This document shows positions 1-64,000 of a DNA stretch of 64,000 nucleotides, piece after piece (position 1 is the first letter of the stretch; every line of letters starts with the position of its first letter). Origin of the DNA: Amycolatopsis sacchari (GTDB lineage: Bacteria; Actinomycetota; Actinomycetes; Mycobacteriales; Pseudonocardiaceae); NCBI RefSeq assembly GCF_900114035.1, contig NZ_FORP01000007.1, positions 62,001 through 126,000 on the forward strand, in the 5' to 3' direction. The notes below the pieces were generated by a model. It searched no databases. It worked only from the letters and a program-made list of their open reading frames with translations, and had not been told where the DNA came from. The translations under genes were made by a program, and so were the position numbers.

Positions 1-82
1 TCCGCTGTGCGAGTTCCCGGCCTGGCCGCGCTACCGCGGCGGAAACCCGGACAGCGCCGCGAGTTTCACCTGCGCCCGCTGA
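1..82 (+). CDS. C-terminal fragment of tannase/feruloyl esterase family protein (partial)
   Basis: Read from base 2, an open frame runs into the left edge and stops at TGA 80-82. The visible 26 residues include PLCEFPAWPRYRGG and end in SFTCAR. A Leu-Cys followed by a Pro/Trp/Tyr-rich stretch and a final Cys next to the stop is how tannase and feruloyl esterase family proteins (PF07519) usually end, where the cysteines form disulfides. These are secreted serine hydrolases of plant phenolic esters. The fragment converges on the FAD oxidoreductase that follows. The family call rests on a short tail, so it is moderate; the rest of the gene lies outside the window. Confidence 0.55.
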   Translation, partial: PLCEFPAWPRYRGGNPDSAASFTCAR

Positions 83-93
83 AGAACCGGAGA

Positions 94-1551
94 TCAGGAG
101 CCGACCTGCGCGGGCTCACGCTCGTGCAGGAAGGCGCCCTGTTCGCGGAGTTCCTGGCGGATCTCGCCGACGTCGAGCGCCCGGGGCGCGACCCCCGACC
201 GCGCGGCGAGACCCGCCGCGGTGCCCGCCGCGTGCCCGGTCATCCAGCACTGCGGGATCTCCCGCATGAACGCCTGGGTGGTGGCGTCGCTGGCGACCAC
301 ACCGTCGAGGCGTTCCGGCACGAGCGCGCGGTAGGGCACGGAGATCGTCGGGAACTTCTGCGAAGGCGACGGTGACACGCCGATCTCGTCGGGGTGCCGC
401 ACCCCCGCCCGCCATTCCTCGGCGGTCATGGGGTGCAGCCCGGCGAGGCGGCGGGTCATCCGCACGCCGATCTGCGGTGCGGCGAGCATGATCCAGGCGT
501 TCTCGAACCCGGGTGCCTCCCGGCGGAAGAAGTCCAGGTGCGCCACCATGCGGCGGCGCGATTCCAGCTCGACCGTGCTGAGGTCCTCGACGTCGAGCCC
601 GCTGTAGCCGGACATGCGCGGGCCCATGAACACCACGACGTCGTCACGCCAGCCGACGTGCGGGGTGTCGAGGTAGCCGAGCAGCTCGCGGCCGCGGTTC
701 ATCAGGTCCTGGTGCGCGGAGGGGTTGTCGCGCTTGAACTCCAGCCACCGCTGGAAGTCCACCCCGGTCCAGGTGAAGGCGGTGTTGATGCAGTGCTGGA
801 CGTTGCCGCCCGTGCCGTCCTTCCGCGCGTCGGTGACGAAGGCGCCGCCGGCCTGGGCGACCACGTCGAGGTCGCCGGTCGCGTCCACGACGACCTTGGC
901 GAGGATCGCGCGGCGGCCCTGCTTGCTCTCGAAGATCATGCCCCGGACGGCGCCGTCCTCGGTGATCGCGGCGACGGCCCAGGAGTGCAGCAGCACCCGC
1001 ACCCCCTCGCCGACGAGCAGCTCGTGGGACACGATCTTGAGCCACTCGGGGTCGATCATCGGCGAGCGGCAGACGGTGTCGCGGAACGCGGAGAGCCGCT
1101 CGCGCCAGTGCGCGACGTGGCCGGGGTCGGTGGAGCCCCACAGCTCCGGCCCGGGCCCGGCGACGGCTCCCTCGGGCAGCCGGTCGAGCAGCTCGGCGCC
1201 GATGCCCGCGATGACGGGGGTGCCGCTCCAGTCGGTCATCCGGTCGATCCAGATGACCAGCCCGCCCGCGGAGAGGCCGCCGAGGTCGCCGTACCGCTCG
1301 ACGAGGGTCACCCGCTGCCCGAGCCGCGCGGCCGCCACCGCCGCCGCCGTACCGGCCGGTCCCCCGCCGACGACGAGGACGTCGGTCTCCTCGTGCACCG
1401 GGATCTCCCGCGCGGGCTCGGTGATCGTGGCGACGGAGGGCGCGGCCGGGGCCGGCGAATGCGGCCGGTCCGCCAGGCCGCCGTCGGTGAACAGGGGCCT
1501 GGTGGTGGAGAAGTAGCTCTCGGCGTCGCGTTCGCGCTGCGGCTGGTCCAT
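94..1551 (-). CDS. FAD-dependent oxidoreductase (FAD_oxidored family)
   Basis: A flavoprotein of about 485 residues. A Rossmann dinucleotide-binding motif VVGGGPAGTAAA lies near residues 60-71, followed by the acidic strand end (LVER) and a glycine-rich DLGGLSAGG loop. A later VVVDATGDLDV segment is typical of FAD_oxidored/HcgB-like flavoproteins. The ATG at 1551 has an AAGGGGG tract almost touching it; a TTG at 1587 in frame is the alternative start. About 60 residues precede the FAD motif, which is long for the family. It is the last gene of the minus-strand block and lies 207 bp after the SDR. It probably dehydrogenates or reduces a small cyclic substrate; the substrate is not evident. Confidence 0.8.
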   Translation of the reverse strand: MDQPQRERDAESYFSTTRPLFTDGGLADRPHSPAPAAPSVATITEPAREIPVHEETDVLVVGGGPAGTAAAVAAARLGQRVTLVERYGDLGGLSAGGLVIWIDRMTDWSGTPVIAGIGAELLDRLPEGAVAGPGPELWGSTDPGHVAHWRERLSAFRDTVCRSPMIDPEWLKIVSHELLVGEGVRVLLHSWAVAAITEDGAVRGMIFESKQGRRAILAKVVVDATGDLDVVAQAGGAFVTDARKDGTGGNVQHCINTAFTWTGVDFQRWLEFKRDNPSAHQDLMNRGRELLGYLDTPHVGWRDDVVVFMGPRMSGYSGLDVEDLSTVELESRRRMVAHLDFFRREAPGFENAWIMLAAPQIGVRMTRRLAGLHPMTAEEWRAGVRHPDEIGVSPSPSQKFPTISVPYRALVPERLDGVVASDATTQAFMREIPQCWMTGHAAGTAAGLAARSGVAPRALDVGEIRQELREQGAFLHEREPAQVGS

Positions 1552-1669
1552 TCCCCCTTCGTAACCAGCGGCGGGCAGCGGGGTCAACGGAATGTTTGCC
1601 GTGCGGAAGTATTTTTTTTCAGGGCGCGGTGGACGCCGCCGACCAATCGCGGCTCCGGCGATGGTGGAT

Positions 1670-1781
1670 GGGGCGGCGCCCCAGGCCGCGAAGTCCGCGG
1701 CGCTCGCCGCCCGCCCCGGCGGCCCAGCCCGGGCTGCCGGGGACGGCGCCCCACCCCCTCAGGCCGCGAAGTCCGTGGCGC
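1670..1781. repeat. imperfect direct repeat copying the 3' end of the SDR gene
   Basis: The block 1670-1703 resembles 1739-1781. Both hold a GGCGCCCC palindrome and the identical 15-mer AGGCCGCGAAGTCCG (1683-1697 and 1761-1775, 78 bp apart). The second copy contains the SDR stop codon and its last codons; it also has a short C-rich insert. The first copy is in the gap before the FAD oxidoreductase. It looks like a small tandem duplication of the SDR 3' end. GGGGCG-G-CGCCCC at 1670-1682 could fold into a hairpin, but no T-run follows it on the minus strand. Confidence 0.55.
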
Positions 1782-2619
1782 CCGCGGTCTCCGCGGTGGC
1801 GTCCAGGTTCTCCCGCAGGGCTTCGACCTTCGCGGTGGCGTAGGCGTGGGCGTCCGAGCCGAGCAGCTGGCGCAGCGGGCCGCCGCCACCACCGACGACG
1901 CGCCCGATGATCGCCTCCGCGCCCTTCACCGGGTCGCCCAGCTGGGTGCCCTGCAGCTTCAGGTGGTTCTCCGTCATCTCCCGCAGGGCCGGGTACGCGT
2001 CCGTCGTCTCGGTGGGCAGCGCGAGGGAGTCCCTGGTGAGGAAGTCCGTGCGGAAGTAGCCGGGCTCCACGAGGGTCACGCCCACCCCGAAGCCGCCGAC
2101 CTCCCCGGCGAGCGCCTCGGTGAGGCCCTCCAGCGCGAACTTGCCCGCGCAGTACAGCCCCCACCCGGGCATGGCCGTCAACCCGAGCACCGAGGACACG
2201 TTCACGACGTGCCCGCCGCGCTGCCGCCGCAGGATCGGCAGCGTCGCGCGCAGCACGTTCCACACGCCCACGACCTGCACGTCGAGCATGTCACGGACAT
2301 CGCGGGCAGTCGTCTCCTCCACCGCCGCGAGGAAGCCGTAGCCCGCGTTGTTCACCACCACGTCGAGACCGCCGAAGCGCTCGGTGGTGCGCTGGACGGC
2401 CTGCCGCACCTCCTCCTCGTCACGCAGGTCCACCCGAAGCGGCAGCAGCCGCCCGGTGTCCACCCCGTCGCCGAGGGCCGACACCAGCCGCTCGGTGGAC
2501 CGGGTCGTCGCGGCGACCTGGTCACCCCGCCGCAGCAGCTGCCGCACCAGCTCCAGGCCGAGGCCACGGGAGGTGCCCGTCACGAACCAGGTCGCGGGTC
2601 GATCCGCCGGAAAGCTCAT
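1759..2619 (-). CDS. short-chain dehydrogenase/reductase
   Basis: A classical NAD(P)-dependent SDR of about 286 residues. It shows the cofactor motif TGTSRGLG (about residues 14-21), the NNAGYG motif, a serine in NVSSVLG, and the catalytic YCAGK. The ATG at 2619 is preceded by GAAGGA at good spacing, which decides the start over one 12 codons upstream. At this length and with a C-terminal extension it resembles the oxidoreductases of the SDR family often found next to regulators. It lies downstream of the IclR regulator on the same strand with a 139-bp gap, so it may have its own promoter. Substrate unknown. Confidence 0.88.
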   Translation of the reverse strand: MSFPADRPATWFVTGTSRGLGLELVRQLLRRGDQVAATTRSTERLVSALGDGVDTGRLLPLRVDLRDEEEVRQAVQRTTERFGGLDVVVNNAGYGFLAAVEETTARDVRDMLDVQVVGVWNVLRATLPILRRQRGGHVVNVSSVLGLTAMPGWGLYCAGKFALEGLTEALAGEVGGFGVGVTLVEPGYFRTDFLTRDSLALPTETTDAYPALREMTENHLKLQGTQLGDPVKGAEAIIGRVVGGGGGPLRQLLGSDAHAYATAKVEALRENLDATAETAGATDFAA

Positions 2620-2758
2620 GGTCGTCCTTCGCTCACGATTTCGCTGACACGCCACCGGGTTCTCCGCGGTGACGTGCTTCCAGCTTGATCGACCACGACT
2701 CGCCGCGGGGCCGCATCTCGCGCCCTCCGCTGCCTAGGACTCGCAGGTCCAGGCGGGC

Positions 2759-3538
2759 TCAGTCCGGTTCGGTGAGCGCCGCGCGGCGGGTGTCCCCGCC
2801 ACCCAGTTCCTCGGTGATCGCCCTGGCGGCGCGCAGCAGCGCCTCCTCGGTGTCCACCGCCTGCTCCGGCAGGGACGACGTGGTGCCCACCAGGGCCACC
2901 GTGGCGGCCACGTCGTGCTCGTCGAAGACGGCCGCCGCCAGCACCACCCCGTCGATCGCGGGCACCGCGATCCGGCTCAGCCCGCGGGCCCGGCACGCCT
3001 CCAGCTGGCCTTCGAGCTTCGCCCGCGCCTCGGCCGGGATCCCGCCGAGGTACCGCTTGACCCGCTCCTCGTCCCTGAACAACGCCATGAACAGCCGCGT
3101 CTGCGCCGAGTCGGGGCCGAGCGTCGACCCGATCCGCACGGTGATCAGGATCGGGTGCGTGCCGGCCTCGGACACCAGCGACACCACCGGACCGGACGCA
3201 CCCCACAGCGACAGCACCACCGACAGGCCGGTCTCGACCGACAGCGCGTCCATGTGCCGCGGGGCGACGTCCAGCACCCGGCGCTGCCCCTGCGCGACGG
3301 CGCCGAGCTGCAGCAGCAGCCTGCCCGGCATGTACGCCGTCGCGTCCCCGGGCGCGCGCTCGAGGATCTCGTCCAGCACCATCGAGCTGAAGTAGCGGTG
3401 CAGCGTGGTCCGGTTGAGGCCGATGCTGGCGGCCGCCTCCGCGACCGTGACCTGGGGCTTGTTGAGCGTGAACAACCGCAGGATCTCGGCGAGGCGGTGC
3501 ACCGCCTGGATGTCCCCGGTGCCGCCCCCGCTCGTCAC
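2759..3538 (-). CDS. IclR-family transcriptional regulator
   Basis: A 259-residue protein with an N-terminal winged helix (residues about 10-60, including VTVAEAAASIGLNRTTLHRY) and a C-terminal IclR effector-binding domain with the usual MDALSVETGLSVVL start. GTG start with GAGGGAG eight bases upstream. It is encoded 50 bp after the DUF6282 gene in the same direction, at the distal end of the aldolase-to-DUF6282 operon. It is the natural candidate to control that operon through the GTTCG/CGAAC dyad near 12.77 kb, a typical IclR-type site. That link is inference. IclR proteins usually sense an acidic pathway intermediate. Confidence 0.9.
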   Translation of the reverse strand: MTSGGGTGDIQAVHRLAEILRLFTLNKPQVTVAEAAASIGLNRTTLHRYFSSMVLDEILERAPGDATAYMPGRLLLQLGAVAQGQRRVLDVAPRHMDALSVETGLSVVLSLWGASGPVVSLVSEAGTHPILITVRIGSTLGPDSAQTRLFMALFRDEERVKRYLGGIPAEARAKLEGQLEACRARGLSRIAVPAIDGVVLAAAVFDEHDVAATVALVGTTSSLPEQAVDTEEALLRAARAITEELGGGDTRRAALTEPD

Positions 3539-3588
3539 AAGCCCACTCCCTCACGTCGGTCCACGCGAGTCGGACTATACCGAGCGGG

Positions 3589-4533
3589 TCAGCGCTCCAG
3601 CAGCTGACCGGCGTTGCCCCCCGTCATCGCCTTGATGTCGTCGTGCCCGACGCCCTCGTCCAGCAGCGCGCGCACCATCCGCCGGTAGGCGGTGACCGGC
3701 AGCGGGTTGCCGCGCTGCCCCAGGTCGGAGGAGAAGATCGTGTGCGCGGGGCCGGCCTCCCGGTAGAACTCCGCGATCCTCGCGAAGGGCCGTTCCTGCG
3801 GCTCCCGCCCGGTCAGCATCGCCAGGCAGTGCTCGACGAAGGCGCCCTGACGGCACCACTTCCCGATCCGCTCCGGCTCGGCGCCGAGCACGAAATCGGG
3901 GTGGCTGATCACGATCCGGCTCACGCCCGCTTCGAGCGCGGCCGGGATGAGCACGTCGATCTCGGCGGCGGGCAGGTGCCCGCAGTTGAGGATCGCGGAC
4001 TCGGCGGCGATCACGTCGAGGATGTCGCGCGCGGCGGCGTTGAGCCCACCTTCCTCGTCGACGACCGTGATCGGTTCGTTCTCCCGCAGCGGGACCCCGG
4101 CGACCGGGAACCCGCTGTGGTTGTGCGCGTGGAACTCCAGGTGCGCCCGCGACGCGATGGTCGGGAACCACACCACGCGCCCGCCCATCCGCAGTGCCAG
4201 TTCGACGGCGTAGGGGTTGAGCCCGCCGACGGTGCGGTTGAGCGCGATCCCGCCGTACACCTTCACCGGCACGTCCGCCAGCCCGGCCTGCTCCAGCGCC
4301 AGGATGTCGGTGACCATGCTGTGGTGGTGCGATTTCGCCACCAGCGCGCGGAATCCGGCCGTCGCCGCGTCCCTCGCGGCGTCCAGGATGGACATCCGGC
4401 GCGGGAAGGGGCTGGGGCCGGGGTGGGTGTGCAGGTCCACGGCGCCGGTGAGCAGCTCGTCCACCTCCGGGTCGGGCCGCAGCCGGTCCGCGTCCAGCTG
4501 CGGGTCCAGGAGTTCGCTCACGGTCTGGGTCAT
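3589..4533 (-). CDS. DUF6282 family metal-dependent hydrolase-like protein
   Basis: A 314-residue protein with the layout of a metal-dependent TIM-barrel hydrolase. An HTHPGPSPF motif (two metal histidines) lies near residue 36, then SHHHSM, later NCGHLPAAE and VISHPDF, and a C-terminal SSDLGQRGNP that could supply an aspartate ligand. I recognise it as the DUF6282 (amidohydrolase-like) family. No reaction is established for it as far as I know. It starts 22 bp after the cyclase-family gene and is co-oriented with the whole operon, so it probably hydrolyses a ring or amide/lactone bond in the same pathway. Function is inference; the fold and metal ligands are well supported. Confidence 0.78.
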   Translation of the reverse strand: MTQTVSELLDPQLDADRLRPDPEVDELLTGAVDLHTHPGPSPFPRRMSILDAARDAATAGFRALVAKSHHHSMVTDILALEQAGLADVPVKVYGGIALNRTVGGLNPYAVELALRMGGRVVWFPTIASRAHLEFHAHNHSGFPVAGVPLRENEPITVVDEEGGLNAAARDILDVIAAESAILNCGHLPAAEIDVLIPAALEAGVSRIVISHPDFVLGAEPERIGKWCRQGAFVEHCLAMLTGREPQERPFARIAEFYREAGPAHTIFSSDLGQRGNPLPVTAYRRMVRALLDEGVGHDDIKAMTGGNAGQLLER

Positions 4534-4555
4534 CGGTTGTCCTCGTTTCGATCGG

Positions 4556-5548
4556 TCATTTGACGGCCAGTGCGTTGGGCGGGGAACCGACCCCGCCCAC
4601 CAGGTTCAGGGGTTTGGCGGTGAGCAGGAACTCGTACGCGCCGTCGGCGGCGCAGTCCTCCGCCAGCTCGTCGAGCTTCCACAGCTCGCCGATGACCATG
4701 CCGAGCAGCGCGATGAGCGGGCGGTGCATCATGCCGTTGTGCGAGGGCCCGCGGGGCGGCGGCGGTTCGTCCGGGTCCACCCAGCCCGAGCCGGGGTCCA
4801 CCGGGAAGGCCTCCAGCCCGCCGTTGTCCGCGGCGGCCAGCGAGATCCGGTGGTCCCACAGCCAGGCGAGCATCTCCTCGGACTGGTGCAGGCCGGGGCT
4901 GCCGGAGCGCGCGGCCCGCCGTTCCGGCGTGCTCGCGAGCCAGTGCTCGGCGAAACCGGTGCGCAGCAACAGGATGTCACCGGGCCGCACAGCCACGCCG
5001 AAGTGCTCCGCCATCGAGTCCAGTTCGGACGGTGTGATGCCACGCGGGGCGTCGGGCGCCAGCGGTTCGCCGAGGTGGTCGAAGTACCGCACGGCGTCGA
5101 GCAGGATGCCGCGGCCCACGAGGCCCTTCTCCGCGAGCAGCTGGATGCCCAGCGCGGGCGTGCCCACGTCGATCTCGCTGTCCGCGACGCCGCCGTAGAA
5201 GCCGTGGCGCGGGTGGCGGATGTGCCGCAGACCGTCCACTTGGGACGTTGACTGCAGGTAGAACGAATCCAGCCAGTCGTCGCGGTGGTTGGGGTTGTTG
5301 GAGAAGATGTGGTGCTCGGTGGGCGGGCGCGTGCCCGCGAGGCTGGGCACGAAGGTGTTCAGCGGGTAGTCGAGGTTGAACACCCGGCCGCGTTTGACCA
5401 AGGCCGCCGCGGCGCGTGCCGTCTCGGGCGTGAGGAAGTTGAGCGTGCCGAGCTGGTCGTCCCGCCCGAACACGTGCCAGGACGAGCCGGGTGGCGCGTC
5501 GGTGCGGGCGCGGAGCTGCTCATACCGGGGAGCGTTCTCGGGTTTCAT
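4556..5548 (-). CDS. cyclase family protein (kynurenine-formamidase-like hydrolase)
   Basis: A 330-residue member of the Cyclase superfamily (PF04199), metal-dependent hydrolases that include kynurenine formamidase and isatin hydrolase. Typical features are DQLGTLNFLTPE near the N-terminus, the segment STSQVDGLRHIRHPRH that replaces the HxGTHxDxPxH metal motif in this subgroup, and RPGDILLLRTG in the C-terminal half. Its start overlaps the end of the upstream MFS gene by 29 bp, so the two are translationally linked. Together with DUF6282 it supplies two candidate ring-opening or amide-hydrolysing steps. Exact substrate unknown. Confidence 0.82.
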   Translation of the reverse strand: MKPENAPRYEQLRARTDAPPGSSWHVFGRDDQLGTLNFLTPETARAAAALVKRGRVFNLDYPLNTFVPSLAGTRPPTEHHIFSNNPNHRDDWLDSFYLQSTSQVDGLRHIRHPRHGFYGGVADSEIDVGTPALGIQLLAEKGLVGRGILLDAVRYFDHLGEPLAPDAPRGITPSELDSMAEHFGVAVRPGDILLLRTGFAEHWLASTPERRAARSGSPGLHQSEEMLAWLWDHRISLAAADNGGLEAFPVDPGSGWVDPDEPPPPRGPSHNGMMHRPLIALLGMVIGELWKLDELAEDCAADGAYEFLLTAKPLNLVGGVGSPPNALAVK

Positions 5549-6716
5549 CGGCCCTCCTGGTGCGGGCCCCGCGTGCCCACGGCAGCAGCAGCGGGACGGC
5601 GACGGCGTTGAGCACGAACAGCGCCAGGTACGCCAGCGGGTAGTCGTGCGAGACCGAGTACAGCTGCCCGAGCACCAGCGGCCCGGCGGCGGACCCCAGG
5701 CTGGTCCACGTCTGGAAGCGCGCGAACTTGCCCGCGAACTCGCCGATCCCGAACAGCTCCACGATCACCTGCGAGCGGATGAGGATCGTGTTGCCCAGGC
5801 TCTGCCCGATCAGCACGGCCCCGAGGAACAGCACCCAGCCCGCCGGCGCGAGCCCGACGAGGGCGACCCCGGCGGCCTGCGCGCAGAAGCTGGTCATCGT
5901 CCAGCGGTGCAGGCCCAGCCGCCGGATCCCGGCGCTGCCGAGCCAGCGCGAGGCCACCGCGGCCGCGGTGGCGACGGAAACCGCCAGCCGCGCGCCGGTG
6001 AAGTCCCGCGACATCCCGGTCGCCACGAGGTACGAGGTCGCGCCCAGCTGCGAGGCGCTGACCAGGCTGAACGCCAGCACCAGGGGCCAGTGGGCGGACA
6101 ACCTGCCCGGCGGCGGGGCGGGCCTCGCGGTGGGCGGCTGCCATCCGGCCGTCGCCCACCCGTTGAGCACGAGCGCCCCGCAGGTGATCACGAGGAACCC
6201 CGCCGCGATCACCAGGAACGACGAGGCCACGACCGCCTGCGTGGTCAGCAGCAGGGCCAGCACCGGGGACACCAGGATGCCGCCCGCGGAGGAGCCGGAC
6301 GTCGCCAGCGCCATCCCCGCCGAAGGCCTGCCCTCGAAGACCCGCACCAGCACGGTGGTGCCCACCACGACGAGGCCGCCGTTGAAGATCGCGCCCAGCA
6401 CCGCGAACGCGCCGATCACGACCGGGCCGCTGGGGGACAGCCCCATCGCCGCGATGGCCGCGGCCCCGCCCAGGACCGCACAGCACAGGACCAGGTTCGG
6501 CCGGTGCCGCCCGTAGCGGCTGAACACCGGCCCCGTCACCGCGCCCACCAGGAAGAACGCGGTGCTCGCGAGGGACAGCTGCGCCGCGCCCACCAGCCCC
6601 GAGCGCAGGAACGCCGCCAGGTAGATCGGGATGCCGTACACCGCCACCCCGCTGCCCGCGGTCTGCAGGACGAAGACGGCGATCGCCACGGGCGTGGTGT
6701 TCCGGTCGGAGCGCAT
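5520..6716 (-). CDS. MFS transporter
   Basis: A 398-residue carrier with about twelve hydrophobic segments and the loop-2/3-type signature SRYGRHRP near residue 68. Residues such as GVAVYGIPIYLAAFL and the rather even distribution of alanine/valine-rich helices fit a general metabolite MFS protein. It begins 21 bp after the neighbouring MFS gene and overlaps the cyclase gene start by 29 bp. Two different carriers in one operon suggest import of two related compounds or uptake plus efflux. The substrate cannot be read from the sequence. Confidence 0.85.
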   Translation of the reverse strand: MRSDRNTTPVAIAVFVLQTAGSGVAVYGIPIYLAAFLRSGLVGAAQLSLASTAFFLVGAVTGPVFSRYGRHRPNLVLCCAVLGGAAAIAAMGLSPSGPVVIGAFAVLGAIFNGGLVVVGTTVLVRVFEGRPSAGMALATSGSSAGGILVSPVLALLLTTQAVVASSFLVIAAGFLVITCGALVLNGWATAGWQPPTARPAPPPGRLSAHWPLVLAFSLVSASQLGATSYLVATGMSRDFTGARLAVSVATAAAVASRWLGSAGIRRLGLHRWTMTSFCAQAAGVALVGLAPAGWVLFLGAVLIGQSLGNTILIRSQVIVELFGIGEFAGKFARFQTWTSLGSAAGPLVLGQLYSVSHDYPLAYLALFVLNAVAVPLLLPWARGARTRRADETRERSPV

Positions 6717-6737
6717 ACCTGGCCTTCACGGGAGACG

Positions 6738-8093
6738 TCACGACTGCGCCACGGCCTTCTCGCCCACCGTGTTCAGGTCGACCCCGCGGGTCTCCGGGCC
6801 GGACCGGACGGCCAGCAGGATGAGCAGGCCGCCGAAGGCCGACAGGATGCCCGCGGTGTAGGCGAAGGGCACGAGTTTCGACAGCCAGAGCTGGTAGTAG
6901 GAGAAGAACGCCGGGATGATGACGGCGGTGCTGTAGGCGACGCCCCAGCCCGAGGACCGGACGGCGGTGGCGAAGCGTTCGTTGATGTAGGCGGGCAGCA
7001 CGCCCAGCGAGCCGACGATGAACACGTTGGTCAGCGAGGCCAGCACGGTCAGCTGGAGCCAGCCGTGCACGTGCCCGCCGCCCATCAGCGTGAGCGTGAC
7101 CGGGGTGAGCACGACCGTCGTCGTGGCCGCGATGTAGAGCGCGCGCTTGCGGCCGATGCGGTCGCTCAGCCAGCCGTAGAACAGGTAGGTCGCCATACCG
7201 GGCCAGGCGTTGATCAGCTGCGTGTGCGCGAGGTCGGAGGCGGTGAACCCCTTGTTGGACAACAACAGTTGCGGCATGACGCTGCCGAGCATGTTCACCG
7301 CGAAGAAGACGCCGGTCATGATGACGTAGGACTGGACGAACGCGCGGCCGGAGGCGCCGCGGAGCATGTCCCGCAGCGGGGACTTCGTCGTCGCCGTCTC
7401 CTTCCACACGTCGGAGTCCTCGACCCGCCGCCGCAGGAACCACGCGACCAGCCAGGACAGGACGGCGCCGATGAGGAACGGGATGCGCCAGCCCCACTGC
7501 ACGTAGGGCGAGTGCAGCCCGGCGTTCGGCGCGAACACCAGCACCAGCGTGGTGACCACGGCGACCACGAACGGGCCCCCGCTGGCCGAGCACTGGATGA
7601 GGGCGCCGGTGAACCCGCGGCGGCCCTTCGGCGCGTACTCCAGCGCCATCGGGGTCGCCGCGGTGTACTCGCCGCCGAGGAAGATGCCCTCGATGAACCG
7701 GAGCCCGATCAGCAGCGCGGTCGCCAGTCCCGCGCCGACCAGCTCGGCGCCCGGCAGCAGGGCGATGAGCAGGGAGATCGTGCCGAAGCCGTAGATGGTG
7801 ATCGAGCCGACCTTCCGCCGGCCGATCCGGTCGGCGAAGTGGCCGAACAGCAGTGCCCCGACCGGCCGGCCGAGCAGGGTCGCGGCGAAGGTCATGCCGA
7901 CGAACACCGACAGCTGGCTCGGGGACAGGTTGGCCTGGAAGTAGACCATCGCGGGCAGCAGCGAGGTCGAGGCCACGTAGATGGAGTAGGAGTCGATGGC
8001 GAAACCGGCCCAGGCGCTGGTGATGGCCCGTCGTCTGCGGGCCCGCAAGCCGGTGTCGGCGGTGGTGGCCGGGACGTCGGTGTTGGAGGACAT
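6738..8093 (-). CDS. MFS transporter, metabolite:H+ symporter (MHS)-like
   Basis: A 451-residue twelve-helix carrier. The ATG at 8093 has AGGGAA six bases upstream; an open frame continues further but is only the antisense shadow of the cupin gene. Family marks are GHFADRIGRRKVGS after helix 2 and FIEGIFLGGEYTAA (RxxxGxxxGGE type) near helix 4. These are characteristic of MHS/sugar-porter-like proton symporters for organic acids such as shikimate, citrate or 2-oxoglutarate. It sits 32 bp after the cupin gene in the operon. Likely role: uptake of the acid that the operon degrades. Confidence 0.87.
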   Translation of the reverse strand: MSSNTDVPATTADTGLRARRRRAITSAWAGFAIDSYSIYVASTSLLPAMVYFQANLSPSQLSVFVGMTFAATLLGRPVGALLFGHFADRIGRRKVGSITIYGFGTISLLIALLPGAELVGAGLATALLIGLRFIEGIFLGGEYTAATPMALEYAPKGRRGFTGALIQCSASGGPFVVAVVTTLVLVFAPNAGLHSPYVQWGWRIPFLIGAVLSWLVAWFLRRRVEDSDVWKETATTKSPLRDMLRGASGRAFVQSYVIMTGVFFAVNMLGSVMPQLLLSNKGFTASDLAHTQLINAWPGMATYLFYGWLSDRIGRKRALYIAATTTVVLTPVTLTLMGGGHVHGWLQLTVLASLTNVFIVGSLGVLPAYINERFATAVRSSGWGVAYSTAVIIPAFFSYYQLWLSKLVPFAYTAGILSAFGGLLILLAVRSGPETRGVDLNTVGEKAVAQS

Positions 8094-8125
8094 GGCGGTT
8101 CCCTTCGGCGCTGAAGGACGCGGGG

Positions 8126-9037
8126 TCAGCCGCGGGGTGCGGGGTAGTCGTCGGCGTTGAGCACCCAGCCGAGCTGGGCGGAGAAGTCGGCACGCGGACC
8201 GGCGAAGATGTCGATCAGGTGGTTCGCCCCGGACCCGATCGCCTGGGACGTGTGCACGGTCGGCGGCGGGATGATCGTCACCGACGGGCTGCCGACGCGG
8301 ACGTGGTCCTCGGGCCGCCAGGTCGTCGCGTCGGTGCCCCACGGGGTCTGGATGTGGTGGATGTACGTCCCGGCCACGACGAGGCTGCACTGCTCGAAGT
8401 CGTCGTGGAAGTGCGGCGACAGCTTGTGCGGGTCCCTGGGCCCGTGGCCGGGCTTGAAGAAGTTGACCATGAACGCGCGGGTGCGGAAGAGGCGGCCGAA
8501 ACGCCCCGGCTGGTCGGGCACGTCGGCCATCCGGTAGGTGCGCCAGCGGTAGCCGCCGACGGGTTCGGGCCACGGTTCCAGCGGTGCGACGTGCGGGTGC
8601 GGCTCGGCGTAGGAGTCCGCATTGGACGCCCGCTTAGCCCACTCGTCCTCGTCGGACTGCAGCAGCTGGACGATCGGGCCGCTGCCCGTGCTGACGATTT
8701 CACTGCTCCCCGGCGGGATGACGACCAGCGCGGGTCCCGTCACCGCGTGTGTCTCACCCCCGGAAGCCCCACGCAGCGCGCTGTTCTCGTCGATCAGCAG
8801 CACGACCTGTTCACTGGCCAGGTCCGCGGACCAGATGAGGTCGCCCGGCGCCGGTTCGGTGTGGATGAGCACGAAGTTCTGGCCCCGCACGAGCCACTGC
8901 CTGCTGCCCGCTCCGGTGGTCACGTCGGGGAGCGTGACCGAGAAGTCGAGGAACTCGGGTGCGGCGACCGGGCCGCCGGGTTTGCCTCCGCTGCTCTGCG
9001 ACAGCGCCGAACGCGGGTCGTCCTTGGCGTACGTCAT
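8126..9037 (-). CDS. bicupin-type cupin domain protein
   Basis: About 303 residues with two cupin halves. The N-terminal half (around GPALVVIPPGSSEIV) has no clear metal histidines. The C-terminal half has HFHDDFEQCSLVVAGTYIHH and a later PPPTVHTSQ, which gives an HxH...E...H metal site. Its ATG overlaps the OB-fold gene stop (ATGA, 9034-9037), so it is translationally coupled to the thiolase/OB-fold pair. Cupins with this metal site include dioxygenases, isomerases and decarboxylases of carboxylic acids. I do not recognise a named enzyme; in this pathway a ring-cleaving dioxygenase or a lyase role is possible. Confidence 0.75.
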   Translation of the reverse strand: MTYAKDDPRSALSQSSGGKPGGPVAAPEFLDFSVTLPDVTTGAGSRQWLVRGQNFVLIHTEPAPGDLIWSADLASEQVVLLIDENSALRGASGGETHAVTGPALVVIPPGSSEIVSTGSGPIVQLLQSDEDEWAKRASNADSYAEPHPHVAPLEPWPEPVGGYRWRTYRMADVPDQPGRFGRLFRTRAFMVNFFKPGHGPRDPHKLSPHFHDDFEQCSLVVAGTYIHHIQTPWGTDATTWRPEDHVRVGSPSVTIIPPPTVHTSQAIGSGANHLIDIFAGPRADFSAQLGWVLNADDYPAPRG

Positions 9038-9429
9038 GCTTCCTGCCCTTCGGGTTCGAACCTCAACCGCACTTTCCCGTCCTGCGCCAGCCCACCGCTG
9101 AACCGGACCGGATCGCCCACCCGCAGCGTCTCCGGGTCCTCGACGTCTACATGCGACAGAACGCGTGGGCCTTCCGCCAGCTCGATGTAGGCGATGACGA
9201 ACGGATCCCGTGCGGCGTACTCGCCCTGGCCGCGGCGGTTGATGGTGTAGGAGTAGACCGTTCCTTCGCCGGAAAGCGCTTCCCAGGCGAGGTTCGCGGA
9301 CATGCAGTGCGGGCACCGGGCCCGGGGGTACCAGATCAGCGTGCCGCAGTCCGCGCAGCGCGGGAGTTCCAGCCTGCGCTCAGCGAGACCGGCGGAAAAC
9401 CGGTCGAGTACGGGGTCCTGGGTGCTCAT
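9034..9429 (-). CDS. Zn-ribbon / OB-fold protein (DUF35 family), thiolase partner
   Basis: A 131-residue protein with an N-terminal rubredoxin-like zinc ribbon (CADCGTLIWYPRARCPHC, two CxxC pairs at about residues 25-42) followed by an OB fold (GEGTVYSYTINRRG onward). This is the DUF35 architecture. Such proteins bind thiolase-fold enzymes and complete their acyl-CoA site, as in the steroid side-chain enzymes Ltp2-ChsH2 and in HMG-CoA synthase/acetoacetyl-CoA thiolase complexes of archaea. ATGA overlaps join it to the thiolase-like gene before it and to the cupin after it, so all three are probably made in equal amounts. Confidence 0.9.
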   Translation of the reverse strand: MSTQDPVLDRFSAGLAERRLELPRCADCGTLIWYPRARCPHCMSANLAWEALSGEGTVYSYTINRRGQGEYAARDPFVIAYIELAEGPRVLSHVDVEDPETLRVGDPVRFSGGLAQDGKVRLRFEPEGQEA

Positions 9430-10583
9430 GCGTCCTCCGCTCCCAGCAGCAGGGTGGCCGCGGCGGTGCGGAACCCGAGGTTGCCGCCGTGGCCCTGGAC
9501 CAGCCCGATCCGGCAGTCCGGCACCTGGACCTCCGGCGCCGCCTCGCCCCGCAGCTGGCGGACCGCTTCGATGGTGCGGATCATGCCGCCCCGGAAGTCC
9601 GGGTGGTTGTTGCACAACCCGCCGCCGTCGGTGTTGAACGGCAGCAGGCCGTCCGGCCCCTGGAGCGTGCCGCCGGTGACGAAGGCACCGCCCTTGCCCT
9701 TCTCGCAGAACCCGAGGTCCTCCAGGCTCATCAGGACCGTGATGGTGAAGGAGTCGTAGATCGACACGTAGTCCACGTCGCGCGGGGTCAGCCGGGCCTC
9801 GGCGAAGGCCCGCGGACCGGACGCCGCCGCCCCGGTGTACGTGAGGTCGATCCGGCCCGTTTCGCTGTGCTTCACGGTTTCCCCGTGCCCCAGCACCTTG
9901 ACGGTCCGGCCCGGCAGGCTCCGCGCGACGTCCTCGGACACGACGACGAGCGCGCCGCCGCCGTCGGTCGTGATGCAGCAGTCCAGGCGGTGCAACGGGT
10001 CGGAGATCAACGGCGAGCCGACCACGTCCTCGATCGTGACGGGCTTGCGCAGCACGGCGTTCGGGTTGTACTGCGCGTGGTGGGCGGCCGCGACCTTGAT
10101 CTCCGCGAGCTGCTCGGACGTGGTGCCGTACTCGTGCATGTGCCGCCGCGCTGCGAGCGCGTACCCGGCGGGCACGGTCACGCCGTAACCCGACTCGTAG
10201 GGGTGCTCGGGTCCGGGTGCGCCACCGGAGGTGCCTCCGCCGGACAGGGGCAGCCCTGCCATCGCCACCAGCGCGACGCGGCACTTGCCCGCCGCGACCG
10301 CGGCGACGGCGTGGCCCACGTGCATCAGGTAGGACGCGCCACCACCCTCGGTCACGTCCACATAGGACAAGCCCGTGAGCCCGAGGTAGTCGGCCATCGC
10401 GACCGAGCCGAGCCCGGGCACCTCGGAGCAGAAGAAGCCGTCCACGTCCGCGATGCCCAGCCCGGCGTCGGCGAGCGCGCCGTAGGCGACCTCGGCGAGC
10501 ACCTGGGGCACGGTCCGGTCGGGGATCTTGCGTCGCGGATGTTCGTAGGCACCGGCTATCCGCGCCGTCGCCGCTCTGGTCAT
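9426..10583 (-). CDS. thiolase-fold protein lacking the catalytic cysteines (Ltp2/SCP2-type)
   Basis: A 385-residue thiolase-superfamily protein. Where a true thiolase carries its nucleophilic Cys in an NxxCASG motif, this one has VTEGGGASYLMHVGHA (about residues 78-93). Near the C-terminus the usual CxGGGxG is VQGHGGNLGF, so that cysteine is also absent. An N-x-x-G-G...NNHP segment is retained. Cysteine loss together with a coupled OB-fold gene is the arrangement of the Ltp2-type retro-aldolases rather than of thiolytic enzymes. I infer C-C cleavage of a beta-hydroxy- or beta-oxo-acyl-CoA. It overlaps the CoA-transferase B gene by 4 bp. Alternative: an ordinary thiolase-like protein of unknown activity. 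Confidence 0.82.
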   Translation of the reverse strand: MTRAATARIAGAYEHPRRKIPDRTVPQVLAEVAYGALADAGLGIADVDGFFCSEVPGLGSVAMADYLGLTGLSYVDVTEGGGASYLMHVGHAVAAVAAGKCRVALVAMAGLPLSGGGTSGGAPGPEHPYESGYGVTVPAGYALAARRHMHEYGTTSEQLAEIKVAAAHHAQYNPNAVLRKPVTIEDVVGSPLISDPLHRLDCCITTDGGGALVVVSEDVARSLPGRTVKVLGHGETVKHSETGRIDLTYTGAAASGPRAFAEARLTPRDVDYVSIYDSFTITVLMSLEDLGFCEKGKGGAFVTGGTLQGPDGLLPFNTDGGGLCNNHPDFRGGMIRTIEAVRQLRGEAAPEVQVPDCRIGLVQGHGGNLGFRTAAATLLLGAEDA

Positions 10584-11236
10584 GCGGGTACTCCTCGGGT
10601 CTGCAGGTCGATCCGGTAGGTGGCTTCGGTCAGGGGGACGAGGTCCTCCGGGGTCACGCCGGGAGCGCATTCGCGCAGGGTCAGGACGCCATCGACGAAC
10701 TCGAAGACGGCCAGGTCGGTGTAGACGCGGTCGACCACTCCACGCCCGGTGAGGGGGAACGTGCACCGCTTGCGCAGCTTGGGATTTCCGCGTTTGTCGA
10801 GGTGGGTCATCATCACCCAGACGCGGCGGGCGCCGACCGCGAGGTCCATCGCCCCGCCGACACCGGGGTTGCCACCGGGCACCAGCCAGTTCGCCAGGTC
10901 ACCGTTCTCCCCCACCTGCAACGCGCCGAGGACGCACAGGTCCAGCCGCCCGCCACGGGCGATGGCGAAGGACAGCGACGAGTCGAACGACGCGGCGCCG
11001 TCGAGCAGGGTCACCGGGTTCTTGCCGGCGTCCGTGACGTCCGGGTCCGGCTCCCCGGCCGGTGCCGGGCCGACGCCGAGGAGCCCGTGCTCGCAGTGGT
11101 ACAGGATCTCCTTGCCGGGCGTCGGTTGTTCCGGCAGCAGCAGGGGCGCGCCGATGCCGACGTTGACGCACCAGCCGTCCTCCAGGTCGTCCGCCACGCG
11201 ACGGGCGAGTTGCGCCCTGCTCAGCCCGGCGGTCAT
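10580..11236 (-). CDS. CoA-transferase subunit B (3-oxoadipate/acetoacetate type)
   Basis: A 218-residue beta subunit of a family I CoA-transferase. It has the GIGAPLLLP start region and the catalytic glutamate motif [10 protein letters not shown] near residues 48-57, a variant of the common SENG(L/I)LG. The C-terminal [13 protein letters not shown] resembles 3-oxoacid CoA-transferases. It is coupled by ATGA overlaps to subunit A and to the thiolase-like gene. Together A and B move CoA from a donor such as succinyl-CoA or acetyl-CoA to a pathway acid. This is the activation step needed before the thiolase-fold enzyme can act. The acid itself is not evident; 3-oxoadipate is one possibility. 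Confidence 0.9.
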
Positions 11237-11964
11237 CGGGCGAGCTCCAGCGCGGTCGCGACCACGTGGTCGACGAACGGACCGGGCAGGTGGACGTCGT
11301 CGGGGTCGAGCGTGCCGGTGTGGTCGACGTGATCGGCCTGCGCGATGGTCGTGCGTGCGGCCATCGCGGCGAGCGGGTTGAAGTTGCGGGCGCCGAACCG
11401 GAACCTGAGGTTGCCGTAGCGGTCCGCCCGGTGTGCCTTCACCAACGCGAAATCCGGGCGCAGCGGGGACTCGAAAACGTAGGTGCGGCCGTCGATCACC
11501 CGGCTTTCCTTGCGGGGCAGCAGTTTCTCCGGCTCACCGTGCTCGCGGTAGCGGACCACGAAACCGCCGTCGGCCAGCAGCGTCCCCGCCGCGGTCGGCG
11601 TGTAGAACCCGCCCAGCCCGGCACCGCCCGCCCGCAGACGCTCCGCGAGCGTGCCCTGCGGCACCAGCTCGATCTCGACCTCGCCGGAAAAGTACCGTTC
11701 GAAGAAGGCAGGGTTGACCGGGAACGAACAGGAAAAACGGCGCACGCGGTTCTCCCGCAGCAGCCTGCCGATGCCCCGCTCACCCGGCAGGCCCTGTCCC
11801 CCGTTGTTCGCGATGACGTGCAGATCGCGCACGTCCCGCTCGCACAGCGCGTCGATCAGGTCGACGGGTACCCCGGCCTGGCCGAAGCCGCCGATCGCCA
11901 CCACGGCACCGTCGTGCACACCGTCCACAGTGGCCGCCGCGTCCGGGCGGATCTTGTCGATCAC
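11233..11964 (-). CDS. CoA-transferase subunit A
   Basis: A 243-residue alpha subunit. [17 protein letters not shown] near residues 25-41 is the conserved glycine-rich CoA-transferase loop; [19 protein letters not shown] and [10 protein letters not shown] are also family hallmarks. The GTG start at 11964 overlaps the aldolase stop (GTGA), which fixes the start even though a longer open frame exists. It pairs with subunit B, as usual for prokaryotic two-subunit enzymes of the 3-oxoadipate, acetoacetate and glutaconate classes. At 243 residues it is a little longer than E. coli AtoD. Cytosolic. Confidence 0.9.
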
Positions 11965-12749
11965 CGGACGCCCGCCGGCTCGGCGACGGCTTCGCGGGCC
12001 TGCGCGAGGGTGCGGCGCGCGGCACCCGAGAGCATCCCGGTGTCGTTGCCCACCAAGAGGAACCGGCACCCCTGTGCCGCCCGCAGACGCAACTGCTCCT
12101 CGCCCTGGACCACCGTGCCGACCGGGACCCCGGCGCGGACCGCCGCCTCGATCGACCTGGTCACGGCCTCGTGCACCGGAGGCGAACCGCCGGGCACGCC
12201 CATGCTCAGCGAAAGGTCGCCGGGGCCGATGAACGCGGCGTCCACCCCGGGCGCGGCGAGGATCCCGTCGATGTCCTCGACGGCTTCCCGCTCCTCGATC
12301 ATCGCGACGCGCGCGACGTCCTCCTGCCCCGTGCGCACGTACTCGGCCGGTCCGCCGTCGAGGCTGCCCCACAGCCCGGCCCGTGCCGCGTAGCCCATCC
12401 CCCGCGTTCCGGCGGGCGGGAACAGGAACTGCTTCATGGTCGCTTCCGCCTGCGCCGCGTTGGAGACGTGCGGCACGAGGATCCCGGCGGCGCCCGCGTC
12501 GAGGTAGCGCTGACCGTCGCCGTAGCCGTGGTCGGTGATGCGCACCAGCGGCGCGACGTTCAGCCGGGAGTAGACGACCACCAGCGAGTACACGTCGCGG
12601 ACCGAGAGCAGGGCGTGCTCGGTGTCGATCACGACGAAGTCGAAACCCGCGGCGCCGATGATCTCGGCGACCTCGAGGGCGGGGAGCTTGACGAAGGTGC
12701 CGATCAGGGGCGGTCCGGGCGACTTCAGCAGCTGCTGGAACACGATCAT
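11961..12749 (-). CDS. HpcH/HpaI aldolase family protein
   Basis: A 262-residue TIM-barrel class II aldolase related to 4-hydroxy-2-oxoheptanedioate and 2-dehydro-3-deoxyglucarate aldolases. It shows GTFVKLPALEVAEIIGAAGFDFVVIDTEH near residues 17-45, where the DTEH carries a metal or base residue, then the pyruvate-binding EEREAVEDIDGILAAPGVD region with GPGDLSLSMG. First gene of the operon, lying just downstream of the putative IclR operator. ATG 12749 follows AAGGGAG very closely; a GTG two codons later is an alternative. Expected reaction: reversible release of pyruvate or glyoxylate from a hydroxy-oxo-acid. Confidence 0.9.
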   Translation of the reverse strand: MIVFQQLLKSPGPPLIGTFVKLPALEVAEIIGAAGFDFVVIDTEHALLSVRDVYSLVVVYSRLNVAPLVRITDHGYGDGQRYLDAGAAGILVPHVSNAAQAEATMKQFLFPPAGTRGMGYAARAGLWGSLDGGPAEYVRTGQEDVARVAMIEEREAVEDIDGILAAPGVDAAFIGPGDLSLSMGVPGGSPPVHEAVTRSIEAAVRAGVPVGTVVQGEEQLRLRAAQGCRFLLVGNDTGMLSGAARRTLAQAREAVAEPAGVR

Positions 12750-12765
12750 CTCCCTTGATGCGCCA

Positions 12766-12780
12766 GTTCGTTATACGAAC
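12766..12780. promoter_or_regulatory. inverted repeat upstream of the aldolase operon, likely IclR-type operator
   Basis: GTTCGT-TAT-ACGAAC is a 6+3+6 dyad 17 bp before the aldolase start codon. A second half-site GTTCG follows at 12786-12790. Palindromes of this length and sequence are typical for IclR-family regulators, and an IclR gene closes the operon near 3 kb. Its place between promoter and first gene fits repression or induction by that regulator. No binding evidence is available from sequence alone. Confidence 0.6.
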
Positions 12781-12896
12781 AGGCTGTTCGCGATATGAGG
12801 AGGATCGCATGAATCACCCCGCCAGGCAAGGACGGGTGCGGGTGCCGGACAGGCACGAACTACGGAGGTGTCAGGGAAATGTCCGACCGGGTGCGG

Positions 12897-13379
12897 TCAG
12901 CTCGTCAGCACCTGCGGGGACAGCTGCTTGAGCATCGCGTTGGTCCACTTGAGCTGCCGCAGGGTCTGCGGGTGGCAGCGGCTCGCGAGCGCCAGCAGGT
13001 CGCCGTCCTTGGCGGCCTGCGCGCCCTGGGCGAGCAGCTCCCAGTCGAGCGAGACGCCCGCGCACGCCCGGTGCAGCCGCCGTAGGTCGGCCAGCAGCAG
13101 GAGCCCCGGCTCGGCCCGGGAGCTGAGCAGGTCGCTCACGGCGGTGCGCACCGGCGCGAGCGGGCCGGACGTCTGCCGCACCTCCGCCGACAGCTCCACG
13201 TCGTACGAGCGGGCCGCGTCCGCCAGTGCGCGCACGTGGTCGCGGGACCAGGCGGCGAGGTCACGGGCGACCTGGGAGACCTCCGGCTCCGCGTGGTGCC
13301 GGTCGGAGACCTTGAGCAGGTCCCGCACCAGCGCCTTCTCCGCGCGGTGCAGCTCCCGCAGCGCGAGCCCGAGCTTCAT
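12897..13379 (-). CDS. small helical protein coupled to the molybdoenzyme
   Basis: A 160-residue protein predicted to be almost entirely alpha-helical, without signal peptide or membrane segment. Histidines and glutamates are spaced as in four-helix bundles: LHRAEKAL near 10-17, DRHHAEPE near 26-33, WSRDHVRAL near 44-52 and LRRLHRACAGVSLDWELLAQ near 100-120. That recalls ferritin-like folds, but I cannot prove metal binding. Its ATG overlaps the stop of the molybdopterin oxidoreductase gene (ATGA), so it is probably a partner, chaperone or redox/metal accessory of that enzyme. I know no named function. Confidence 0.7.
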   Translation of the reverse strand: MKLGLALRELHRAEKALVRDLLKVSDRHHAEPEVSQVARDLAAWSRDHVRALADAARSYDVELSAEVRQTSGPLAPVRTAVSDLLSSRAEPGLLLLADLRRLHRACAGVSLDWELLAQGAQAAKDGDLLALASRCHPQTLRQLKWTNAMLKQLSPQVLTS

Positions 13380-15829
13380 CGCTCTCCCCCGTCCGCACTG
13401 GCGATCGCCGCGGCGGCCGTCTTGAACAGCGGCTGCTTCGACACCGGGTCCCAGTCGGTCCTGGTCAGCTCGTTGGCGGCGCGGTGCCCATCCTGACCGG
13501 CCGGGTCGCCGGTGTCCCAGTAGCCGTAGTGGAACGGCAGGAACAGCACGCCTTCGCGGATTCCGCCGATCCGCACCCGCGCCCGCACCACACCGCGTGG
13601 AGTCGTGATCTCGGCGAGTTCGCCTTCGGTGAGATCGTGCTTCGCGGCGTCCACTTCAGACACTTCGACCCATGATTCCGGAGCCGCGTCACGGAGTTCG
13701 GGCGTGCGACCGGTCTTGGTGCGGGTGTGGAACTGGTAGATGGTCCGGCCCGTGATCAACGCGAAGGGGTATTCGGCGGACGGCGTTTCGTGCGGCTCGA
13801 CGTATTCGGCGGCCTTGAGCATCGCCTTGCCGTCGGGGTTGGCCGCGCGGTACTCCTCGGGCTCCGCGGGCGCACCGGTGATCAGGTCCCGGCCGTAGGC
13901 CTCGCAGTAGTCGGGGTGGGCGAAGAACTTCCCGTCCGTGTACAGCCGTTCAGTCCCCTCGGGACGCTCGGGCGTGCACGGCCACTGAACCCCGCCTTGG
14001 CGGAGCTTCTCGTACGACAGTCCACTGTAGTCACACGGCCGTCCGGCGCTCGCGCGTTTCCAGGCTTCGAAAGCGGATTCCGCGTCGTGCCACGCGGGGA
14101 ACGGCTGCCCGTCCTTGTCACGGAAGTCCATGCGGCGGGCGTAGTCGAGCCAGATGTCCAGGTCGGGTTTGGCTTCCCCTGGCGGTTCCACGGCCTTGTC
14201 CGACAGGTGCACGGTGCGGTCGGCGTTGGTGAACACGCCGGTCTTCTCACCCCACATCGCGGCGGGCAGCACGACGTCGGCCAGCTCGGCGGTTTCGGTG
14301 CGGAACGCGTCCTGCACCACGAGGAACAGCCGCTCCTGTGACAGCACGGAGCGGATCCGCCGCAGCTCGGGCAGGGACACCGCCGGGTTCGTCGCCGACA
14401 CCCACAGCATCCGCAGCGTGCCGTTCTCGGCGTAGCGGAAGATCTGCATCGCGTGCGTGGGCGAGGAGTAGTGCGGGATCTGCAGCGGATCGAGGTTCCA
14501 CAGCTCCGCCAGTTCGGCCACGTGGGCGTCGTTGGCCCAGTTGCGGAAGCCGGTGAGATCCCCGTCCGCGCCGCATTCCCGGGTGTTCTCGGCGGTGGGC
14601 TGCCCGTTCATCTGCAGCACCCCGCACCCGGGCTTGCCGAGCATCCCCCGCAGCAGGTTCACGTTGTTGACCTGCACGGCGGCCGCGGTCGCCTGCGCGG
14701 ACTGGTAGAAGCCCTGCAACACCGTGCACAGCAAGCGCTCGGCCCGGCCGAGGAGGGCGGCCGCCTCGCGGATCCGCTCCGGGGCGACACCGCAGATCTC
14801 CGCGACGCGCTCGGGCGGGTAGTCCGCCACCAGCGCGGCGAGGTCGTCGTAGCCGACGGTGTGCTCGCGGACGTAGTCGTGGTCGACCCATTCGTGGGCG
14901 ATGATCTCGTGCAGCAACCCGTTCATCAGGGCGACGTTCGTGCCCGGCAGCGGGGCGAGGTGGACGGTCGCCGCACGCGCGACCGGGGTGTCCCGAGGGT
15001 CCACGCACAGCAGCGCGGGCGGCTCGGGCCCGGCCAGCCGGTCGAGGATGCGCATCCACAGCACGCTCTGCGTCTCCGCGACGTTGTGCCCGAACAACGC
15101 GATGACGTCGGCGTGGTCCACATCGGTGTAGGAGGCGGGCTGCCCGTCGCAGCCGAAGGTCTCCTTCAGCGCGGCCGCGGCTGTCGCGGTGCACAGGCGT
15201 GTGTTCCCGTCGAGGTGGTTCGTCCCGATCGCCCCGTGTGCGATCGCGGCGAGGGTGTAGTACTCCTCGCAGAACAGCTGGCCGCTGGTGTAGAAACCGA
15301 GCGCGCCGGGCCCCTGCTCGGCCAGCAACCGCTTGCTGCGCTCGACGACCAGCCCCATCGCCTCGTCCCAGCTCGCCTCGGTGAGGCGGCCGTCGCGCCG
15401 CACCAGCGGCACGGTCAGCCGGTCGCCCGCGTTGTTCGCCTGCCAGCCGAAAAGGTCCTTCACGTCGAGCCGGCCGTGGTTCACCCGGTCATCGGCCCGG
15501 CCGCGGACTCCGACGATCCGGCCGTCCTTGACGGCCAGCTCCATGCCGTCGCCGTTGGAGTGCAGGACCGCCGCCGTCGGCACCCACCGGTCGACGTCCT
15601 CCTCGGACAGTCCCTCCGCGAGGTGCGAGTCGACGCGCACGGGCCACCGCTCCCCCGGCCCGTAAGGCGTACGGCGCCCCCACGGTTCGGCGATGACGTC
15701 CCGGCTCACGTCGGTGTCGTACCCGCGCGAACGGCTTCCGAAACCGGACGGCTTCGTCCGCACGACCGAAAACCCGCCGATCTCCGGTGACGACCGGACG
15801 AACCACGGGCACGGTTCCTGATCGGACAA
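13376..15829 (-). CDS. molybdopterin oxidoreductase without the N-terminal [4Fe-4S] cysteines
   Basis: An 817-residue member of the bis-MGD molybdoenzyme family (nitrate reductase/formate dehydrogenase type). The DLFGWQANNAGDRL, NTRLCTATAA, FGHNVAET and C-terminal FLPFHYGYWDTGDPA segments support the call. Cys213 in NTRLC aligns with the molybdenum ligand of assimilatory nitrate reductases. Where the family carries a CxxCxxxC Fe-S motif, this protein has AAVLHSNGDGMEL (residues 86-98) and LDVKD, so all four cysteines are missing. The TTG at 15829 has AGGGGA upstream; a GTG at 15709 (residue 41) begins the conserved part and may be the true start. No twin-arginine signal, so cytosolic. Confidence 0.85.
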   Translation of the reverse strand: MSDQEPCPWFVRSSPEIGGFSVVRTKPSGFGSRSRGYDTDVSRDVIAEPWGRRTPYGPGERWPVRVDSHLAEGLSEEDVDRWVPTAAVLHSNGDGMELAVKDGRIVGVRGRADDRVNHGRLDVKDLFGWQANNAGDRLTVPLVRRDGRLTEASWDEAMGLVVERSKRLLAEQGPGALGFYTSGQLFCEEYYTLAAIAHGAIGTNHLDGNTRLCTATAAAALKETFGCDGQPASYTDVDHADVIALFGHNVAETQSVLWMRILDRLAGPEPPALLCVDPRDTPVARAATVHLAPLPGTNVALMNGLLHEIIAHEWVDHDYVREHTVGYDDLAALVADYPPERVAEICGVAPERIREAAALLGRAERLLCTVLQGFYQSAQATAAAVQVNNVNLLRGMLGKPGCGVLQMNGQPTAENTRECGADGDLTGFRNWANDAHVAELAELWNLDPLQIPHYSSPTHAMQIFRYAENGTLRMLWVSATNPAVSLPELRRIRSVLSQERLFLVVQDAFRTETAELADVVLPAAMWGEKTGVFTNADRTVHLSDKAVEPPGEAKPDLDIWLDYARRMDFRDKDGQPFPAWHDAESAFEAWKRASAGRPCDYSGLSYEKLRQGGVQWPCTPERPEGTERLYTDGKFFAHPDYCEAYGRDLITGAPAEPEEYRAANPDGKAMLKAAEYVEPHETPSAEYPFALITGRTIYQFHTRTKTGRTPELRDAAPESWVEVSEVDAAKHDLTEGELAEITTPRGVVRARVRIGGIREGVLFLPFHYGYWDTGDPAGQDGHRAANELTRTDWDPVSKQPLFKTAAAAIASADGGER

Positions 15830-15861
15830 TGCTTCGATCCCCTGCGGCGGAAGGAGTGCCT

Positions 15862-17085
15862 TTGAGCCCCGACAACACCGTCCGGCGGACGGGCCGGACC
15901 ACGGTCGCCCTGCTCGCGGGTGTCTACATCATCGACTACATCGACCGCGTGATGATCGCGATCGCGCTGCCGCTGATCGGCGCCGAGTTCGGGCTGAGCC
16001 ACACCGGGCAGGGGCTCGTCGTGTCGGCGTTCGCGATCGCCTACCTGCTCGGCCAGCTGCCGGGCGGCCTGCTCGCCGACCGGGCCGGTGCCCGCCCGCT
16101 GCTGGTGATCTCGCTGCTGGCGTGGTCGGTGTTCACCGCCGCGACCGGGCTCGCCCCCGGCCTGGTGGTGCTGCTCGTGCTGCGGGCGCTGTTCGGGCTC
16201 GCCCAGGCCCTGTTCCCGGCGGCGTCGTTCAAGGCGCTGGCCGAACGCACCACCCGCGAGGCACGCAGCGGGGCCGCTGGGCTGATCCTGGCGTCGAACA
16301 ACGTCGGCGCGGGGCTCGGGCCCCTCGTCGTCGCGCCACTGGTGGTGCTCGCCGGGTGGCGGCACACCTTCTGGATCGTCGCGGCGGCCGGCCTGGTCGT
16401 CGGGCTCGCGCTGTGGAAGCTGCTGCCCCCACCGCTGCCCCGTGAGCTGACGGAGCCGGACGACGCGCCCGCCGCCTCGGTCGGGGTGTCGGTGGCCCTG
16501 CGCGACGGGCTCGTGCTGCGCTGCGCGCTGATGTTCGCCTGCTACAACATGCTGAACTACGGCATGATCACCTGGGTGCCGTCCTACCTCGTCGAAGCGA
16601 AGGGGATGTCCCTGGTCTCGGCGGGCGTGTCGTCGGCGATCCCGTTGCTGGTCAACGCCGTCGGGGTGATTGTGGGCGGCTGGCTGATGAGCCGCTGGTT
16701 CGACCGCAGCGCCCGGCGGCTCGTGGTGCCCGCGCTCGTGGTCTCGGCCGTCCTGCTCGTCCTGATGCTGCGAGCCGGGTCCACGACGGCCTTCACCACG
16801 TTGCAGACGCTGGCGATGTTCGTCAACGGGCTCGCGGCGATCGGCATCGTCGGCCTGCCGCTGCGGGTGCTGCCACGGGCCGTCGTCGGCTCGGGCATGG
16901 GGGCGGTCAACACGGGCGGCCAGCTCGCCGGGGTGCTCGCCCCGCTCGTGATGGGCTGGCTCGCGGACCGCTTCGGGTTCGGGGCGGCGTTCGGTTTCCT
17001 CGCCGCGACCACGCTCGCGGCGGCGCTGATCTCGCTGGTCACGCGCCAGCGGCAGGCACGGCAGGTGAAGGAGGCGGTTTCGTGA
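15862..17085 (+). CDS. MFS transporter, anion:cation symporter (ACS)-like
   Basis: A 407-residue carrier with twelve predicted helices. An early YIIDYIDRVMIAIALPLIG helix (DYxDR motif) and GGLLADRAGARPLL loop are typical of ACS-family importers of organic anions (GudP, ExuT, NanT-like). The TTG at 15862 has AAGGAG five bases upstream, which is a strong reason to prefer it to the longer open frame. It diverges from the molybdoenzyme, and its stop overlaps the GTG of the amidohydrolase (GTGA), so transporter and hydrolase are coupled. Likely imports the amidohydrolase substrate. Confidence 0.88.
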   Translation: MSPDNTVRRTGRTTVALLAGVYIIDYIDRVMIAIALPLIGAEFGLSHTGQGLVVSAFAIAYLLGQLPGGLLADRAGARPLLVISLLAWSVFTAATGLAPGLVVLLVLRALFGLAQALFPAASFKALAERTTREARSGAAGLILASNNVGAGLGPLVVAPLVVLAGWRHTFWIVAAAGLVVGLALWKLLPPPLPRELTEPDDAPAASVGVSVALRDGLVLRCALMFACYNMLNYGMITWVPSYLVEAKGMSLVSAGVSSAIPLLVNAVGVIVGGWLMSRWFDRSARRLVVPALVVSAVLLVLMLRAGSTTAFTTLQTLAMFVNGLAAIGIVGLPLRVLPRAVVGSGMGAVNTGGQLAGVLAPLVMGWLADRFGFGAAFGFLAATTLAAALISLVTRQRQARQVKEAVS

Positions 17086-18548
17086 CCACGCACGATCTGG
17101 TCATCAGGGGCGGCAGGGTGATCGATCCCGCCTCGGGCACCGACGCCGTGCTCGACGTCGGGATCACCGGCGGAACGATCTCCGCCGTAGCGTCCGGTTT
17201 GGACGGTGCGACGGTGCTCGACGCCCGCGACCGCGTGGTGGCCCCGGGTTTCGTCGACCTGCACAGCCACTGCGACGACATCCCCGGGCTGCGGCTGCAG
17301 GCGCTCGACGGCGTGACCACGGCGCTCGAACTGGAGGTCGGCAGGCACCCGGTCGCGGCGGCGTACTCCCGGGCCGCGGCTGCGGGACGCCCGGTGAACT
17401 ACGGGTTCTCGGCGAGCTGGGGCGCCGCACGGCTGGAAGTCGTCGGCGGGGTACCGGCGACGAGCACGCTGCGAGACGTCGCGATCGCGATGAACGTGCC
17501 GGAATGGCAACGGGAAGCGCCTCCGGCACTCGTCGGCCGCGTCATCGCCCTCGTCGAGGAGGACCTCGCGGCGGGTGCGCTGGGCATCGGCATCCCGATC
17601 GGCTACGCACCCCGCGTCGCGCCCGCCGAGTACGTCGCCGTCGCCGCGGCGGCGGCCCGGGCGGGCCGCCCGACCTACACGCACGCACGCGACCTCGTGG
17701 AGCAGGACCCGGAAACACCGATCGACGGCGCCGAGGAGGTCGTCCGCGCCGCGGGCGAGACCGGGGCGCACATGCACTACTGCCACGTCAACAGCACCTC
17801 CGGGTGGCACCTGGACCGCGTGCACGCCACGATTTCCCGCGCGGTCGCGGCCGGGGCGCCGGTGTCCACCGAGGCCTACCCGTACGGCACCGGGATGACC
17901 GGGATCGGCGCCGCCTTCCTCGCGCCGGAACTGTTGCCGCGCCGCGGGATGACGCCGTCGTCGATCCAGCTCCTCACCACCGGACGCCGGATGGCCGACG
18001 CGGAAGAACTGCGCCGCGCCAGGGCGGAACACGGCGACGAGTGGGCGTTCGTGCACTTCCTCGACGAGTCCGACCCCGCCGCCCACGAACTCCGGATGAA
18101 GGCCATGGTGTTCGGCGACACGGCGGTGGCGTCCGACTCGCTGGAGCCGGTGTGGCGGGGCGGTGCACGGGACCCGCTGACGTGGCCGCTGCCGCCGGAG
18201 GTGGTGAGCCACCCGCGGACCGCGGGCACGTTCGGGCGGACATTGCGGCTGCTGGTCAGGGAATCCGGCGCGCTGACCCTGTCCGAGGCGATCCGCCGGT
18301 GCAGTCTCGTCCCGGCGGAGATCGCGGCGCACGGGGTTCCTGCCATGGCGCGCAAGGGCCACCTCCAGCCGGGCGCGGACGCCGATGTGGTGGTGTTCGA
18401 CCCCGCGACCGTCACCGACAACGCGACCTACACCGACACCGTGCGGCCCACCACCGGCTTCGACCACGTGCTCGTCAACGGGGAGCCGGTGGTGCGGAAC
18501 GGTGTGCTCGACCCGGCGGCGCTGCCCGGCCGCCCCGTGCGCGCCTGA
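17082..18548 (+). CDS. amidohydrolase, D-aminoacylase/D-glutamate deacylase-like
   Basis: A 488-residue metal-dependent hydrolase. RGGRVIDPASGTDAVLDVGI at the start and APGFVDLHSHCDD (metal HxH near residues 64-66) mark the amidohydrolase superfamily. GVTTALELEVGRHPV resembles N-acyl-D-amino-acid deacylases and D-glutamate deacylase. Later THARD and HYCHVNS supply further histidines, and MARKGHLQPGADADVVVFD is the standard C-terminal beta-sandwich return. GTGA coupling to the ACS-type transporter suggests uptake then deacylation of an N-acyl amino acid or related amide. The 3' end overlaps the convergent permease gene by 74 bp. Confidence 0.85.
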   Translation: MTTHDLVIRGGRVIDPASGTDAVLDVGITGGTISAVASGLDGATVLDARDRVVAPGFVDLHSHCDDIPGLRLQALDGVTTALELEVGRHPVAAAYSRAAAAGRPVNYGFSASWGAARLEVVGGVPATSTLRDVAIAMNVPEWQREAPPALVGRVIALVEEDLAAGALGIGIPIGYAPRVAPAEYVAVAAAAARAGRPTYTHARDLVEQDPETPIDGAEEVVRAAGETGAHMHYCHVNSTSGWHLDRVHATISRAVAAGAPVSTEAYPYGTGMTGIGAAFLAPELLPRRGMTPSSIQLLTTGRRMADAEELRRARAEHGDEWAFVHFLDESDPAAHELRMKAMVFGDTAVASDSLEPVWRGGARDPLTWPLPPEVVSHPRTAGTFGRTLRLLVRESGALTLSEAIRRCSLVPAEIAAHGVPAMARKGHLQPGADADVVVFDPATVTDNATYTDTVRPTTGFDHVLVNGEPVVRNGVLDPAALPGRPVRA

Positions 18549-19881
18549 CGAGCGGGTACAGCAGGAGGATCACCGCGAGGCTGAGCACGCTCAGGTACAG
18601 CTGGGACCGCGCGTCGGCCACGAACAGCATCGACACCACCACGGCGAGGGCTCCGGCGAGGGTGACCCACGTCAGCCACGGGTAGCCCCACATCCGCAGT
18701 GTGAGCCGCTCCGGGGCCTCCGCTTCGAGCCTGCGGCGCATCCGCAGCTGCGAGCCCGCGATGATGACGTACACGAACAACGCCACCGCGCCGGCCGAGT
18801 TGATGATGAAGTAGAAGACGGTGTCCGGCGCGACGTAGCTCATCACGACAGCGACGTAACCGACCACAGTGGACACGAGGATCGCCTTCCACGGCACGCC
18901 GCGCTTCGTGGTGTCGGCGATCCATCGCGGCGCCCACGCGTGCCGCCGCAACGCGAAGAGCATGCGTGAAGCCGTGTACAGGCCGGAGTTCAGCACGGAC
19001 AACGCGGCGGTCAGCACCACGACGCTCACGATGGTTTCCGCGGCGGGGATGCCGAACCGCCCGAACGCGGCCGCGAACGGGCTCGTCCCGCTCGGCACGT
19101 CCCGCCACGGCGTGATCATCACGAGCAGCGCCACGGAACCGACGTAGAACAGGATCACCCGCCAGGCGGTGGTGGTCGTCGCCTTGGTCACGGCCTTCGC
19201 GGGCTCCTCGGACTCGGCGGCGGCGATCGTGACGATCTCCGTGCCGAAGTAGGAGAAGATCACGATGACCACGCCGTGCACGACGGAGAACCCGCCGGTG
19301 GCGAAGAACCCGTCGAGCGCGATGTTGCCCGCCGAGAACGTGCCGTGCGGCCACCAGCCCAGCACGAACAGCGTGCCCAGCACCAGGAACACCACGATGG
19401 TCGCGACCTTGACCGACGCCAGCCAGAATTCGGTCTCGCCGAACGAACGCGCCGAGACGAGGTTCGTGCCGGTCAGCAGCAGCATCAGCGCCAGGGAGAA
19501 CACCCACTGCGGCACCGCGGGCAGCCAGCCCACGAGGATCTTCGCCCCCGCGACGGCCTCGAACGCCACCACGCCCACCCAGAAGTACCAGTACAGCCAG
19601 CCGATGGTGAACCCGGCCCAGCCGCCGAGCGATTCGCGCGCGTACTCCATGAACGAGCCCAGCGCCGGGGACGCGGCGGCCATCTCCCCCAGCATGCGCA
19701 TCACCAGCACGACCAGCAGGCCGCCGAGGGCGTAGGACAGCACGGCCGCGGGGCCGACCGTGTGGATCACGGCACCGCTGCCGATGAACAGGCTCGCGCC
19801 GATGATGCCGCCGAGCGCGATCATGCGGACGTGCCGCTGGCGGAGACTCGAGCGGGGTGCCGCTCCGGCTTCCTGGCTCAT
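18475..19881 (-). CDS. amino acid permease (APC superfamily, GabP/ProY-like)
   Basis: A 468-residue, roughly twelve-helix carrier. SLRQRHVRMIALGGIIGASLFIGSG at the N-terminus (the RHxxMIALGGxIG signature) and FSYFGTEIVTIAAAESEEPAKAV in helix 6 identify the amino-acid transporter subfamily of APC that takes up GABA, proline, aromatic or basic amino acids. The ATG at 19881 has GGACGG upstream and gives the normal family length; a more upstream ATG at 19929 is less likely. It is transcribed divergently from furA, and its tail overlaps the amidohydrolase gene. Confidence 0.88.
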   Translation of the reverse strand: MSQEAGAAPRSSLRQRHVRMIALGGIIGASLFIGSGAVIHTVGPAAVLSYALGGLLVVLVMRMLGEMAAASPALGSFMEYARESLGGWAGFTIGWLYWYFWVGVVAFEAVAGAKILVGWLPAVPQWVFSLALMLLLTGTNLVSARSFGETEFWLASVKVATIVVFLVLGTLFVLGWWPHGTFSAGNIALDGFFATGGFSVVHGVVIVIFSYFGTEIVTIAAAESEEPAKAVTKATTTTAWRVILFYVGSVALLVMITPWRDVPSGTSPFAAAFGRFGIPAAETIVSVVVLTAALSVLNSGLYTASRMLFALRRHAWAPRWIADTTKRGVPWKAILVSTVVGYVAVVMSYVAPDTVFYFIINSAGAVALFVYVIIAGSQLRMRRRLEAEAPERLTLRMWGYPWLTWVTLAGALAVVVSMLFVADARSQLYLSVLSLAVILLLYPLVRRARGGRAAPPGRAHRSAPPAPR

Positions 19882-19948
19882 CCGTCCGATGGTGGCAGGG
19901 TCGGCGACTACCGGGAAAGTCCTTGACACAAAGCCGCACTGAATACGT

Positions 19949-19966
19949 CGTTATACGCCGATAACG
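19949..19966. promoter_or_regulatory. perfect inverted repeat between permease and furA
   Basis: CGTTAT-ACGCCG-ATAACG is an 18-bp perfect dyad (6+6+6) in the divergent gap. It is 68 bp upstream of the permease start and 61 bp upstream of the furA start. Position fits an operator for the permease promoter; a role in furA-katG control is also possible. The binding protein is unknown. Confidence 0.5.
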
Positions 19967-19990
19967 CGCCACCCGACCGCGTGGCGAAAC

Positions 19991-20020
19991 TTGATTTGTT
20001 CCAGACAACTGGTCTAGGGT
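19991..20020 (+). promoter_or_regulatory. furA-katG promoter, probably leaderless
   Basis: TTGATT (19991-19996) and TAGGGT (20015-20020) lie 18 bp apart as -35 and -10 boxes. The furA GTG starts only 7 bp after the -10, so transcription and translation probably begin together. The AT-rich spacer carries two small dyads, TTGT-TCCAG-ACAA and CCAG-ACAA-CTGG. Actinobacterial FurA regulators repress their own promoter at an AT-rich site like this. Boxes are read by eye. Confidence 0.55.
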
Positions 20021-20026
20021 CGTGGC

Positions 20027-22755
<2,729 letters not shown>

Positions 22756-22774
22756 TCGGGCACCACGGAGGCAC

Positions 22775-22811
22775 GGGCCCGGCCGGTCCCCCGCGACCGG
22801 CCGGGCCCTTT
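22775..22811 (+). terminator. rho-independent terminator after katG
   Basis: A perfect 14-bp stem: GGGCCCGGCCGGTC at 22775-22788 pairs with GACCGGCCGGGCCC at 22795-22808 around a six-base loop, 19 bp after the katG stop. A short CTTTC follows rather than a long T-run, which is usual in high-GC actinomycetes. It also lies just before the end of the convergent AraC gene, so it may act in both directions. Confidence 0.85.
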
Positions 22812-22821
22812 CGCGTCCCCG

Positions 22822-23565
22822 TCAGTAGCGCCGGGCGTACCAGGTGGGCGGCTCGCCGAACAGCGAACGGAAGTCGCGGACGAAGTGGGCCTGGTCGGCG
22901 TAGCCGAGGTCGGCCGCGAGCGTGGCCCAGTCGACGTCGCCGCCCGCCGCCATGCGCTCGGTCACCTCGTGCAGGCGGTACCGGCGGATGACCCACTTCG
23001 GCCCGATGCCGACGTACTCGGCGAACAGCCGCTGCAACCCGCGCACGCTCAGGCCTGCCCGCTCGGCCAGCTCCTCCACGCGGGTGATGCCCGGCTGGTC
23101 CGCGACGAGCGCGACCGCGTCGGCGGCCGCCGTGGCCCGCGGATCCGGGGCGGGCAGGCGGGCCAGCAGGAACTCCTCGACCTCGCCGACGTCCGGATCA
23201 CGCGGCAGGTCCGGGCCGAACACCTCCTCCGCCGGGACGACGCGGTCGGTCAGCGTCGAGACGGACGCGCCCAGCCACGGCCGGAAACAGCCGGGCCGGA
23301 ACGCCACTCCGAGCACGTGCCCCACGCCTTCCAGCACCCGGACCTGGTGACCGCCGGCGACGCCGTTGACGTAGGCGCGGCCGTCGTGGAAGGACAGGTG
23401 CACGTTCGGGTAGGGCACGATCTTCTGCCGGTACGGCTCCTCGTAGTCCCAGTCCACCACCCAGTACCGAGCGATCCACGGCCGCAGCGCCGCGCACGGC
23501 TCGGGGTAGCCGAGCCGCTGGTACCTCGCCCACGCCCCGCCCAGCTCGCGGGCATCCCTTTCCAC
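22822..23565 (-). CDS. AraC-family transcriptional regulator
   Basis: About 247 residues. The N-terminal domain holds YWVVDWDY, VPYPNVHLSFHDG and VLGVAFRPGCFRPWLG, the DUF6597-type AraC effector domain. The C-terminal double HTH includes VEELAERAGLSVRGLQRLFAEYVGIGPKWVIRRYRLH and WATLAADLGYADQAHFVRDFRSLFGEPPTWY. GTG 23565 is taken as start; a TTG at 23595 would add ten residues, and neither has a good ribosome site. It diverges from the mycothiol-isomerase-like gene, its probable target. Confidence 0.87.
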   Translation of the reverse strand: MERDARELGGAWARYQRLGYPEPCAALRPWIARYWVVDWDYEEPYRQKIVPYPNVHLSFHDGRAYVNGVAGGHQVRVLEGVGHVLGVAFRPGCFRPWLGASVSTLTDRVVPAEEVFGPDLPRDPDVGEVEEFLLARLPAPDPRATAAADAVALVADQPGITRVEELAERAGLSVRGLQRLFAEYVGIGPKWVIRRYRLHEVTERMAAGGDVDWATLAADLGYADQAHFVRDFRSLFGEPPTWYARRY

Positions 23566-23628
23566 GGCAGCGGATTCTATGTCGCGTTCGTTCAATACGC
23601 GCCCGCCGCCGCGTCCTAACCTGCGGGC

Positions 23629-24180
23629 ATGTCCGAAATCTCCACCGCGGCCGCTGCCCTGGCCACCGTCGTCAGGGGCATCCGGCCCGAGCAGCTGACC
23701 GGCCCGACGCCGTGCACCGAGTTCGACGTGCGTGCCCTCCTCGGTCACCTCGCCCACTGGGCCCCGTCGCTCGCCGGCGCGGGCCGCAAGCAGACCGTCG
23801 AACCCTCCGAAGTAGACGATGACGACCCGCGAAATGTCTTGCTGGACAGGGTTTCCGACATCGTCGCGGCCTGGGATACGCCCGGCTCACACGAGGGCAG
23901 CACCCACATGGGCGGGCCGACCGAGATGCCCGCCGCGCTGGTGGCCGACATGGTCCTCGGCGAGCTGGTCGTCCACGGCTGGGACCTCGCGCGGGCCACC
24001 GGCCAGCCCTTCGAGCTGCCCGAGGACCTGCTGAAGCGCCTGCACGACGGGGTGCTGGCGCACGCCGCCCAGGCCAGGGAGATGGGCGTCTACGGGCCCG
24101 AGGTCCCCGTCCCGGCCTCTGCGTCCACTTTGGACCGTATACTCGGCCTCACCGGGCGGAACCCGGACTGGGGCAGCTGA
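23629..24180 (+). CDS. TIGR03086 family protein (mycothiol-dependent maleylpyruvate isomerase-like)
   Basis: A 183-residue DinB-like four-helix protein. It opens with ATVVRGIRPEQLTGPTPCTEFDVRALLGHL, where the TPC(T/S)x(F/W)DVxxLxxH pattern is the hallmark of TIGR03086 and of the mycothiol-dependent maleylpyruvate isomerase N-terminal domain. Histidines at the end of helix 2 and in ELVVHGWDLARATG could bind a metal. These proteins are abundant in mycothiol-making actinobacteria and are thought to act as mycothiol S-transferases. It is divergent from the AraC regulator and ends 2 bp before the convergent FUSC gene. Precise role unknown. Confidence 0.85.
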   Translation: MSEISTAAAALATVVRGIRPEQLTGPTPCTEFDVRALLGHLAHWAPSLAGAGRKQTVEPSEVDDDDPRNVLLDRVSDIVAAWDTPGSHEGSTHMGGPTEMPAALVADMVLGELVVHGWDLARATGQPFELPEDLLKRLHDGVLAHAAQAREMGVYGPEVPVPASASTLDRILGLTGRNPDWGS

Positions 24181-24182
24181 TT

Positions 24183-26405
24183 TCACCGCCACCACGGCCG
24201 GTGGCGCAGGTCGGCGACGAGCATCGCGGGCGGGACGAGCTCCTCCAGGCGCCCCATCAGGTGCCGCAGGTGCTCCCCCACCCACAGCGCGCAGTGCAGG
24301 TCGTCCACCTCCGCCCCGGCCGCCCGCGGATCGCGGAACTCCGGCGGCGCCAGCACCGGCACCGCCCCGTGGTCGGTGCGGTCGAGCCGCGACGCGAGGT
24401 GGTCGTACCACGCCGCCAGCTGCCCCGCCTGCTCGGAGAGCTGGGTACGGAACCGGTCGGGCCCCGCCTCCGGGTTCGGCAGCCCCGCCAGGGAGTACGC
24501 CGTGAGCCGCGCCCGCATCGTGCCCGCGACGAGCCGCCACAGGTCGTCCTTCGGCAGGCGTTTCGAGCCCTGTTCGGCCAGGAACCCGCGCAGCGCGTCG
24601 TCGAGCCGGACCCCCGCCGCGATCGCCGGCCCCGGCTGCGGTTCCGCGGTGCGCAGGCCCAGCGCCCAGTCCACCGACTCCGCCAGGTACGCCCCGCCCG
24701 CGCGCAGGGCGTCGGCCAGGTCGTCGGCCACCACCGAGGCCGCGCCGCGGGGCCAGAACACCATCCCGACGACGAAGCTCACCGCGCAGCCCAGCGCGAC
24801 GTCCTCGATGCGCACCACGCCGATCTCCCACCCCGCCGGGGCGAGGAGGTTGAACAGCACCGACACCACGACGGTGAACGCCGCCTGCCCGGCCGCGAAC
24901 GGCAGGGCACCCGGTGCGTAGGACGCCACGAGCACCGCGATCGGCAGCGCGATCCACAGCGCGCCGGGGCCGGTGCCGATGACCAGCAGCAGCACCGCAC
25001 CGACGACGAACCCGACCACCGTGCCGAGGAGCGCGCGCAGGGCCGTCGCTCCCGTCGCCGCGGCACTCGTGCGCAGGACCGACAGGGTGCCCAGCACCAC
25101 CCAGAACCCGTGCTCGACGCCCGTCAGGTCCGCGACGGCGACCGCTGCCGCCAGCGCGAGCGCGCCCCGCACGCTGTTGAGGAACCACACCGACCGCAGG
25201 CTCGCGTGCCGCGAAACCACACCCGCCGCGGCCACCAGCCCCGCCAGCCGCCGCTCGCCGAGCGCCTCGGTTTCGAAGGTCTCGCCGTACCAGCGGCGCC
25301 GCGAACCCGGCACCGCCGACGGATCGGCGCGGTGGGCCGCGATGAGCGCGTCCGTCATCGCGGAGTGCGCCGCCACCGCCGCCGTGCGGGCGTGGAAGGA
25401 CAGGTGCACCGCGTCGGCGTAACCGTCCCCGTCGCTGTTCAGGCGCCGCAGGTATTCGACGCTCTCGCCGAGCTGCCGCTCCAGTGGTTGGAGGTCGACC
25501 CGCACGACACCGTCGTCCAGCAACCCGCCGATCTCACGCAGCACCGTCGCCGTTTCGGCGAGCAGTTTCCGTTCCACGCCGGGAATCGCGCTCAGGTCGC
25601 GGTACTCGCCGACGCTGTCGATGATCACGTAAGCGCACCATTCGAGGAGCCCGACGAGGCTGTCCATGGCCTGGTCCGGGGTCGCGAGGCCGGTGGGGCG
25701 GTACGGCGTCGAGGTGAACGTCGTCTGCAGCTCGTGCTTGGCTTCCACCACGGCCGTGCGGACCGCGGGATCGCTGTCGCCGGCCAGCGCCGCGTCGAGC
25801 TGGTCCGCCAGCGCCCGCGCGCACCGCGCCGCCGCTTCCCGCAGCGCGAAACCCGGTGCGCGGGGCGAGAACAGCAGCACCGCGGCGGTGCCCGCGACCG
25901 ACGCCAGCCACCACCCGCCGAGCCGCGCGGGAACCTCGGCGAGCGTGCCGGGAGAGGCCGCGGGCAGCACGTACGCCAGCAGCGCCGCCGTCGCGCCCGA
26001 GGCGGCGTTCGGCCCGGCGACCCCGGCGAACAGCACCGCGAACGCCACCGGGACGGTCATCAGGGAGGCGAGCAGGACCGACCCGTTCACGGCCGTGCCG
26101 ATCACGATCAGCACGCTGCTCGCGAGCGCGAGACCGAGGTGCGCGCGCAGCTTGTCCTGCCACCGCCCGCCGAACGACGCCAGCACCAGCGTGGCGAAGC
26201 CACCGAACGCGGCGAACGTCGCGACCTGCAGATCGCCGAGGACGAGGTAGCCGAACGCGAACAGCCCCGGCACGACAAGGGTCGACCGGACCGCGCGCAT
26301 CGCCGCCGGGCGGGACCACCCCGGCAGCCACGAGGGCCTGCCCCTGCCCCCCACCGCCAACGGAAGTCGCCGCCGGAGCACCACCGTCGCCGAGCCGCGA
26401 GTCAT
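24183..26405 (-). CDS. FUSC family membrane protein (aromatic acid exporter-like)
   Basis: A 740-residue inner-membrane protein with two hydrophobic blocks. Residues about 35-180 form six helices (FGYLVLGDLQVATFAAFGGFATLVL) and residues about 400-550 a second six-helix set (RGALALAAAVAVADLTGVEHGFWVVLGTLSVLRTSAAAT). Long cytosolic helical segments follow each block. This duplicated layout is that of FUSC/ArAE exporters such as AaeB and YccS, which pump aromatic carboxylic acids or similar compounds. The second block carries the fuller FUSC signature. It stands alone on the minus strand. Confidence 0.85.
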   Translation of the reverse strand: MTRGSATVVLRRRLPLAVGGRGRPSWLPGWSRPAAMRAVRSTLVVPGLFAFGYLVLGDLQVATFAAFGGFATLVLASFGGRWQDKLRAHLGLALASSVLIVIGTAVNGSVLLASLMTVPVAFAVLFAGVAGPNAASGATAALLAYVLPAASPGTLAEVPARLGGWWLASVAGTAAVLLFSPRAPGFALREAAARCARALADQLDAALAGDSDPAVRTAVVEAKHELQTTFTSTPYRPTGLATPDQAMDSLVGLLEWCAYVIIDSVGEYRDLSAIPGVERKLLAETATVLREIGGLLDDGVVRVDLQPLERQLGESVEYLRRLNSDGDGYADAVHLSFHARTAAVAAHSAMTDALIAAHRADPSAVPGSRRRWYGETFETEALGERRLAGLVAAAGVVSRHASLRSVWFLNSVRGALALAAAVAVADLTGVEHGFWVVLGTLSVLRTSAAATGATALRALLGTVVGFVVGAVLLLVIGTGPGALWIALPIAVLVASYAPGALPFAAGQAAFTVVVSVLFNLLAPAGWEIGVVRIEDVALGCAVSFVVGMVFWPRGAASVVADDLADALRAGGAYLAESVDWALGLRTAEPQPGPAIAAGVRLDDALRGFLAEQGSKRLPKDDLWRLVAGTMRARLTAYSLAGLPNPEAGPDRFRTQLSEQAGQLAAWYDHLASRLDRTDHGAVPVLAPPEFRDPRAAGAEVDDLHCALWVGEHLRHLMGRLEELVPPAMLVADLRHRPWWR

Positions 26406-26995
26406 CGCCTGATGATAGGGCGGCGCAGCACGCGCGTCACCGCCTCAGCGCGCACCCGGGTCTGGTCCGGATGCCGTGCCCGGCCGGATCTCGCCCCCGT
26501 CGCGCCCGGATCTCGACCGCCCTCGGCGCCCGGCCTTCGCGCCCGCCTCCCGTGCCCGGCCCCGTGCCCGGCCGGATCTGGCCCGCCTCCCGCCTGGCCG
26601 CATCTCGCCCGCCTCTCGCGCCCGGATTTCACCCGCCCTCAGCGCACGGCCTTCGCCCACGACCTTCGCGCCTGCCTCCCGTGCCCGGCCGGATCTGGCC
26701 CGCCTCCCGCACCACCCGCATCCCGCCCCGCCTTCGCGCCCGCGCCCGTCCCGCCCGGATCCCGCCCGCCTTCCGTGCCCGGCCGGATCTTGTCCGCCCT
26801 CCGCGCCCGCTCCCACCCGGATCTCGCCCGGCCTCCGCACCCGCCCACATCTCACCCGCCCACATCTCGCCCGCCCGCCCCGCCCGGATCTTGTCCGGAT
26901 TCCTGTCCTGCTCCGCCCGTTGACCTTCCGGGCGCGAACGCAGAAGCTTCCTGTCAACGTTGTCAGTGGCTTGTCGATGGGGACAGGAGTTGTCG
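26406..26995. other. 590-bp non-coding region before the GH2 gene
   Basis: No gene with plausible codon use and start is visible. The middle is filled by a degenerate repeat cluster (separate entry). The last 60 bp (from about 26920) leave the repeats, become less C-rich and carry AGGAG seven bases before the GH2 ATG, so the GH2 promoter is probably there. Overlapping open frames on both strands are side effects of the low-complexity composition. Confidence 0.7.
26470..26915. repeat. cluster of degenerate GGATCT-YGCCCGCC repeats
   Basis: About fourteen imperfect copies of a short unit, roughly CCGGATCTCGCCCGCC, are separated by 15-60 bp of similarly C-rich sequence. Clear GGATCT or close variants begin at 26486, 26508, 26574, 26600 (CATCT), 26624, 26691, 26757, 26785, 26819, 26885, plus two CACATCT copies near 26847 and 26862. 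CGTGCCCGGCC recurs between them. The plus strand is strongly pyrimidine-rich here. No spacers of constant length, so this is not a CRISPR array. It looks like slippage-grown repeat DNA; a regulatory or replication role is not shown. Confidence 0.75.
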
Positions 26996-29900
26996 ATGAC
27001 GCAGGACTCCAGCGGAATTTCGCGGCGGAACGTGTTGTCCGCGGGCACCGGGCTGCTCGCCGGGTTCGGGGTGCTCGGGCTGGTGCCGGAAGCGGCGGCG
27101 GCCGCCCCGGCACCCGGGGGCGCGAAGACCGATCTCGCGTTGTTCCGCCCGGTCACCGTGTCCTCCACCGACTACGCCGCCACCCCCGCCGAGTTCGCCG
27201 TGGACGGCCTGGCGCAGGTCGGCGTGCGGGGCTCAGGCTGGCGGGCCGCGCCGGGGGACGGCCAGTGGATCGTCGTGGACCTGCAGGGCCGGTGCTTGAT
27301 CAGTTCGGTCGTGCTCACGTTCGAGGCCCAGCCGGGCGACCCGGCGATCGACCTGAGCGCGTCCCGCAGCCACAGCACCGGTTTCGAGGTGCTGTCCAGC
27401 TACGCCGTGTCGTTCGACCTCGACGTTTCCCCCGACGGCCGCACGTGGCGGACGGTCCACCACACCGACAACGGCACCGGGGGCGTGGTCACGATCCCGC
27501 TGACCCCGGCCGTGCCCGCCCGCTGGGTGCGCCTGTCGGCCTCCCGCCGCTCGACGACGAACCCGTTGGGGATCAACGGCTTCCAGGTGTACGGCACCAG
27601 CACGGAGGCCCGGCCCGCGGTACGCGGCTGGACCAGCTGGCCGGTGCGGCAGCGGGACGACGCCCCGGACCTCTCGGTCGCCGACGACGGCACCGTGCCG
27701 CTGGAGTCCGGCTGGGTGCTGACCATGGCGGACTGGGCGCCCAGCGACGACGGCGCCGTGCTGTCCGGCACCCCGGTCGACACGCGCGGCTGGCTGCCCG
27801 CCACGGTGCCGGGCACGGTACTCGCGTCGCTCGTGGAGCAGGGCCAGCTGCCCGACCCCGTGTCGGGGATGAACAACATGCACGTCCCGGAAGCGCTTTC
27901 CCGGCACGACTGGTGGTACCGGCGCGCGTTCCGCCTGCCGCGCGGACTGGACACCTCGCCGGGCCGCCACGTGTGGCTGGAGTTCGACGGCGTCAACCAC
28001 GAAGCCGAGATCTGGCTCAACGGAGCCCATGTGGGCGATCTCGCGCACCCGTTCGGCCGCGCCGCGCTCGACGTGACCGCCGCCCTGCGCCGCACCGGTG
28101 ACCAGGCCCTCGCGGTGAAGATCTCGCCCCCGCCACACCCCGGCAGCCCCAGCGACAAGGGGCCCGACGGCAGCGCGTGGAAGGACGCGGGCGGCACGAT
28201 GTTCGAGAACTCGCCCACGTACCTCGCGGTGTCCGGCTGGGACTGGATGCCCGCCGTGCGCGACCGCGCGTCGGGGATCTGGAACCACGTGCGGCTGCGC
28301 TCGACCGGCGCGATCGTCCTCGGCGACGCGCGGGTGGACACCGTGCTGCCGAAGCTGCCGGACACGAGCGTCGCCGAGGTGACGGTCACGGTGCCGGTGC
28401 GCAACGCGGGAACCGTGACGCAGCGCGTGAACGTCACCGCGGCCTTCGCGGGCAAGTCGCTGACCAGCACCGTCACCGTCGCGGCAGGCCAGCGGACGGA
28501 GGCAGTCTTCTCCCGGGTCCGGATCGACCGGCCACAGCTGTGGTGGCCCAACGGGTACGGCGATCCCACACTGCACGACCTCGTGCTGACCGCCGCGATC
28601 GGGCGGACCGTGAGCGACCGGCGGACCCTGCGGATCGGGCTGCGGCAGATCGGCTACACCTACGACCTGCCCGTGGTGATCTCCGACAGCCGCGCGGAGC
28701 AGACCGTGGACTTTCCGCGGCAGCAGGCCCGGTACGTCCGCATGCAGGGCGACCGGCGGGCGACCAACTGGGGTTTCTCGCTCTGGACGATGTCCGTTGT
28801 GGACAGTGCGGCACCCGGGACGGACCTGGCGCAGGGCAAGACCGCCACGGCCTCGTCGGTGGGAGACGGCAACCCGCCGGAGAACGCTGTGGACGGCAAC
28901 CCGTCGACTCGGTGGTCGTCGCAGTACCAGGACGGCCAGTGGCTCCAGGTGGACCTCGGCGAGGCCGTCGGGTTCGACCGGGTCGTGCTGACGTGGGAGA
29001 CGGCGTACGCGCAGACCTACCGCATCCAGGTGTCGCAGGACGGCAACACGTGGACGGACGTCGCGTCGGTCGACAACACGCCGAAGCCGCTGACGATCTT
29101 CGTCAACGGGGTCAAGGTGTTCTGCCGCGGCGGCAGCTGGGGCTGGGACGAGCTGCTGCGCCGCATGCCGCCCGAGCGCGTGGACGCCGTCGTCGCGATG
29201 CACCGCGACATGAACTTCACGATGATCCGCAACTGGGTCGGCTCCTCCTACCGCGAGGAGCTGTTCGAGGCGTGCGACCGGTACGGGATCCTGCTGTGGA
29301 ACGAGTTCTGGGACGGCTGGTCGACGGATCCGGCCAACCACGACGTGTTCCTCGCGCAGGCCGAGGACACCGTGCTGCGGTACCGGCACCACCCGTGTGC
29401 CACGGTCTGGTTCGGCTGCAACGAGGGCACGCCGCCCACGGTGCTCGACAACGGGCTGCGGGACATCGTCACGCGGAACACGGACCTGCTCTACCAGGGC
29501 AACTCGGCGAGCGGCGTGATCACCGGTGACGGGCCGTACTTCTGGCTGGATCCGAGGATGTACTTCACCGGCCAGGCCACCGGCGGCAAGGCCGGGTTCT
29601 GGAGCGAGATCGGGCTGCCGACCGTGTCCGTGGTCGAGAGCATGCGCAACCTCGTCGGCGAGGGCGACCCCGGCTGGCCGATCGGCGGCCCGTGGTTCCT
29701 GCACGACTGGTCCACGCAGGGCAACCAGGGCGTGCAGGGCTACCAGGGGGCGATCGACGCGCGGCTCGCGCCGTCGACGAGCCTGGACGAGTTCTGCCGG
29801 AAGGCGCAGTTCGTCAACTACGAGAGCATGCGGGCGATCTTCGAGGCGTGGAACGCCAAGCTGTGGCAGGACGCGACCGGGGTGCTGCTGTGGATGTCGC

Positions 29901-30574
29901 ACCCGGCGTGGCACAGCACGGTGTGGCAGACCTACGACTACGACCTGGACGTCAACGGCAGCTACTACGGGGCGCGGAAGGGCTGCGAGTCCCGGCACGT
30001 GCAGGCGGACCTGTCCACGTGGCAGGTCAAGGCCGTCAACCACACCCCGCAGGCGCTGACCGGCGTGACCGTCACCGCGCAACTGTACGGTTTGGACGGA
30101 GCACCGATCGGTGCCCCGTCGCGCCAGGTCCTCGATGTCGCCCCGATTTCGACGACCGCCGCGTTCACGGTGCCGTTCACCGACGCCCAGCCCGACCTGC
30201 ACCTGCTGCGCCTGACGATGACCGACGGGCGCGGGACGGTGCTTTCGGAGAACACCTACTGGCGGTACCGCGCGGACACGGCGATGCGGGCGCTGAACCA
30301 GCTCGCGCGGACGAGCCTGTCGGTGGACTTCCGGTCCACAAGGGACGGTCACGTGGCCACGATCCGCAACACCGGCCGCACCGTCGCGGCGATGGTGCGC
30401 CTGTCCCTGCGGGAGCGCAACGGCGTCGACCGCGTGCTGCCGACCCTCTACGGGGACAACTACTTCTGGCTCCTGCCGGGGGAAAGCCGCGTGGTCACGG
30501 TGTCGCCGCGCCGCCCGGTCGACCACCCGAAGCTGCGCGTGGAGGCGTACAACGTCACGGCGAAGGTGGTGTGA
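26996..30574 (+). CDS. secreted glycoside hydrolase family 2 enzyme with two F5/8-type C domains
   Basis: A 1192-residue exported enzyme. A twin-arginine signal (SRRNVLSAG, then a hydrophobic run to AAAAAP) spans residues 9-40. A first F5/8 type C (discoidin/CBM32-like) domain covers about 45-205. The GH2 sugar-binding jelly roll begins near 250 (WLPATVPGTVL, WYRRAFRLP), and an Ig-like domain follows. A second F5/8 domain (about 615-695) is inserted before the TIM barrel (IFVNGVKVFCRGGSWGWDE). Glu810 in WFGCNEG is the likely acid/base and Glu871 in FWSEIG the nucleophile. It resembles exo-beta-glucosaminidases and beta-mannosidases; specificity is uncertain. ATG 26996 has AGGAG upstream; the tail overlaps the next gene by 20 bp. 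Confidence 0.9.
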   Translation: MTQDSSGISRRNVLSAGTGLLAGFGVLGLVPEAAAAAPAPGGAKTDLALFRPVTVSSTDYAATPAEFAVDGLAQVGVRGSGWRAAPGDGQWIVVDLQGRCLISSVVLTFEAQPGDPAIDLSASRSHSTGFEVLSSYAVSFDLDVSPDGRTWRTVHHTDNGTGGVVTIPLTPAVPARWVRLSASRRSTTNPLGINGFQVYGTSTEARPAVRGWTSWPVRQRDDAPDLSVADDGTVPLESGWVLTMADWAPSDDGAVLSGTPVDTRGWLPATVPGTVLASLVEQGQLPDPVSGMNNMHVPEALSRHDWWYRRAFRLPRGLDTSPGRHVWLEFDGVNHEAEIWLNGAHVGDLAHPFGRAALDVTAALRRTGDQALAVKISPPPHPGSPSDKGPDGSAWKDAGGTMFENSPTYLAVSGWDWMPAVRDRASGIWNHVRLRSTGAIVLGDARVDTVLPKLPDTSVAEVTVTVPVRNAGTVTQRVNVTAAFAGKSLTSTVTVAAGQRTEAVFSRVRIDRPQLWWPNGYGDPTLHDLVLTAAIGRTVSDRRTLRIGLRQIGYTYDLPVVISDSRAEQTVDFPRQQARYVRMQGDRRATNWGFSLWTMSVVDSAAPGTDLAQGKTATASSVGDGNPPENAVDGNPSTRWSSQYQDGQWLQVDLGEAVGFDRVVLTWETAYAQTYRIQVSQDGNTWTDVASVDNTPKPLTIFVNGVKVFCRGGSWGWDELLRRMPPERVDAVVAMHRDMNFTMIRNWVGSSYREELFEACDRYGILLWNEFWDGWSTDPANHDVFLAQAEDTVLRYRHHPCATVWFGCNEGTPPTVLDNGLRDIVTRNTDLLYQGNSASGVITGDGPYFWLDPRMYFTGQATGGKAGFWSEIGLPTVSVVESMRNLVGEGDPGWPIGGPWFLHDWSTQGNQGVQGYQGAIDARLAPSTSLDEFCRKAQFVNYESMRAIFEAWNAKLWQDATGVLLWMSHPAWHSTVWQTYDYDLDVNGSYYGARKGCESRHVQADLSTWQVKAVNHTPQALTGVTVTAQLYGLDGAPIGAPSRQVLDVAPISTTAAFTVPFTDAQPDLHLLRLTMTDGRGTVLSENTYWRYRADTAMRALNQLARTSLSVDFRSTRDGHVATIRNTGRTVAAMVRLSLRERNGVDRVLPTLYGDNYFWLLPGESRVVTVSPRRPVDHPKLRVEAYNVTAKVV

Positions 30575-31367
30575 ACCACCGCGTGAGGATCTCGTCCACC
30601 GCCTTGGCCGTGGGCAGCTGAGGAGCCGGTTCCAGTCCCGGCTCCTCGGCCAGCGGGTGGGCGAGATCCGGCACCGTGACGAGTTCGACGGTCTCCGGGT
30701 TCGCGTACCGCGCGCGCAGGGCGCCGACCAGCGCGGCGGCGTCCGCCCGGAGGCCGGGGTGGTCCTGTTCCCCGCTCACGAGCAGCAGGGGCGGCTCCCC
30801 CGGGAACTCCCCCGCGGCGAAGTCCAGTTCCCGCGCGACCTCTTCGGCTTCGGCCGTCCACTCGTACGGCTTCCCGGCGATACCCTGTGTCATGGCCACG
30901 GCTGTGCGGACTCGCACGGCGGGGTTGACGAGGGCGACGGCGCTCACCGGGATCTCCCCCGTGGCCAGCACCCGCAGCGCGACGGTCCCGCCGAGTGAGG
31001 CGCCGAGGATCGCGATGGGCCCGTCGTCGACGGGAAGTTGCCGGCGCAGCGCGGAAAGCGCGGCGGGGAACTCGGCGGCCGCCTGCCGCGCGACGGGGGC
31101 GAGGAAGGCGAGGAGCGCGTCCCGGCGGACGAGGTCGAAGACGGCGTCGAACCCGCCTGCGGGAGTGCGCGCCCCGGACATCGGCATGCCGAGGTGCACC
31201 CGCCACGCCGGCACCCCGGTCATGGGCAGCGCGGCCGCGAAGGCGGCGTCCGTGCGTGGCGCGGACAGCATGTGCCAGGTGACGAGCAGCGGCGCGGGTC
31301 CGTCGGCGCGCCCGGGTGGGAGCGCGGTGAACGGAACCCCCGCGGCGGTACCGGTGATCGTGTCCAC
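30555..31367 (-). CDS. alpha/beta hydrolase
   Basis: A 270-residue alpha/beta-hydrolase-fold protein. The nucleophile elbow is GASLGG (Ser near residue 127 in IAILGASLGGTVALRV). A LLLVSGEQDHPG strand brings an aspartate, and VPDLAHPLAEEPG near the C-terminus a catalytic histidine. The GTG at 31367 is taken as start because the upstream extension is low-complexity sequence. No signal peptide. It converges on the GH2 gene with a 20-bp overlap and has no other partner, so the substrate is unknown; a dienelactone-hydrolase-like esterase is one option. Confidence 0.78.
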   Translation of the reverse strand: MDTITGTAAGVPFTALPPGRADGPAPLLVTWHMLSAPRTDAAFAAALPMTGVPAWRVHLGMPMSGARTPAGGFDAVFDLVRRDALLAFLAPVARQAAAEFPAALSALRRQLPVDDGPIAILGASLGGTVALRVLATGEIPVSAVALVNPAVRVRTAVAMTQGIAGKPYEWTAEAEEVARELDFAAGEFPGEPPLLLVSGEQDHPGLRADAAALVGALRARYANPETVELVTVPDLAHPLAEEPGLEPAPQLPTAKAVDEILTRWFTPPSP

Positions 31368-31559
31368 GGGCTCACGGTAACCGGCGGACCGGCTCGCGCG
31401 GCCCCACTTTCGCCGACGGCGGAACGGGATCGCGCCGCACTGCCGCCGCAACCGCTCCACCGGCAGCCGAACCACCCCACACCGCGCCACCGACGCACCC
31501 CACCACCGCGAACCGCCTCACCCGCCCCAGCGCGCGAACCCCGCGACCGCGGCGCGCCC

Positions 31560-32309
31560 TCACCCCGTCCACCGCGCGATGCCCAGCGCCGCTGCCCGCA
31601 CGGCCGGGGCGAGCCGGTCCACCGCGGCCCGGGAGTGCGCCACGATGCCGAGCGCGGCGCGGACCTTGCCGTCCAGCCCGAGCACCGGGGCCGCAACGGA
31701 CACCGCGCCCAGCGTCATCTCCTCGTAGCAGTACGCGACCCCCGTCTTCCGCACCTCGGCGAGCGCGGCGGCGAGCCGTCCCGGCTGGGTGATCGTGTGC
31801 GGGGTCATCCGCGCCAGCCCGGCGTCCGCGACCGACCGGAGGAGTTCCTTGTCCGAAAAGGCCAGGATGGCCTTGCCGACCCCGGTCGCGTGCAGGGGCA
31901 GGCGGCCGCCGATGTGCGTCATCGTCGGCACGGCCTTCGAGCTGGAGATCTTGTCGATGCACAACGCCTGCGTGCCCTCCAGCACGGTCAGCTGGATGTT
32001 CTCCTGCGTGGCCTGGAACAGGTCGTGCATGAACGGCAGCGCCGCCTCCCGCAACCCCCGCTGCCGCGGCGCGAGCGAGCCGATCGTCCACAGGCGCATC
32101 CCCACGCGGTAGCGGCCGTCGTCGAGGCGTTCCAGGCCGCCCCACGCGCACAACTCGCCGATGAGCCGCCGAGCCGTCGACACAGGCAGACCGCTGCGGG
32201 TCGCGACCTCCGTGAGCGACAACGCCGGGTGCGCCACGTCGAAGCAGTCGAGAACGCTCAGCAACCGCCGGGAAACCGTCTGCCCAGGGGTGTTCGTCCG
32301 GCCCGCCAC
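31560..32309 (-). CDS. IclR-family transcriptional regulator of the hydroxyquinol operon
   Basis: About 249 residues. The winged helix includes LSLTEVATRSGLPVSTARRLIGELCAWGGLERL, and the effector domain contains IQLTVLEGTQALCIDKI, LPLHATGVGKAILAF and the C-terminal VAAPVLGLDGKVRAALGI. The GTG at 32309 is chosen. An in-frame TTG at 32345 would put the first codons inside the perfect dyad at 32329-32345, which is more likely the regulator's own operator. It diverges from the leader ORF and MFS gene of the hydroxyquinol operon and is the obvious regulator, probably sensing a pathway acid. Confidence 0.88.
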   Translation of the reverse strand: MAGRTNTPGQTVSRRLLSVLDCFDVAHPALSLTEVATRSGLPVSTARRLIGELCAWGGLERLDDGRYRVGMRLWTIGSLAPRQRGLREAALPFMHDLFQATQENIQLTVLEGTQALCIDKISSSKAVPTMTHIGGRLPLHATGVGKAILAFSDKELLRSVADAGLARMTPHTITQPGRLAAALAEVRKTGVAYCYEEMTLGAVSVAAPVLGLDGKVRAALGIVAHSRAAVDRLAPAVRAAALGIARWTG

Positions 32310-32328
32310 CTCCGCAATGTAGCCGCGA

Positions 32329-32345
32329 TTGCCACTGGATGGCAA
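32329..32345. promoter_or_regulatory. 17-bp inverted repeat in the IclR/hydroxyquinol-operon gap
   Basis: TTGCCA-CTGGA-TGGCAA is a perfect 6+5+6 dyad. It lies 19 bp upstream of the chosen IclR start and 82 bp upstream of the leader ORF, in the divergent control region. Size and position match an IclR-family operator acting on both directions. Confidence 0.62.
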
Positions 32346-32370
32346 CGAGCGCTGGTGCGGGCCGGTGATC

Positions 32371-32388
32371 GCCCCGCAGGATCGGGGC
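32371..32388 (+). other. hairpin in the leader of the hydroxyquinol operon
   Basis: GCCCCG-CAGGAT-CGGGGC forms a perfect 6-bp stem with a six-base loop, 38 bp before the leader ORF. No T-run follows, so it is not a clear terminator. It may affect mRNA folding or be chance in GC-rich DNA. Confidence 0.35.
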
Positions 32389-32426
32389 CCGGCAGGGAAA
32401 ACTCAGCGGAACAAGGAGGTTCTGGG

Positions 32427-32480
32427 ATGTCGGCACGTCAGGCAGGCCGCGAAACTGCCACTGGGCGGGAAAGCCGGTGA
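32427..32480 (+). CDS. 17-residue leader ORF coupled to the MFS gene
   Basis: ATG at 32427 is preceded by the near-perfect ribosome site AAGGAGG at eight bases. It encodes MSARQAGRETATGRESR and its TGA overlaps the GTG of the polyol-permease-like gene (GTGA, 32477-32480). The downstream GTG itself has only a weak ribosome site, so translation of the leader probably feeds the carrier gene. Four of seventeen codons are arginine. It could be a small regulatory/leader peptide or only a translation-enabling ORF. A sequencing frameshift that splits a longer N-terminus is an alternative. Confidence 0.5.
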   Translation: MSARQAGRETATGRESR

Positions 32481-33736
32481 GCGGGTTCTGGGCCCGGCAG
32501 GGCATCGTCCCTCACCTCCGCTGGGGGTTCGTGGCGCTCACCCTGTTCATGATCGGTGACGGGATCGAATCCGGGTTCCTCTCGCCGTACCTGGCCGAGC
32601 ACGGTTTCGGCGCCGGGCAGACGTCGCTGCTGTGGAGCGTCTACGGGTTCGTCGTCGCGGTCGCGGCGTGGCTGTCGGGCGCGCTCGCGGAGGCCTTCGG
32701 ACCTCGCCACGTGATGCTCGCGGGGTTCGCGATCTGGGTCGTCTTCGAGGTCGCGTTCCTCGTCGCGCTCGCACAGGGGAACTTCACGGTCATGCTGCTC
32801 GCGTTCGGCGTCCGCGGCCTCGGTTACCCGTTGTTCTCCTACGGTTTCCTCGTCTGGGTCGCGACCGACACGCCGGAAGCCGCGCTGGGCAAGGCGGTCG
32901 GCTGGTACTGGTTCTTCTTCGTGCTCGGGCTCGGGGTGGTCAGCTCCTACTACGCGGGCGCGGTCCTCCCGGTGCTCGGGGAGTTCGGGACACTGGCCTC
33001 GTCGCTGGCGTTCATCGGAGTCGGCGGGCTCCTGCTGCTGTTCCTCGTGAAGGCCCGCAGGCCCGCCCCGGCCGGGCTGCGCAGCAGTCTGCGCTCCGTC
33101 CTCGGCGCGTTCACGATCGTCGTGGAACGGCCGAAGATCGGGCTCGCCGGCATCGTCCGGGTGATCAACACCCTGGGGTTCTACGCGTTCGTCGTGTTCC
33201 TGAGCACGTTCATGGTCCGGGACGTCGGGCTGTCCACGCCGCAGTGGCAGACGGCCTGGGGCACGCTGACGTTGACCAACATCCTCGCCAACGTGGTGTT
33301 CGGCTACGTCGCCGACCGCATCGGCCGGGTCCGCACCGTCGCGTGGTTCGGCGGGCTGCTGTGCGCGCTGAGCGTGCCCGCCTTCTACTACGTCCCGCAG
33401 CTGGCGGGCCCGAACTTCTGGGCGATCCTCCTGGTGGCGGTCGTCTACGGCGCCGGGCTGTCGGGTTTCGTCCCGCTGTCGGCGATCGCGCCCGCACTGG
33501 CGCCACACCGCGTCGGCGCGGCCATCGCGATCCTCAACCTCGGCGCGGGGGTGAGCCAGTTCCTGGGCCCGGTCTCGGCCGGGCTCGTCGGGCCCCTGGG
33601 CGTGGCCGGCACGCTGTGGCTCATCGCCGGGCTCTACGTCGTCGGCATCGTCCTCACCCACTGCCTGCGGGAACGACGTGCCACAGAGGATCACTCCACA
33701 TCGGACAAGACTCTGACCGGAAGGACGGCAGCATGA
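32477..33736 (+). CDS. MFS transporter, polyol permease (RbtT/DalT/CsbX)-like
   Basis: A 419-residue, twelve-helix carrier. HLRWGFVALTLFMIGDGIESGFLSPYL at the N-terminus (the FMIGDG-E-G-LSPYL pattern) is characteristic of the ribitol/arabitol permease and CsbX family, and SGALAEAFGPRHVMLAGF is the loop 2-3 motif. First full gene of the plus-strand operon. It is GTGA-coupled to the 17-codon leader and ATGA-coupled to the esterase after it. A polyol- or cyclitol-type substrate for an operon that ends in aromatic ring cleavage is notable. The substrate assignment is inference from family resemblance. Confidence 0.87.
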   Translation: MSGFWARQGIVPHLRWGFVALTLFMIGDGIESGFLSPYLAEHGFGAGQTSLLWSVYGFVVAVAAWLSGALAEAFGPRHVMLAGFAIWVVFEVAFLVALAQGNFTVMLLAFGVRGLGYPLFSYGFLVWVATDTPEAALGKAVGWYWFFFVLGLGVVSSYYAGAVLPVLGEFGTLASSLAFIGVGGLLLLFLVKARRPAPAGLRSSLRSVLGAFTIVVERPKIGLAGIVRVINTLGFYAFVVFLSTFMVRDVGLSTPQWQTAWGTLTLTNILANVVFGYVADRIGRVRTVAWFGGLLCALSVPAFYYVPQLAGPNFWAILLVAVVYGAGLSGFVPLSAIAPALAPHRVGAAIAILNLGAGVSQFLGPVSAGLVGPLGVAGTLWLIAGLYVVGIVLTHCLRERRATEDHSTSDKTLTGRTAA

Positions 33737-34434
33737 CCACCTTCGTCCTCGTGCACGGGATGTGGCACGGCGGCTGGGCCTGGGAGCGCGTCGCGTCGCT
33801 GCTGGAAGCGGACGGCCACCCGTGCGTGGCGGTCACGTTGCCCGGCAAGGACCGCGCCCCGGGTGACCCGACGTTCCGCGGGCACTGCGACCACCTCACG
33901 GGTGTCCTCACCGGGATCGACGGTGACGTCGTCCTCGTCGGGCACTCGTATTCCGGGGCGCTGCTCACCGAGGTCGGTGCCGCGCCGAACGTACGCGCGA
34001 TGGTCTACGTGAGCGCGTTCTGCCTCGAACCCGGGGAGTCGGTCGCGTCCGTCAACGACGCCGAAGCCGGTTCCGAGGCCGGGAAGGACGACATCCGCCA
34101 GGTCGGCGACTACCTGGTGATCGACCCGGACACCGCGCGCAACGCCTTCTACCACGACTGCGCGCCGGAGGACGCGGCTTACGCCGTCGAACGCCTCACG
34201 CCCGAGCACGCCGGCACACGGGTGGCGGTGGTCTCGCGGGCGGCGTGGCGGACCGTTCCCTCGCATTTCGTCGTGTGCACGCTGGACCGCGCCTGTACAC
34301 CCGAGGTCCAGCGGATGATGGCGGCGAGGACGCACTCGTGGAGCGAACTGGAGGCGAGCCACTCGCCGATGCTGTCCATGCCCGACGCGGTGGCCCGCAC
34401 GATCGTCAAGTTCGCCGGGGAGCACGTCGCATGA
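33733..34434 (+). CDS. alpha/beta hydrolase, plant-methylesterase-like
   Basis: A 233-residue esterase. FVLVHGMWHGGWAW at the start (oxyanion HGxW), the nucleophile in VLVGHSYSGALL (Ser near residue 75), and the catalytic histidine in ELEASHSPMLSMP mark the hydroxynitrile lyase/methyl salicylate esterase-like subfamily. These enzymes cleave small methyl or aryl esters. ATGA overlaps join it to the MFS carrier before and the SDR after, so it probably removes an ester group from the imported compound. Cytosolic; substrate unknown. Confidence 0.85.
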   Translation: MTTFVLVHGMWHGGWAWERVASLLEADGHPCVAVTLPGKDRAPGDPTFRGHCDHLTGVLTGIDGDVVLVGHSYSGALLTEVGAAPNVRAMVYVSAFCLEPGESVASVNDAEAGSEAGKDDIRQVGDYLVIDPDTARNAFYHDCAPEDAAYAVERLTPEHAGTRVAVVSRAAWRTVPSHFVVCTLDRACTPEVQRMMAARTHSWSELEASHSPMLSMPDAVARTIVKFAGEHVA

Positions 34435-35177
34435 ACGCCCCCGTCGCGATCGTGACCGGCGGGGCCGGAGCACTGGGCAAGGCGATCGCCTCCGTCCTGC
34501 TCGGCGACGGTTTCCGGGTCGCACTGCTGGACCGGCAAGGGACGGAGCACGCCGCGGCGGCGCTGGGCGGCGAGGCCCTGCCCGTCCAAGCCGACGTGAC
34601 CGACGACGAGTCGGTGCGGGCCGCGGTCGAGCAGGTGAACCGGACGTGGGGCCGGGTCGACGCGCTCGTCAACAACGCAGGCATCGAGCCCGCGCACTCG
34701 CTGGCGGACGTGGCGCCGGACACCTGGCGCGCGACGCTGGAGGTCAACCTGACCGGGCCCGCGCTGATGATCAAGCACTGCGTGCCGTGCTGGCGGCGGC
34801 AGGGCGGCGGGCGCGTCGTTTCGATCGGCTCCCGGGTGTGGCTCGGCGGCGGCTGGACACCGGCGTACTCCGCGTCGAAAGCCGGCCTCGTCGGGCTGAC
34901 GCGGGCCGCGTGCCAAGAACTCGGGCCGCTCGGGGTCACGGTCAACATCGTCGCGCCGAGCTTCATGCGCACCCCGTTCAACACGCAGAAGGCCGGCGAC
35001 GGGCTCCTGGCGGAGCACGCCGGGCGGTTCGCCGCCGCCTCGCCGCTGGGCAGGCTGGTGGAACCGGCGGACGTGGCGAACGCCGTGGCGTTCCTCGTCT
35101 CCGACCGGGCCGCGGCCATCACCGGCGAGGTGCTGCACGTGGCCGCGGGCACCCAGCTCGCCCCGGCCGTCCATTGA
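34431..35177 (+). CDS. short-chain dehydrogenase/reductase
   Basis: A 248-residue classical SDR with VTGGAGALGKA (cofactor loop), LVNNAGIEP, a serine in SIGSRVWLG and catalytic YSASK (about residue 147). It lacks an obvious substrate clue. ATGA-coupled to the esterase. Likely oxidises a ring hydroxyl of an alicyclic or partly reduced intermediate to a ketone, with NAD(P). One of two SDRs in this operon. Confidence 0.88.
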   Translation: MNAPVAIVTGGAGALGKAIASVLLGDGFRVALLDRQGTEHAAAALGGEALPVQADVTDDESVRAAVEQVNRTWGRVDALVNNAGIEPAHSLADVAPDTWRATLEVNLTGPALMIKHCVPCWRRQGGGRVVSIGSRVWLGGGWTPAYSASKAGLVGLTRAACQELGPLGVTVNIVAPSFMRTPFNTQKAGDGLLAEHAGRFAAASPLGRLVEPADVANAVAFLVSDRAAAITGEVLHVAAGTQLAPAVH

Positions 35178-35200
35178 GTACAGTGAGGAGATTTACCAAG

Positions 35201-35788
35201 GTGGGGAACAACTTCGAGGACAGGCTCGCCGTGCGCGAGCTGGTCGAGAACTGGGCGGTGTGGCGTGACGCCGGGGACTGGGAGCGGTTCGCCACCGTGT
35301 GGCACCCCGAGGGCTGGATGAGCGCGACGTGGTTTCACGGCCCGGCGGCGGAGTTCATCGCCGCCAGCAAGGCGGGGTTCGAGCGCGGCGTGAGCATCCT
35401 GCACTTCCTGGGCGGGCACACCGCGGACATCGAGGGCGACCGGGCCGTCGCCCAGACGAAGATGACGATCAGCCAGCGCGCCGCGGTCGACGGCGTCGAG
35501 GTCGATGTCGTGTGCACCGGCCGGTTCTACGACTTCTGCGCCCGGCACGAGGGGCGGTGGAAGATCGTGCGCAGGCAGCCGATCTACGAGAAGGACCGGC
35601 TCGACCCCGTCGATCCGGCCGCCGAACTGGTGCTCGACCAGGAGCTGCTGAACCGGTTCCCCGTCGGGTACCGGCACCTGGGCTACGTGCAGACCAAGGC
35701 CGGGTTCACGGTCAGGACCGGGCTGCCCGGTCTGACCGGTGAGGCGGTCGAGCGGCTTTACGACGAGGGTGCGAAATGGCTGGTGTGA
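35201..35788 (+). CDS. NTF2-like (SnoaL/scytalone-dehydratase-type) protein
   Basis: About 195 residues with the cone-shaped alpha+beta barrel pattern. DRLAVRELVENWAVWRDAGDWERFATVWHPEGWM opens the fold, and HFLGGHTADIEGDRAVAQTKMTISQRA, then RFYDFCARHEGRWKIVRRQPIYEKDR, form its sheet. GTG 35201 has GAGGAG ten bases upstream; a TTG at 35174 overlapping the SDR stop is an alternative that would add nine residues. Such proteins act as dehydratases, isomerases or hydroxylase partners. In an operon lacking a clear monooxygenase, a dehydratase or aromatising role is attractive but unproven. Its end overlaps the next gene by 13 bp. Confidence 0.78.
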   Translation: MGNNFEDRLAVRELVENWAVWRDAGDWERFATVWHPEGWMSATWFHGPAAEFIAASKAGFERGVSILHFLGGHTADIEGDRAVAQTKMTISQRAAVDGVEVDVVCTGRFYDFCARHEGRWKIVRRQPIYEKDRLDPVDPAAELVLDQELLNRFPVGYRHLGYVQTKAGFTVRTGLPGLTGEAVERLYDEGAKWLV

Positions 35789-36615
35789 CGGAGAAGTTCC
35801 TCAACTGCAGCGCGAACACCCTGCGTGCGGCCGATCTGCCGACGCGGGTTTCGGCGGCGGCCTCGGCCGGATTCGCCGGGATCGGGCTGCGCGTGCGCGA
35901 CTACCTCGAAGCGGACATGGCCGACGAGGAGATCCGCGACCTGCTGGACCGGCACGGGCTGCGGGTGCTCGAGTTCGAGCACAACTGGGACTGGGCCCTC
36001 GGCGTGGATCCCACGGAGGAGGCCATGCTGCGCTTCGCCGGGCGGATCGGGGTGCGCCACCTCAACGTCCCGATGTTCGCCGAGCACCCGCTGTCCGATC
36101 TCGTCGAGCCGTTCGGGGCGCTGTGTGACCGCGCGGCGGAGCACGGCGTGCTGGTGGGGTTCGAATTCCTGCCCTACAGCCACGTGCGCACGATCGGCGA
36201 GGTGTGGGAGGTGGTCACGGCGGCGGGCCGCCCCAATGCCGGGATCACGCTGGACCTGTGGCACTGGTTCCGCTCCGGCGCCCGTGTCGAGGACCTGGCC
36301 GGTATCCCCGCTTCGGCGATCACCACGGTGCAGCTGTGCGACGTGCGTGCCGAACCCGGGCCCGACCTGACCGAGGAGGCGCGGCACCGCCGCCTGCTCC
36401 CCGGGCGGGGTGCCGGGAACACGCGGGAAGTGCTGACCGCACTGCGGGAGCACGGGGTCCGCGCGCCGGTGTCGGTCGAGGTGTTCTCCGACGACCTGGA
36501 CGCGCTCCCACCGGCCGAAGCGGCGCGGCTCGCGTTCGACGCGGGCGCCGAGGTCCTCGACGCCACCGGTCTGCCCGCCCCGTCCTGGACCACGAACCTG
36601 GAGGGTGCCCGGTGA
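35776..36615 (+). CDS. sugar phosphate isomerase/epimerase family TIM barrel
   Basis: A 279-residue xylose-isomerase-like TIM barrel (PF01261). LEFEHNWDWALG, LVGFEFLPYSHVRTIGE, AGITLDLWHWFRSG and VSVEVFSDDLDAL supply the glutamate, aspartate, histidine and glutamate residues expected for the divalent metal site. Family members include inosose dehydratase (IolE), 3-dehydroshikimate dehydratase and 2-keto-myo-inositol isomerase. Coupled on both sides. A dehydratase that helps turn a cyclitol-like ketone into an aromatic triol would fit the neighbouring dioxygenase; this is inference. Confidence 0.85.
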   Translation: MAGVTEKFLNCSANTLRAADLPTRVSAAASAGFAGIGLRVRDYLEADMADEEIRDLLDRHGLRVLEFEHNWDWALGVDPTEEAMLRFAGRIGVRHLNVPMFAEHPLSDLVEPFGALCDRAAEHGVLVGFEFLPYSHVRTIGEVWEVVTAAGRPNAGITLDLWHWFRSGARVEDLAGIPASAITTVQLCDVRAEPGPDLTEEARHRRLLPGRGAGNTREVLTALREHGVRAPVSVEVFSDDLDALPPAEAARLAFDAGAEVLDATGLPAPSWTTNLEGAR

Positions 36616-37481
36616 CCGGCTTCTCCGAGGAGAACTCGGCGCAGGTCGTCGCCGAGAGCTTCGCCGCCACCCCCGATCCACGGCTGAAGCAGGTGTTGAC
36701 GAGCCTCGTCGAGCACCTGCACGCGTTCGTCAAGGACGTCGAGCCCAGCGAAGCGGAATGGCAGCAGGCGATCGACTTCCTCACCGCCACCGGGCACAAG
36801 TGCGACGACACGCGGCAGGAGTTCGTCCTGCTCTCCGACGTGCTCGGCGTGTCGATGCTGGTCGACGCGATCAACAACCGGAAGTCCCCCGCCGCCACGG
36901 ACACCACCGTGCTCGGCCCGTTCCACCTGGTCGACTCCCCGCCGCGGGAGCTGGGCGCGAACATCTCCCTGGACCACAACGGCGAACCGTGCGTGTTCGC
37001 CGGGCAGGTCCGCTCCTCCGACGGGACGCCGCTGCCTGGGGCACGCGTCGACGTGTGGCAGGCCAACGGGGCCGGGTACTACGACGTCCAGCAGCCCGGG
37101 GTCCAGCCCGAGCGCAACCTGCGGGGGTTGTTCACCACGGACGAGCACGGCCGGTTCTGGTTGCGGACCGTCGTGCCGCGCTACTACCCCATTCCCGACG
37201 ACGGCCCGGTCGGCCGCCTGCTCGCCGCGACCCGGCGGCACCCGAACCGGCCGGCGCACATCCACGTCATCGCCGAAGCCGCCGGGCACGCCCCGCTGAC
37301 CACCCACGTGTTCGTCGAAGGCAGCCCGTACCTGGACTCCGACACGGTGTTCGGGGTGAAGGAGTCGCTGATCCGGCCGGTCACGACCGTCGACGACCCC
37401 GGACGCGCGCGGCACTACGGGACCGCGAACCCGTTCCGGCTCATCGAGTTCGACGTGGTCCTGGACAGGGTGGCGTCGTGA
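36612..37481 (+). CDS. hydroxyquinol 1,2-dioxygenase (intradiol type)
   Basis: A 289-residue non-haem Fe(III) intradiol dioxygenase. The N-terminal helical dimer domain (LTSLVEHLHAFVKDVEPSEAEWQQAI) and ISNRKS-like INNRKSPAATDTTVLGPF are typical of hydroxyquinol and catechol dioxygenases. The iron ligands are Tyr157 (GYYDVQ), Tyr192 (RYYPIP), His216 and His218 (HIHV), with the usual 24-residue gap between the second Tyr and first His. It opens 1,2,4-trihydroxybenzene to maleylacetate. GTGA overlaps couple it to the isomerase before and to maleylacetate reductase after, which secures the hydroxyquinol assignment over catechol. Confidence 0.93.
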   Translation: MTGFSEENSAQVVAESFAATPDPRLKQVLTSLVEHLHAFVKDVEPSEAEWQQAIDFLTATGHKCDDTRQEFVLLSDVLGVSMLVDAINNRKSPAATDTTVLGPFHLVDSPPRELGANISLDHNGEPCVFAGQVRSSDGTPLPGARVDVWQANGAGYYDVQQPGVQPERNLRGLFTTDEHGRFWLRTVVPRYYPIPDDGPVGRLLAATRRHPNRPAHIHVIAEAAGHAPLTTHVFVEGSPYLDSDTVFGVKESLIRPVTTVDDPGRARHYGTANPFRLIEFDVVLDRVAS

Positions 37482-38539
37482 GCCTCGACTTCGTCCACGA
37501 AACCCGGCCCGGCCGGGTCGTCTTCGCGGTCGGCGCGCGGCACCGGCTGCCCGAGGAGGTCGATCGCCTCGGCCTGCGCCGCCTGCTCGTCGTGTCCACC
37601 CCGGAACAGGCCGCGCTCGCCGCCGAGCTGACCGCCCCGCTCGGGGGCCGGGTCGCCGAACCCCACCCGCACGCCACCATGCACGTGCCGGTCGCGGTCG
37701 CGGAGCGGGCCGTCGCGCGTGCCCGGGAAGCCGGTGCCGACGGCTGCCTCGCCGTGGGCGGGGGCTCGGCGATCGGGCTGGCGAAGGCGGTCGCGAAGGA
37801 GACCGGGCTGCCGATCGTCGCGGTGCCCACGACGTACGCCGGGTCCGAGATGACGCCGATCTGGGGCCTGACCGGCGCCGACCGCAAGACCACCGGCCGT
37901 GATCCGCGCGTGCTTCCGTCCACAGTGGTCTACGACCCCGAGCTGACCGTGACGCTCCCGCCCGGGCTGTCGGTCACCAGCGGGATGAACGCCCTCGCGC
38001 ACTCCGCCGAGGCGCTCTACGCGCCCGACTGTTCGCCGGTCACGGCGCTCGCCGCGGCGGATTCGGTGCGGGCCCTCGCCGCCGCCCTGCCGCGCGTGGC
38101 CGCCGATCCCGGTGACCTGGAGGCCCGCTCGGACGCCCTCTACGGGGCGTGGCTCGCGGGCACCGCGCTGGGCTCGACGACGATGTCCCTGCACCACAAG
38201 CTCTGCCACATCCTCGGCGGCACCTTCGACCTCCCGCACGCCCAGACCCACACCGCGGTACTCCCCCACGTCCTCGCCCTCAACCTGCCCGCCGCGCCCC
38301 GGGCGCGGGCCGCGCTGGAGCACGCGCTGGGCACGGAGAACCCCGCCGCACACCTGTTCCGGCTCGCACGGGACCTGGGCGCGGAGATGTCGCTCAAGGC
38401 AATGGGCATGCCGGAGGACGGCGTGGAAACCGTTGTCACGCAAGCGTTCGCCGCACCCTACGCCAACCCGCGCCCGGTCACCCGAACCGATCTGCGGCGT
38501 CTGCTCGGCGACGCACTCGCCGGGACCGCACCCGCCTGA
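37478..38539 (+). CDS. maleylacetate reductase
   Basis: A 353-residue iron-alcohol-dehydrogenase-fold enzyme that reduces maleylacetate to 3-oxoadipate with NAD(P)H. It shows LAVGGGSAIGLAKAVA (nucleotide site), VPTTYAGSEMTPIWG, SGMNALAHSAEALYAP and the HKLCHILGGTFDLPHAQTH block, which are diagnostic of maleylacetate reductases. Length is normal. The GTG start overlaps the dioxygenase stop. Its product is the entry compound of the 3-oxoadipate pathway. The CoA-transferase in the minus-strand operon near 11 kb might act on it, though that operon has its own regulator. Confidence 0.94.
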   Translation: MSLDFVHETRPGRVVFAVGARHRLPEEVDRLGLRRLLVVSTPEQAALAAELTAPLGGRVAEPHPHATMHVPVAVAERAVARAREAGADGCLAVGGGSAIGLAKAVAKETGLPIVAVPTTYAGSEMTPIWGLTGADRKTTGRDPRVLPSTVVYDPELTVTLPPGLSVTSGMNALAHSAEALYAPDCSPVTALAAADSVRALAAALPRVAADPGDLEARSDALYGAWLAGTALGSTTMSLHHKLCHILGGTFDLPHAQTHTAVLPHVLALNLPAAPRARAALEHALGTENPAAHLFRLARDLGAEMSLKAMGMPEDGVETVVTQAFAAPYANPRPVTRTDLRRLLGDALAGTAPA

Positions 38540-38557
38540 CTGTCCAACGGAGGACAC

Positions 38558-39904
38558 ATGCCCACTCTCGACCTGCGCACCGTCATCGACCGGCACGGCG
38601 TCGGCGGCCTGCAACGCCGGGTCCTGCTGCTGTGCCTGGGAGTCACGACCCTCGACGGGATCGACGTCGCGATGGTCAGCTACCTCGGGCCTTCGCTCAT
38701 CGCGGACTGGCACATCGGCAAGGCCCAGCTCGGGCCCGTCGTCACCAGCGGGCTCCTCGGCCTGGCGCTCGGTTCCCTGATCGCGGGGCCGCTGGCCGAC
38801 CGGCTCGGCCGCCGCAAGGTCATCCTCGCCTCGCTCGTCTTCTTCGGGCTGATGAGCGCGGCGACCGCGCTGAGCACAAACATCCTGTGGTTCTCGGTCC
38901 TGCGCGTGCTCACGGGGTTCGGCCTCGGCGCCGCGCTGCCCAACGCCACAACGCTCGTGTCCGAATACGCCCCTTCCCGGCGGCGCAGCCACCTGATGGC
39001 GCTGACCTACTGCGGGATGACGCTGGGCGGGGCGGTCGCCGGGTACCTCACCAGCCTGTTCGTGCAGGTCGCGAGCTGGCACTGGGCACTGGTCGCGGGC
39101 GGGGTCCTCCCGCTCGCCTACGCCGTCGTCGTCGCCGCGGCCCTGCCCGAGTCACCGAAGTTCCTCGCCCGCCGGCCCGGACGCCAGGCGGAACTGGTCG
39201 CGCTGATGAACCGCGTGGTGCCCGAGCGGTTCGGCGCGGACACCCGGTTCTCGCTCGACGAACCCGCCGTCGCCGCGCGCGTCCCGGTCGCCGGGCTGGT
39301 CACGCGCCGGTTCCGGCTCGGCACCCTCACCATCTGGACCGGGTTCGTGTGCGCGTTCTTCATCGTGTACCTGATGAACAGCTGGCTGCCCATCCTGATG
39401 ACCGACGTCGGTTTCTCGCTGACCGCCGCCGCGACGATGGGCCTGCTGCTGCAGGCGGGCGGCACGCTCGGGAACCTGGGCATCGGCTGGCTGATGGACC
39501 GCTTCGGGCTGCACCGCACCGTAGCCGTCGCGATGAGCTGCGCCGCCGTGATGCTCGTCCTCGTCGCACTCGCGCCCGCCCACGTGCTGGTCCTCGGCAT
39601 CCTGATCTTCGTGCTGGGCATGTTCACCAACACCGTCGGCACGGCCTTCCCGATCCTGTCCGCCGCCTTCTACCCCACGTCCATCCGCGCCACGGGGACC
39701 AGCTGGGCCACCGGTATCGCGCGCTTCGGCGCCATCGGCGGCGCGGCCGCCGGCACGGTGCTCGTCGCCGCCGGACTGCACTACCGGCAGGTCTTCCTCG
39801 CCCTGCTCGTGCCCGCCGCGATCTGCGTCGTGGCGGTGGCGGTCAAGGGCAGGCACACGTCCACAATGGAGCGAGCCGCGGAACGCGCGCCCGTGATCCG
39901 GTGA
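38558..39904 (+). CDS. MFS transporter, aromatic acid:H+ symporter (AAHS)-like
   Basis: A 448-residue, twelve-helix carrier. LLCLGVTTLDGIDVAMVSYLGPSLIADW in helix 1 (the DGxD motif of AAHS carriers) and AGPLADRLGRRKVILAS in loop 2-3 resemble PcaK, BenK and MhpT, which import aromatic acids. It starts 18 bp after maleylacetate reductase with GGAGGA before the ATG. A second importer in the operon suggests that aromatic acids as well as a polyol-like compound enter this pathway. Confidence 0.9.
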   Translation: MPTLDLRTVIDRHGVGGLQRRVLLLCLGVTTLDGIDVAMVSYLGPSLIADWHIGKAQLGPVVTSGLLGLALGSLIAGPLADRLGRRKVILASLVFFGLMSAATALSTNILWFSVLRVLTGFGLGAALPNATTLVSEYAPSRRRSHLMALTYCGMTLGGAVAGYLTSLFVQVASWHWALVAGGVLPLAYAVVVAAALPESPKFLARRPGRQAELVALMNRVVPERFGADTRFSLDEPAVAARVPVAGLVTRRFRLGTLTIWTGFVCAFFIVYLMNSWLPILMTDVGFSLTAAATMGLLLQAGGTLGNLGIGWLMDRFGLHRTVAVAMSCAAVMLVLVALAPAHVLVLGILIFVLGMFTNTVGTAFPILSAAFYPTSIRATGTSWATGIARFGAIGGAAAGTVLVAAGLHYRQVFLALLVPAAICVVAVAVKGRHTSTMERAAERAPVIR

Positions 39905-39918
39905 AAGGAACCACATCC

Positions 39919-40659
39919 ATGCGACTGCACGACAAGATCGCCCTCATCACCGGCGCCGCCGGTGGCATGGGCCGCGCCACGGCCGAGGCCTTCGCCCGCG
40001 AGGGCGCGACGGTGTTCATCGCCGACATCCTCGACGACGAGGGCACCACCACGGCCAAGGAGATCGGTGCCGCGGGCTACCTGCACCTCGACGTCACCGA
40101 CGAGACGTCGTGGACGGCCGCGATCGAGGAGGTCACGAAACGGTCCGGGCGGCTCGACGTGCTGGTCAACAACGCGGGCATCAGCGGCACCTTCGACCCC
40201 GACCTCACCAGCACGGAGTTCTTCGACCGGCTCATGCTGGTCAACGCGCGTGGCGTGTTCCTCGGCATCAAGCACGGCACCGCCGCCATGGCCCGCACCG
40301 GTGGCGGCTCGATCGTCAACCTCTCGTCCATCTCCGCCTCGATCGGTCAGCCCGGCGTGCACCTCGGCTACGGCGCGTCCAAGGCCGCCGTGAGGTCCAT
40401 GACGCGCACCGCCGCCGTGCACTACGCCGACGCCGGGATCCGGGTCAACGCCGTCGCCCCCGGCATGCTTCCGCCGATGCGCACCTCCCGCGGCTCGGCG
40501 GACCCGGTGTGGCGGGCGGAGCAGATCGACGGCGTGCCGATGAAGCGGGCCGGGGAGGTGCGCGAGGTCGCCGACGCCGTGTTGTTCCTGGCCAGCGACG
40601 AAGCCTCTTATGTGACGGGCGTGGAGCTCCTCGTCGACGGCGGCCTCACAGCTGCTTGA
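39919..40659 (+). CDS. short-chain dehydrogenase/reductase
   Basis: A 246-residue classical SDR: LITGAAGGMGRATAEAF cofactor loop, LVNNAGISG, a serine in NLSSISASIG, and catalytic YGASK (about residue 154). AAAGGAA precedes the ATG, and only 14 bp separate it from the AAHS gene, so it is the last gene of the operon. Its last 14 bp overlap the convergent dehalogenase-like gene. Similar to 3-oxoacyl-ACP reductase/3-alpha-hydroxysteroid dehydrogenase-type SDRs; substrate probably an alicyclic alcohol of the pathway. Confidence 0.88.
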   Translation: MRLHDKIALITGAAGGMGRATAEAFAREGATVFIADILDDEGTTTAKEIGAAGYLHLDVTDETSWTAAIEEVTKRSGRLDVLVNNAGISGTFDPDLTSTEFFDRLMLVNARGVFLGIKHGTAAMARTGGGSIVNLSSISASIGQPGVHLGYGASKAAVRSMTRTAAVHYADAGIRVNAVAPGMLPPMRTSRGSADPVWRAEQIDGVPMKRAGEVREVADAVLFLASDEASYVTGVELLVDGGLTAA

Positions 40660-41515
40660 GGAACGCCTCGACGGCTTCGAGGGTTTCGCGAGGCGCTTCC
40701 TCGGGGACGTAGTGCCCGCCGGGTACGGCACGCCCCGACACCGCCGCGGGATCGGCGTGGTGCTCCTGCCAGATCCGCACTACGTCGCTCCCGGCGAGAC
40801 CGCCTTCGGCGCCCCACAGCACCAGCAGCGGTGCCCGCACCCGCACCCCGCGCGCGTGATCGGCCTCGTCGCGTTCGAGGTCGACCGTGAAACCGGTGCG
40901 GTAGTCCTCAAAGGACGCCCGCAGGTGCGCGGGATCGCTGAAGGCGGTGACGTAGTGCTGGAAGGTCTCCTCGTCGACGGCCCCGGATTCCCGTACCCGC
41001 GCGAAGAAGTGCCCCAGGTACGCCTCGACGTTGCCCGACACCAGCCGCTGGGCCAGATCGGGATCGCGGTGGAAGAACCAGTGCCACATCGCGCTCGCCG
41101 AGTCGCGGTCGAACGAGTTCATCACCACCCGGGTCGGCAGGATGTCGAGCAGCACGAGCGCGTCCACTTCGGACGGACGGTCGAGCGCCCAGCGGTGTGC
41201 CACCCGGGCCCCGCGGTCGTGCCCGACCACCGTGGCGGAGGTGAACCCCAGGTGCCGGATCAGCCCGCCCAGGTCGGCGGCGGTGGCGCGCTTGTCGTAC
41301 GCGCCCGACCGCGCCAGCCCCGAAGCGCCGTACCCGCGTAGGTCCGGGACGACGACGGTGCGCCCCTCGCTCAGCGGGCCGGCGAGGTGGCGCCAGCACT
41401 CGCCGGTCTGCGGCCAGCCGTGCAGCAGGACGACGAGCTCCGGCCCGTCACCGGCGACGCGGTAGGCCAGCTCGACGTCGTCGAGGCGCACCGATTCGAG
41501 CGGTTGGCGAGGCAT
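40646..41515 (-). CDS. haloacetate/fluoroacetate dehalogenase-like hydrolase
   Basis: A 289-residue alpha/beta hydrolase with an Asp nucleophile. VVGHDRGARVAH gives Asp100, Arg101 and Arg104, the nucleophile and carboxylate-binding arginines of fluoroacetate dehalogenase. MWHWFFHRD gives His145 and Trp146, and FEDYRT gives Tyr205, the residues that hold the leaving fluoride in that enzyme. His268 in GGHYVPEEAP completes the triad. LLVLWGAEGG and ADLGGLIRHLG are also typical. Expected reaction: hydrolysis of haloacetate to glycolate and halide. An epoxide hydrolase role is the alternative. It is convergent with the hydroxyquinol operon and co-oriented with the LysR gene. Confidence 0.82.
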   Translation of the reverse strand: MPRQPLESVRLDDVELAYRVAGDGPELVVLLHGWPQTGECWRHLAGPLSEGRTVVVPDLRGYGASGLARSGAYDKRATAADLGGLIRHLGFTSATVVGHDRGARVAHRWALDRPSEVDALVLLDILPTRVVMNSFDRDSASAMWHWFFHRDPDLAQRLVSGNVEAYLGHFFARVRESGAVDEETFQHYVTAFSDPAHLRASFEDYRTGFTVDLERDEADHARGVRVRAPLLVLWGAEGGLAGSDVVRIWQEHHADPAAVSGRAVPGGHYVPEEAPRETLEAVEAFLKQL

Positions 41516-41566
41516 GGTTCTCCCTTGTGGTGTAGGCGGTTTCCGTGACCACAGTGGACCGGCGGC

Positions 41567-42517
41567 TCAGGACGCGCCAAGGGCCGGTTGCCGCTCAGTG
41601 GCAGCCGGGTGCCGGGCGAGCAGGGCGTCGAGGCGGCTGCCGACCTCCGCGCAGTTCTCCCGCACCACGGACAGGAACGCCGCGAGCACCGGCGAGGAAT
41701 CGGCCGCCCGGAACGACATCCGCAGGTCCGGCAACCGGAAACGGGGCGTGACGTCGCAGAACCGGACGTCCTCGCGGGCGATCAGCCGCATCCGGGACGG
41801 GCCGAGCCCGACCCCGGCGCAGCACGCGGCGAGACCCGCGATCGTGTGCACGTCACGGGCCTTCGCGGCCGCGTCGAGCACGGACGGATCCGCGCCGAAC
41901 AACGGCCTGAGGTACGAACTCGCCGCCTCCGGGCTGACGATGAGCGGCTCGTGCGCGAGCTGGTCGACGGAGACCGCCGGGCGCCCGGCGAAGGGGTGCA
42001 CCACGGACACCACGGCCACCAGGTGGTCCGCCCCGATCGGCACGCTCACCAGGTCCTCGGCACCGGCACCTCGCGGGCCGCCCCGCCCGACTGCCACGTC
42101 CAGCTCGCCCGCGAGCAGTGCGGCGTCGGCGTTGTCCAGTTCCTGCAAGGAAAGCCGGACCTCCGGGCGGCTCCGGCGGAACTTCCCCAGCACGCCGGGC
42201 AGCGGGTCGAGGAGCGAGGAACCGATGAACCCGATGCGCAGGCGCCCGGTCTCCCCGCGTGCCGCCCGGGCGGCGTCGACGCGCGCGAGGTCCATCTCCG
42301 CGAGTGCCGCGCGTGCCCTGGCGAGGAAGGCGTCGCCCGCCGCCGTCGGGAACACGCCGCGTGGCGTGCGGTCGAACAACCGCTCGCCGACCTCGCGCTC
42401 GAGCGCGGCGATCTGGGTCGACAGCGGCGGCTGGGCGATCCCGAGCGACGCCGCGGCGCGGCCGAAGTGCTGGTGCTCGGCGAGGGCGAGCGCGTAGCGC
42501 AGATGACGGGCCTCCAC
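41567..42517 (-). CDS. LysR-family transcriptional regulator
   Basis: About 316 residues. The N-terminal HTH is HLRYALALAEHQHFGRAAASLGIAQPPLSTQIAALEREVGERLFDR; the C-terminal periplasmic-binding-like sensor begins at LRIGFIGSSLLDPLPGVL. GTG 42517 starts at VEARHLRY, the usual LysR opening; a GTG three codons upstream is possible. It diverges from the alpha/beta hydrolase-MFS pair, with a loose ATATC/GATAT dyad between them, and lies upstream of the dehalogenase-like gene on the same strand. Either set may be its target. Confidence 0.92.
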   Translation of the reverse strand: MEARHLRYALALAEHQHFGRAAASLGIAQPPLSTQIAALEREVGERLFDRTPRGVFPTAAGDAFLARARAALAEMDLARVDAARAARGETGRLRIGFIGSSLLDPLPGVLGKFRRSRPEVRLSLQELDNADAALLAGELDVAVGRGGPRGAGAEDLVSVPIGADHLVAVVSVVHPFAGRPAVSVDQLAHEPLIVSPEAASSYLRPLFGADPSVLDAAAKARDVHTIAGLAACCAGVGLGPSRMRLIAREDVRFCDVTPRFRLPDLRMSFRAADSSPVLAAFLSVVRENCAEVGSRLDALLARHPAATERQPALGAS

Positions 42518-42538
42518 GCGGACCACGATACGTGTGGG

Positions 42539-42564
42539 ATATCGCGAGAGCCATGGTGAGATAT
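42539..42564. promoter_or_regulatory. ATATC-N16-GATAT dyad in the LysR/hydrolase gap
   Basis: ATATC at 42539-42543 and GATAT at 42560-42564 form an inverted pair in the divergent gap, 22 bp upstream of the LysR start. LysR-type sites are loose T-N11-A dyads of this kind in exactly this place. The arms are short, so it may be chance. Confidence 0.35.
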
Positions 42565-42637
42565 GCCGGTGGATGACGGCCGGGCCGTCCGGTGAGCTGG
42601 AGGAGTCGTTGACCAGCTCTACCGGAAGGAAATTCCC

Positions 42638-43507
42638 GTGCACCGTCCGTCCTCGTCCGAGACCGTCGTGCTGCTCGTCCACGGCGCCTGGCACTCCTCC
42701 GTGCACTGGGCGCCGACGCAGCGCGCACTGGCGCGTCACGGCCTCGCGAGCGTGGCGATCGACCTGCCGGGCAGCGGGCTCGGCGCACCGCTGCCCCGCG
42801 GGTTCCACCTGCCGGGCCAGCCCGGCCTCGACGGCGAGAAGTCCGCGCTGCACGACGTCACGATGGGGCAGCTGACCGAGGTGGTGCTCGACGCGCTCGC
42901 CGAGGCCCGCACCCGGTACCGCCACGTCGTCCTCGTCGGGCACAGCGCCGGTGGCGGCCCGTGCTCGGCCGCCGCGGAACAGGCCCCGGAACTGCTCGAC
43001 CACCTCGTGTACCTGTCCGCGTTCGTCCCGGCGGGCCGCCCGCGGTTCGCCGACTACATCGCCGCCGAGGAGAACGCGGACGCCGTCCGGATCCCGATGC
43101 TGGGCGATCCCGCCGAGCTGGGTGCCTTCCGGATCAACCCGCTCTCCCCCGACCCGGCCGAGATCGGCCTGCTGCGCCGCGCCTTCCTCAACGACCTGCC
43201 GGCGGACGCCCCGGACTCGTGGCGCCAGTTCCTCCACCCCGACCACCCGTACGCGAGCTTCAGCACCCCGGTACCGGTTTCGCCGGGGCGCTGGGGCAGC
43301 GTCGACCGCACCTTCATCCGGCTGACCGACGACCAGTCGCTGCCACCCGCCACCCAGGACCTGATGATCGCCGAGGCCGACGCCGTCGCGCCGGAGCGGC
43401 CGTTCCACGTGCACTCCCTGCCCGGCGGCCACTCGCCGTTCGTGACGCGGCCCGCGGAGCTGGCGAAGGTGCTCGCCGCGACCGCACTGCGGCGGACGTC
43501 CCGATGA
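42638..43507 (+). CDS. alpha/beta hydrolase
   Basis: A 289-residue hydrolase. VVLLVHGAWHSSVHWAP (oxyanion loop), VVLVGHSAGGGPCSAAA (Ser near residue 109) and HSLPGGHSPFVTRP (catalytic His) define the fold and triad. It has no signal peptide. The GTG start is weakly preceded by GGAAGGAAA. ATGA overlap couples it to the drug-type MFS gene downstream, and the LysR regulator diverges from it. It may detoxify or degrade an ester or lactone that the carrier then exports. Substrate unknown. Confidence 0.85.
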   Translation: MHRPSSSETVVLLVHGAWHSSVHWAPTQRALARHGLASVAIDLPGSGLGAPLPRGFHLPGQPGLDGEKSALHDVTMGQLTEVVLDALAEARTRYRHVVLVGHSAGGGPCSAAAEQAPELLDHLVYLSAFVPAGRPRFADYIAAEENADAVRIPMLGDPAELGAFRINPLSPDPAEIGLLRRAFLNDLPADAPDSWRQFLHPDHPYASFSTPVPVSPGRWGSVDRTFIRLTDDQSLPPATQDLMIAEADAVAPERPFHVHSLPGGHSPFVTRPAELAKVLAATALRRTSR

Positions 43508-44901
43508 CGGTCCCGGGCCCGCCGGGGCGGCTCCTGCTGCCGATCGTCCTGTCGGGCACGTTCGTGCAGCTGTTCAGCGTGACGGTCATGCAGGTGGCCG
43601 TGCTCGACGTGCAGCGCGATCTCGGCGCGGGCGCCGGTGCGGGCCAGCTCGTGCTCGCCGGGTACACCCTCACCTACGCCTGCTCGCTGCTCGTCTCGGC
43701 ACGGCTGGGCGACCGCTACGGCTACCGCCGGATGTTCGTCGCCGGCATGGCGTTGTTCACCGCGGCCTCACTCGGCGCGGCCGCGGCGCCGGACGCCACC
43801 GTGCTCGTCGCGGGCCGCCTGCTGCAGGGTTTCGGCAGCGGGCTGATGGCACCGCAGATCCTCTCGCTCATCCAGTCGGCGCTGCCCGCGCACCGCAGGC
43901 CCGCCGCGCTGAGCGCCTACGGGGCCACGATGGCGGCGGCCTCGCTCGCGGGACCGGTGCTCGGCGGCGTGCTGATCCAGCTCGACCCGCTGGGCCTGGG
44001 CTGGCGCGCCGCGATGCTGCTGACGGTGCCCGTGGGGATCGCCGCGATCGTGTTGTCGCCGTCGCTCCCGTCCGTCCACTCAGGACACGAAGGGCAGCGC
44101 GTCGACCCGGTGGGTGCCGGGCTGAGCCTGCTGGGCTTGGCACTGCTAGTACTGCCGCTGACGGCGGGGCGAGACGCGGGCTGGCCACTGTGGACCTGGC
44201 TCAGCCTCGGGTCGGCCGTGGTGCTGCTCGCGGCTTTCGTGGTGTCCCAGCGCAGGGTGGCGGCTCCGCTCGTGCACCCGGCCACGCTCACCGAACCGGC
44301 GACGCGCTGGGGGCTGGCCGTCGTCCTGGTGTTCAACGCCGGGGTGCCCTCGTTCACGCTGCTGCTGTCCACGCACCTGCAGGGCGCGCTCGGCTGGAGT
44401 CCACTTCGGACCGGACTGGCCATCACGCCGTACGCCGTGGGCGCGCTGGCGGGCAGCGCGGTCGTGCGTGTCGCGGGCCGCCGGTTCGGCCCGTGGACGC
44501 TGGCCGCGTCCGCCGTCGCGATGGGGCTCGTCTCCGTGGCGGTCGCGGCGGTGCTGGGCGGCGGGGGTGCCGGGTGGCCGCTGTGGCTCGCGCTGTTCAC
44601 CGGCGGCGCCGCTTTCGGGGTGTTCACCGCGTCGGCGTTCACGCAGGTCCTCGCCAGGGTCCGGGCGGAGGCGGCAACTTCGGTCTCGGGCCTGCTCCCC
44701 ACGGCACAACAGCTGGGCGGGACACTGGGTGTCACGTTCGCGGGCATCGCCTACTCGGCGCCCGCCGCCGCGGACGCGCTGTGGCACGCGATGACCTACG
44801 AAGCCGTGGCGTTCGCGCTGGCCGCCGTCTGCGCGGGTGGTCTCGCAGGGCGCTTCACGCCTGTTGACGCGTGCCGGCCGCCAGCGAGCCGAGCAGCCTG
44901 A
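43504..44901 (+). CDS. MFS transporter, DHA2 drug-efflux type
   Basis: A 465-residue carrier with about fourteen hydrophobic segments. VTVMQVAVLDVQRDLGAGAG in helix 1, SARLGDRYGYRRMFVAGMALF in loop 2-3 and LQGFGSGLMAPQILSLIQS (motif C-like, DHA2 family) indicate a proton-driven drug or metabolite exporter. ATGA-coupled to the hydrolase gene. The final 47 bp overlap the convergent MmyB-type regulator gene, so the C-terminal tail after ACAGGLAGRF may be less constrained. Confidence 0.9.
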   Translation: MTVPGPPGRLLLPIVLSGTFVQLFSVTVMQVAVLDVQRDLGAGAGAGQLVLAGYTLTYACSLLVSARLGDRYGYRRMFVAGMALFTAASLGAAAAPDATVLVAGRLLQGFGSGLMAPQILSLIQSALPAHRRPAALSAYGATMAAASLAGPVLGGVLIQLDPLGLGWRAAMLLTVPVGIAAIVLSPSLPSVHSGHEGQRVDPVGAGLSLLGLALLVLPLTAGRDAGWPLWTWLSLGSAVVLLAAFVVSQRRVAAPLVHPATLTEPATRWGLAVVLVFNAGVPSFTLLLSTHLQGALGWSPLRTGLAITPYAVGALAGSAVVRVAGRRFGPWTLAASAVAMGLVSVAVAAVLGGGGAGWPLWLALFTGGAAFGVFTASAFTQVLARVRAEAATSVSGLLPTAQQLGGTLGVTFAGIAYSAPAAADALWHAMTYEAVAFALAAVCAGGLAGRFTPVDACRPPASRAA

Positions 44902-45685
44902 GCGCGTCGGCGCTCGGCGAGCCCGGTTCGGCGTGGTAGACGACCAGTTCCTGGCCGGGGCTCGACCGGACGTCGAACGTCTGCATGGTCAGGGTCAGCG
45001 GGCCGACGCCGTCGTGCTGCAAGCGCTTCCGCTCCAGCGACTTGCCGCGCGCGTCGTGCCGGGCCCACAGCTCGGTGAACTCCCGGCTCTGCGCCAGCAG
45101 CTCACCCAGCACCTGGCGCAGCCGGGGGTCGCCGGGCGCCTCGCCGTAGCCGAGCCGGAAACCGGCCACCGAGTTCCGCGCGACCTCCTCCCAGTCCCGG
45201 TAGAACACGCGGGCCCGCGGATCGGTGAACACGACGTGCATCAGGTTGTGCGAATGGGACCAGGCCCCGAACAACGCGTCGGCGATCGCGTTGGACGCCA
45301 GCACGTCGTACGCCCGGTTGTAGACCAACGCCGGGTTGTCCGGCCACGCCGACATCAGCTGCAGCAGGCTCGGGTCGACGTGGTTGCTCACCCCGGCGGC
45401 CCGGGGGCGGGGGCTGAGCCCCGCCACGCGGAACAGGTGCGCCCTGCCGTCGTCGTCGAGGCGCAGCGCGGCGGCCAGCGCGTCCACCACCTGGGCCGAC
45501 GGGGTGCGTTCGCGGCCCTGCTCCAGACGGACGTAGTAGTCCACGCTCACGCCGGTCAGCATCGCCACCTCTTCGCGGCGCAGGCCGGGGACGCGGCGCC
45601 TGCCGGTGGTGGGCAGGTTCACGTCCTCGGGACCGAGCTGGGCGCGGCGGGCGCTGAGGTAGGCACCCAGTTCCGTTTGAGCCAT
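44855..45685 (-). CDS. XRE/MmyB-family transcriptional regulator
   Basis: A 276-residue actinomycete regulator. The N-terminal HTH contains GAYLSARRAQLGPEDV, RRVPGLRREEVAMLTGVSVDYYVRLEQGRER, the invariant start of this family. The MmyB-like ligand-binding domain follows (PALVYNRAYDVLASNAIADALFG, DPRARVFYRDWEEVARNSVAGFRL). These proteins usually control an adjacent SDR or oxidoreductase and may sense a lipid-like ligand. Here the divergent neighbour is an SDR, and a perfect 23-bp dyad lies between them. The 3' end overlaps the MFS gene. Confidence 0.93.
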   Translation of the reverse strand: MAQTELGAYLSARRAQLGPEDVNLPTTGRRRVPGLRREEVAMLTGVSVDYYVRLEQGRERTPSAQVVDALAAALRLDDDGRAHLFRVAGLSPRPRAAGVSNHVDPSLLQLMSAWPDNPALVYNRAYDVLASNAIADALFGAWSHSHNLMHVVFTDPRARVFYRDWEEVARNSVAGFRLGYGEAPGDPRLRQVLGELLAQSREFTELWARHDARGKSLERKRLQHDGVGPLTLTMQTFDVRSSPGQELVVYHAEPGSPSADALRLLGSLAAGTRQQA

Positions 45686-45716
45686 ATGGCCAGGTTAAGC
45701 GCGCCACGCCGACTCA

Positions 45717-45739
45717 TCCTGGGTGCGTTCCACCCAGGA
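45717..45739. promoter_or_regulatory. perfect 23-bp inverted repeat between MmyB regulator and SDR
   Basis: TCCTGGGTG at 45717-45725 and CACCCAGGA at 45731-45739 are exact inverse complements around CGTTC. The dyad lies 31 bp upstream of the regulator start and 47 bp upstream of the SDR start, the right place to control both. It is the cleanest operator-like site in the window and probably binds the neighbouring MmyB-type regulator. Confidence 0.7.
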
Positions 45740-45786
45740 AAACCGCGCCCTCCCACGCCGGGCGCCGGGCCACGACCGTGGACCCC

Positions 45787-46539
45787 ATGACCTCCTCCTG
45801 GGACCTCACCGGCCGCGTCGCGGTCGTCACCGGTGCCGCCCGCGGCATCGGCCACGCCACCGCCACGCTGCTTCGGGAACGCGGCGCCCGGCTCGTCGTC
45901 ACCGACCGGTCGGACGCCGTGGAAAAGCTCGCCGCGGACCACCCGGACACCGTCGCCGCGCTCGTGGGCGACGTCGCCGACGAGGAGCTCGCCCGCGCGA
46001 CGATGCGGCTGGCCACCGACCGGTTCGGCCGGCTGGACATCCTCGTCAACAACGCCGGGCGCACCCTCAACAAGCCGGTCACCGAGACGACCGTCGAGGA
46101 CTTCGAAGGCATCATGCGCGTCAACGCCCGCGGCAACTTCGTGCAGGCGCGCGAAGCGTTCCGGGTGATGGAGGACCACGGCGGCGGCGCCATCGTGTCG
46201 ATCGCCTCGGTCTCGTCGGTCGTCGCCTTCGAGACCCAGACCGCCTACGCCGCCTCCAAGGGCGCACTCGCCCAGCTGACCCGCGTCCTCGCGATCGAGG
46301 GCGGCGCCAAGGGGATCCGGTCCAACGCCGTGCTGCCCGGCGTGATCGACACCGACATCATGGAGGGCGTCGTGGAGAACGGGCGCGAGATGCTCGCCTC
46401 CTTCGGCGACGCCCACCCGCTCCGGCGGATCGGGCAGCCCCGCGAAGTGGCCGAAGCCGTCGCCTTCCTCTGCTCCGACGCCGCGAGCTTCGTCACCGGG
46501 GCGCTCCTCGCCGTCGACGGCGGGTGGACCGCCCAGTGA
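45787..46539 (+). CDS. short-chain dehydrogenase/reductase
   Basis: A 250-residue classical SDR: VTGAARGIGHATA, LVNNAGRTLNK, a serine in SIASVSSVV and catalytic YAASK (about residue 154), with C-terminal LLAVDGGWTAQ. ATG 45787 is used; a GTG three codons upstream (45778) is possible, and neither has a strong ribosome site. Divergent from the MmyB-type regulator with the 23-bp dyad between them, so it is likely that regulator's target. It ends 4 bp before the convergent LuxR-type gene. Confidence 0.88.
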   Translation: MTSSWDLTGRVAVVTGAARGIGHATATLLRERGARLVVTDRSDAVEKLAADHPDTVAALVGDVADEELARATMRLATDRFGRLDILVNNAGRTLNKPVTETTVEDFEGIMRVNARGNFVQAREAFRVMEDHGGGAIVSIASVSSVVAFETQTAYAASKGALAQLTRVLAIEGGAKGIRSNAVLPGVIDTDIMEGVVENGREMLASFGDAHPLRRIGQPREVAEAVAFLCSDAASFVTGALLAVDGGWTAQ

Positions 46540-46543
46540 CGCC

Positions 46544-49294
46544 TCACTCGGACGCGATCAGCTTCCCGGCGGGCAGCGCCGACCGGAGCTGACGCCGCGA
46601 GCTGATCCCGAGCTTGGCGAACACCTTGCGCAGGTGCCATTCGACGGTCCGCGCGCTGAGGAACAGCTGCGCGCCGATCTCCGGGTTGGAGAACCCGCTC
46701 CGCGCCAGCCGCGCGATCTGGGCCTCCTGGGCGGTCAGGGACACGGTGGCCCCGCCGTACCGTTCACGGGCCGCGACACCCGTCGCGGCCAGCTCCCGTC
46801 GCGCGCGCTCGGCGAACCCCGCCGCCCCCATCGCGGTGAACGCCTCGTGGGCCGTGCGCAGCTGGGCGCGGGCGTCGGTCCGGCGGCCCGCCCGGCGCAG
46901 CCACTCGCCGTACAACAACCGCGCCCTGGCCAGCTCCAGCCGCATCCGGCCGCGCCCGAGGTGCTCGATCGCCTCCCGGTACGAGCGCTCGGCCTCGTCC
47001 CCCTCGGCGAGCAGGGCGCGGCACCGGGCCTCGATCCCCGATGCCCACGCGGTACCGCTCGCCCGCGTACTGCCGACAAGCCGGTCGAACGCGTCCGCGG
47101 CCCGCTCCGGGCGGCCACTCCTGACCGCCGCCTCGACGAGCTGGACCAGCGAGTAGTTCGCGAACGCGAGTTCGTCGGGGTTGGCGGCGCCGTCGGCCGC
47201 GGCCTCGAACGCTTCGCCGTAGCGGCAGAGTCCGTTGTGGAGCACCGCCTGCGCGTGGCGCACGACCGTCAGCCCCATCCCATCACCCCGCCGGACGGCG
47301 TTGTCCACAATGGATTCCGCGAGCGTGCCCAGCCTGGTTTCGTCGCCCCGGTAGGCCGCGAGGGCCAGCTCCCCGTAGGCGGGCAGGCCGCTGCCGGTCG
47401 CCTCCGTGACCGCCGCGACCTCCCCCACCAGCGTCGCGGCGGCGTCCAGCTCCCCGGCGAACAGGTGCAGCCCGATCCGGGCGGTCAGCGCGATCGGCAG
47501 GATCGCGAGCGCGCCCGCCTCCCTGGCCAGCCGGACGTGCCGGTCGCCCAGCACCTGCCAGGAGTCGTCGTCCCACAGGTCGTGCGCGGCGTGGGTGGCG
47601 AGCCACAGCCGGCGGATCGCCTCCGCCTGCGGCAGCTCCGCGGTCCGGAATGCGGCCACGGCCCGTTTCAGCGCGGGGCCGCCGGCCTCGTAGCCGCCGG
47701 TCACGACGGCCGCCAGGCCCGCCGCGAGCGAGCCGGCCGACCCCGCACCGGGCGGCATCGCCTCGCACACCTGCCGCAGTCCGGTTTCGCCGGCGAGGCG
47801 GCCGACGTACAGCCCCGCCGCGAGCGCCTCGAGATACGCCTCGCGCGCGAGCGCCGGGTCGAGCGGCGCGAGCTTTTCCGCCGCGGCCAGCAACAACGGC
47901 GGGGCGTCGCGGCCGTGGCTCGACGTGAAGGCCAGCCGCGCTCGCAGGAGGTCCACCCGTGCCCGGGTCAGCTCACCGGGCGTGCTCGCCGAGGCCAGCG
48001 CGAGCAGGGTGCGCGCCTCGTCCGGCGCCCCCGCCTGGTGTTTCGCCTGCGCCGCCGCCAGCGCCCTGGCGGCCACCCGCCCGGGTTCGGCGGTGACCGC
48101 CGCGGCGCGTTCGAGCAACGCGGCCGCCGCCGCGAACCCGCCGCGGGCCTGCGCCCGCCCCGCCGACCGCTCCAGCTCGACCGCGACCTCCTCGTCCGGC
48201 CCGGACACGGCCCTGGCCCGGTGCCACGCGCGCCGGTCCGGATCAGCCGCCGGGTCGGTGACCTCGGCCAGCGCCCCGTGTGCCGCGCGCCGGTCCGCCG
48301 CCGGGGCCGACCGGTAGACCGCCGAGCGCACCAGCGGGTGCCGGAAGCGGACCCTGGTCCCGAATTCGACCAGCTCCGCGAAGTCCGCGCCGGACGCCGG
48401 GGCGGGCTCGATGCCCTGCGCCCGCGCGGCACGCCACAGCAGCGCGACGTCCCCGGCGGGCTCGGCCGCGGCGGTGACCAGCAGCCTGCGGGCCTGTCTG
48501 GGGAGCGACCGGAACCGGCGCGCGTACCCCGCTTCGAGCCGCCGGTCCAGCGGGAGGCCGGGCAGGCCGAAGCCACCGGCCAGCTCCGCCGGGGTGAACG
48601 CGCGCGGCAGCTCCAGCAACGCCAGCGGGTTGCCCCGGCTCTCCGCGACGATCTGGTCGCGCACCGACGCGTCGAGCGGGCCGGCCAGCGCGCCCATCAG
48701 CAGGGCGCGCGCGTCGGCGTCACCGAGCCCGGCGAGCGCGAGCTCGGGCAGCCCGCGGAACCCGTGCTCGCCGTCCGCCGCCCGCACGGCCGCGACCAGC
48801 ACGACCGGTTCGGCGAGCAGCCTGCGGGCCACGAACGCGAGCACCCGCGCCGAAGCGCTGTCGAGCTCCTGCACGTCGTCGACGAGGCAGAGCAGCGGCT
48901 GGTGCCCGGCGGCCTCGGACAGCAGGCTCAGCACCGCGAGCCCGACCAGGAACCGGTCGGGCGCCGGACCGGTGCTCAGCCCGAAGGCCGTCGCGAGCGC
49001 GGCGCGCTGCGGGGCGGGCAGGCGGTCGAGGTGGCCGAGCAGCGGCGCGCACAGCTGGTGCAGGCCCGCGAACGCGAGCTCCGCCTCCGGCTCCAGCCCC
49101 GCCGCGCGCACCACGCGGTAGCCGGGAGCCTGCGCGGACAGGTGGTCGAGCAGCGCGCTCTTGCCGATGCCCGCCTCGCCCCGCAGCACGAGCACCCGGC
49201 TCGTCCCGCCGCGCGCCTGGGCCAGCAGCTGGTCCAGGCGCCGCAGTTCGCCGTCGCGGCCCCGCAGGTCCGGCCCGGAAGCGCCAGCAGTCAT
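46544..49294 (-). CDS. LAL-type LuxR-family transcriptional regulator with AAA ATPase domain
   Basis: A 916-residue regulator. The Walker A motif GEAGIGKSALLD spans residues 39-50, Walker B is in LLCLVDDVQELDSAS, and a long helical, TPR-like middle follows. The C-terminal LuxR HTH is LTAQEAQIARLARSGFSNPEIGAQLFLSARTVEWHLRKVFAKLGI. This is the LAL (large ATP-binding LuxR) type common in actinomycetes, often a pathway-specific activator that binds ATP and a ligand. The ATG at 49294 has GGGGAG a short distance upstream. Convergent with the SDR. Target not evident. Confidence 0.93.
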   Translation of the reverse strand: MTAGASGPDLRGRDGELRRLDQLLAQARGGTSRVLVLRGEAGIGKSALLDHLSAQAPGYRVVRAAGLEPEAELAFAGLHQLCAPLLGHLDRLPAPQRAALATAFGLSTGPAPDRFLVGLAVLSLLSEAAGHQPLLCLVDDVQELDSASARVLAFVARRLLAEPVVLVAAVRAADGEHGFRGLPELALAGLGDADARALLMGALAGPLDASVRDQIVAESRGNPLALLELPRAFTPAELAGGFGLPGLPLDRRLEAGYARRFRSLPRQARRLLVTAAAEPAGDVALLWRAARAQGIEPAPASGADFAELVEFGTRVRFRHPLVRSAVYRSAPAADRRAAHGALAEVTDPAADPDRRAWHRARAVSGPDEEVAVELERSAGRAQARGGFAAAAALLERAAAVTAEPGRVAARALAAAQAKHQAGAPDEARTLLALASASTPGELTRARVDLLRARLAFTSSHGRDAPPLLLAAAEKLAPLDPALAREAYLEALAAGLYVGRLAGETGLRQVCEAMPPGAGSAGSLAAGLAAVVTGGYEAGGPALKRAVAAFRTAELPQAEAIRRLWLATHAAHDLWDDDSWQVLGDRHVRLAREAGALAILPIALTARIGLHLFAGELDAAATLVGEVAAVTEATGSGLPAYGELALAAYRGDETRLGTLAESIVDNAVRRGDGMGLTVVRHAQAVLHNGLCRYGEAFEAAADGAANPDELAFANYSLVQLVEAAVRSGRPERAADAFDRLVGSTRASGTAWASGIEARCRALLAEGDEAERSYREAIEHLGRGRMRLELARARLLYGEWLRRAGRRTDARAQLRTAHEAFTAMGAAGFAERARRELAATGVAARERYGGATVSLTAQEAQIARLARSGFSNPEIGAQLFLSARTVEWHLRKVFAKLGISSRRQLRSALPAGKLIASE

Positions 49295-49429
49295 GACTCC
49301 CCACCGAGGTTCGATGCGGTTCGCCCGCCGGGGTGAAGCTCCATCGTGGCACACCCCGGGCCGGATTCCCCCCGCGGAAACCAGGGAGTCGCACTGGCGC
49401 GACCGGTGCCTGCCCGGCCGCACGTGGAC

Positions 49430-50185
49430 TCAGGGGGACACGGTCAGCGGTTCTCCAGGGTTGATGACCGTGACCGGGACATCGGGGACGAGGCGGCGGG
49501 CGGCCTCGACGAAACGAGCGGGGTCCTTGTCGCTCTTGAGGAACAGCCTGTCGCCGATCGGGCCGCCGGTGAAGGCGTAGTGCTGCGGCACCGCCAGTTT
49601 CGGGCGCAGCACGGCGGTGAGTTCGGCCGCCTCTTCGGCGTTCATGACGACCTGCTTGTTGCCCGCCATCCGGATGTGCAGGCCGTTGACGGGAAGCAGC
49701 GCCACGTCCAGCGGGCCGTACCGGTCGGTCAGGGTGCGCAGTTCCGGGACGAGCAGCGTGTCCCCGGCGAAGTAGACGCGGCGCCCGCCGGCGCTGAGCA
49801 CATAGGTGACCTCGTAGCAGCCGTGCTTGCCGGGCGCCGCGGCGATGGTCAGGTCGCCGACCCGGGCGGACTGCCACGGTTCCAGCGCGCGGACGTTGGT
49901 GAACCCCGCCTTGCGGGCCGGCCCGACCACCGGTCCGGCGACGAGGAGGGGCACGTCCTTGTCGCGGTAGCGGCGGAAGGCGCCGAGGTCGCAGTGGTCG
50001 TAGTGCTCGTGGCTGATCACGACCGCGTCCAGGTGGGGCAGGGTCTCCGGCTGGAAGGCGACGGGCTCGCCCGGGTGGTAGAAGAGCTTCTGGCTGAACC
50101 AGGGGTCGGTGAGCACGGTCAGGTCGCCGAACTGGATCAGGTGGCAGCTGTGGGTCACCCGGGTGATGACGAGCGGCTCGGTCAT
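49430..50185 (-). CDS. metallo-beta-lactamase fold hydrolase (UlaG-like)
   Basis: A 251-residue MBL-fold protein. VTHSCHLIQFGDLTVLTDPWFS and the metal motif HEHYDHCD (HxHxDH, near residues 59-65), then PGKHGCYEVTY, FAGDT and QHYAF give the usual ligands. This layout is shared with UlaG-type L-ascorbate-6-phosphate lactonases and phospholipase-like MBL proteins. ATG 50185 is preceded by GAGGGA at seven bases. It follows the NTF2-like gene by 20 bp in the same direction, and both are probably controlled by the divergent TetR. Substrate unknown. Confidence 0.87.
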   Translation of the reverse strand: MTEPLVITRVTHSCHLIQFGDLTVLTDPWFSQKLFYHPGEPVAFQPETLPHLDAVVISHEHYDHCDLGAFRRYRDKDVPLLVAGPVVGPARKAGFTNVRALEPWQSARVGDLTIAAAPGKHGCYEVTYVLSAGGRRVYFAGDTLLVPELRTLTDRYGPLDVALLPVNGLHIRMAGNKQVVMNAEEAAELTAVLRPKLAVPQHYAFTGGPIGDRLFLKSDKDPARFVEAARRLVPDVPVTVINPGEPLTVSP

Positions 50186-50205
50186 GGCTGTTCCCTCGTT
50201 TCGTG

Positions 50206-50640
50206 TCACCGGTTGCCCGCGTCGGCGGGGCTGGCTCCGCCCAGAGGTGCGCGCTGCGGGGAGATGACCCGGCGGCTGATGCGCCAGGCATCGTCGTGGC
50301 GTCGCAGGCTGTCGAGGTGCGTCACGCTGGCGAGTGTCCCGTCGGCCAGGATGACGAGGCCCTTGGAGCGTGCGGTCGCCCGGCCTTCCTCCTCGCCGGT
50401 GATGACGATGTTCGTCAGGTGGTGGGCGATGGGGTTGTCCGCGCCGAGGTGCAGGGCGGCGCTCCTGACCGCCTCGATCCCCTCGAAGGTTCCGACGCCG
50501 AGAGCGCTCATGTCGTAGACGACGTCCGGTGTGAAGACCTCCCCGAGCCGGTCCAGGTGGCCTTCGTCGAACAGGTGCCCGTGCAGGGACAGGGTCTCGC
50601 TGATCGCCTGGCGGTCTTCCGCGCGCAGTTCCACTATCAC
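50206..50640 (-). CDS. NTF2-like (SnoaL-like) protein
   Basis: A 144-residue protein of the SnoaL_4/NTF2 fold: DRQAISETLSLHGHLFDEGHLDRLGEVFTPDVVYDMS, then AHHLTNIVITGEEEGRATARSKGLVIL and a final WRISRRVISPQR. Such proteins are small isomerases, dehydratases or ligand-binding partners. GTG 50640 has GGAG six bases upstream. It heads a two-gene unit with the MBL-fold gene and diverges from the TetR gene, with a dyad between them. Confidence 0.82.
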   Translation of the reverse strand: MIVELRAEDRQAISETLSLHGHLFDEGHLDRLGEVFTPDVVYDMSALGVGTFEGIEAVRSAALHLGADNPIAHHLTNIVITGEEEGRATARSKGLVILADGTLASVTHLDSLRRHDDAWRISRRVISPQRAPLGGASPADAGNR

Positions 50641-50658
50641 TGTGTACTCCGTTCTTGT

Positions 50659-50673
50659 TGGTACCCAGTACCA
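50659..50673. promoter_or_regulatory. TetR-type operator between NTF2-like and TetR genes
   Basis: TGGTAC-CCA-GTACCA is a perfect 6+3+6 dyad in the 87-bp divergent gap, 18 bp upstream of the NTF2-like start. Further GTAC boxes flank it (50644 and 50679). This is the standard place for a TetR repressor to control itself and the divergent pair. Confidence 0.65.
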
Positions 50674-50727
50674 GACTGTACGCAGTTCCTCATGGAACGG
50701 CAAGCCACTCTTGCTATGCTGGTGGTC

Positions 50728-51336
50728 ATGACCTCGCCTCGTCCGCTCGTGGAGCGCAAGCGACGCCAGGCGCGAGCGCGCATCATCGAGGCCGCCCAGG
50801 AGCTGTTCCACGAGCGGGGCTTCGACGGCGTCTCGGTCGGCGACATCGCCGAGCGCGCCGAAGTCGGCCGCACCACGTTCTTCCGCCACTTCGTGGACAA
50901 GCAGGAGGTCGTGTTCGCCAGGGAGCAGGAGCTGCTCGAGGTGGTCGACGCGACGGCCCGGGCGGACGACGTCCCGGCCGCACGGAGCGCGACCGAAGCC
51001 ATCGAGCAACTCCGCCCGGTCGTGCTCGCGATCTGCGCCCAGGCGGCCGCCGACCCGGAGGGCTACACCCGCCACTTCCAGCTCATCGAGCAGCACCCGG
51101 AACTCCGCGCCCGCGACGCCGTGAAGGTGCAGGAGATCGCCGACAAACTGGGCGATCTGCTCATCGGCCGCGGATCCGACGAGGCCACCGCCCGCTTCGC
51201 CGCGCACATCGCCATCGCCTGCTACCAGACCGCCAAACGCCTGGGCAACGACCCCCGCACCCTGGTGGACGACGTGCGGGCCGCCTTCGAACGAGTGCTC
51301 ACGCTGGGCGCAGGCCCCACCGAACCCCGGTCGTAG
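50728..51336 (+). CDS. TetR-family transcriptional regulator
   Basis: A 202-residue repressor. The HTH is RIIEAAQELFHERGFDGVSVGDIAERAEVGRTTFFRHFVDKQEV, and the C-terminal ligand/dimer domain is helical. ATG 50728 is used; an in-frame ATG at 50716 adds four residues. Neither has a clear ribosome site, so the gene could be leaderless. Divergent from the NTF2-like/MBL pair, with the GGTAC dyad in between, it is their likely repressor. Confidence 0.92.
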   Translation: MTSPRPLVERKRRQARARIIEAAQELFHERGFDGVSVGDIAERAEVGRTTFFRHFVDKQEVVFAREQELLEVVDATARADDVPAARSATEAIEQLRPVVLAICAQAAADPEGYTRHFQLIEQHPELRARDAVKVQEIADKLGDLLIGRGSDEATARFAAHIAIACYQTAKRLGNDPRTLVDDVRAAFERVLTLGAGPTEPRS

Positions 51337-51422
51337 CCCGATCCAGGACTGGGCGTCCACTTCGGGCTCGCCGGGGAAACGGCGCCGGTCCCCACCGCGA
51401 CTACGGGGGTGAGGAGGCGGGG

Positions 51423-52166
51423 ATGGCACACAGCTTCTACTTCGCGGCGCACGCCGACGACGCGCTGTTGTTCCGGGGCAACCAGCTCTTCGCCGACGAA
51501 CACACCCGCGGCGCGCAGGTCGTGCACGTGACGACCACGGGCGGGGACGCCGGGCGCACCGACGGCTGGTGGCAGGCGCGCGAGCAGGGCCTCGTGGACG
51601 CCCTGAACGCCACCGCCGGCGATCCACCCGTCACCACCGAGACGATCACGCTCGGCGGCCGCGCCCTGACCCGGTACCGCGCGGCGAACTGGTTCCTCTA
51701 CCCGCTCCGCCTGCCCGACGGCGGGCTCGACGGGCAGGGCTTCGGCCTCGGCTCGCTCACGATGCTGCGCGACGGGCGGCTCGGCGCGCTGACCCCGCTC
51801 GACGGGAGCACGCCGTACCAGGGCTGGCCCGCGGTCGTCGCGACCCTGCGGGCGATCGTGGCCGGTCACCGCGACAGCGGCGAAACGCCGTGGCTCAACG
51901 TCGCCGACCCCGATCCGGCCCGCAACCCCGGCGACCACCCCGACCACTACGCGACCGCGGCCGCCGCCGACGCGATCGCCGACGCCGACCGGGCCAGCGC
52001 CTGGTTCTGGACCGGCTACGACACGAAGAACCGGCCCGCCAACCTCGACGGTCTCGCGCTGGAGGCGAAACGTTTCCTCTTCGCCGCGTACGGCTGGCGG
52101 ACCGGCGGGCCCGACGAGACGGAATGGGGTTGGTGGGGGCCGCGCGACTACGGCCGGGTGCGCTGA
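51423..52166 (+). CDS. PIG-L family deacetylase
   Basis: A 247-residue protein. FYFAAHADDALLF near residues 5-17 is the zinc motif AHxDD of the PIG-L/MshB N-acetylglucosaminyl deacetylases; it has Ala where most have Pro, and Ala instead of Glu after DD. VTTTGGDAGRTDGWWQAREQ and GDHPDHYATAAAADAI supply the usual second zinc histidine. GAGGAGG precedes the ATG. Members deacetylate GlcNAc-type sugars, including the mycothiol precursor, but this one is too unlike MshB to name. The replaced Glu needs a second look. Stands alone. Confidence 0.82.
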   Translation: MAHSFYFAAHADDALLFRGNQLFADEHTRGAQVVHVTTTGGDAGRTDGWWQAREQGLVDALNATAGDPPVTTETITLGGRALTRYRAANWFLYPLRLPDGGLDGQGFGLGSLTMLRDGRLGALTPLDGSTPYQGWPAVVATLRAIVAGHRDSGETPWLNVADPDPARNPGDHPDHYATAAAADAIADADRASAWFWTGYDTKNRPANLDGLALEAKRFLFAAYGWRTGGPDETEWGWWGPRDYGRVR

Positions 52167-52214
52167 CGGAAAATCGCCCGTAACGCCATTTGGGTGACGT
52201 CCGATAGGGGGACC

Positions 52215-54458
52215 ATGGGGCTCGACGCCGAGGTCGGCAACGCTACTGCGCTGTCCCACACCACCGAGGCCCCCGCCCCGCGGTCACGCCGCGTGCCGGA
52301 GTGGCTCGTGGTCCTGGCCGTCGGTGCCGTGGCCGTCGTCGGATTCTCGATCCCGTACTGGCTGCAGCCGCGCTTCTTCTTCGTCGGCGACAACCCCGAG
52401 TCGTTCGTGCCGCTCTGGCACCACCTCGGCACGCAGCTGCGTGCCGGGCACTGGCCGATGATGGACGCCGCGGGCTGGTACGGCGGCAACTACGCCGCCG
52501 AGGGCGAGTACGCGATGTGGAACCCCGTCGAGCTGCTCGGCTACGTGGTGGTTTCGCTGTTCGACAACCTCGCGGCGGCCTCGGCGGTCGTCAACGTCGC
52601 CTTCCTCGCCCTGCTCAGCATGGCCGCATACCTGCTGTGCCGCGAGTACGGCGCCGCGCGCGTGCCGTCGGTGGTGCTGGGGCTGGCGATGCCCGCCGGG
52701 GGCTTCACGCTCTTCTACGCGGCGGCGGGCTGGCCGGCCGAGCTGATGGCGCTCACGTGGCTGGCGTGGTTCTGGTGGGCCGCGCGCCGGCACGTGCGCG
52801 GCGCGCTGAACCCGTTGGTGCCGTTCGCCTTCGGGGCATTGGCGATCACCACCGGGAACCCGTACGCCGCACTGGGCATCGCGATCGTCAGCACCGGGAT
52901 CATCGTCGAACTGGCCCTGCGGCGCCGATTCCGCCCCATCGCGCACCTCGTGCTCATCGGGCTGTGCGTCGCGGCGGCCGCCTTCCCCGCGTTCCTGCCG
53001 CTCCAGCTGGTGCTGCCGGTGACCGACCGGCAGGGCCTCGCCATGATCAGCAACGACATGTTCCAGGTGCCGCACCTCGGCGACCTGCTCACCTCCAGCG
53101 CCCCCACGTACCTGCCCGGCATCGTCAACTGGGACGGCGCGGTGCGCGAAACCCTGCCCTCCACGTACTTCGCGTGGTTCGCCGTGCCGCTGCTGCCGTG
53201 GGTGCGGTTCGGCGCGCTCCGCCGGGCGGCCCGCCCGCTCACGAGCGTCGCGGTGATCTGCGGGATCTACTTCCTGCTGGTGCTCGGCCCGTCCAACCTG
53301 TGGCTGTTCCGCTGGCCGATCCGGCTCATCGAGCACCTGTACCTGGGGGTGGCCGTCCTCGTCGCGGTGCTGCTGTCCGCGGGGCTCGCGCGGGACCACG
53401 TGCGGCGGCGGGCGGTGGCCTCGGCGTGCCTGGTCCTGGTGGCCGGGTACCTCTCGACCGCGCTCAGCCCCGAGATCTCCTGGCTGCACCTGCTCGCCAC
53501 CGTCGCCGTGCTGGCGCTGGTCGCGGCCGCGGTCGTCGTCCACCGCCGGTACGGGCCGCGCCCGTTCGGTGCCGTGCTGCTGGCCGGCACGGTCGCGATC
53601 ATGGCCTACCAGACCGGGAACCTCCCGGTGAAGGCGGCGCCGACCGCGGAGGGCCCGGTTTCGGTGAGCCAGATCCGGGAGGGCGCGGTCACGATGCGCG
53701 GCACAGTGCTGCAGCTCGCGGACCAGACGCCGGTCCGCACGGAGGACTACGCGAACGGGGACCTCCTGTTCGGCAACGAGAACATCCTGCGCGGCCACGA
53801 GACGATCAACCACTACAGCGGCATCAGCTTCGCGAAGTTCAACACGGCGCTGTGCATGACCTACAAGGGCGAGGTGTGCCCGGACGCCTTCCGGCGGCTG
53901 TGGCAGCCGGACGCGGACACCGGCGTCCCGCCGGTGGACGCGCTGCGCGTGCAAACCCTGGTCCTGCAACGGCATCTGCTGCCCGAGGCCGCCGACCAGC
54001 CACCCCCGCCGGGCTGGCAGGTGGCGGCCCGCGACGCCGTCCGCACCGTGTGGACGCGGTCCGCGCCGCCCTACCCCGGCCGGGTGTCGTGGGCCTCACC
54101 CGGCACCGAGGTGCTGGACTCGCGGTCCCAGCCGGAGCAGGAGGCGGTCACCTACCGCGCCCAGCCTGGTGGCGGCCGGATCCTCTTCGCCCGGCTGAAC
54201 TGGCCCGGCTACACGGCCACTGTGGACGGTGCCGCCGTCCCGGTGCGGGAGGACGCCACGGGCCTGATCGTGCTGGACGTGCCCCCCGGTGAGCACCGCG
54301 TGGACCTGTCCTTCCGCGAGCCCGGGCTGCGTGCCGCCGCGTGGGTGTTCGGGGCGGCGACGGTCGTCGCGCTGGCGCACGCGGCCGTCTGGTGGTGGCG
54401 CCGCAGCCGGCTGAGGGGGCCTCGCAGAACCTCCCAGCTCCCCTCTCCGCCGACCTAA
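52215..54458 (+). CDS. large multi-pass membrane protein (YfhO/GT-C-like)
   Basis: A 747-residue protein with about twelve hydrophobic segments between residues 30 and 465, followed by an extracytoplasmic C-terminal domain and one last helix near 710-730. FFVGDNPESFVPLWHHL after helix 1 recalls the DN motif in the first loop of GT-C glycosyltransferases and YfhO-like proteins. The end ELNWPGYTATVDGAAVPV region (read LNWPGYTATVDG) resembles the YfhO C-terminal domain. It may add sugars to wall or lipid carriers. ATG 52215 follows AGGGGG; a GTG at 52194 is possible. Function is inference. Confidence 0.72.
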   Translation: MGLDAEVGNATALSHTTEAPAPRSRRVPEWLVVLAVGAVAVVGFSIPYWLQPRFFFVGDNPESFVPLWHHLGTQLRAGHWPMMDAAGWYGGNYAAEGEYAMWNPVELLGYVVVSLFDNLAAASAVVNVAFLALLSMAAYLLCREYGAARVPSVVLGLAMPAGGFTLFYAAAGWPAELMALTWLAWFWWAARRHVRGALNPLVPFAFGALAITTGNPYAALGIAIVSTGIIVELALRRRFRPIAHLVLIGLCVAAAAFPAFLPLQLVLPVTDRQGLAMISNDMFQVPHLGDLLTSSAPTYLPGIVNWDGAVRETLPSTYFAWFAVPLLPWVRFGALRRAARPLTSVAVICGIYFLLVLGPSNLWLFRWPIRLIEHLYLGVAVLVAVLLSAGLARDHVRRRAVASACLVLVAGYLSTALSPEISWLHLLATVAVLALVAAAVVVHRRYGPRPFGAVLLAGTVAIMAYQTGNLPVKAAPTAEGPVSVSQIREGAVTMRGTVLQLADQTPVRTEDYANGDLLFGNENILRGHETINHYSGISFAKFNTALCMTYKGEVCPDAFRRLWQPDADTGVPPVDALRVQTLVLQRHLLPEAADQPPPPGWQVAARDAVRTVWTRSAPPYPGRVSWASPGTEVLDSRSQPEQEAVTYRAQPGGGRILFARLNWPGYTATVDGAAVPVREDATGLIVLDVPPGEHRVDLSFREPGLRAAAWVFGAATVVALAHAAVWWWRRSRLRGPRRTSQLPSPPT

Positions 54459-54538
54459 CGTGGTCGTGTCACGGCCGCCGCAGCGGGTATGCCCCTCCGC
54501 GCGACCGTGCTCGAACGACTCACGAGGAGCGACACGAG

Positions 54539-55558
54539 ATGCTTGGTGTGGTCATGCACGCCCCCGGCGACGTCCGGGTCGAAGAGCGTGAAGACCCGAA
54601 GATCCAGTACCCGACGGACGCGGTCATCCGGGTCGCCGCGGCCTGCATCTGCGGGTCCGACCTGTGGCCCTACCGCGGCGCCGACGACGTCCACGACGCC
54701 CCGATGGGCCACGAGTACGTCGGCGTGGTCGAAGAGGTCGGCGACGAGGTGCGCAACGTCAAGCCCGGTGACTTCGTCGTCGGCTCGTTCTTCGCCTCCG
54801 ACAACACCTGCGAGATCTGCCGCGCCGGGTACCAGTCCCGCTGCGTGCACGCCGAGCCGATGGGCGCGCTGGGCACCCAGGCGCAGCGCGCCCGCGTCCC
54901 GCTCGCCGACGGCACGCTCGTGGCCACCCCGGGGATGCCGGACGCGGACCTGGTCCCGTCCCTGCTCGCCGCGTCCGATGTGCTGGGCACCGGCTGGTTC
55001 GGCGCGGTCGCGGCGGAGGCGGGGCCTGGCAAGACGGTCGCCGTCGTCGGCGACGGCGCGGTGGGCCTGCACGCGGTGCTGGCCGCGAAGCAGCTGGGCG
55101 CCGAGCGGATCGTCATCTTCAGCAGGCACGCCGACCGACAGCGGCTCGCCGCCGAGTTCGGCGCGACCGACGTCATCGCCGAACGGGGTGACGAAGGGGT
55201 CGCGAAGCTCAAGGACCTCACCGGCGGGCTGGGCGCACACTCGGTGGTCGAGGCCGTGGGCACGCAGGAGTCGATGATGCAGGCCATCCGCGCGACCCGC
55301 CCCGGCGGGCACGTCGGCTACGTGGGCGTCGCGCACGACGTCGCTTTGCCCGGCGGCGAGCTGTTCTTCTCCGGGGTGCACCTGCACGGCGGACCCGCAC
55401 CCGTGCGCCGCTTCCTGCCCGAGCTGATCCAGCTCATCTGGGACCGCACCATCGACCCCGGCAAGGTCTTCGACCGCACCCTCCCGCTGGCCGACGCCGC
55501 CGAGGGCTACCGGGCGATGGACGAACGACGGGCGATCAAGGTCCTGCTCACGGTATGA
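54539..55558 (+). CDS. zinc-dependent alcohol dehydrogenase
   Basis: A 339-residue MDR-family dehydrogenase. ICGSDLWPYRG and GHEYVGVVEEVG hold the catalytic zinc ligands (Cys near 39, His-Glu near 59). The structural-zinc loop reads DNTCEICRAGYQSRC: three cysteines, with Asp in the place of the first. VAVVGDGAVGLHAVLAAKQLGA is the NAD(P) Rossmann motif. GAGGAG precedes the ATG. Its stop overlaps the start of a MmyB-type regulator (ATGA), a common pairing. Probably oxidises a small alcohol or reduces an aldehyde. Confidence 0.9.
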   Translation: MLGVVMHAPGDVRVEEREDPKIQYPTDAVIRVAAACICGSDLWPYRGADDVHDAPMGHEYVGVVEEVGDEVRNVKPGDFVVGSFFASDNTCEICRAGYQSRCVHAEPMGALGTQAQRARVPLADGTLVATPGMPDADLVPSLLAASDVLGTGWFGAVAAEAGPGKTVAVVGDGAVGLHAVLAAKQLGAERIVIFSRHADRQRLAAEFGATDVIAERGDEGVAKLKDLTGGLGAHSVVEAVGTQESMMQAIRATRPGGHVGYVGVAHDVALPGGELFFSGVHLHGGPAPVRRFLPELIQLIWDRTIDPGKVFDRTLPLADAAEGYRAMDERRAIKVLLTV

Positions 55559-56418
55559 ACGGCGCCTACCGTGGAGCCGTGGACTGGAAGAAGGACGTCC
55601 GGGACTTCCTGGTCTCGCGCCGCGCCAGGGTGACCCCGGCGCGCGCGGGGCTGCCCGACGTGGGCGGCGAACGGCGGGTGCCGGGGCTGCGGCGCGAGGA
55701 GGTCGCGACGCTCGCCGGGGTCAGCACCGACTACTACACCCGGCTGGAGCGCGGCAACATCGCGGGCGCGTCGGACGGGGTGCTCGACGCGATCGCCAGG
55801 GCCCTGCAGCTCGACGACGCCGAGCGCGCGCACCTGTTCGACCTGGCCCGCGCCCGTGCCCGCCGGCCCCGGCACTCCGCGCGGCACGTGCGGCCGTCGG
55901 TCCGGCGGATCCTCGACGCGATGGACGTCCCGGCCATGGTGCAGAACGCCGCGCAGGACGTCGTGGCAGCGAACGCGCTGGGACGGGCGCTGTACGCCCC
56001 GCACTTCGAGGCGGGACCGCGGCCCAACATCGCGCGGTTCATCTTCCTGGACCCGCGGGCGCGGGAGTTCTACGTCGACTGGGAGCTGGCCCGGCACACC
56101 TGTGCCGCGATGCTGCGCCGCGACCTCGGGCGTGACCCGGCGAACGCGGACCTCGCCGCGCTCGTCGGCGAACTGTCCGCGCGCAGCGGCACCTTCGCGC
56201 GGGACTGGGCGCGGCACAACATGCACATCCACCGCACCGGCACGAAGGCGTTCCGGCACCCCGGCGTCGGCCTCCTCGAGGTGGACTTCGACGTGTTCGA
56301 GCTGCCCGGGGACGACAACCTGATCATGGTCACCTACAGCGCCGCACCCGGCTCCCCCGCGGCCGACGCGCTGGCGCTGCTGGCGCTGGACTCCCCTGCG
56401 GCGGCCGATATCGCCTGA
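55555..56418 (+). CDS. XRE/MmyB-family transcriptional regulator
   Basis: A 287-residue regulator of the same family as the one near 45 kb. RRVPGLRREEVATLAGVSTDYYTRLERGN is the HTH signature, and VQNAAQDVVAANALGRALYAP and DPRAREFYVDWELARHTCAAMLRRDL mark the MmyB ligand domain. It is ATGA-coupled to the alcohol dehydrogenase and co-transcribed, unlike the usual divergent layout. A GTG eight codons into the frame is an alternative start. It may control its own operon or the downstream FNT gene, whose promoter region has CGGATACCG repeats. Confidence 0.93.
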   Translation: MNGAYRGAVDWKKDVRDFLVSRRARVTPARAGLPDVGGERRVPGLRREEVATLAGVSTDYYTRLERGNIAGASDGVLDAIARALQLDDAERAHLFDLARARARRPRHSARHVRPSVRRILDAMDVPAMVQNAAQDVVAANALGRALYAPHFEAGPRPNIARFIFLDPRAREFYVDWELARHTCAAMLRRDLGRDPANADLAALVGELSARSGTFARDWARHNMHIHRTGTKAFRHPGVGLLEVDFDVFELPGDDNLIMVTYSAAPGSPAADALALLALDSPAAADIA

Positions 56419-56453
56419 ACGTCCGGATCACCCGGTGATGGGAGGTTTCACAC

Positions 56454-56486
56454 CGGATACCGGCACGAGTGCGTGAACGGATACCG
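56454..56486. promoter_or_regulatory. two CGGATACCG direct repeats upstream of the FNT gene
   Basis: CGGATACCG occurs at 56454-56462 and again at 56478-56486, exactly 24 bp apart. Each copy is itself a small palindrome (CGG-ATA-CCG). They lie 87 bp before the FNT start, in the gap after the MmyB-type regulator. Two identical sites at a helical-turn-like spacing suggest cooperative regulator binding. Confidence 0.55.
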
Positions 56487-56572
56487 CACGCTGATCTGCC
56501 CGCCACGTCCGCGACGCGGGGCGGAGATCGAATGCGGGCGTCACCGCAGCGTATGAGAGAAAGGACAAGCTC

Positions 56573-57430
56573 GTGCCGATTCCCGCGTCCGAAGCACTCG
56601 GCCTGCAGGCCGAGGTCGCCGAAGGCAAGATCGACGACCTGCGCCGCCCGGGGCGCTACCTGGTGAGCTCGCTGTTCGCCGGGGCGTTCATCGGGGTCGC
56701 CGTCGTGTTGCTGCTGGAGGCGACCGGACCACTCGACGCGGCGCACTCGCCCTGGACGAAAGTGGTGCAGGGACTGGTGTTCGGCATCGCGCTGACCGCC
56801 GTGGTGTTCGCCGGCGCGGAACTGTCCACCGGCAACATGATGACGATGACGCAGGGCGTGCTGGTGCGGCGGCGCGGGGTGGGCGCTGCGGTGGGCGTCG
56901 TGCTCGCGTCGTTCGTGGGCAACCTGCTCGGCTCGGTCCTGTTCGCCTGGCTGGTGCACGAGGGCGGGGTGCTGGCGATCGGCGCCACCCCCGGCCACGC
57001 GGGGCCCGGTGCCGCGCTGCTGGCGAGCCTGCTGAAGGCCAAGACCGCGGAATCCGCCGGGGCGTTGTTCTTCCGCGGCGTGCTGTGCAACTTCCTGGTG
57101 TGCCTCGCGGTGTGGATGGCGGCGCGCACGAAGTCCGACGGGGCCAAGCTCGCGCTCATCTTCTGGTGCCTGCTGGCGTTCGTCGCGTCCGGGTTCGAGC
57201 ACGTCGTGGCCAACATGACGACGTTCTCGCTGGGGCTGTTCGAGGACGTGCCCGGCGTGACCCTCGCGGCGTTCGGGCGGAACCTGCTGTTCGTCGGGCT
57301 CGGCAACCTCGTCGGCGGCGGGCTGCTCGTCGGCGCCGGGTACGCCTTCGTGGCGCGGCGGCCCGGCGCCAAGGCGCACGGAACCGACACCGCAGGTCAG
57401 GAGGGCGAGCTGGCGAGCACGCGCGCGTGA
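56573..57430 (+). CDS. formate/nitrite transporter (FNT) family protein
   Basis: A 285-residue membrane channel with six helices. FAGAFIGVAVVLLLE, GAELSTGNMMTMTQGVL, FRGVLCNFLVCLAVWMA, SGFEHVVANMTTFSLG and LVGGGLLVGAGY match the conserved FNT segments, including the helix-breaking loops around the pore. These proteins pass formate, nitrite or similar monovalent anions. GTG start with AAAGGA upstream. Possible attenuator hairpins follow it before the APC permease. Whether it carries formate or nitrite cannot be read; no nitrite reductase gene is nearby. Confidence 0.9.
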   Translation: MPIPASEALGLQAEVAEGKIDDLRRPGRYLVSSLFAGAFIGVAVVLLLEATGPLDAAHSPWTKVVQGLVFGIALTAVVFAGAELSTGNMMTMTQGVLVRRRGVGAAVGVVLASFVGNLLGSVLFAWLVHEGGVLAIGATPGHAGPGAALLASLLKAKTAESAGALFFRGVLCNFLVCLAVWMAARTKSDGAKLALIFWCLLAFVASGFEHVVANMTTFSLGLFEDVPGVTLAAFGRNLLFVGLGNLVGGGLLVGAGYAFVARRPGAKAHGTDTAGQEGELASTRA

Positions 57431-57431
57431 C

Positions 57432-57468
57432 GCCCCGGCCCGTCCTTGACGGTCTTCCCCGGCGGGGC
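57432..57468 (+). terminator. nested hairpin between FNT and APC genes
   Basis: An outer stem GCCCCG (57432-57437)/CGGGGC (57463-57468) encloses a second perfect hairpin CCGTC-CTT-GACGG (57440-57452). TACTTTCT follows. It starts at the FNT stop codon and could terminate or attenuate read-through into the APC permease. The loop between the two stems is long, so confidence is limited. Confidence 0.45.
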
Positions 57469-57519
57469 TACTTTCTGCGGACTCGCATTGGCGCGTTCCT
57501 GGACCATTGAGGGGATCCC

Positions 57520-59025
57520 GTGGACGAGGACAGCATCCGGCTCCACCAGCTCGGTTACGCGCAGGAACTCCGGCGCACCATGTCGGCCTTCTCGAACTTC
57601 GCCGTCTCGTTCACGATCATCTCGATCCTGTCGGGCTGCCTGACGCTCTACGGGTTCGGCCTGGGCACCGGCGGCCCCGCCGCGATGGTGTGGGGCTGGC
57701 CGCTGGTCGGGGTGTTCGTGGTCCTCGTCGGGCTCGGGATGGCCGAGGTGTGTTCGAGCTACCCGACGGCGGGCGGGCTCTACTACTGGGCGGCGAAGCT
57801 GGCGCCGGCCCGCAGCGCCGCGGCCTGGTCGTGGTTCACCGGCTGGTTCAACCTCGTCGGGCAGGTCGCGGTCACCGCGGGGATCGACTTCGGGGCCGCC
57901 CTGTTCCTCAACGCGTTCCTCGACCTGCAGTTCGGGTTCGCCGCCACGCCGGGGCACACGATCACCCTGCTCGCGTTCATCCTGGTGCTGCACGGGCTGC
58001 TCAACACGTTCGGCGTGCGGCTGGTGGCCTTCCTCAACAACGTCAGCGTGTGGTGGCACCTCATCGGTGTCGTGGTGATCGTGGCGGTGCTGGCGTTCGT
58101 GCCGGCCCGCCACCAGTCCGCGTCGTTCGTGTTCGGGCACTTCGTGAACAACACGGGCTGGGGTTTCGCGCCGTACGTGTTCGCGCTCGGGTTGCTCGTC
58201 GCGCAGTACACGCTCACCGGGTACGACGCGTCCGCGCACATGACGGAGGAAACCCGCAACGCGGCGAAAGCCGGGCCGCGCGGGATCGTCCACTCCATAC
58301 TGGTGTCGCTCGTCGCGGGCTGGATCCTGTTGCTGGGCCTGACTTTCGCGATCCAGGACTACGACGGCGCGGTGAACTCAGCGACCGGCGTCCCGCCCGC
58401 GCAGATCTTCCTCGACGCGGCGGGCGCGACCACCGGCAAGTTCCTCCTGCTGATCGCGATCGGCGCGCAGCTGTTCTGCGGCATGGCGTCGGTGACGGCG
58501 AACTCACGCATGATCTACGCCTTCGCCCGCGACGGCGCGATCCCCGGATCCTCGTGGTGGCACCGCATCAACAAGCGCACCCGCACGCCGACGAACTCGG
58601 TGTGGCTGGCCGCCGTGGGTGCCTTGGTCCTCGCACTGCCGTACCTGTGGAGCGCGACGGCGTACGCGGCCGTGACGTCGATCGCCACCGTCGGCCTGTA
58701 CGTCGCGTACGTGATCCCGGTCTTCCTGCGGGTGCGCAAGGGCGACGCGTTCGAGCGCGGTCCCTGGCACCTCGGCCGGTGGGGCCGCCCGGTCGGGATC
58801 GTGGCGTCGGTGTGGGTCGCGTTGATCTTCGTGTTGTTCATGCTGCCGCAGGCGTCCCCGATCACGGTGCGAACGTTCAACTACACGCCGGTCGCGTTCG
58901 TCGTGGTGCTCGGCGGGGCGGCGGTGTGGTGGTTCGCCTCGGCGCGGAAGTGGTTCACCGGCCCGAAGGTGCAGGGCTCGGCCGCGGAACTGGAAGCCGT
59001 GGAGGAGGACCTGCGGGTGGTCTGA
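57520..59025 (+). CDS. APC superfamily amino acid permease (GABA permease/ACT-like)
   Basis: A 501-residue, roughly twelve-helix carrier. QELRRTMSAFSNFAVSFTIISILSGCLTLYGFGL is the opening of the amino acid/choline transporter subfamily (BAT1/UGA4-like). PTAGGLYYWAAKLAP and LTGYDASAHMTEETRNAAKAGPRGI are its diagnostic loops, and ANSRMIYAFARDGAIPGSSWW follows. Substrates in the family are GABA, choline and other amines or amino acids. GTG start with GAGGGGAT upstream. The gene follows FNT with a hairpin between, so it may have separate transcription. No catabolic partner is adjacent. Confidence 0.9.
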   Translation: MDEDSIRLHQLGYAQELRRTMSAFSNFAVSFTIISILSGCLTLYGFGLGTGGPAAMVWGWPLVGVFVVLVGLGMAEVCSSYPTAGGLYYWAAKLAPARSAAAWSWFTGWFNLVGQVAVTAGIDFGAALFLNAFLDLQFGFAATPGHTITLLAFILVLHGLLNTFGVRLVAFLNNVSVWWHLIGVVVIVAVLAFVPARHQSASFVFGHFVNNTGWGFAPYVFALGLLVAQYTLTGYDASAHMTEETRNAAKAGPRGIVHSILVSLVAGWILLLGLTFAIQDYDGAVNSATGVPPAQIFLDAAGATTGKFLLLIAIGAQLFCGMASVTANSRMIYAFARDGAIPGSSWWHRINKRTRTPTNSVWLAAVGALVLALPYLWSATAYAAVTSIATVGLYVAYVIPVFLRVRKGDAFERGPWHLGRWGRPVGIVASVWVALIFVLFMLPQASPITVRTFNYTPVAFVVVLGGAAVWWFASARKWFTGPKVQGSAAELEAVEEDLRVV

Positions 59026-59108
59026 GCGGAGCCGCGGCGCCCGTCGGCTTCACGGCGGTGCGCCCGTGCCGGGCGAGCCGCCGCCCGGCCAGGCCCCGTC
59101 GCCGGTCA

Positions 59109-59125
59109 GGCCCCGTCGCGGGGCC
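59109..59125. terminator. small hairpin between convergent APC and TetR genes
   Basis: GGCCCC-GTCGC-GGGGCC is a perfect 6-bp stem with a five-base loop, 83 bp after the APC stop. It sits in the convergent gap 59026-59296 and could stop transcription from either side. No T-run. The rest of this gap holds no gene that I can support. Confidence 0.4.
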
Positions 59126-59296
59126 CCTGCCGCGCAGCGATCCCGCCGCCGCGGAGCAGATTTCCAGCACCGCCAGCAATCCCGCCCTCACTGAGCAGCC
59201 CACTCACCGCCGGGCGCCCACAGCGCCTCGCGCCCGCGCGCCGAGTAGCGGTGCACCCCTCCCCGATGGGGAACCGGCGCAACGACCCAGCCGCGC

Positions 59297-59908
59297 CTAC
59301 CCTTCCTCCCGGGGCGCGAGGTGTTCCAGCAGGATCCGCACGAACGCCTCGAACGCGGCGGTCATGTCCTGGTCCCGGTCGAGGAGCCACTGGATCTGCA
59401 GCCCGTCGAGCATCGCGAGCACCAGGTTCGCCAGCACGGCCGCGTCGACGTCCGTGCGGAACTCGCCCGTGTCCTGGCCCTGCGCGATCGCCCGGCGGAC
59501 GCTGCCCCGCAGCCGCTCGTACCGCTCCTCGAAGTACTCGTGCGCGGGATGGCTCTCCGACACGCCCTCGCCCACCAGCACGGTGAACAGCTGCACCAGC
59601 TCCGGCGTCGTCGTGTTGCGGGCCACCAGCGCGACGAGCGCGCGCAGTGCCGCGCTCCCGCCCTCGGACCAGGTGTCCCGCATCCACCGCATCGCCTCGC
59701 GGTCGCGTTCCTCCAGCACCGCGAGCAGCAGCCGCTCCTTCGACGGGAAGTGGTGCAGCAGACCGGGCTGGGTCAACCGGGCCGCTTCGGCGACCGACGC
59801 GAGCGGGGCGCCGCGGTAGCCGTGGCGGGCGAACAGCGGGGCGGCGGCGTCGAGGATCGCGGCGCGGGTGCGCTCGCCCCGCCGCGTGGGCTTGCGGGTA
59901 CTGGGCAT
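59297..59908 (-). CDS. TetR-family transcriptional regulator
   Basis: A 203-residue repressor. GERTRAAILDAAAPLFARHGYRGAPLASVAEAARLTQPGLLHHFPSKERLL is the HTH, and the C-terminal helices include LVLAMLDGLQIQWLLD, the TetR_C-type ligand domain seen in regulators of sugar- or fatty-acid-related genes. It diverges from the GH3-carboxylesterase pair; an imperfect palindrome lies 25 bp upstream of its start. Likely represses itself and perhaps the glycosidase operon. Confidence 0.92.
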   Translation of the reverse strand: MPSTRKPTRRGERTRAAILDAAAPLFARHGYRGAPLASVAEAARLTQPGLLHHFPSKERLLLAVLEERDREAMRWMRDTWSEGGSAALRALVALVARNTTTPELVQLFTVLVGEGVSESHPAHEYFEERYERLRGSVRRAIAQGQDTGEFRTDVDAAVLANLVLAMLDGLQIQWLLDRDQDMTAAFEAFVRILLEHLAPREEG

Positions 59909-59932
59909 GCCCCACCCTAGACTCCGAAAAGC

Positions 59933-59946
59933 CTAACGAACGGTAG
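59933..59946. promoter_or_regulatory. imperfect palindrome upstream of TetR gene
   Basis: CTAACGAACGGTAG is a 14-bp imperfect dyad, with CTA/TAG and CG/CG arms matching, in the TetR/GH3 gap. An extra GCGAACG follows. It is the kind of site that TetR repressors use for autoregulation. Two mismatches keep confidence modest. Confidence 0.42.
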
Positions 59947-60092
59947 CGAACGCACGCAGAAGCCCCGCGTGACCTGCTTCTTCATCGATCCGTGACAACC
60001 TACCGACTACTAGGTCTTCCGCCGGCCCCGCTCCGCGCACTACCTTGGCCGACGCACCGAAACCACCCGCCGACCAACGACGAGAGGCGGCT

Positions 60093-62474
60093 GTGCCGAT
60101 GGACGTCGATCGACGCACCCTGTTGCTGGCGACCGCCGCGGTCGCCCTCTCCCCCGCGCTGACCGCCACCGCCTCGACCGGGGACCCCGTCTCGCGGATG
60201 ACCCTCGAAGAGAAGGTGTCGCTGCTGCACGGCGCCACCGATCCGGCCTCGCTCGGGCAGGCCGGTTACCTCCCGGGAGTGCCCCGCCTCGGCATCCCCG
60301 AGGTCCGCCTGACCGACGGCCCCGCCGGGATCCGCGTCACCCGCCCCGCCACCGCCCTGCCCGCCCCGGTCGCGCTCGCCGCCACCTTCGACCCCGCGAC
60401 CGCCCGCGACTACGGCCGCGTCCTCGGCGAGGAAGGCCGGTCACTGGGCCAGGACGTGCTGCTCGCCCCCATGACCAACATCGTCCGCGTGCCGCAGGCC
60501 GGCCGGAACTTCGAGACGCTGGGCGAAGATCCGCTGCTGGCGGGCGAGCTCGTCGCCGCCGAGGTGCGCGGCATCCAGGAAGCCGGCCTCATCGCGACGG
60601 TGAAGCACTACGCGGCCAACAACTTCGAGAACGGCCGCCAGACCGTCAGCGCGGACGTCGACGAGCGCACCCTGCGCGAGATCTACCTCCCGGCGTTCGA
60701 AGCGGCAGTGCGCGCCGGAGCCGGTGCGGTGATGGCCTCCTACAACCGCGTCAACGGCGTGTACGCGTCGGAAAACGCGCACCTGCTCACCGAAATCCTG
60801 CGGGGCGACTGGGGTTTCCGCGGTTTCGTGATGTCCGACTGGGGCGCGACCCACAGCACGGAGGCGATCCTCGCCGGGCTCGACATGGAGATGCCGAGCG
60901 GCACGTACTTCGCCGCTCTCGTCACCGCGGTGCGCGAGGGGCGGATCCCCGAGTCCGTTGTGGACACCGCGGCACGGCGTGTCGTCACCCAGCTGCGGCG
61001 GTTCGGCACCCCGAAGACCCGGCCACCCCTGGACCGGGCCGGGCACGCCCGCGCCGCCCGGCGGTTCGCCGCGGCGGGCGCGGTGTTGCTGCGCAACGAA
61101 AACGCCGTCCTGCCGCTCACCGGGCTGCGCTCGGTCGCCGTCATCGGGCCGACAGCCCGCAGCCCGCTCGTCGGCGGAGGCGGGAGCGCGCACGTCGTCC
61201 CCGAGTACGCCGAAAGCCCGCTCGACGCGCTCGCGCGGCGGGCCGGCCGTCCCCTGCCCTACGCACCGGGCGTGGACCTCGACGGGGTGCCCGTCCCCGC
61301 TTCGGCGCTGTCCACGGGCACGATCGACTTCACCGGTTCCGCCGCACTGCCCGCCGGCACCACCCGCACCTGGACCGGCACACTGACCGCGCCCGAAACC
61401 GGCGACTACGACCTGCGCATCCAGGGCAGCGGTGCGGTGCAGTCGTTCCAGGGCGGTATCTCGCTCACGCTCGACGGCACGCGGATCGGCTCGGTCGGCG
61501 CGATCTTCGGCGGCAACAGCCGCCTGCTCGCCACCGGCGACGGGCTCGGCAACGCGGGCACGGTCGTGCACCTCGAGGCGGGGCAGCCGCACCAGTTCAC
61601 CATCACCGCCACCGGCGCCGCGGACACGCCGTTGCAGGTCCGGCTCGCGTGGGTCACCCCGGCCCGGCGGCAGCAGGCGCTCGACGAGGCCGTGGCGCTC
61701 GCCCGCTCGGCGCGGACGGTGCTGCTGTTCGCGTTCAACGAGGGCACCGAGGGGCAGGACCGGCCGGGCCTGGCCCTGCCCGACAACCAGGATCCCGTCG
61801 TCGCCGCCGTCGCGGCGGCGAACTCGCGCACCGTCGTCGTGCTCAACACCGGGGATCCGGTCACCATGCCGTGGCTCGACCGGACGGCGGCCGTGCTGCA
61901 GATGTGGTACCCGGGCCAGGAAGGCGCCGACGCGACCGCCGCGTTGCTGCTGGGCGAGGCGAACCCGGGCGGGAAACTGCCCGTGACGTACCCGAAGCGC
62001 GAGGCCGACGCCCCGACCGCGCCGCCCGAGCGCTACCCGGGGGTGAACGGGCACGCGCGGTACAGCGAAGGCATCTTCGTCGGCTACCGGCACTACGACG
62101 CCCACCACGTCGAGCCGCTGTTCTCGTTCGGGCACGGGCTTTCCTACACCCGCTTCCACTACAGCGACCTGTCCGTGCACGGGCGCCAGGTGGAGTTCCT
62201 GCTGCGCAACACCGGTGACCGCGCCGGGGCCGAGGTCGCACAGGTGTACCTCGGGCCACCGGCTTCGGCGCCGGTGCCGATGGCCCGTCAGCTGGCCGCG
62301 TTCGCCAGGGTCGAGCTGCGGCCGGGGGAAAGCCGCCGCATCCGCCTGGAGCTGCCCGGGCGCGCGTTGTCGTACTGGTCCGGGGGCTGGCGGGTGGTAC
62401 CGGGCGACCGCGAGGTGCAGGTCGGCTCGTCCTCCCGCGACATCCGGCTGAACCGGACCGTCTTCGTCCACTGA
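60093..62474 (+). CDS. secreted glycoside hydrolase family 3 enzyme (beta-glucosidase-like) with PA14 domain
   Basis: About 793 residues. A twin-arginine-like signal (DRRTLLLATAAVALSPALTATAS) is followed by the GH3 barrel: PRLGIPEVRLTDGPAGIR, GRNFETLGEDPLLAGE, KHYAANNFE and VMSDWGATHS, where Asp249 is the nucleophile. A PA14 sugar-binding domain (TGTLTAPETGDYDLRIQGSGAVQSF) is inserted in the second GH3 domain. A C-terminal fibronectin III-like domain (FGHGLSYTRFHYSDL) completes the beta-glucosidase/BglX pattern. GTG 60093 has GAGAGG upstream; an ATG two codons later is possible. It probably trims beta-linked glucosides or aryl-glucosides outside the cell. Confidence 0.92.
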   Translation: MPMDVDRRTLLLATAAVALSPALTATASTGDPVSRMTLEEKVSLLHGATDPASLGQAGYLPGVPRLGIPEVRLTDGPAGIRVTRPATALPAPVALAATFDPATARDYGRVLGEEGRSLGQDVLLAPMTNIVRVPQAGRNFETLGEDPLLAGELVAAEVRGIQEAGLIATVKHYAANNFENGRQTVSADVDERTLREIYLPAFEAAVRAGAGAVMASYNRVNGVYASENAHLLTEILRGDWGFRGFVMSDWGATHSTEAILAGLDMEMPSGTYFAALVTAVREGRIPESVVDTAARRVVTQLRRFGTPKTRPPLDRAGHARAARRFAAAGAVLLRNENAVLPLTGLRSVAVIGPTARSPLVGGGGSAHVVPEYAESPLDALARRAGRPLPYAPGVDLDGVPVPASALSTGTIDFTGSAALPAGTTRTWTGTLTAPETGDYDLRIQGSGAVQSFQGGISLTLDGTRIGSVGAIFGGNSRLLATGDGLGNAGTVVHLEAGQPHQFTITATGAADTPLQVRLAWVTPARRQQALDEAVALARSARTVLLFAFNEGTEGQDRPGLALPDNQDPVVAAVAAANSRTVVVLNTGDPVTMPWLDRTAAVLQMWYPGQEGADATAALLLGEANPGGKLPVTYPKREADAPTAPPERYPGVNGHARYSEGIFVGYRHYDAHHVEPLFSFGHGLSYTRFHYSDLSVHGRQVEFLLRNTGDRAGAEVAQVYLGPPASAPVPMARQLAAFARVELRPGESRRIRLELPGRALSYWSGGWRVVPGDREVQVGSSSRDIRLNRTVFVH

Positions 62475-62484
62475 GGAGGATGTG

Positions 62485-63969
62485 GTGAAGCTCTTTTCCC
62501 TGCTGGTCACGCTTCTCCTGCTCGCCGCCGGCACGGCCACGGCCGCCACCGGGGCACCGCACGCGCACACCCGGGCCGGGGTGGTGCGCGGCAGTTCGGC
62601 GGACGGGGTGGACAGCTTCCTCGGCATCCCTTACGCCGCACCGCCGACGGGTGACCTGCGGTGGCGTCCCCCGGCCCCGCCCGTCCCGTGGACCGGGGTG
62701 CGGGACGCGACGGCGTACGGCAACCGGTGCCCGGCCGTGGCGAGCACGAACGGGCCGCGGTCGGAGACCGAGGACTGCCTGTACCTCAACGTGCAGCGGC
62801 CCTCGGGCGCGAAGAAACTCCCGGTGTTCGTGTGGATCCACGGCGGCGGACTGCGGAACGGCAGTTCGAACCAGCACGACGGCAGCCTGCTGGCACGCCG
62901 TGACGTCGTCGTCGTGACGATCAACTACCGGCTCGGCGTGTTCGGCTTCCTCGCGCACCCCGGGCTCACCGCGGAGGCCGGGCGGTCGGGCAACTACGGT
63001 TTCCTCGACCAGCAGGCCGCACTGCGCTGGGTCAGGGACAACATCGCGGCGTTCGGCGGGGATCCGCACCAGGTGACGTTGGGCGGCGAGTCCGCGGGCG
63101 GCTTCTCGACGTGCGCGCACCTGGCTTCCCCCGCCTCGCGCGGACTCTTCCAGCAGGCGATCATCCAAAGTGGAGCATGCCCGAGCACCCCGCTCGGCAC
63201 CGCCGAGCAGAGTGGCACCGCCGTCGCACAGTCCTTGGGCTGCCAGGACATCGCGTGCCTGCGGGCGCTTCCGGCGGCCCGGCTCGTCGACGTCGACGCG
63301 GCACCCACGCTCGTCAGCGGCGTACCGGAGCTACCGCGGCCGCCGGACAGCGTCGTGCGCGCCGGCGAGTTCACCCGCGTCCCGCTGCTGATCGGCGCGA
63401 ACCGGGACGAAGGGCGCACGTTCGCGCTGGGCTTCGTCGGCGCGACCCGCGAGCAGTACGAGTCGTGGGTGCTCACGAACTACAGCGCGGCGGCCCTCGC
63501 CCGCTACCCGTGGCCGGAGCGGTCCGACCGGTTCACGGCGGCGTACCTGATCGGCGCGATCATGACCGACTCCGGGACGGTGGGCGGTATCGGCGGATGC
63601 GCGACGCGTTCGCTGGTCCGGTCCTTCACGCACTACACGCCCACGTACGCCTACCAGCTCGACCACCGCACGGGCCCGGGCCTGAGCCCCGAACCCGCTG
63701 GGTACGTGTGGGGCGCCGGGCACGCGGCGGAGCTGGCGTACCTGTGGCCGAGCTTCGACAACGGCACCCCGATCGCGCCGACGTTCGACGCGGCGGAACG
63801 GCAGCTGTCGCGGGACATGGTGCGGTACTGGACGTCGTTCATCCGCACCGGCGACCCCGGCTGGGCCACCTATCCCGGCTCGACGTTCTCGCTGCGGGCG
63901 GGTGGCACGTCCGTGCCGATCCCCGACCGGCAGTTCTCCGCCGAGCACCAGTGCGGGTTCTGGGGCTGA
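62485..63969 (+). CDS. secreted type B carboxylesterase
   Basis: About 494 residues. A Sec signal peptide (KLFSLLVTLLLLAAGTATAATGA) is followed by the carboxylesterase core: FLGIPYAAPPTGDLRW, TEDCLYLNV, WIHGGGL (oxyanion hole), TLGGESAGGFSTCAHLASP (nucleophile Ser), IGANRDEG (Glu) and WGAGHAAELAYLW (His). These are the marks of the type B family with acetylcholinesterase and para-nitrobenzyl esterase. GTG 62485 has GGAGGA upstream; a GTG one codon earlier is equal. It starts 10 bp after GH3, so the glycosidase and esterase are one operon, plausibly attacking acylated or phenolic glycosides together. Confidence 0.92.
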   Translation: MKLFSLLVTLLLLAAGTATAATGAPHAHTRAGVVRGSSADGVDSFLGIPYAAPPTGDLRWRPPAPPVPWTGVRDATAYGNRCPAVASTNGPRSETEDCLYLNVQRPSGAKKLPVFVWIHGGGLRNGSSNQHDGSLLARRDVVVVTINYRLGVFGFLAHPGLTAEAGRSGNYGFLDQQAALRWVRDNIAAFGGDPHQVTLGGESAGGFSTCAHLASPASRGLFQQAIIQSGACPSTPLGTAEQSGTAVAQSLGCQDIACLRALPAARLVDVDAAPTLVSGVPELPRPPDSVVRAGEFTRVPLLIGANRDEGRTFALGFVGATREQYESWVLTNYSAAALARYPWPERSDRFTAAYLIGAIMTDSGTVGGIGGCATRSLVRSFTHYTPTYAYQLDHRTGPGLSPEPAGYVWGAGHAAELAYLWPSFDNGTPIAPTFDAAERQLSRDMVRYWTSFIRTGDPGWATYPGSTFSLRAGGTSVPIPDRQFSAEHQCGFWG

Positions 63970-63972
63970 CGC

Positions 63973-64000
63973 TCAGTCGGTCCCGGCCTCCATCGCCGCG
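63973..64000 (-). CDS. possible 3' end of a minus-strand gene (partial)
   Basis: Read on the minus strand, the last bases give AAMEAGTD followed by TGA at 63975-63973. The frame is open to the edge and would end 3 bp after the carboxylesterase stop in convergent orientation, as genes often do here. Nine codons are too few to name anything. It could equally be chance. Confidence 0.3.

What the first reader, a model, noticed from the sequence alone, without database searches (positions are those of the whole stretch)
32427..40659. Hydroxyquinol pathway operon with polyol-type carrier and no monooxygenase
Hydroxyquinol dioxygenase and maleylacetate reductase are certain. Known routes make hydroxyquinol with flavin monooxygenases from resorcinol or nitrophenol; none is encoded here. 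Instead there are a polyol-permease-like carrier, an esterase, two SDRs, an NTF2-like protein and an inosose-dehydratase-like TIM barrel. I infer that an alicyclic polyol (cyclitol- or quinate-like), perhaps esterified, is dehydrogenated and dehydrated to the aromatic triol. That would be an oxygenase-free entry into hydroxyquinol catabolism.
Basis: partly seen in the sequence, partly recalled or inferred. Interest (0 to 1): 0.7.

Follow-up and report, generated by a model that had tools for sequence, protein, structure and literature searches.

The report
Oxygenase-free hydroxyquinol operon with decarboxylase
A conserved soil-bacterial gene cluster appears to turn a non-aromatic ring acid into the aromatic compound hydroxyquinol by dehydrogenation, water loss and CO2 loss, without the usual oxygen-using enzyme; the exact food compound is unknown.

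Summary
The operon is real, conserved and, as far as my searches show, uncharacterised. Hydroxyquinol dioxygenase (HQD) and maleylacetate reductase (MAR) hold up. No flavin monooxygenase was found within 5 kb in any of 21 related loci, whereas 25 of 34 other HQD loci of the family have one (HMMs partly trained on the controls; the cleaner test is 1 of 21 against 7 of 14 within 8 kb, p 0.003). An IclR operator (TTGCCACTGNRYGGCAA) occurs in relatives only at these loci: 9 exact sites in 7 of 12 genomes, none in 5.

The "NTF2-like" protein is a full-length relative of the cofactor-free gallate/protocatechuate decarboxylases AGDC1/PPP2 (Foldseek E 3e-19, TM 0.90), keeping eight substrate and catalytic residues. 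The TIM barrel is nearer to dehydroshikimate dehydratase than to inosose dehydratase. So I infer a carboxylated alicyclic substrate, aromatised to a trihydroxybenzoate and decarboxylated to hydroxyquinol. Dehydrogenases are swapped between loci; Sinorhizobium relatives add type II dehydroquinase; a Paraburkholderia locus adds sugar ABC, aldehyde and Gfo/Idh dehydrogenases. The substrate is unknown; no assay was run.

The parts
31560..32345 (-). IclR-family regulator (PcaR/PcaU/PobR-like), divergent; true start may be nearer 32309
   Evidence: Pfam IclR_C 5e-39; best NCBIfam TIGR02431 144 bits, below its cut-off 284.75; present in 21 of 21 loci
32329..32345 (.). conserved operator TTGCCACTGGATGGCAA (inverted repeat), site 1
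   Evidence: aligned in intergenic regions of 12 loci; in the window 3 distinct sites (5 strand matches) at up to 3 mismatches, 0.67 matches expected; 9 exact sites in 12 relatives, all at this locus
32455..32471 (.). operator site 2 (2 mismatches), inside the leader ORF
32427..32480 (+). 17-codon leader ORF with strong Shine-Dalgarno, overlapping the permease start by GTGA
   Evidence: whether it is translated is unknown
32477..33736 (+). MFS permease, RbtT/DalT/CsbX polyol family
   Evidence: TIGR00897 473.8 bits over cut-off 375; in 13 of 21 loci
33733..34434 (+). alpha/beta hydrolase ABH1, weakly like SABP2/polyneuridine-aldehyde esterase
   Evidence: Abhydrolase_6 3e-26; best PDB matches about 2e-12; in 13 of 21 loci
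34431..35177 (+). SDR1, short-chain dehydrogenase
   Evidence: in 15 of 21 loci
35183..35788 (+). NTF2/SnoaL_4 protein: predicted cofactor-independent hydroxybenzoate decarboxylase, AGDC1/PPP2 type
   Evidence: hmmsearch PDB 1e-30/1e-28; Foldseek ranks 1-10 all PPP2/AGDC1; eight substrate/catalytic residues kept
35785..36615 (+). xylose-isomerase-like TIM barrel, QuiC/Lmo2234-like: predicted dehydratase (aromatising)
36612..37481 (+). hydroxyquinol 1,2-dioxygenase
37478..38539 (+). maleylacetate reductase (Fe-ADH family)
   Evidence: Pfam Fe-ADH domains; homologues next to HQD are named maleylacetate reductase in annotated records
38558..39904 (+). MFS carrier, aromatic-acid/H+ symporter type (PcaK-like)
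   Evidence: HbztTptrPcaK 356 bits (cut-off 770), TIGR00895 334 bits (cut-off 418.55), both below cut-off
39919..40659 (+). SDR2, short-chain dehydrogenase
   Evidence: PDB matches include cyclohexanol dehydrogenase 4ure 5e-43; in 15 of 21 loci
40646..41515 (-). alpha/beta hydrolase ABH2, fluoroacetate-dehalogenase/epoxide-hydrolase-like, under the same operator
   Evidence: 3qyj 1e-58, fluoroacetate dehalogenases 2e-50; homologue in 16 of 21 loci, 3 of these only 36-38% identical
41588..41604 (.). operator site 3, upstream of ABH2 (1 mismatch)
   Evidence: exact site at the same place in two relatives, G162 and G092

Best explanation
The operon takes up a polyhydroxylated, probably esterified, cyclohexane- or cyclohexene-carboxylate. 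The esterase ABH1 frees it, an SDR oxidises a ring alcohol to a ketone, the QuiC-like barrel removes water and aromatises the ring to a trihydroxybenzoate (most simply 2,4,5-trihydroxybenzoate), and the AGDC1-type NTF2 protein removes CO2 to give hydroxyquinol. HQD and MAR then make 3-oxoadipate. Shown: gene content, conservation, predicted fold and active-site conservation, operator distribution. Inferred: each reaction upstream of HQD, their order, and the substrate.
For: NTF2: PPP2 and AGDC1 are by far the strongest PDB relatives (1e-30, 1e-28; next 3.5e-4) and take Foldseek ranks 1-10 at 3e-19 to 4e-16, next scytalone dehydratase 1e-8. Residues matching AGDC1 T60, W61, H86, Y150, Q192 are kept in 93 of 93 distinct homologues; W35, R39, D40 in all that cover them except 3 with S for R39 (roles from PMC7862292). 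TIM: after Lmo2234 (function unknown) the best relative is 5hmq, a TIM barrel/HPPD fusion (that it is QuiC1 is recalled): 2e-24, Foldseek 3e-17 against IolE 1e-11; NCBIfam's best is QuiC, below cut-off. NTF2-TIM adjacent in 21 of 21, HQD 19, MAR 18. No flavin monooxygenase within 5 kb in 21 loci against 25 of 34 controls. Operator only at this locus in 7 of 12 relatives, no exact site in the other 5. Loci lacking both SDR orthologues carry Gfo/Idh (L041, L042, L045 by Pfam; L089-type sequence and the fourth Gfo/Idh match) or AroE-like (L044) genes. S. meliloti adds type II dehydroquinate dehydratase and an enolase-superfamily gene beside NTF2-HQD-TIM-MAR; S. americanum CCGM7 has both too, the dehydroquinase about 9 kb off. 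Paraburkholderia L260: TIM, HQD, NTF2, aldehyde dehydrogenase, sugar ABC, SDR, Gfo/Idh, MAR.
Against: No assay or expression data. IolI is almost as close to the barrel as 5hmq (1.5e-21, Foldseek 6e-17). NTF2 homologues of 67-72% identity occur without HQD or MAR in 28 of 29 contigs outside the class of the named actinobacteria, some of them short, and with flavin or Rieske oxygenases in other HQ clusters, so NTF2 is not specific to this route. The K+ ligand E88 of AGDC1 is not kept (L in 92 of 93) and Y146 is R in 93 of 93. Sugar-ABC clusters with TIM, SDRs, HQD and MAR in Rhodococcus and L172 lack the long NTF2, which fits a neutral substrate there. L041 and L089 have other, less similar SDR genes nearby. 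No natural acid with the needed oxygen pattern is established.
Confidence: 0.5

Rival explanations
1. Neutral cyclitol route: a deoxy-inositol-type polyol is dehydrogenated and dehydrated twice, with NTF2 and the barrel as dehydratases, giving hydroxyquinol with no carboxylate stage.
For: Polyol permease family over cut-off; sugar ABC clusters with TIM, SDRs, HQD and MAR but no long NTF2; scytalone dehydratase and LinA share the fold at a distance; IolI is close to the barrel.
Against: NTF2 keeps the AGDC1 tryptophan clamp, carboxylate-binding Arg and catechol-binding residues; the barrel is QuiC-like and no inosose dehydratase model is reported by NCBIfam at 1e-3.
Confidence: 0.13
2. Ordinary route: hydroxyquinol is made by a flavin monooxygenase encoded elsewhere, and this operon only finishes the job while the barrel and SDRs do something side-related.
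For: 27 FAD_binding_3 matches in the genome; other NTF2-HQD-MAR clusters do carry flavin oxygenases.
Against: No flavin monooxygenase within 5 kb of any of 21 loci; the exact operator is found only at this locus in relatives; NTF2 and TIM are adjacent in 21 of 21 loci.
Confidence: 0.17
3. Aromatic acid input: an imported trihydroxybenzoate or gallate is simply decarboxylated by NTF2; HQD may then cleave pyrogallol or hydroxyquinol, and the barrel and SDRs serve another substrate.
For: PcaK-like carrier; AGDC1 acts on gallate and protocatechuate (PMC7862292); Streptomyces clusters pair NTF2 with Rieske oxygenase and aldehyde dehydrogenase.
Against: The TIM gene next to NTF2 in 21 of 21 loci and the swapped alicyclic-type dehydrogenases are then unexplained; HQD groups with hydroxyquinol enzymes.
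Confidence: 0.15

Closest known systems
Hydroxyquinol branch of the beta-ketoadipate pathway (resorcinol, nitrophenol clusters)
   Same: HQD and MAR, with regulators and carriers
   Different: no clustered flavin monooxygenase; decarboxylase-type protein, QuiC-like barrel and SDRs instead
AGDC1/PPP2 cofactor-independent hydroxybenzoate decarboxylases (PMC7862292)
   Same: predicted fold over the full length, His-Asp dyad, tryptophan clamp, catechol- and carboxylate-binding residues
   Different: bacterial; K+ ligand E88 is L (V once); Y146 is R and V148 is P in all 93 homologues examined
Quinate/shikimate catabolism (AroE/QuiB, dehydroquinase, QuiC to protocatechuate)
   Same: barrel related to QuiC; AroE-like genes near two actinobacterial loci (L032, L044) and type II dehydroquinase in Sinorhizobium loci; PcaK-type carrier
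   Different: end point hydroxyquinol, not protocatechuate; decarboxylase-type protein added; the host also has a separate 604-aa TIM barrel/HPPD-like fusion beside a Shikimate_dh_N gene (L049)
Inositol catabolism (IolG/IolE/IolI)
   Same: Gfo/Idh dehydrogenases and sugar ABC carriers in some relatives; IolI fold close
   Different: no inosose dehydratase model matched by NCBIfam; no iol operon was recognised, though none was searched for

Membership tests
Known monooxygenase-dependent hydroxyquinol clusters | hydroxyquinol dioxygenase and maleylacetate reductase | tested here: met
Known monooxygenase-dependent hydroxyquinol clusters | clustered flavin monooxygenase | tested here: not met
AGDC1/PPP2 decarboxylases | fold over full length | tested here: met
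   predicted model, TM 0.83-0.90, ranks 1-10
AGDC1/PPP2 decarboxylases | H86-D40 dyad, W35/W61 clamp, R39, T60, Y150, Q192 | tested here: met
   (R39 is S in 3 of 93)
AGDC1/PPP2 decarboxylases | K+ ligand E88 | tested here: not met
   L in 92 of 93, V in 1
AGDC1/PPP2 decarboxylases | decarboxylase activity | not testable with these tools
   needs an assay; described as AGDC1-type by fold and active site, not filed as a proven member
3-dehydroshikimate dehydratase (QuiC) | barrel fold and columns E127, D157, Q183, E232 | tested here: met
   that these four columns bind metal is recalled
3-dehydroshikimate dehydratase (QuiC) | NCBIfam QuiC cut-off | tested here: not met
   76 bits against 1200, a 635-position model
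myo-inosose dehydratase (IolE) | NCBIfam match to an inosose dehydratase model | tested here: not met
   no such family reported at E 1e-3
RbtT/DalT/CsbX polyol permeases | TIGR00897 over cut-off | tested here: met
   473.8 against 375; substrate not testable

The most novel reading that the evidence does not exclude
The operon family degrades C7 carbasugars or cyclitols of the valiolone type (one ring oxygen more than quinate, because they derive from sedoheptulose phosphate rather than DAHP; recalled). After oxidation of the hydroxymethyl group to a carboxylate, the same two eliminations that turn dehydroquinate into protocatechuate give 2,4,5-trihydroxybenzoate, and the AGDC1-type enzyme gives hydroxyquinol: C7H12O6 to C7H10O7 to C7H6O5 to C6H6O3. 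The Paraburkholderia locus L260 (sugar ABC, SDR, Gfo/Idh, aldehyde dehydrogenase, barrel, decarboxylase-type NTF2, HQD, MAR) has the parts this needs, and the Sinorhizobium loci have a type II dehydroquinase.
Probability: 0.14. Interest if true: 0.85.

Novelty: new variant of a known kind. Interest (0 to 1): 0.6.

Why it matters
Hydroxyquinol is usually treated as a product of oxygenases acting on aromatics. A route that builds the aromatic triol from an alicyclic acid by dehydrogenation, dehydration and decarboxylation would be a new entry to a central pathway, would give functions to widespread genes annotated only as "nuclear transport factor 2 family" and "sugar phosphate isomerase/epimerase" beside hydroxyquinol genes, and would add a bacterial family of cofactor-free decarboxylases that could be useful in biotechnology.

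Tried and rejected
Neutral-cyclitol chemistry with NTF2 as dehydratase: downgraded after the PDB and Foldseek results. C-glycoside cleavage (recalled: Gfo/Idh plus AP_endonuc_2 barrel): not favoured, because the barrel profile's 8 PDB matches (QuiC-type fusion, IolI, Lmo2234, AsbF, epimerases and others) name no C-glycosidase. Quinate or shikimate as the direct substrate: gives protocatechuate, then catechol, not hydroxyquinol (own reasoning). NTF2 as specific to hydroxyquinol: rejected, since 28 of 29 contigs from outside the named actinobacteria lack HQD and MAR. Monooxygenase contrast: 14 HMM seeds came from 14 CTRL1 loci; after reading the misses I added an acyl-CoA-dehydrogenase-like class (4 CTRL2 loci), P450 (2 CTRL2, 1 CTRL1) and Rieske/VanA seeds (5 Streptomyces genes). 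This favours finding them in controls. Counting the first seed set on the untouched CTRL2 set alone: 7 of 14 with a hit within 8 kb against 1 of 21 (p 0.003). The acyl-CoA-dehydrogenase-like class counts as a flavin monooxygenase only by recall of HsaA-type enzymes (Pfam shows just Acyl-CoA_dh domains); without it the control count is 21 of 34, not 25. A whole-phylum search with the barrel alignment gave, besides the own genome, 6 of 396 genomes with distant barrels only. Papers: ten answered searches, judged from listings, showed no paper on monooxygenase-free hydroxyquinol formation; passages of PMC10512348 and PMC12388069 were also seen, the latter citing hydroxyquinol from protocatechuate by a fungal hydroxylase. 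The library lacks most subscription journals.
Full report
Setting. The window is 64 kb of contig C49 of a 7.59-Mb, 99.99% complete genome. Relatives in the same GTDB genus carry the operon on contigs whose lengths equal named Amycolatopsis contigs (for example 1,754,180 bases: G162, A. deserti), so the host is most likely an Amycolatopsis (inference).

Observation. The genes lie on one strand with overlaps or short gaps: permease, esterase ABH1, SDR1, NTF2, TIM barrel, HQD, MAR, PcaK-like carrier, SDR2. The permease passes the RbtT/DalT/CsbX cut-off. HQD is closest to 6-chlorohydroxyquinol and hydroxyquinol dioxygenases in the PDB and far from catechol dioxygenases. The divergent IclR gene and the convergent hydrolase ABH2 belong to the unit as well.

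Conservation. The barrel finds relatives at E <= 1e-20 in 40 of 297 family genomes; 14 places in 13 of these genomes, the own included, are over 50% identical, plus an Embleya plasmid. With six more loci found through NTF2, 21 loci were compared: IclR 21, NTF2 21, TIM 21, HQD 19, MAR 18, ABH2 16 (3 only 36-38% identical), SDR1 15, SDR2 15, PcaK-like carrier 14 (2 at 44-45%), polyol permease 13, ABH1 13, a second barrel 5. NTF2 presence is by construction for the six loci found with it, not for the other 15. Dropped before the count: L047 (truncated barrel, no operon genes), seven duplicate contigs, and barrels under 45% identity. HQD and MAR are absent from L035, whose genome has a second locus with both (L042). 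L045 lacks HQD and keeps a 65-residue MAR remnant. MAR is also absent from L040.

No clustered monooxygenase. With HMMs for five flavin-dependent classes, one P450 and two Rieske classes, 1 of 21 loci had a hit within 5 kb (a P450 in L043) and 2 of 21 within 8 kb (L036 adds a flavin-type hit at 7.5 kb); other HQD loci of the family had 26 of 34 within 5 kb and 28 of 34 within 8 kb (p 1e-7 each). For flavin classes alone within 5 kb it is 0 of 21 against 25 of 34, or 21 of 34 if the acyl-CoA-dehydrogenase-like class, whose monooxygenase role I only recall, is left out. The HMMs were trained partly on the controls and some classes were added after reading the misses. The cleaner comparison, first seed set on the untouched 14 control loci, is 7 of 14 against 1 of 21 within 8 kb (p 0.003). 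Pfam confirms FAD_binding_3 or HpaB for four control enzymes sampled (L162, L168, L170, L173). As a family-blind check, 102 neighbours of the 21 loci that match no operon gene (205 of 307 did) were scanned: none of the 25 most frequent Pfam families is a monooxygenase, while Gfo/Idh (4 members) and Shikimate_dh_N (2) are listed (132 families matched, the rest not shown). Flanks were shorter than 8 kb in a few loci.

Regulon. The intergenic region holds the inverted repeat TTGCCACTGGATGGCAA, conserved in most of 12 loci aligned. In 12 other genomes with the operon the exact motif TTGCCACTGNRYGGCAA occurs 9 times in 7 genomes and not at all in 5; by coordinates all 9 lie at the operon, 7 beside IclR and 2 upstream of ABH2; the reversed control pattern occurs 0 times. 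In the window's own genome the only sites with at most one mismatch are the IclR site and the ABH2 site; with up to two mismatches there are 9 sites against 27 for the reversed control, so the seven two-mismatch sites mean nothing by themselves. No monooxygenase gene was seen under an exact site, though the genome has 27 FAD_binding_3 matches and an uncoordinated one cannot be ruled out.

NTF2 is a decarboxylase-type protein. A profile of 13 homologues finds PPP2 and AGDC1 in the PDB at 1e-30 and 1e-28 over the whole length, where scytalone dehydratase (1e-3) matches only the first half. The AlphaFold model (pLDDT 94.6) matches ten PPP2/AGDC1 chains first (TM 0.83-0.90) and then falls to 1e-8. 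I read the abstract and sections 5, 9, 12 and the first part of 13 of PMC7862292: W35 and W61 clamp the carboxylate, R39 anchors it, H86-D40 protonate, and T60, Y150 and Q192 hold the catechol hydroxyls. In 93 distinct bacterial homologues T60, W61, H86, Y150 and Q192 are invariant and W35, R39 and D40 nearly so; but Y146, which in docking meets gallate's third hydroxyl, is Arg in 93 of 93, and the K+ ligand E88 is lost. That points to a decarboxylase with a different third substituent than gallate (inference).

TIM barrel. Its best solved relative is Lmo2234, of unknown function (2e-63), then 5hmq, a TIM barrel/HPPD fusion (QuiC1, recalled; 2e-24), then IolI (1.5e-21), with AsbF weaker; by fold the order is the same, IolI close behind 5hmq, AsbF and IolE later. 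It shares with 5hmq the columns E127, D157, Q183, E232 and an RHxRxxPGxG stretch. The barrels of the sugar-ABC clusters L201 and L172 have F-N in place of R-H there, which fits a different, perhaps uncharged, substrate (inference).

Swapped dehydrogenases. Five of 21 loci have neither SDR orthologue. L041, L042 and L045 carry a Gfo/Idh gene, L089 a gene that is most likely the fourth Gfo/Idh match, and L044 an AroE-like gene with an esterase and an MFS carrier beside it. L041 and L089 also have less similar SDR genes nearby. This suggests a common ketone intermediate reached from different polyols.

Wider relatives. On plasmids, NTF2 homologues occur in 25 records; besides Embleya I opened 14. 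NTF2 with HQD, MAR and a TIM barrel: S. meliloti Rm41 and MABNR56 (plus type II dehydroquinase, enolase superfamily, aldo/keto reductase, a FAD_binding_2 oxidoreductase), S. americanum CFNEI 73 and CCGM7 plasmid A (plus enolase-superfamily and GMC genes, and in CCGM7 a dehydroquinase about 9 kb off), Caballeronia NK8 (an annotated FAD monooxygenase about 10 kb away), Paraburkholderia PGU19 and PREW-6R. With a flavin oxygenase-like gene and no barrel: Agrobacterium 15-1187-1-2a (FMO-like domain), P. hospita, and Cupriavidus P-10 (28-29% like the PheA/TfdB-type control; in Cupriavidus HQD and this gene lie 8-10 kb from NTF2, and no MAR was seen). With HQD and MAR but neither: Shinella WSD5-1 and R. 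erythropolis R138 (P450 nearby). Without HQD: B. elkanii and S. americanum CCGM7 plasmid C (NTF2 in two pieces). In the best 80 of 285 GTDB contigs with NTF2 relatives, HQD or MAR lies within the fetched locus in 41 of 51 actinobacterial loci of the named genera (one a MAG) and in 1 of 29 others, which are mostly proteobacterial MAGs and include a Thermoleophilia MAG. In 49 actinobacterial NTF2 loci clustered, 18 carry the Rieske oxygenase family and 20 the aldehyde dehydrogenase family seen in Streptomyces.

Mechanism. Putting this together, the best reading is a ring keto acid aromatised by the barrel and decarboxylated by NTF2 to hydroxyquinol. It explains why NTF2 recurs beside HQD and MAR in clusters with different upper pathways. 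Which acid is unknown. Quinate-type eliminations give hydroxyquinol only if the ring has one more oxygen, next to the carboxyl-bearing carbon. C7 cyclitols of the valiolone type have that oxygen, and a carboxylate once the hydroxymethyl is oxidised (own reasoning; formulas written out), and L260 encodes suitable dehydrogenases and a sugar importer. This is a proposal, not a result.

Limits. No substrate, expression or enzyme data; the reactions upstream of HQD rest on homology and gene context. Gene calls in fetched loci come from my own simple caller. The paper searches covered an open-access library only.

Noticed in passing
window 32427-32480: A 17-codon leader ORF with a strong Shine-Dalgarno overlaps the permease start by GTGA and contains the second operator; a similar arrangement is seen in several relatives.
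   Followed up: partly
L076, L061 and similar Streptomyces loci: A recurrent cluster of Rieske oxygenase, reductase, DUF4440 protein, aldehyde dehydrogenase, AGDC1-type NTF2, MAR and HQD; perhaps for 2,4,5-oxygenated (coumarin- or asarone-like) aromatics.
   Followed up: no
L087-L129, mostly proteobacterial and acidobacterial contigs: NTF2 homologues (67-72% identity) without hydroxyquinol genes; in 10 loci a protein that looks like a tripartite tricarboxylate receptor (name recalled) lies nearby.
   Followed up: partly
L201, L263 (Rhodococcus opacus, R. jostii RHA1 pRHL1), L172: Clusters of TIM barrel, SDRs, HQD, MAR, DUF4440 and a sugar ABC importer with no monooxygenase seen; a possible separate neutral-cyclitol route, in RHA1 in a model strain.
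   Followed up: partly
2g0w (Lmo2234) matches: The barrel's closest solved structure is an uncharacterised Listeria protein titled putative sugar isomerase; it may be a dehydratase.
   Followed up: no
L045 8354-10323: Decayed copy: HQD missing and only a 65-residue MAR remnant left beside NTF2 and barrel genes.
   Followed up: no
window 41567-44901: LysR, alpha/beta hydrolase and MFS genes next to the operon are conserved in several relatives but not in all.
   Followed up: no
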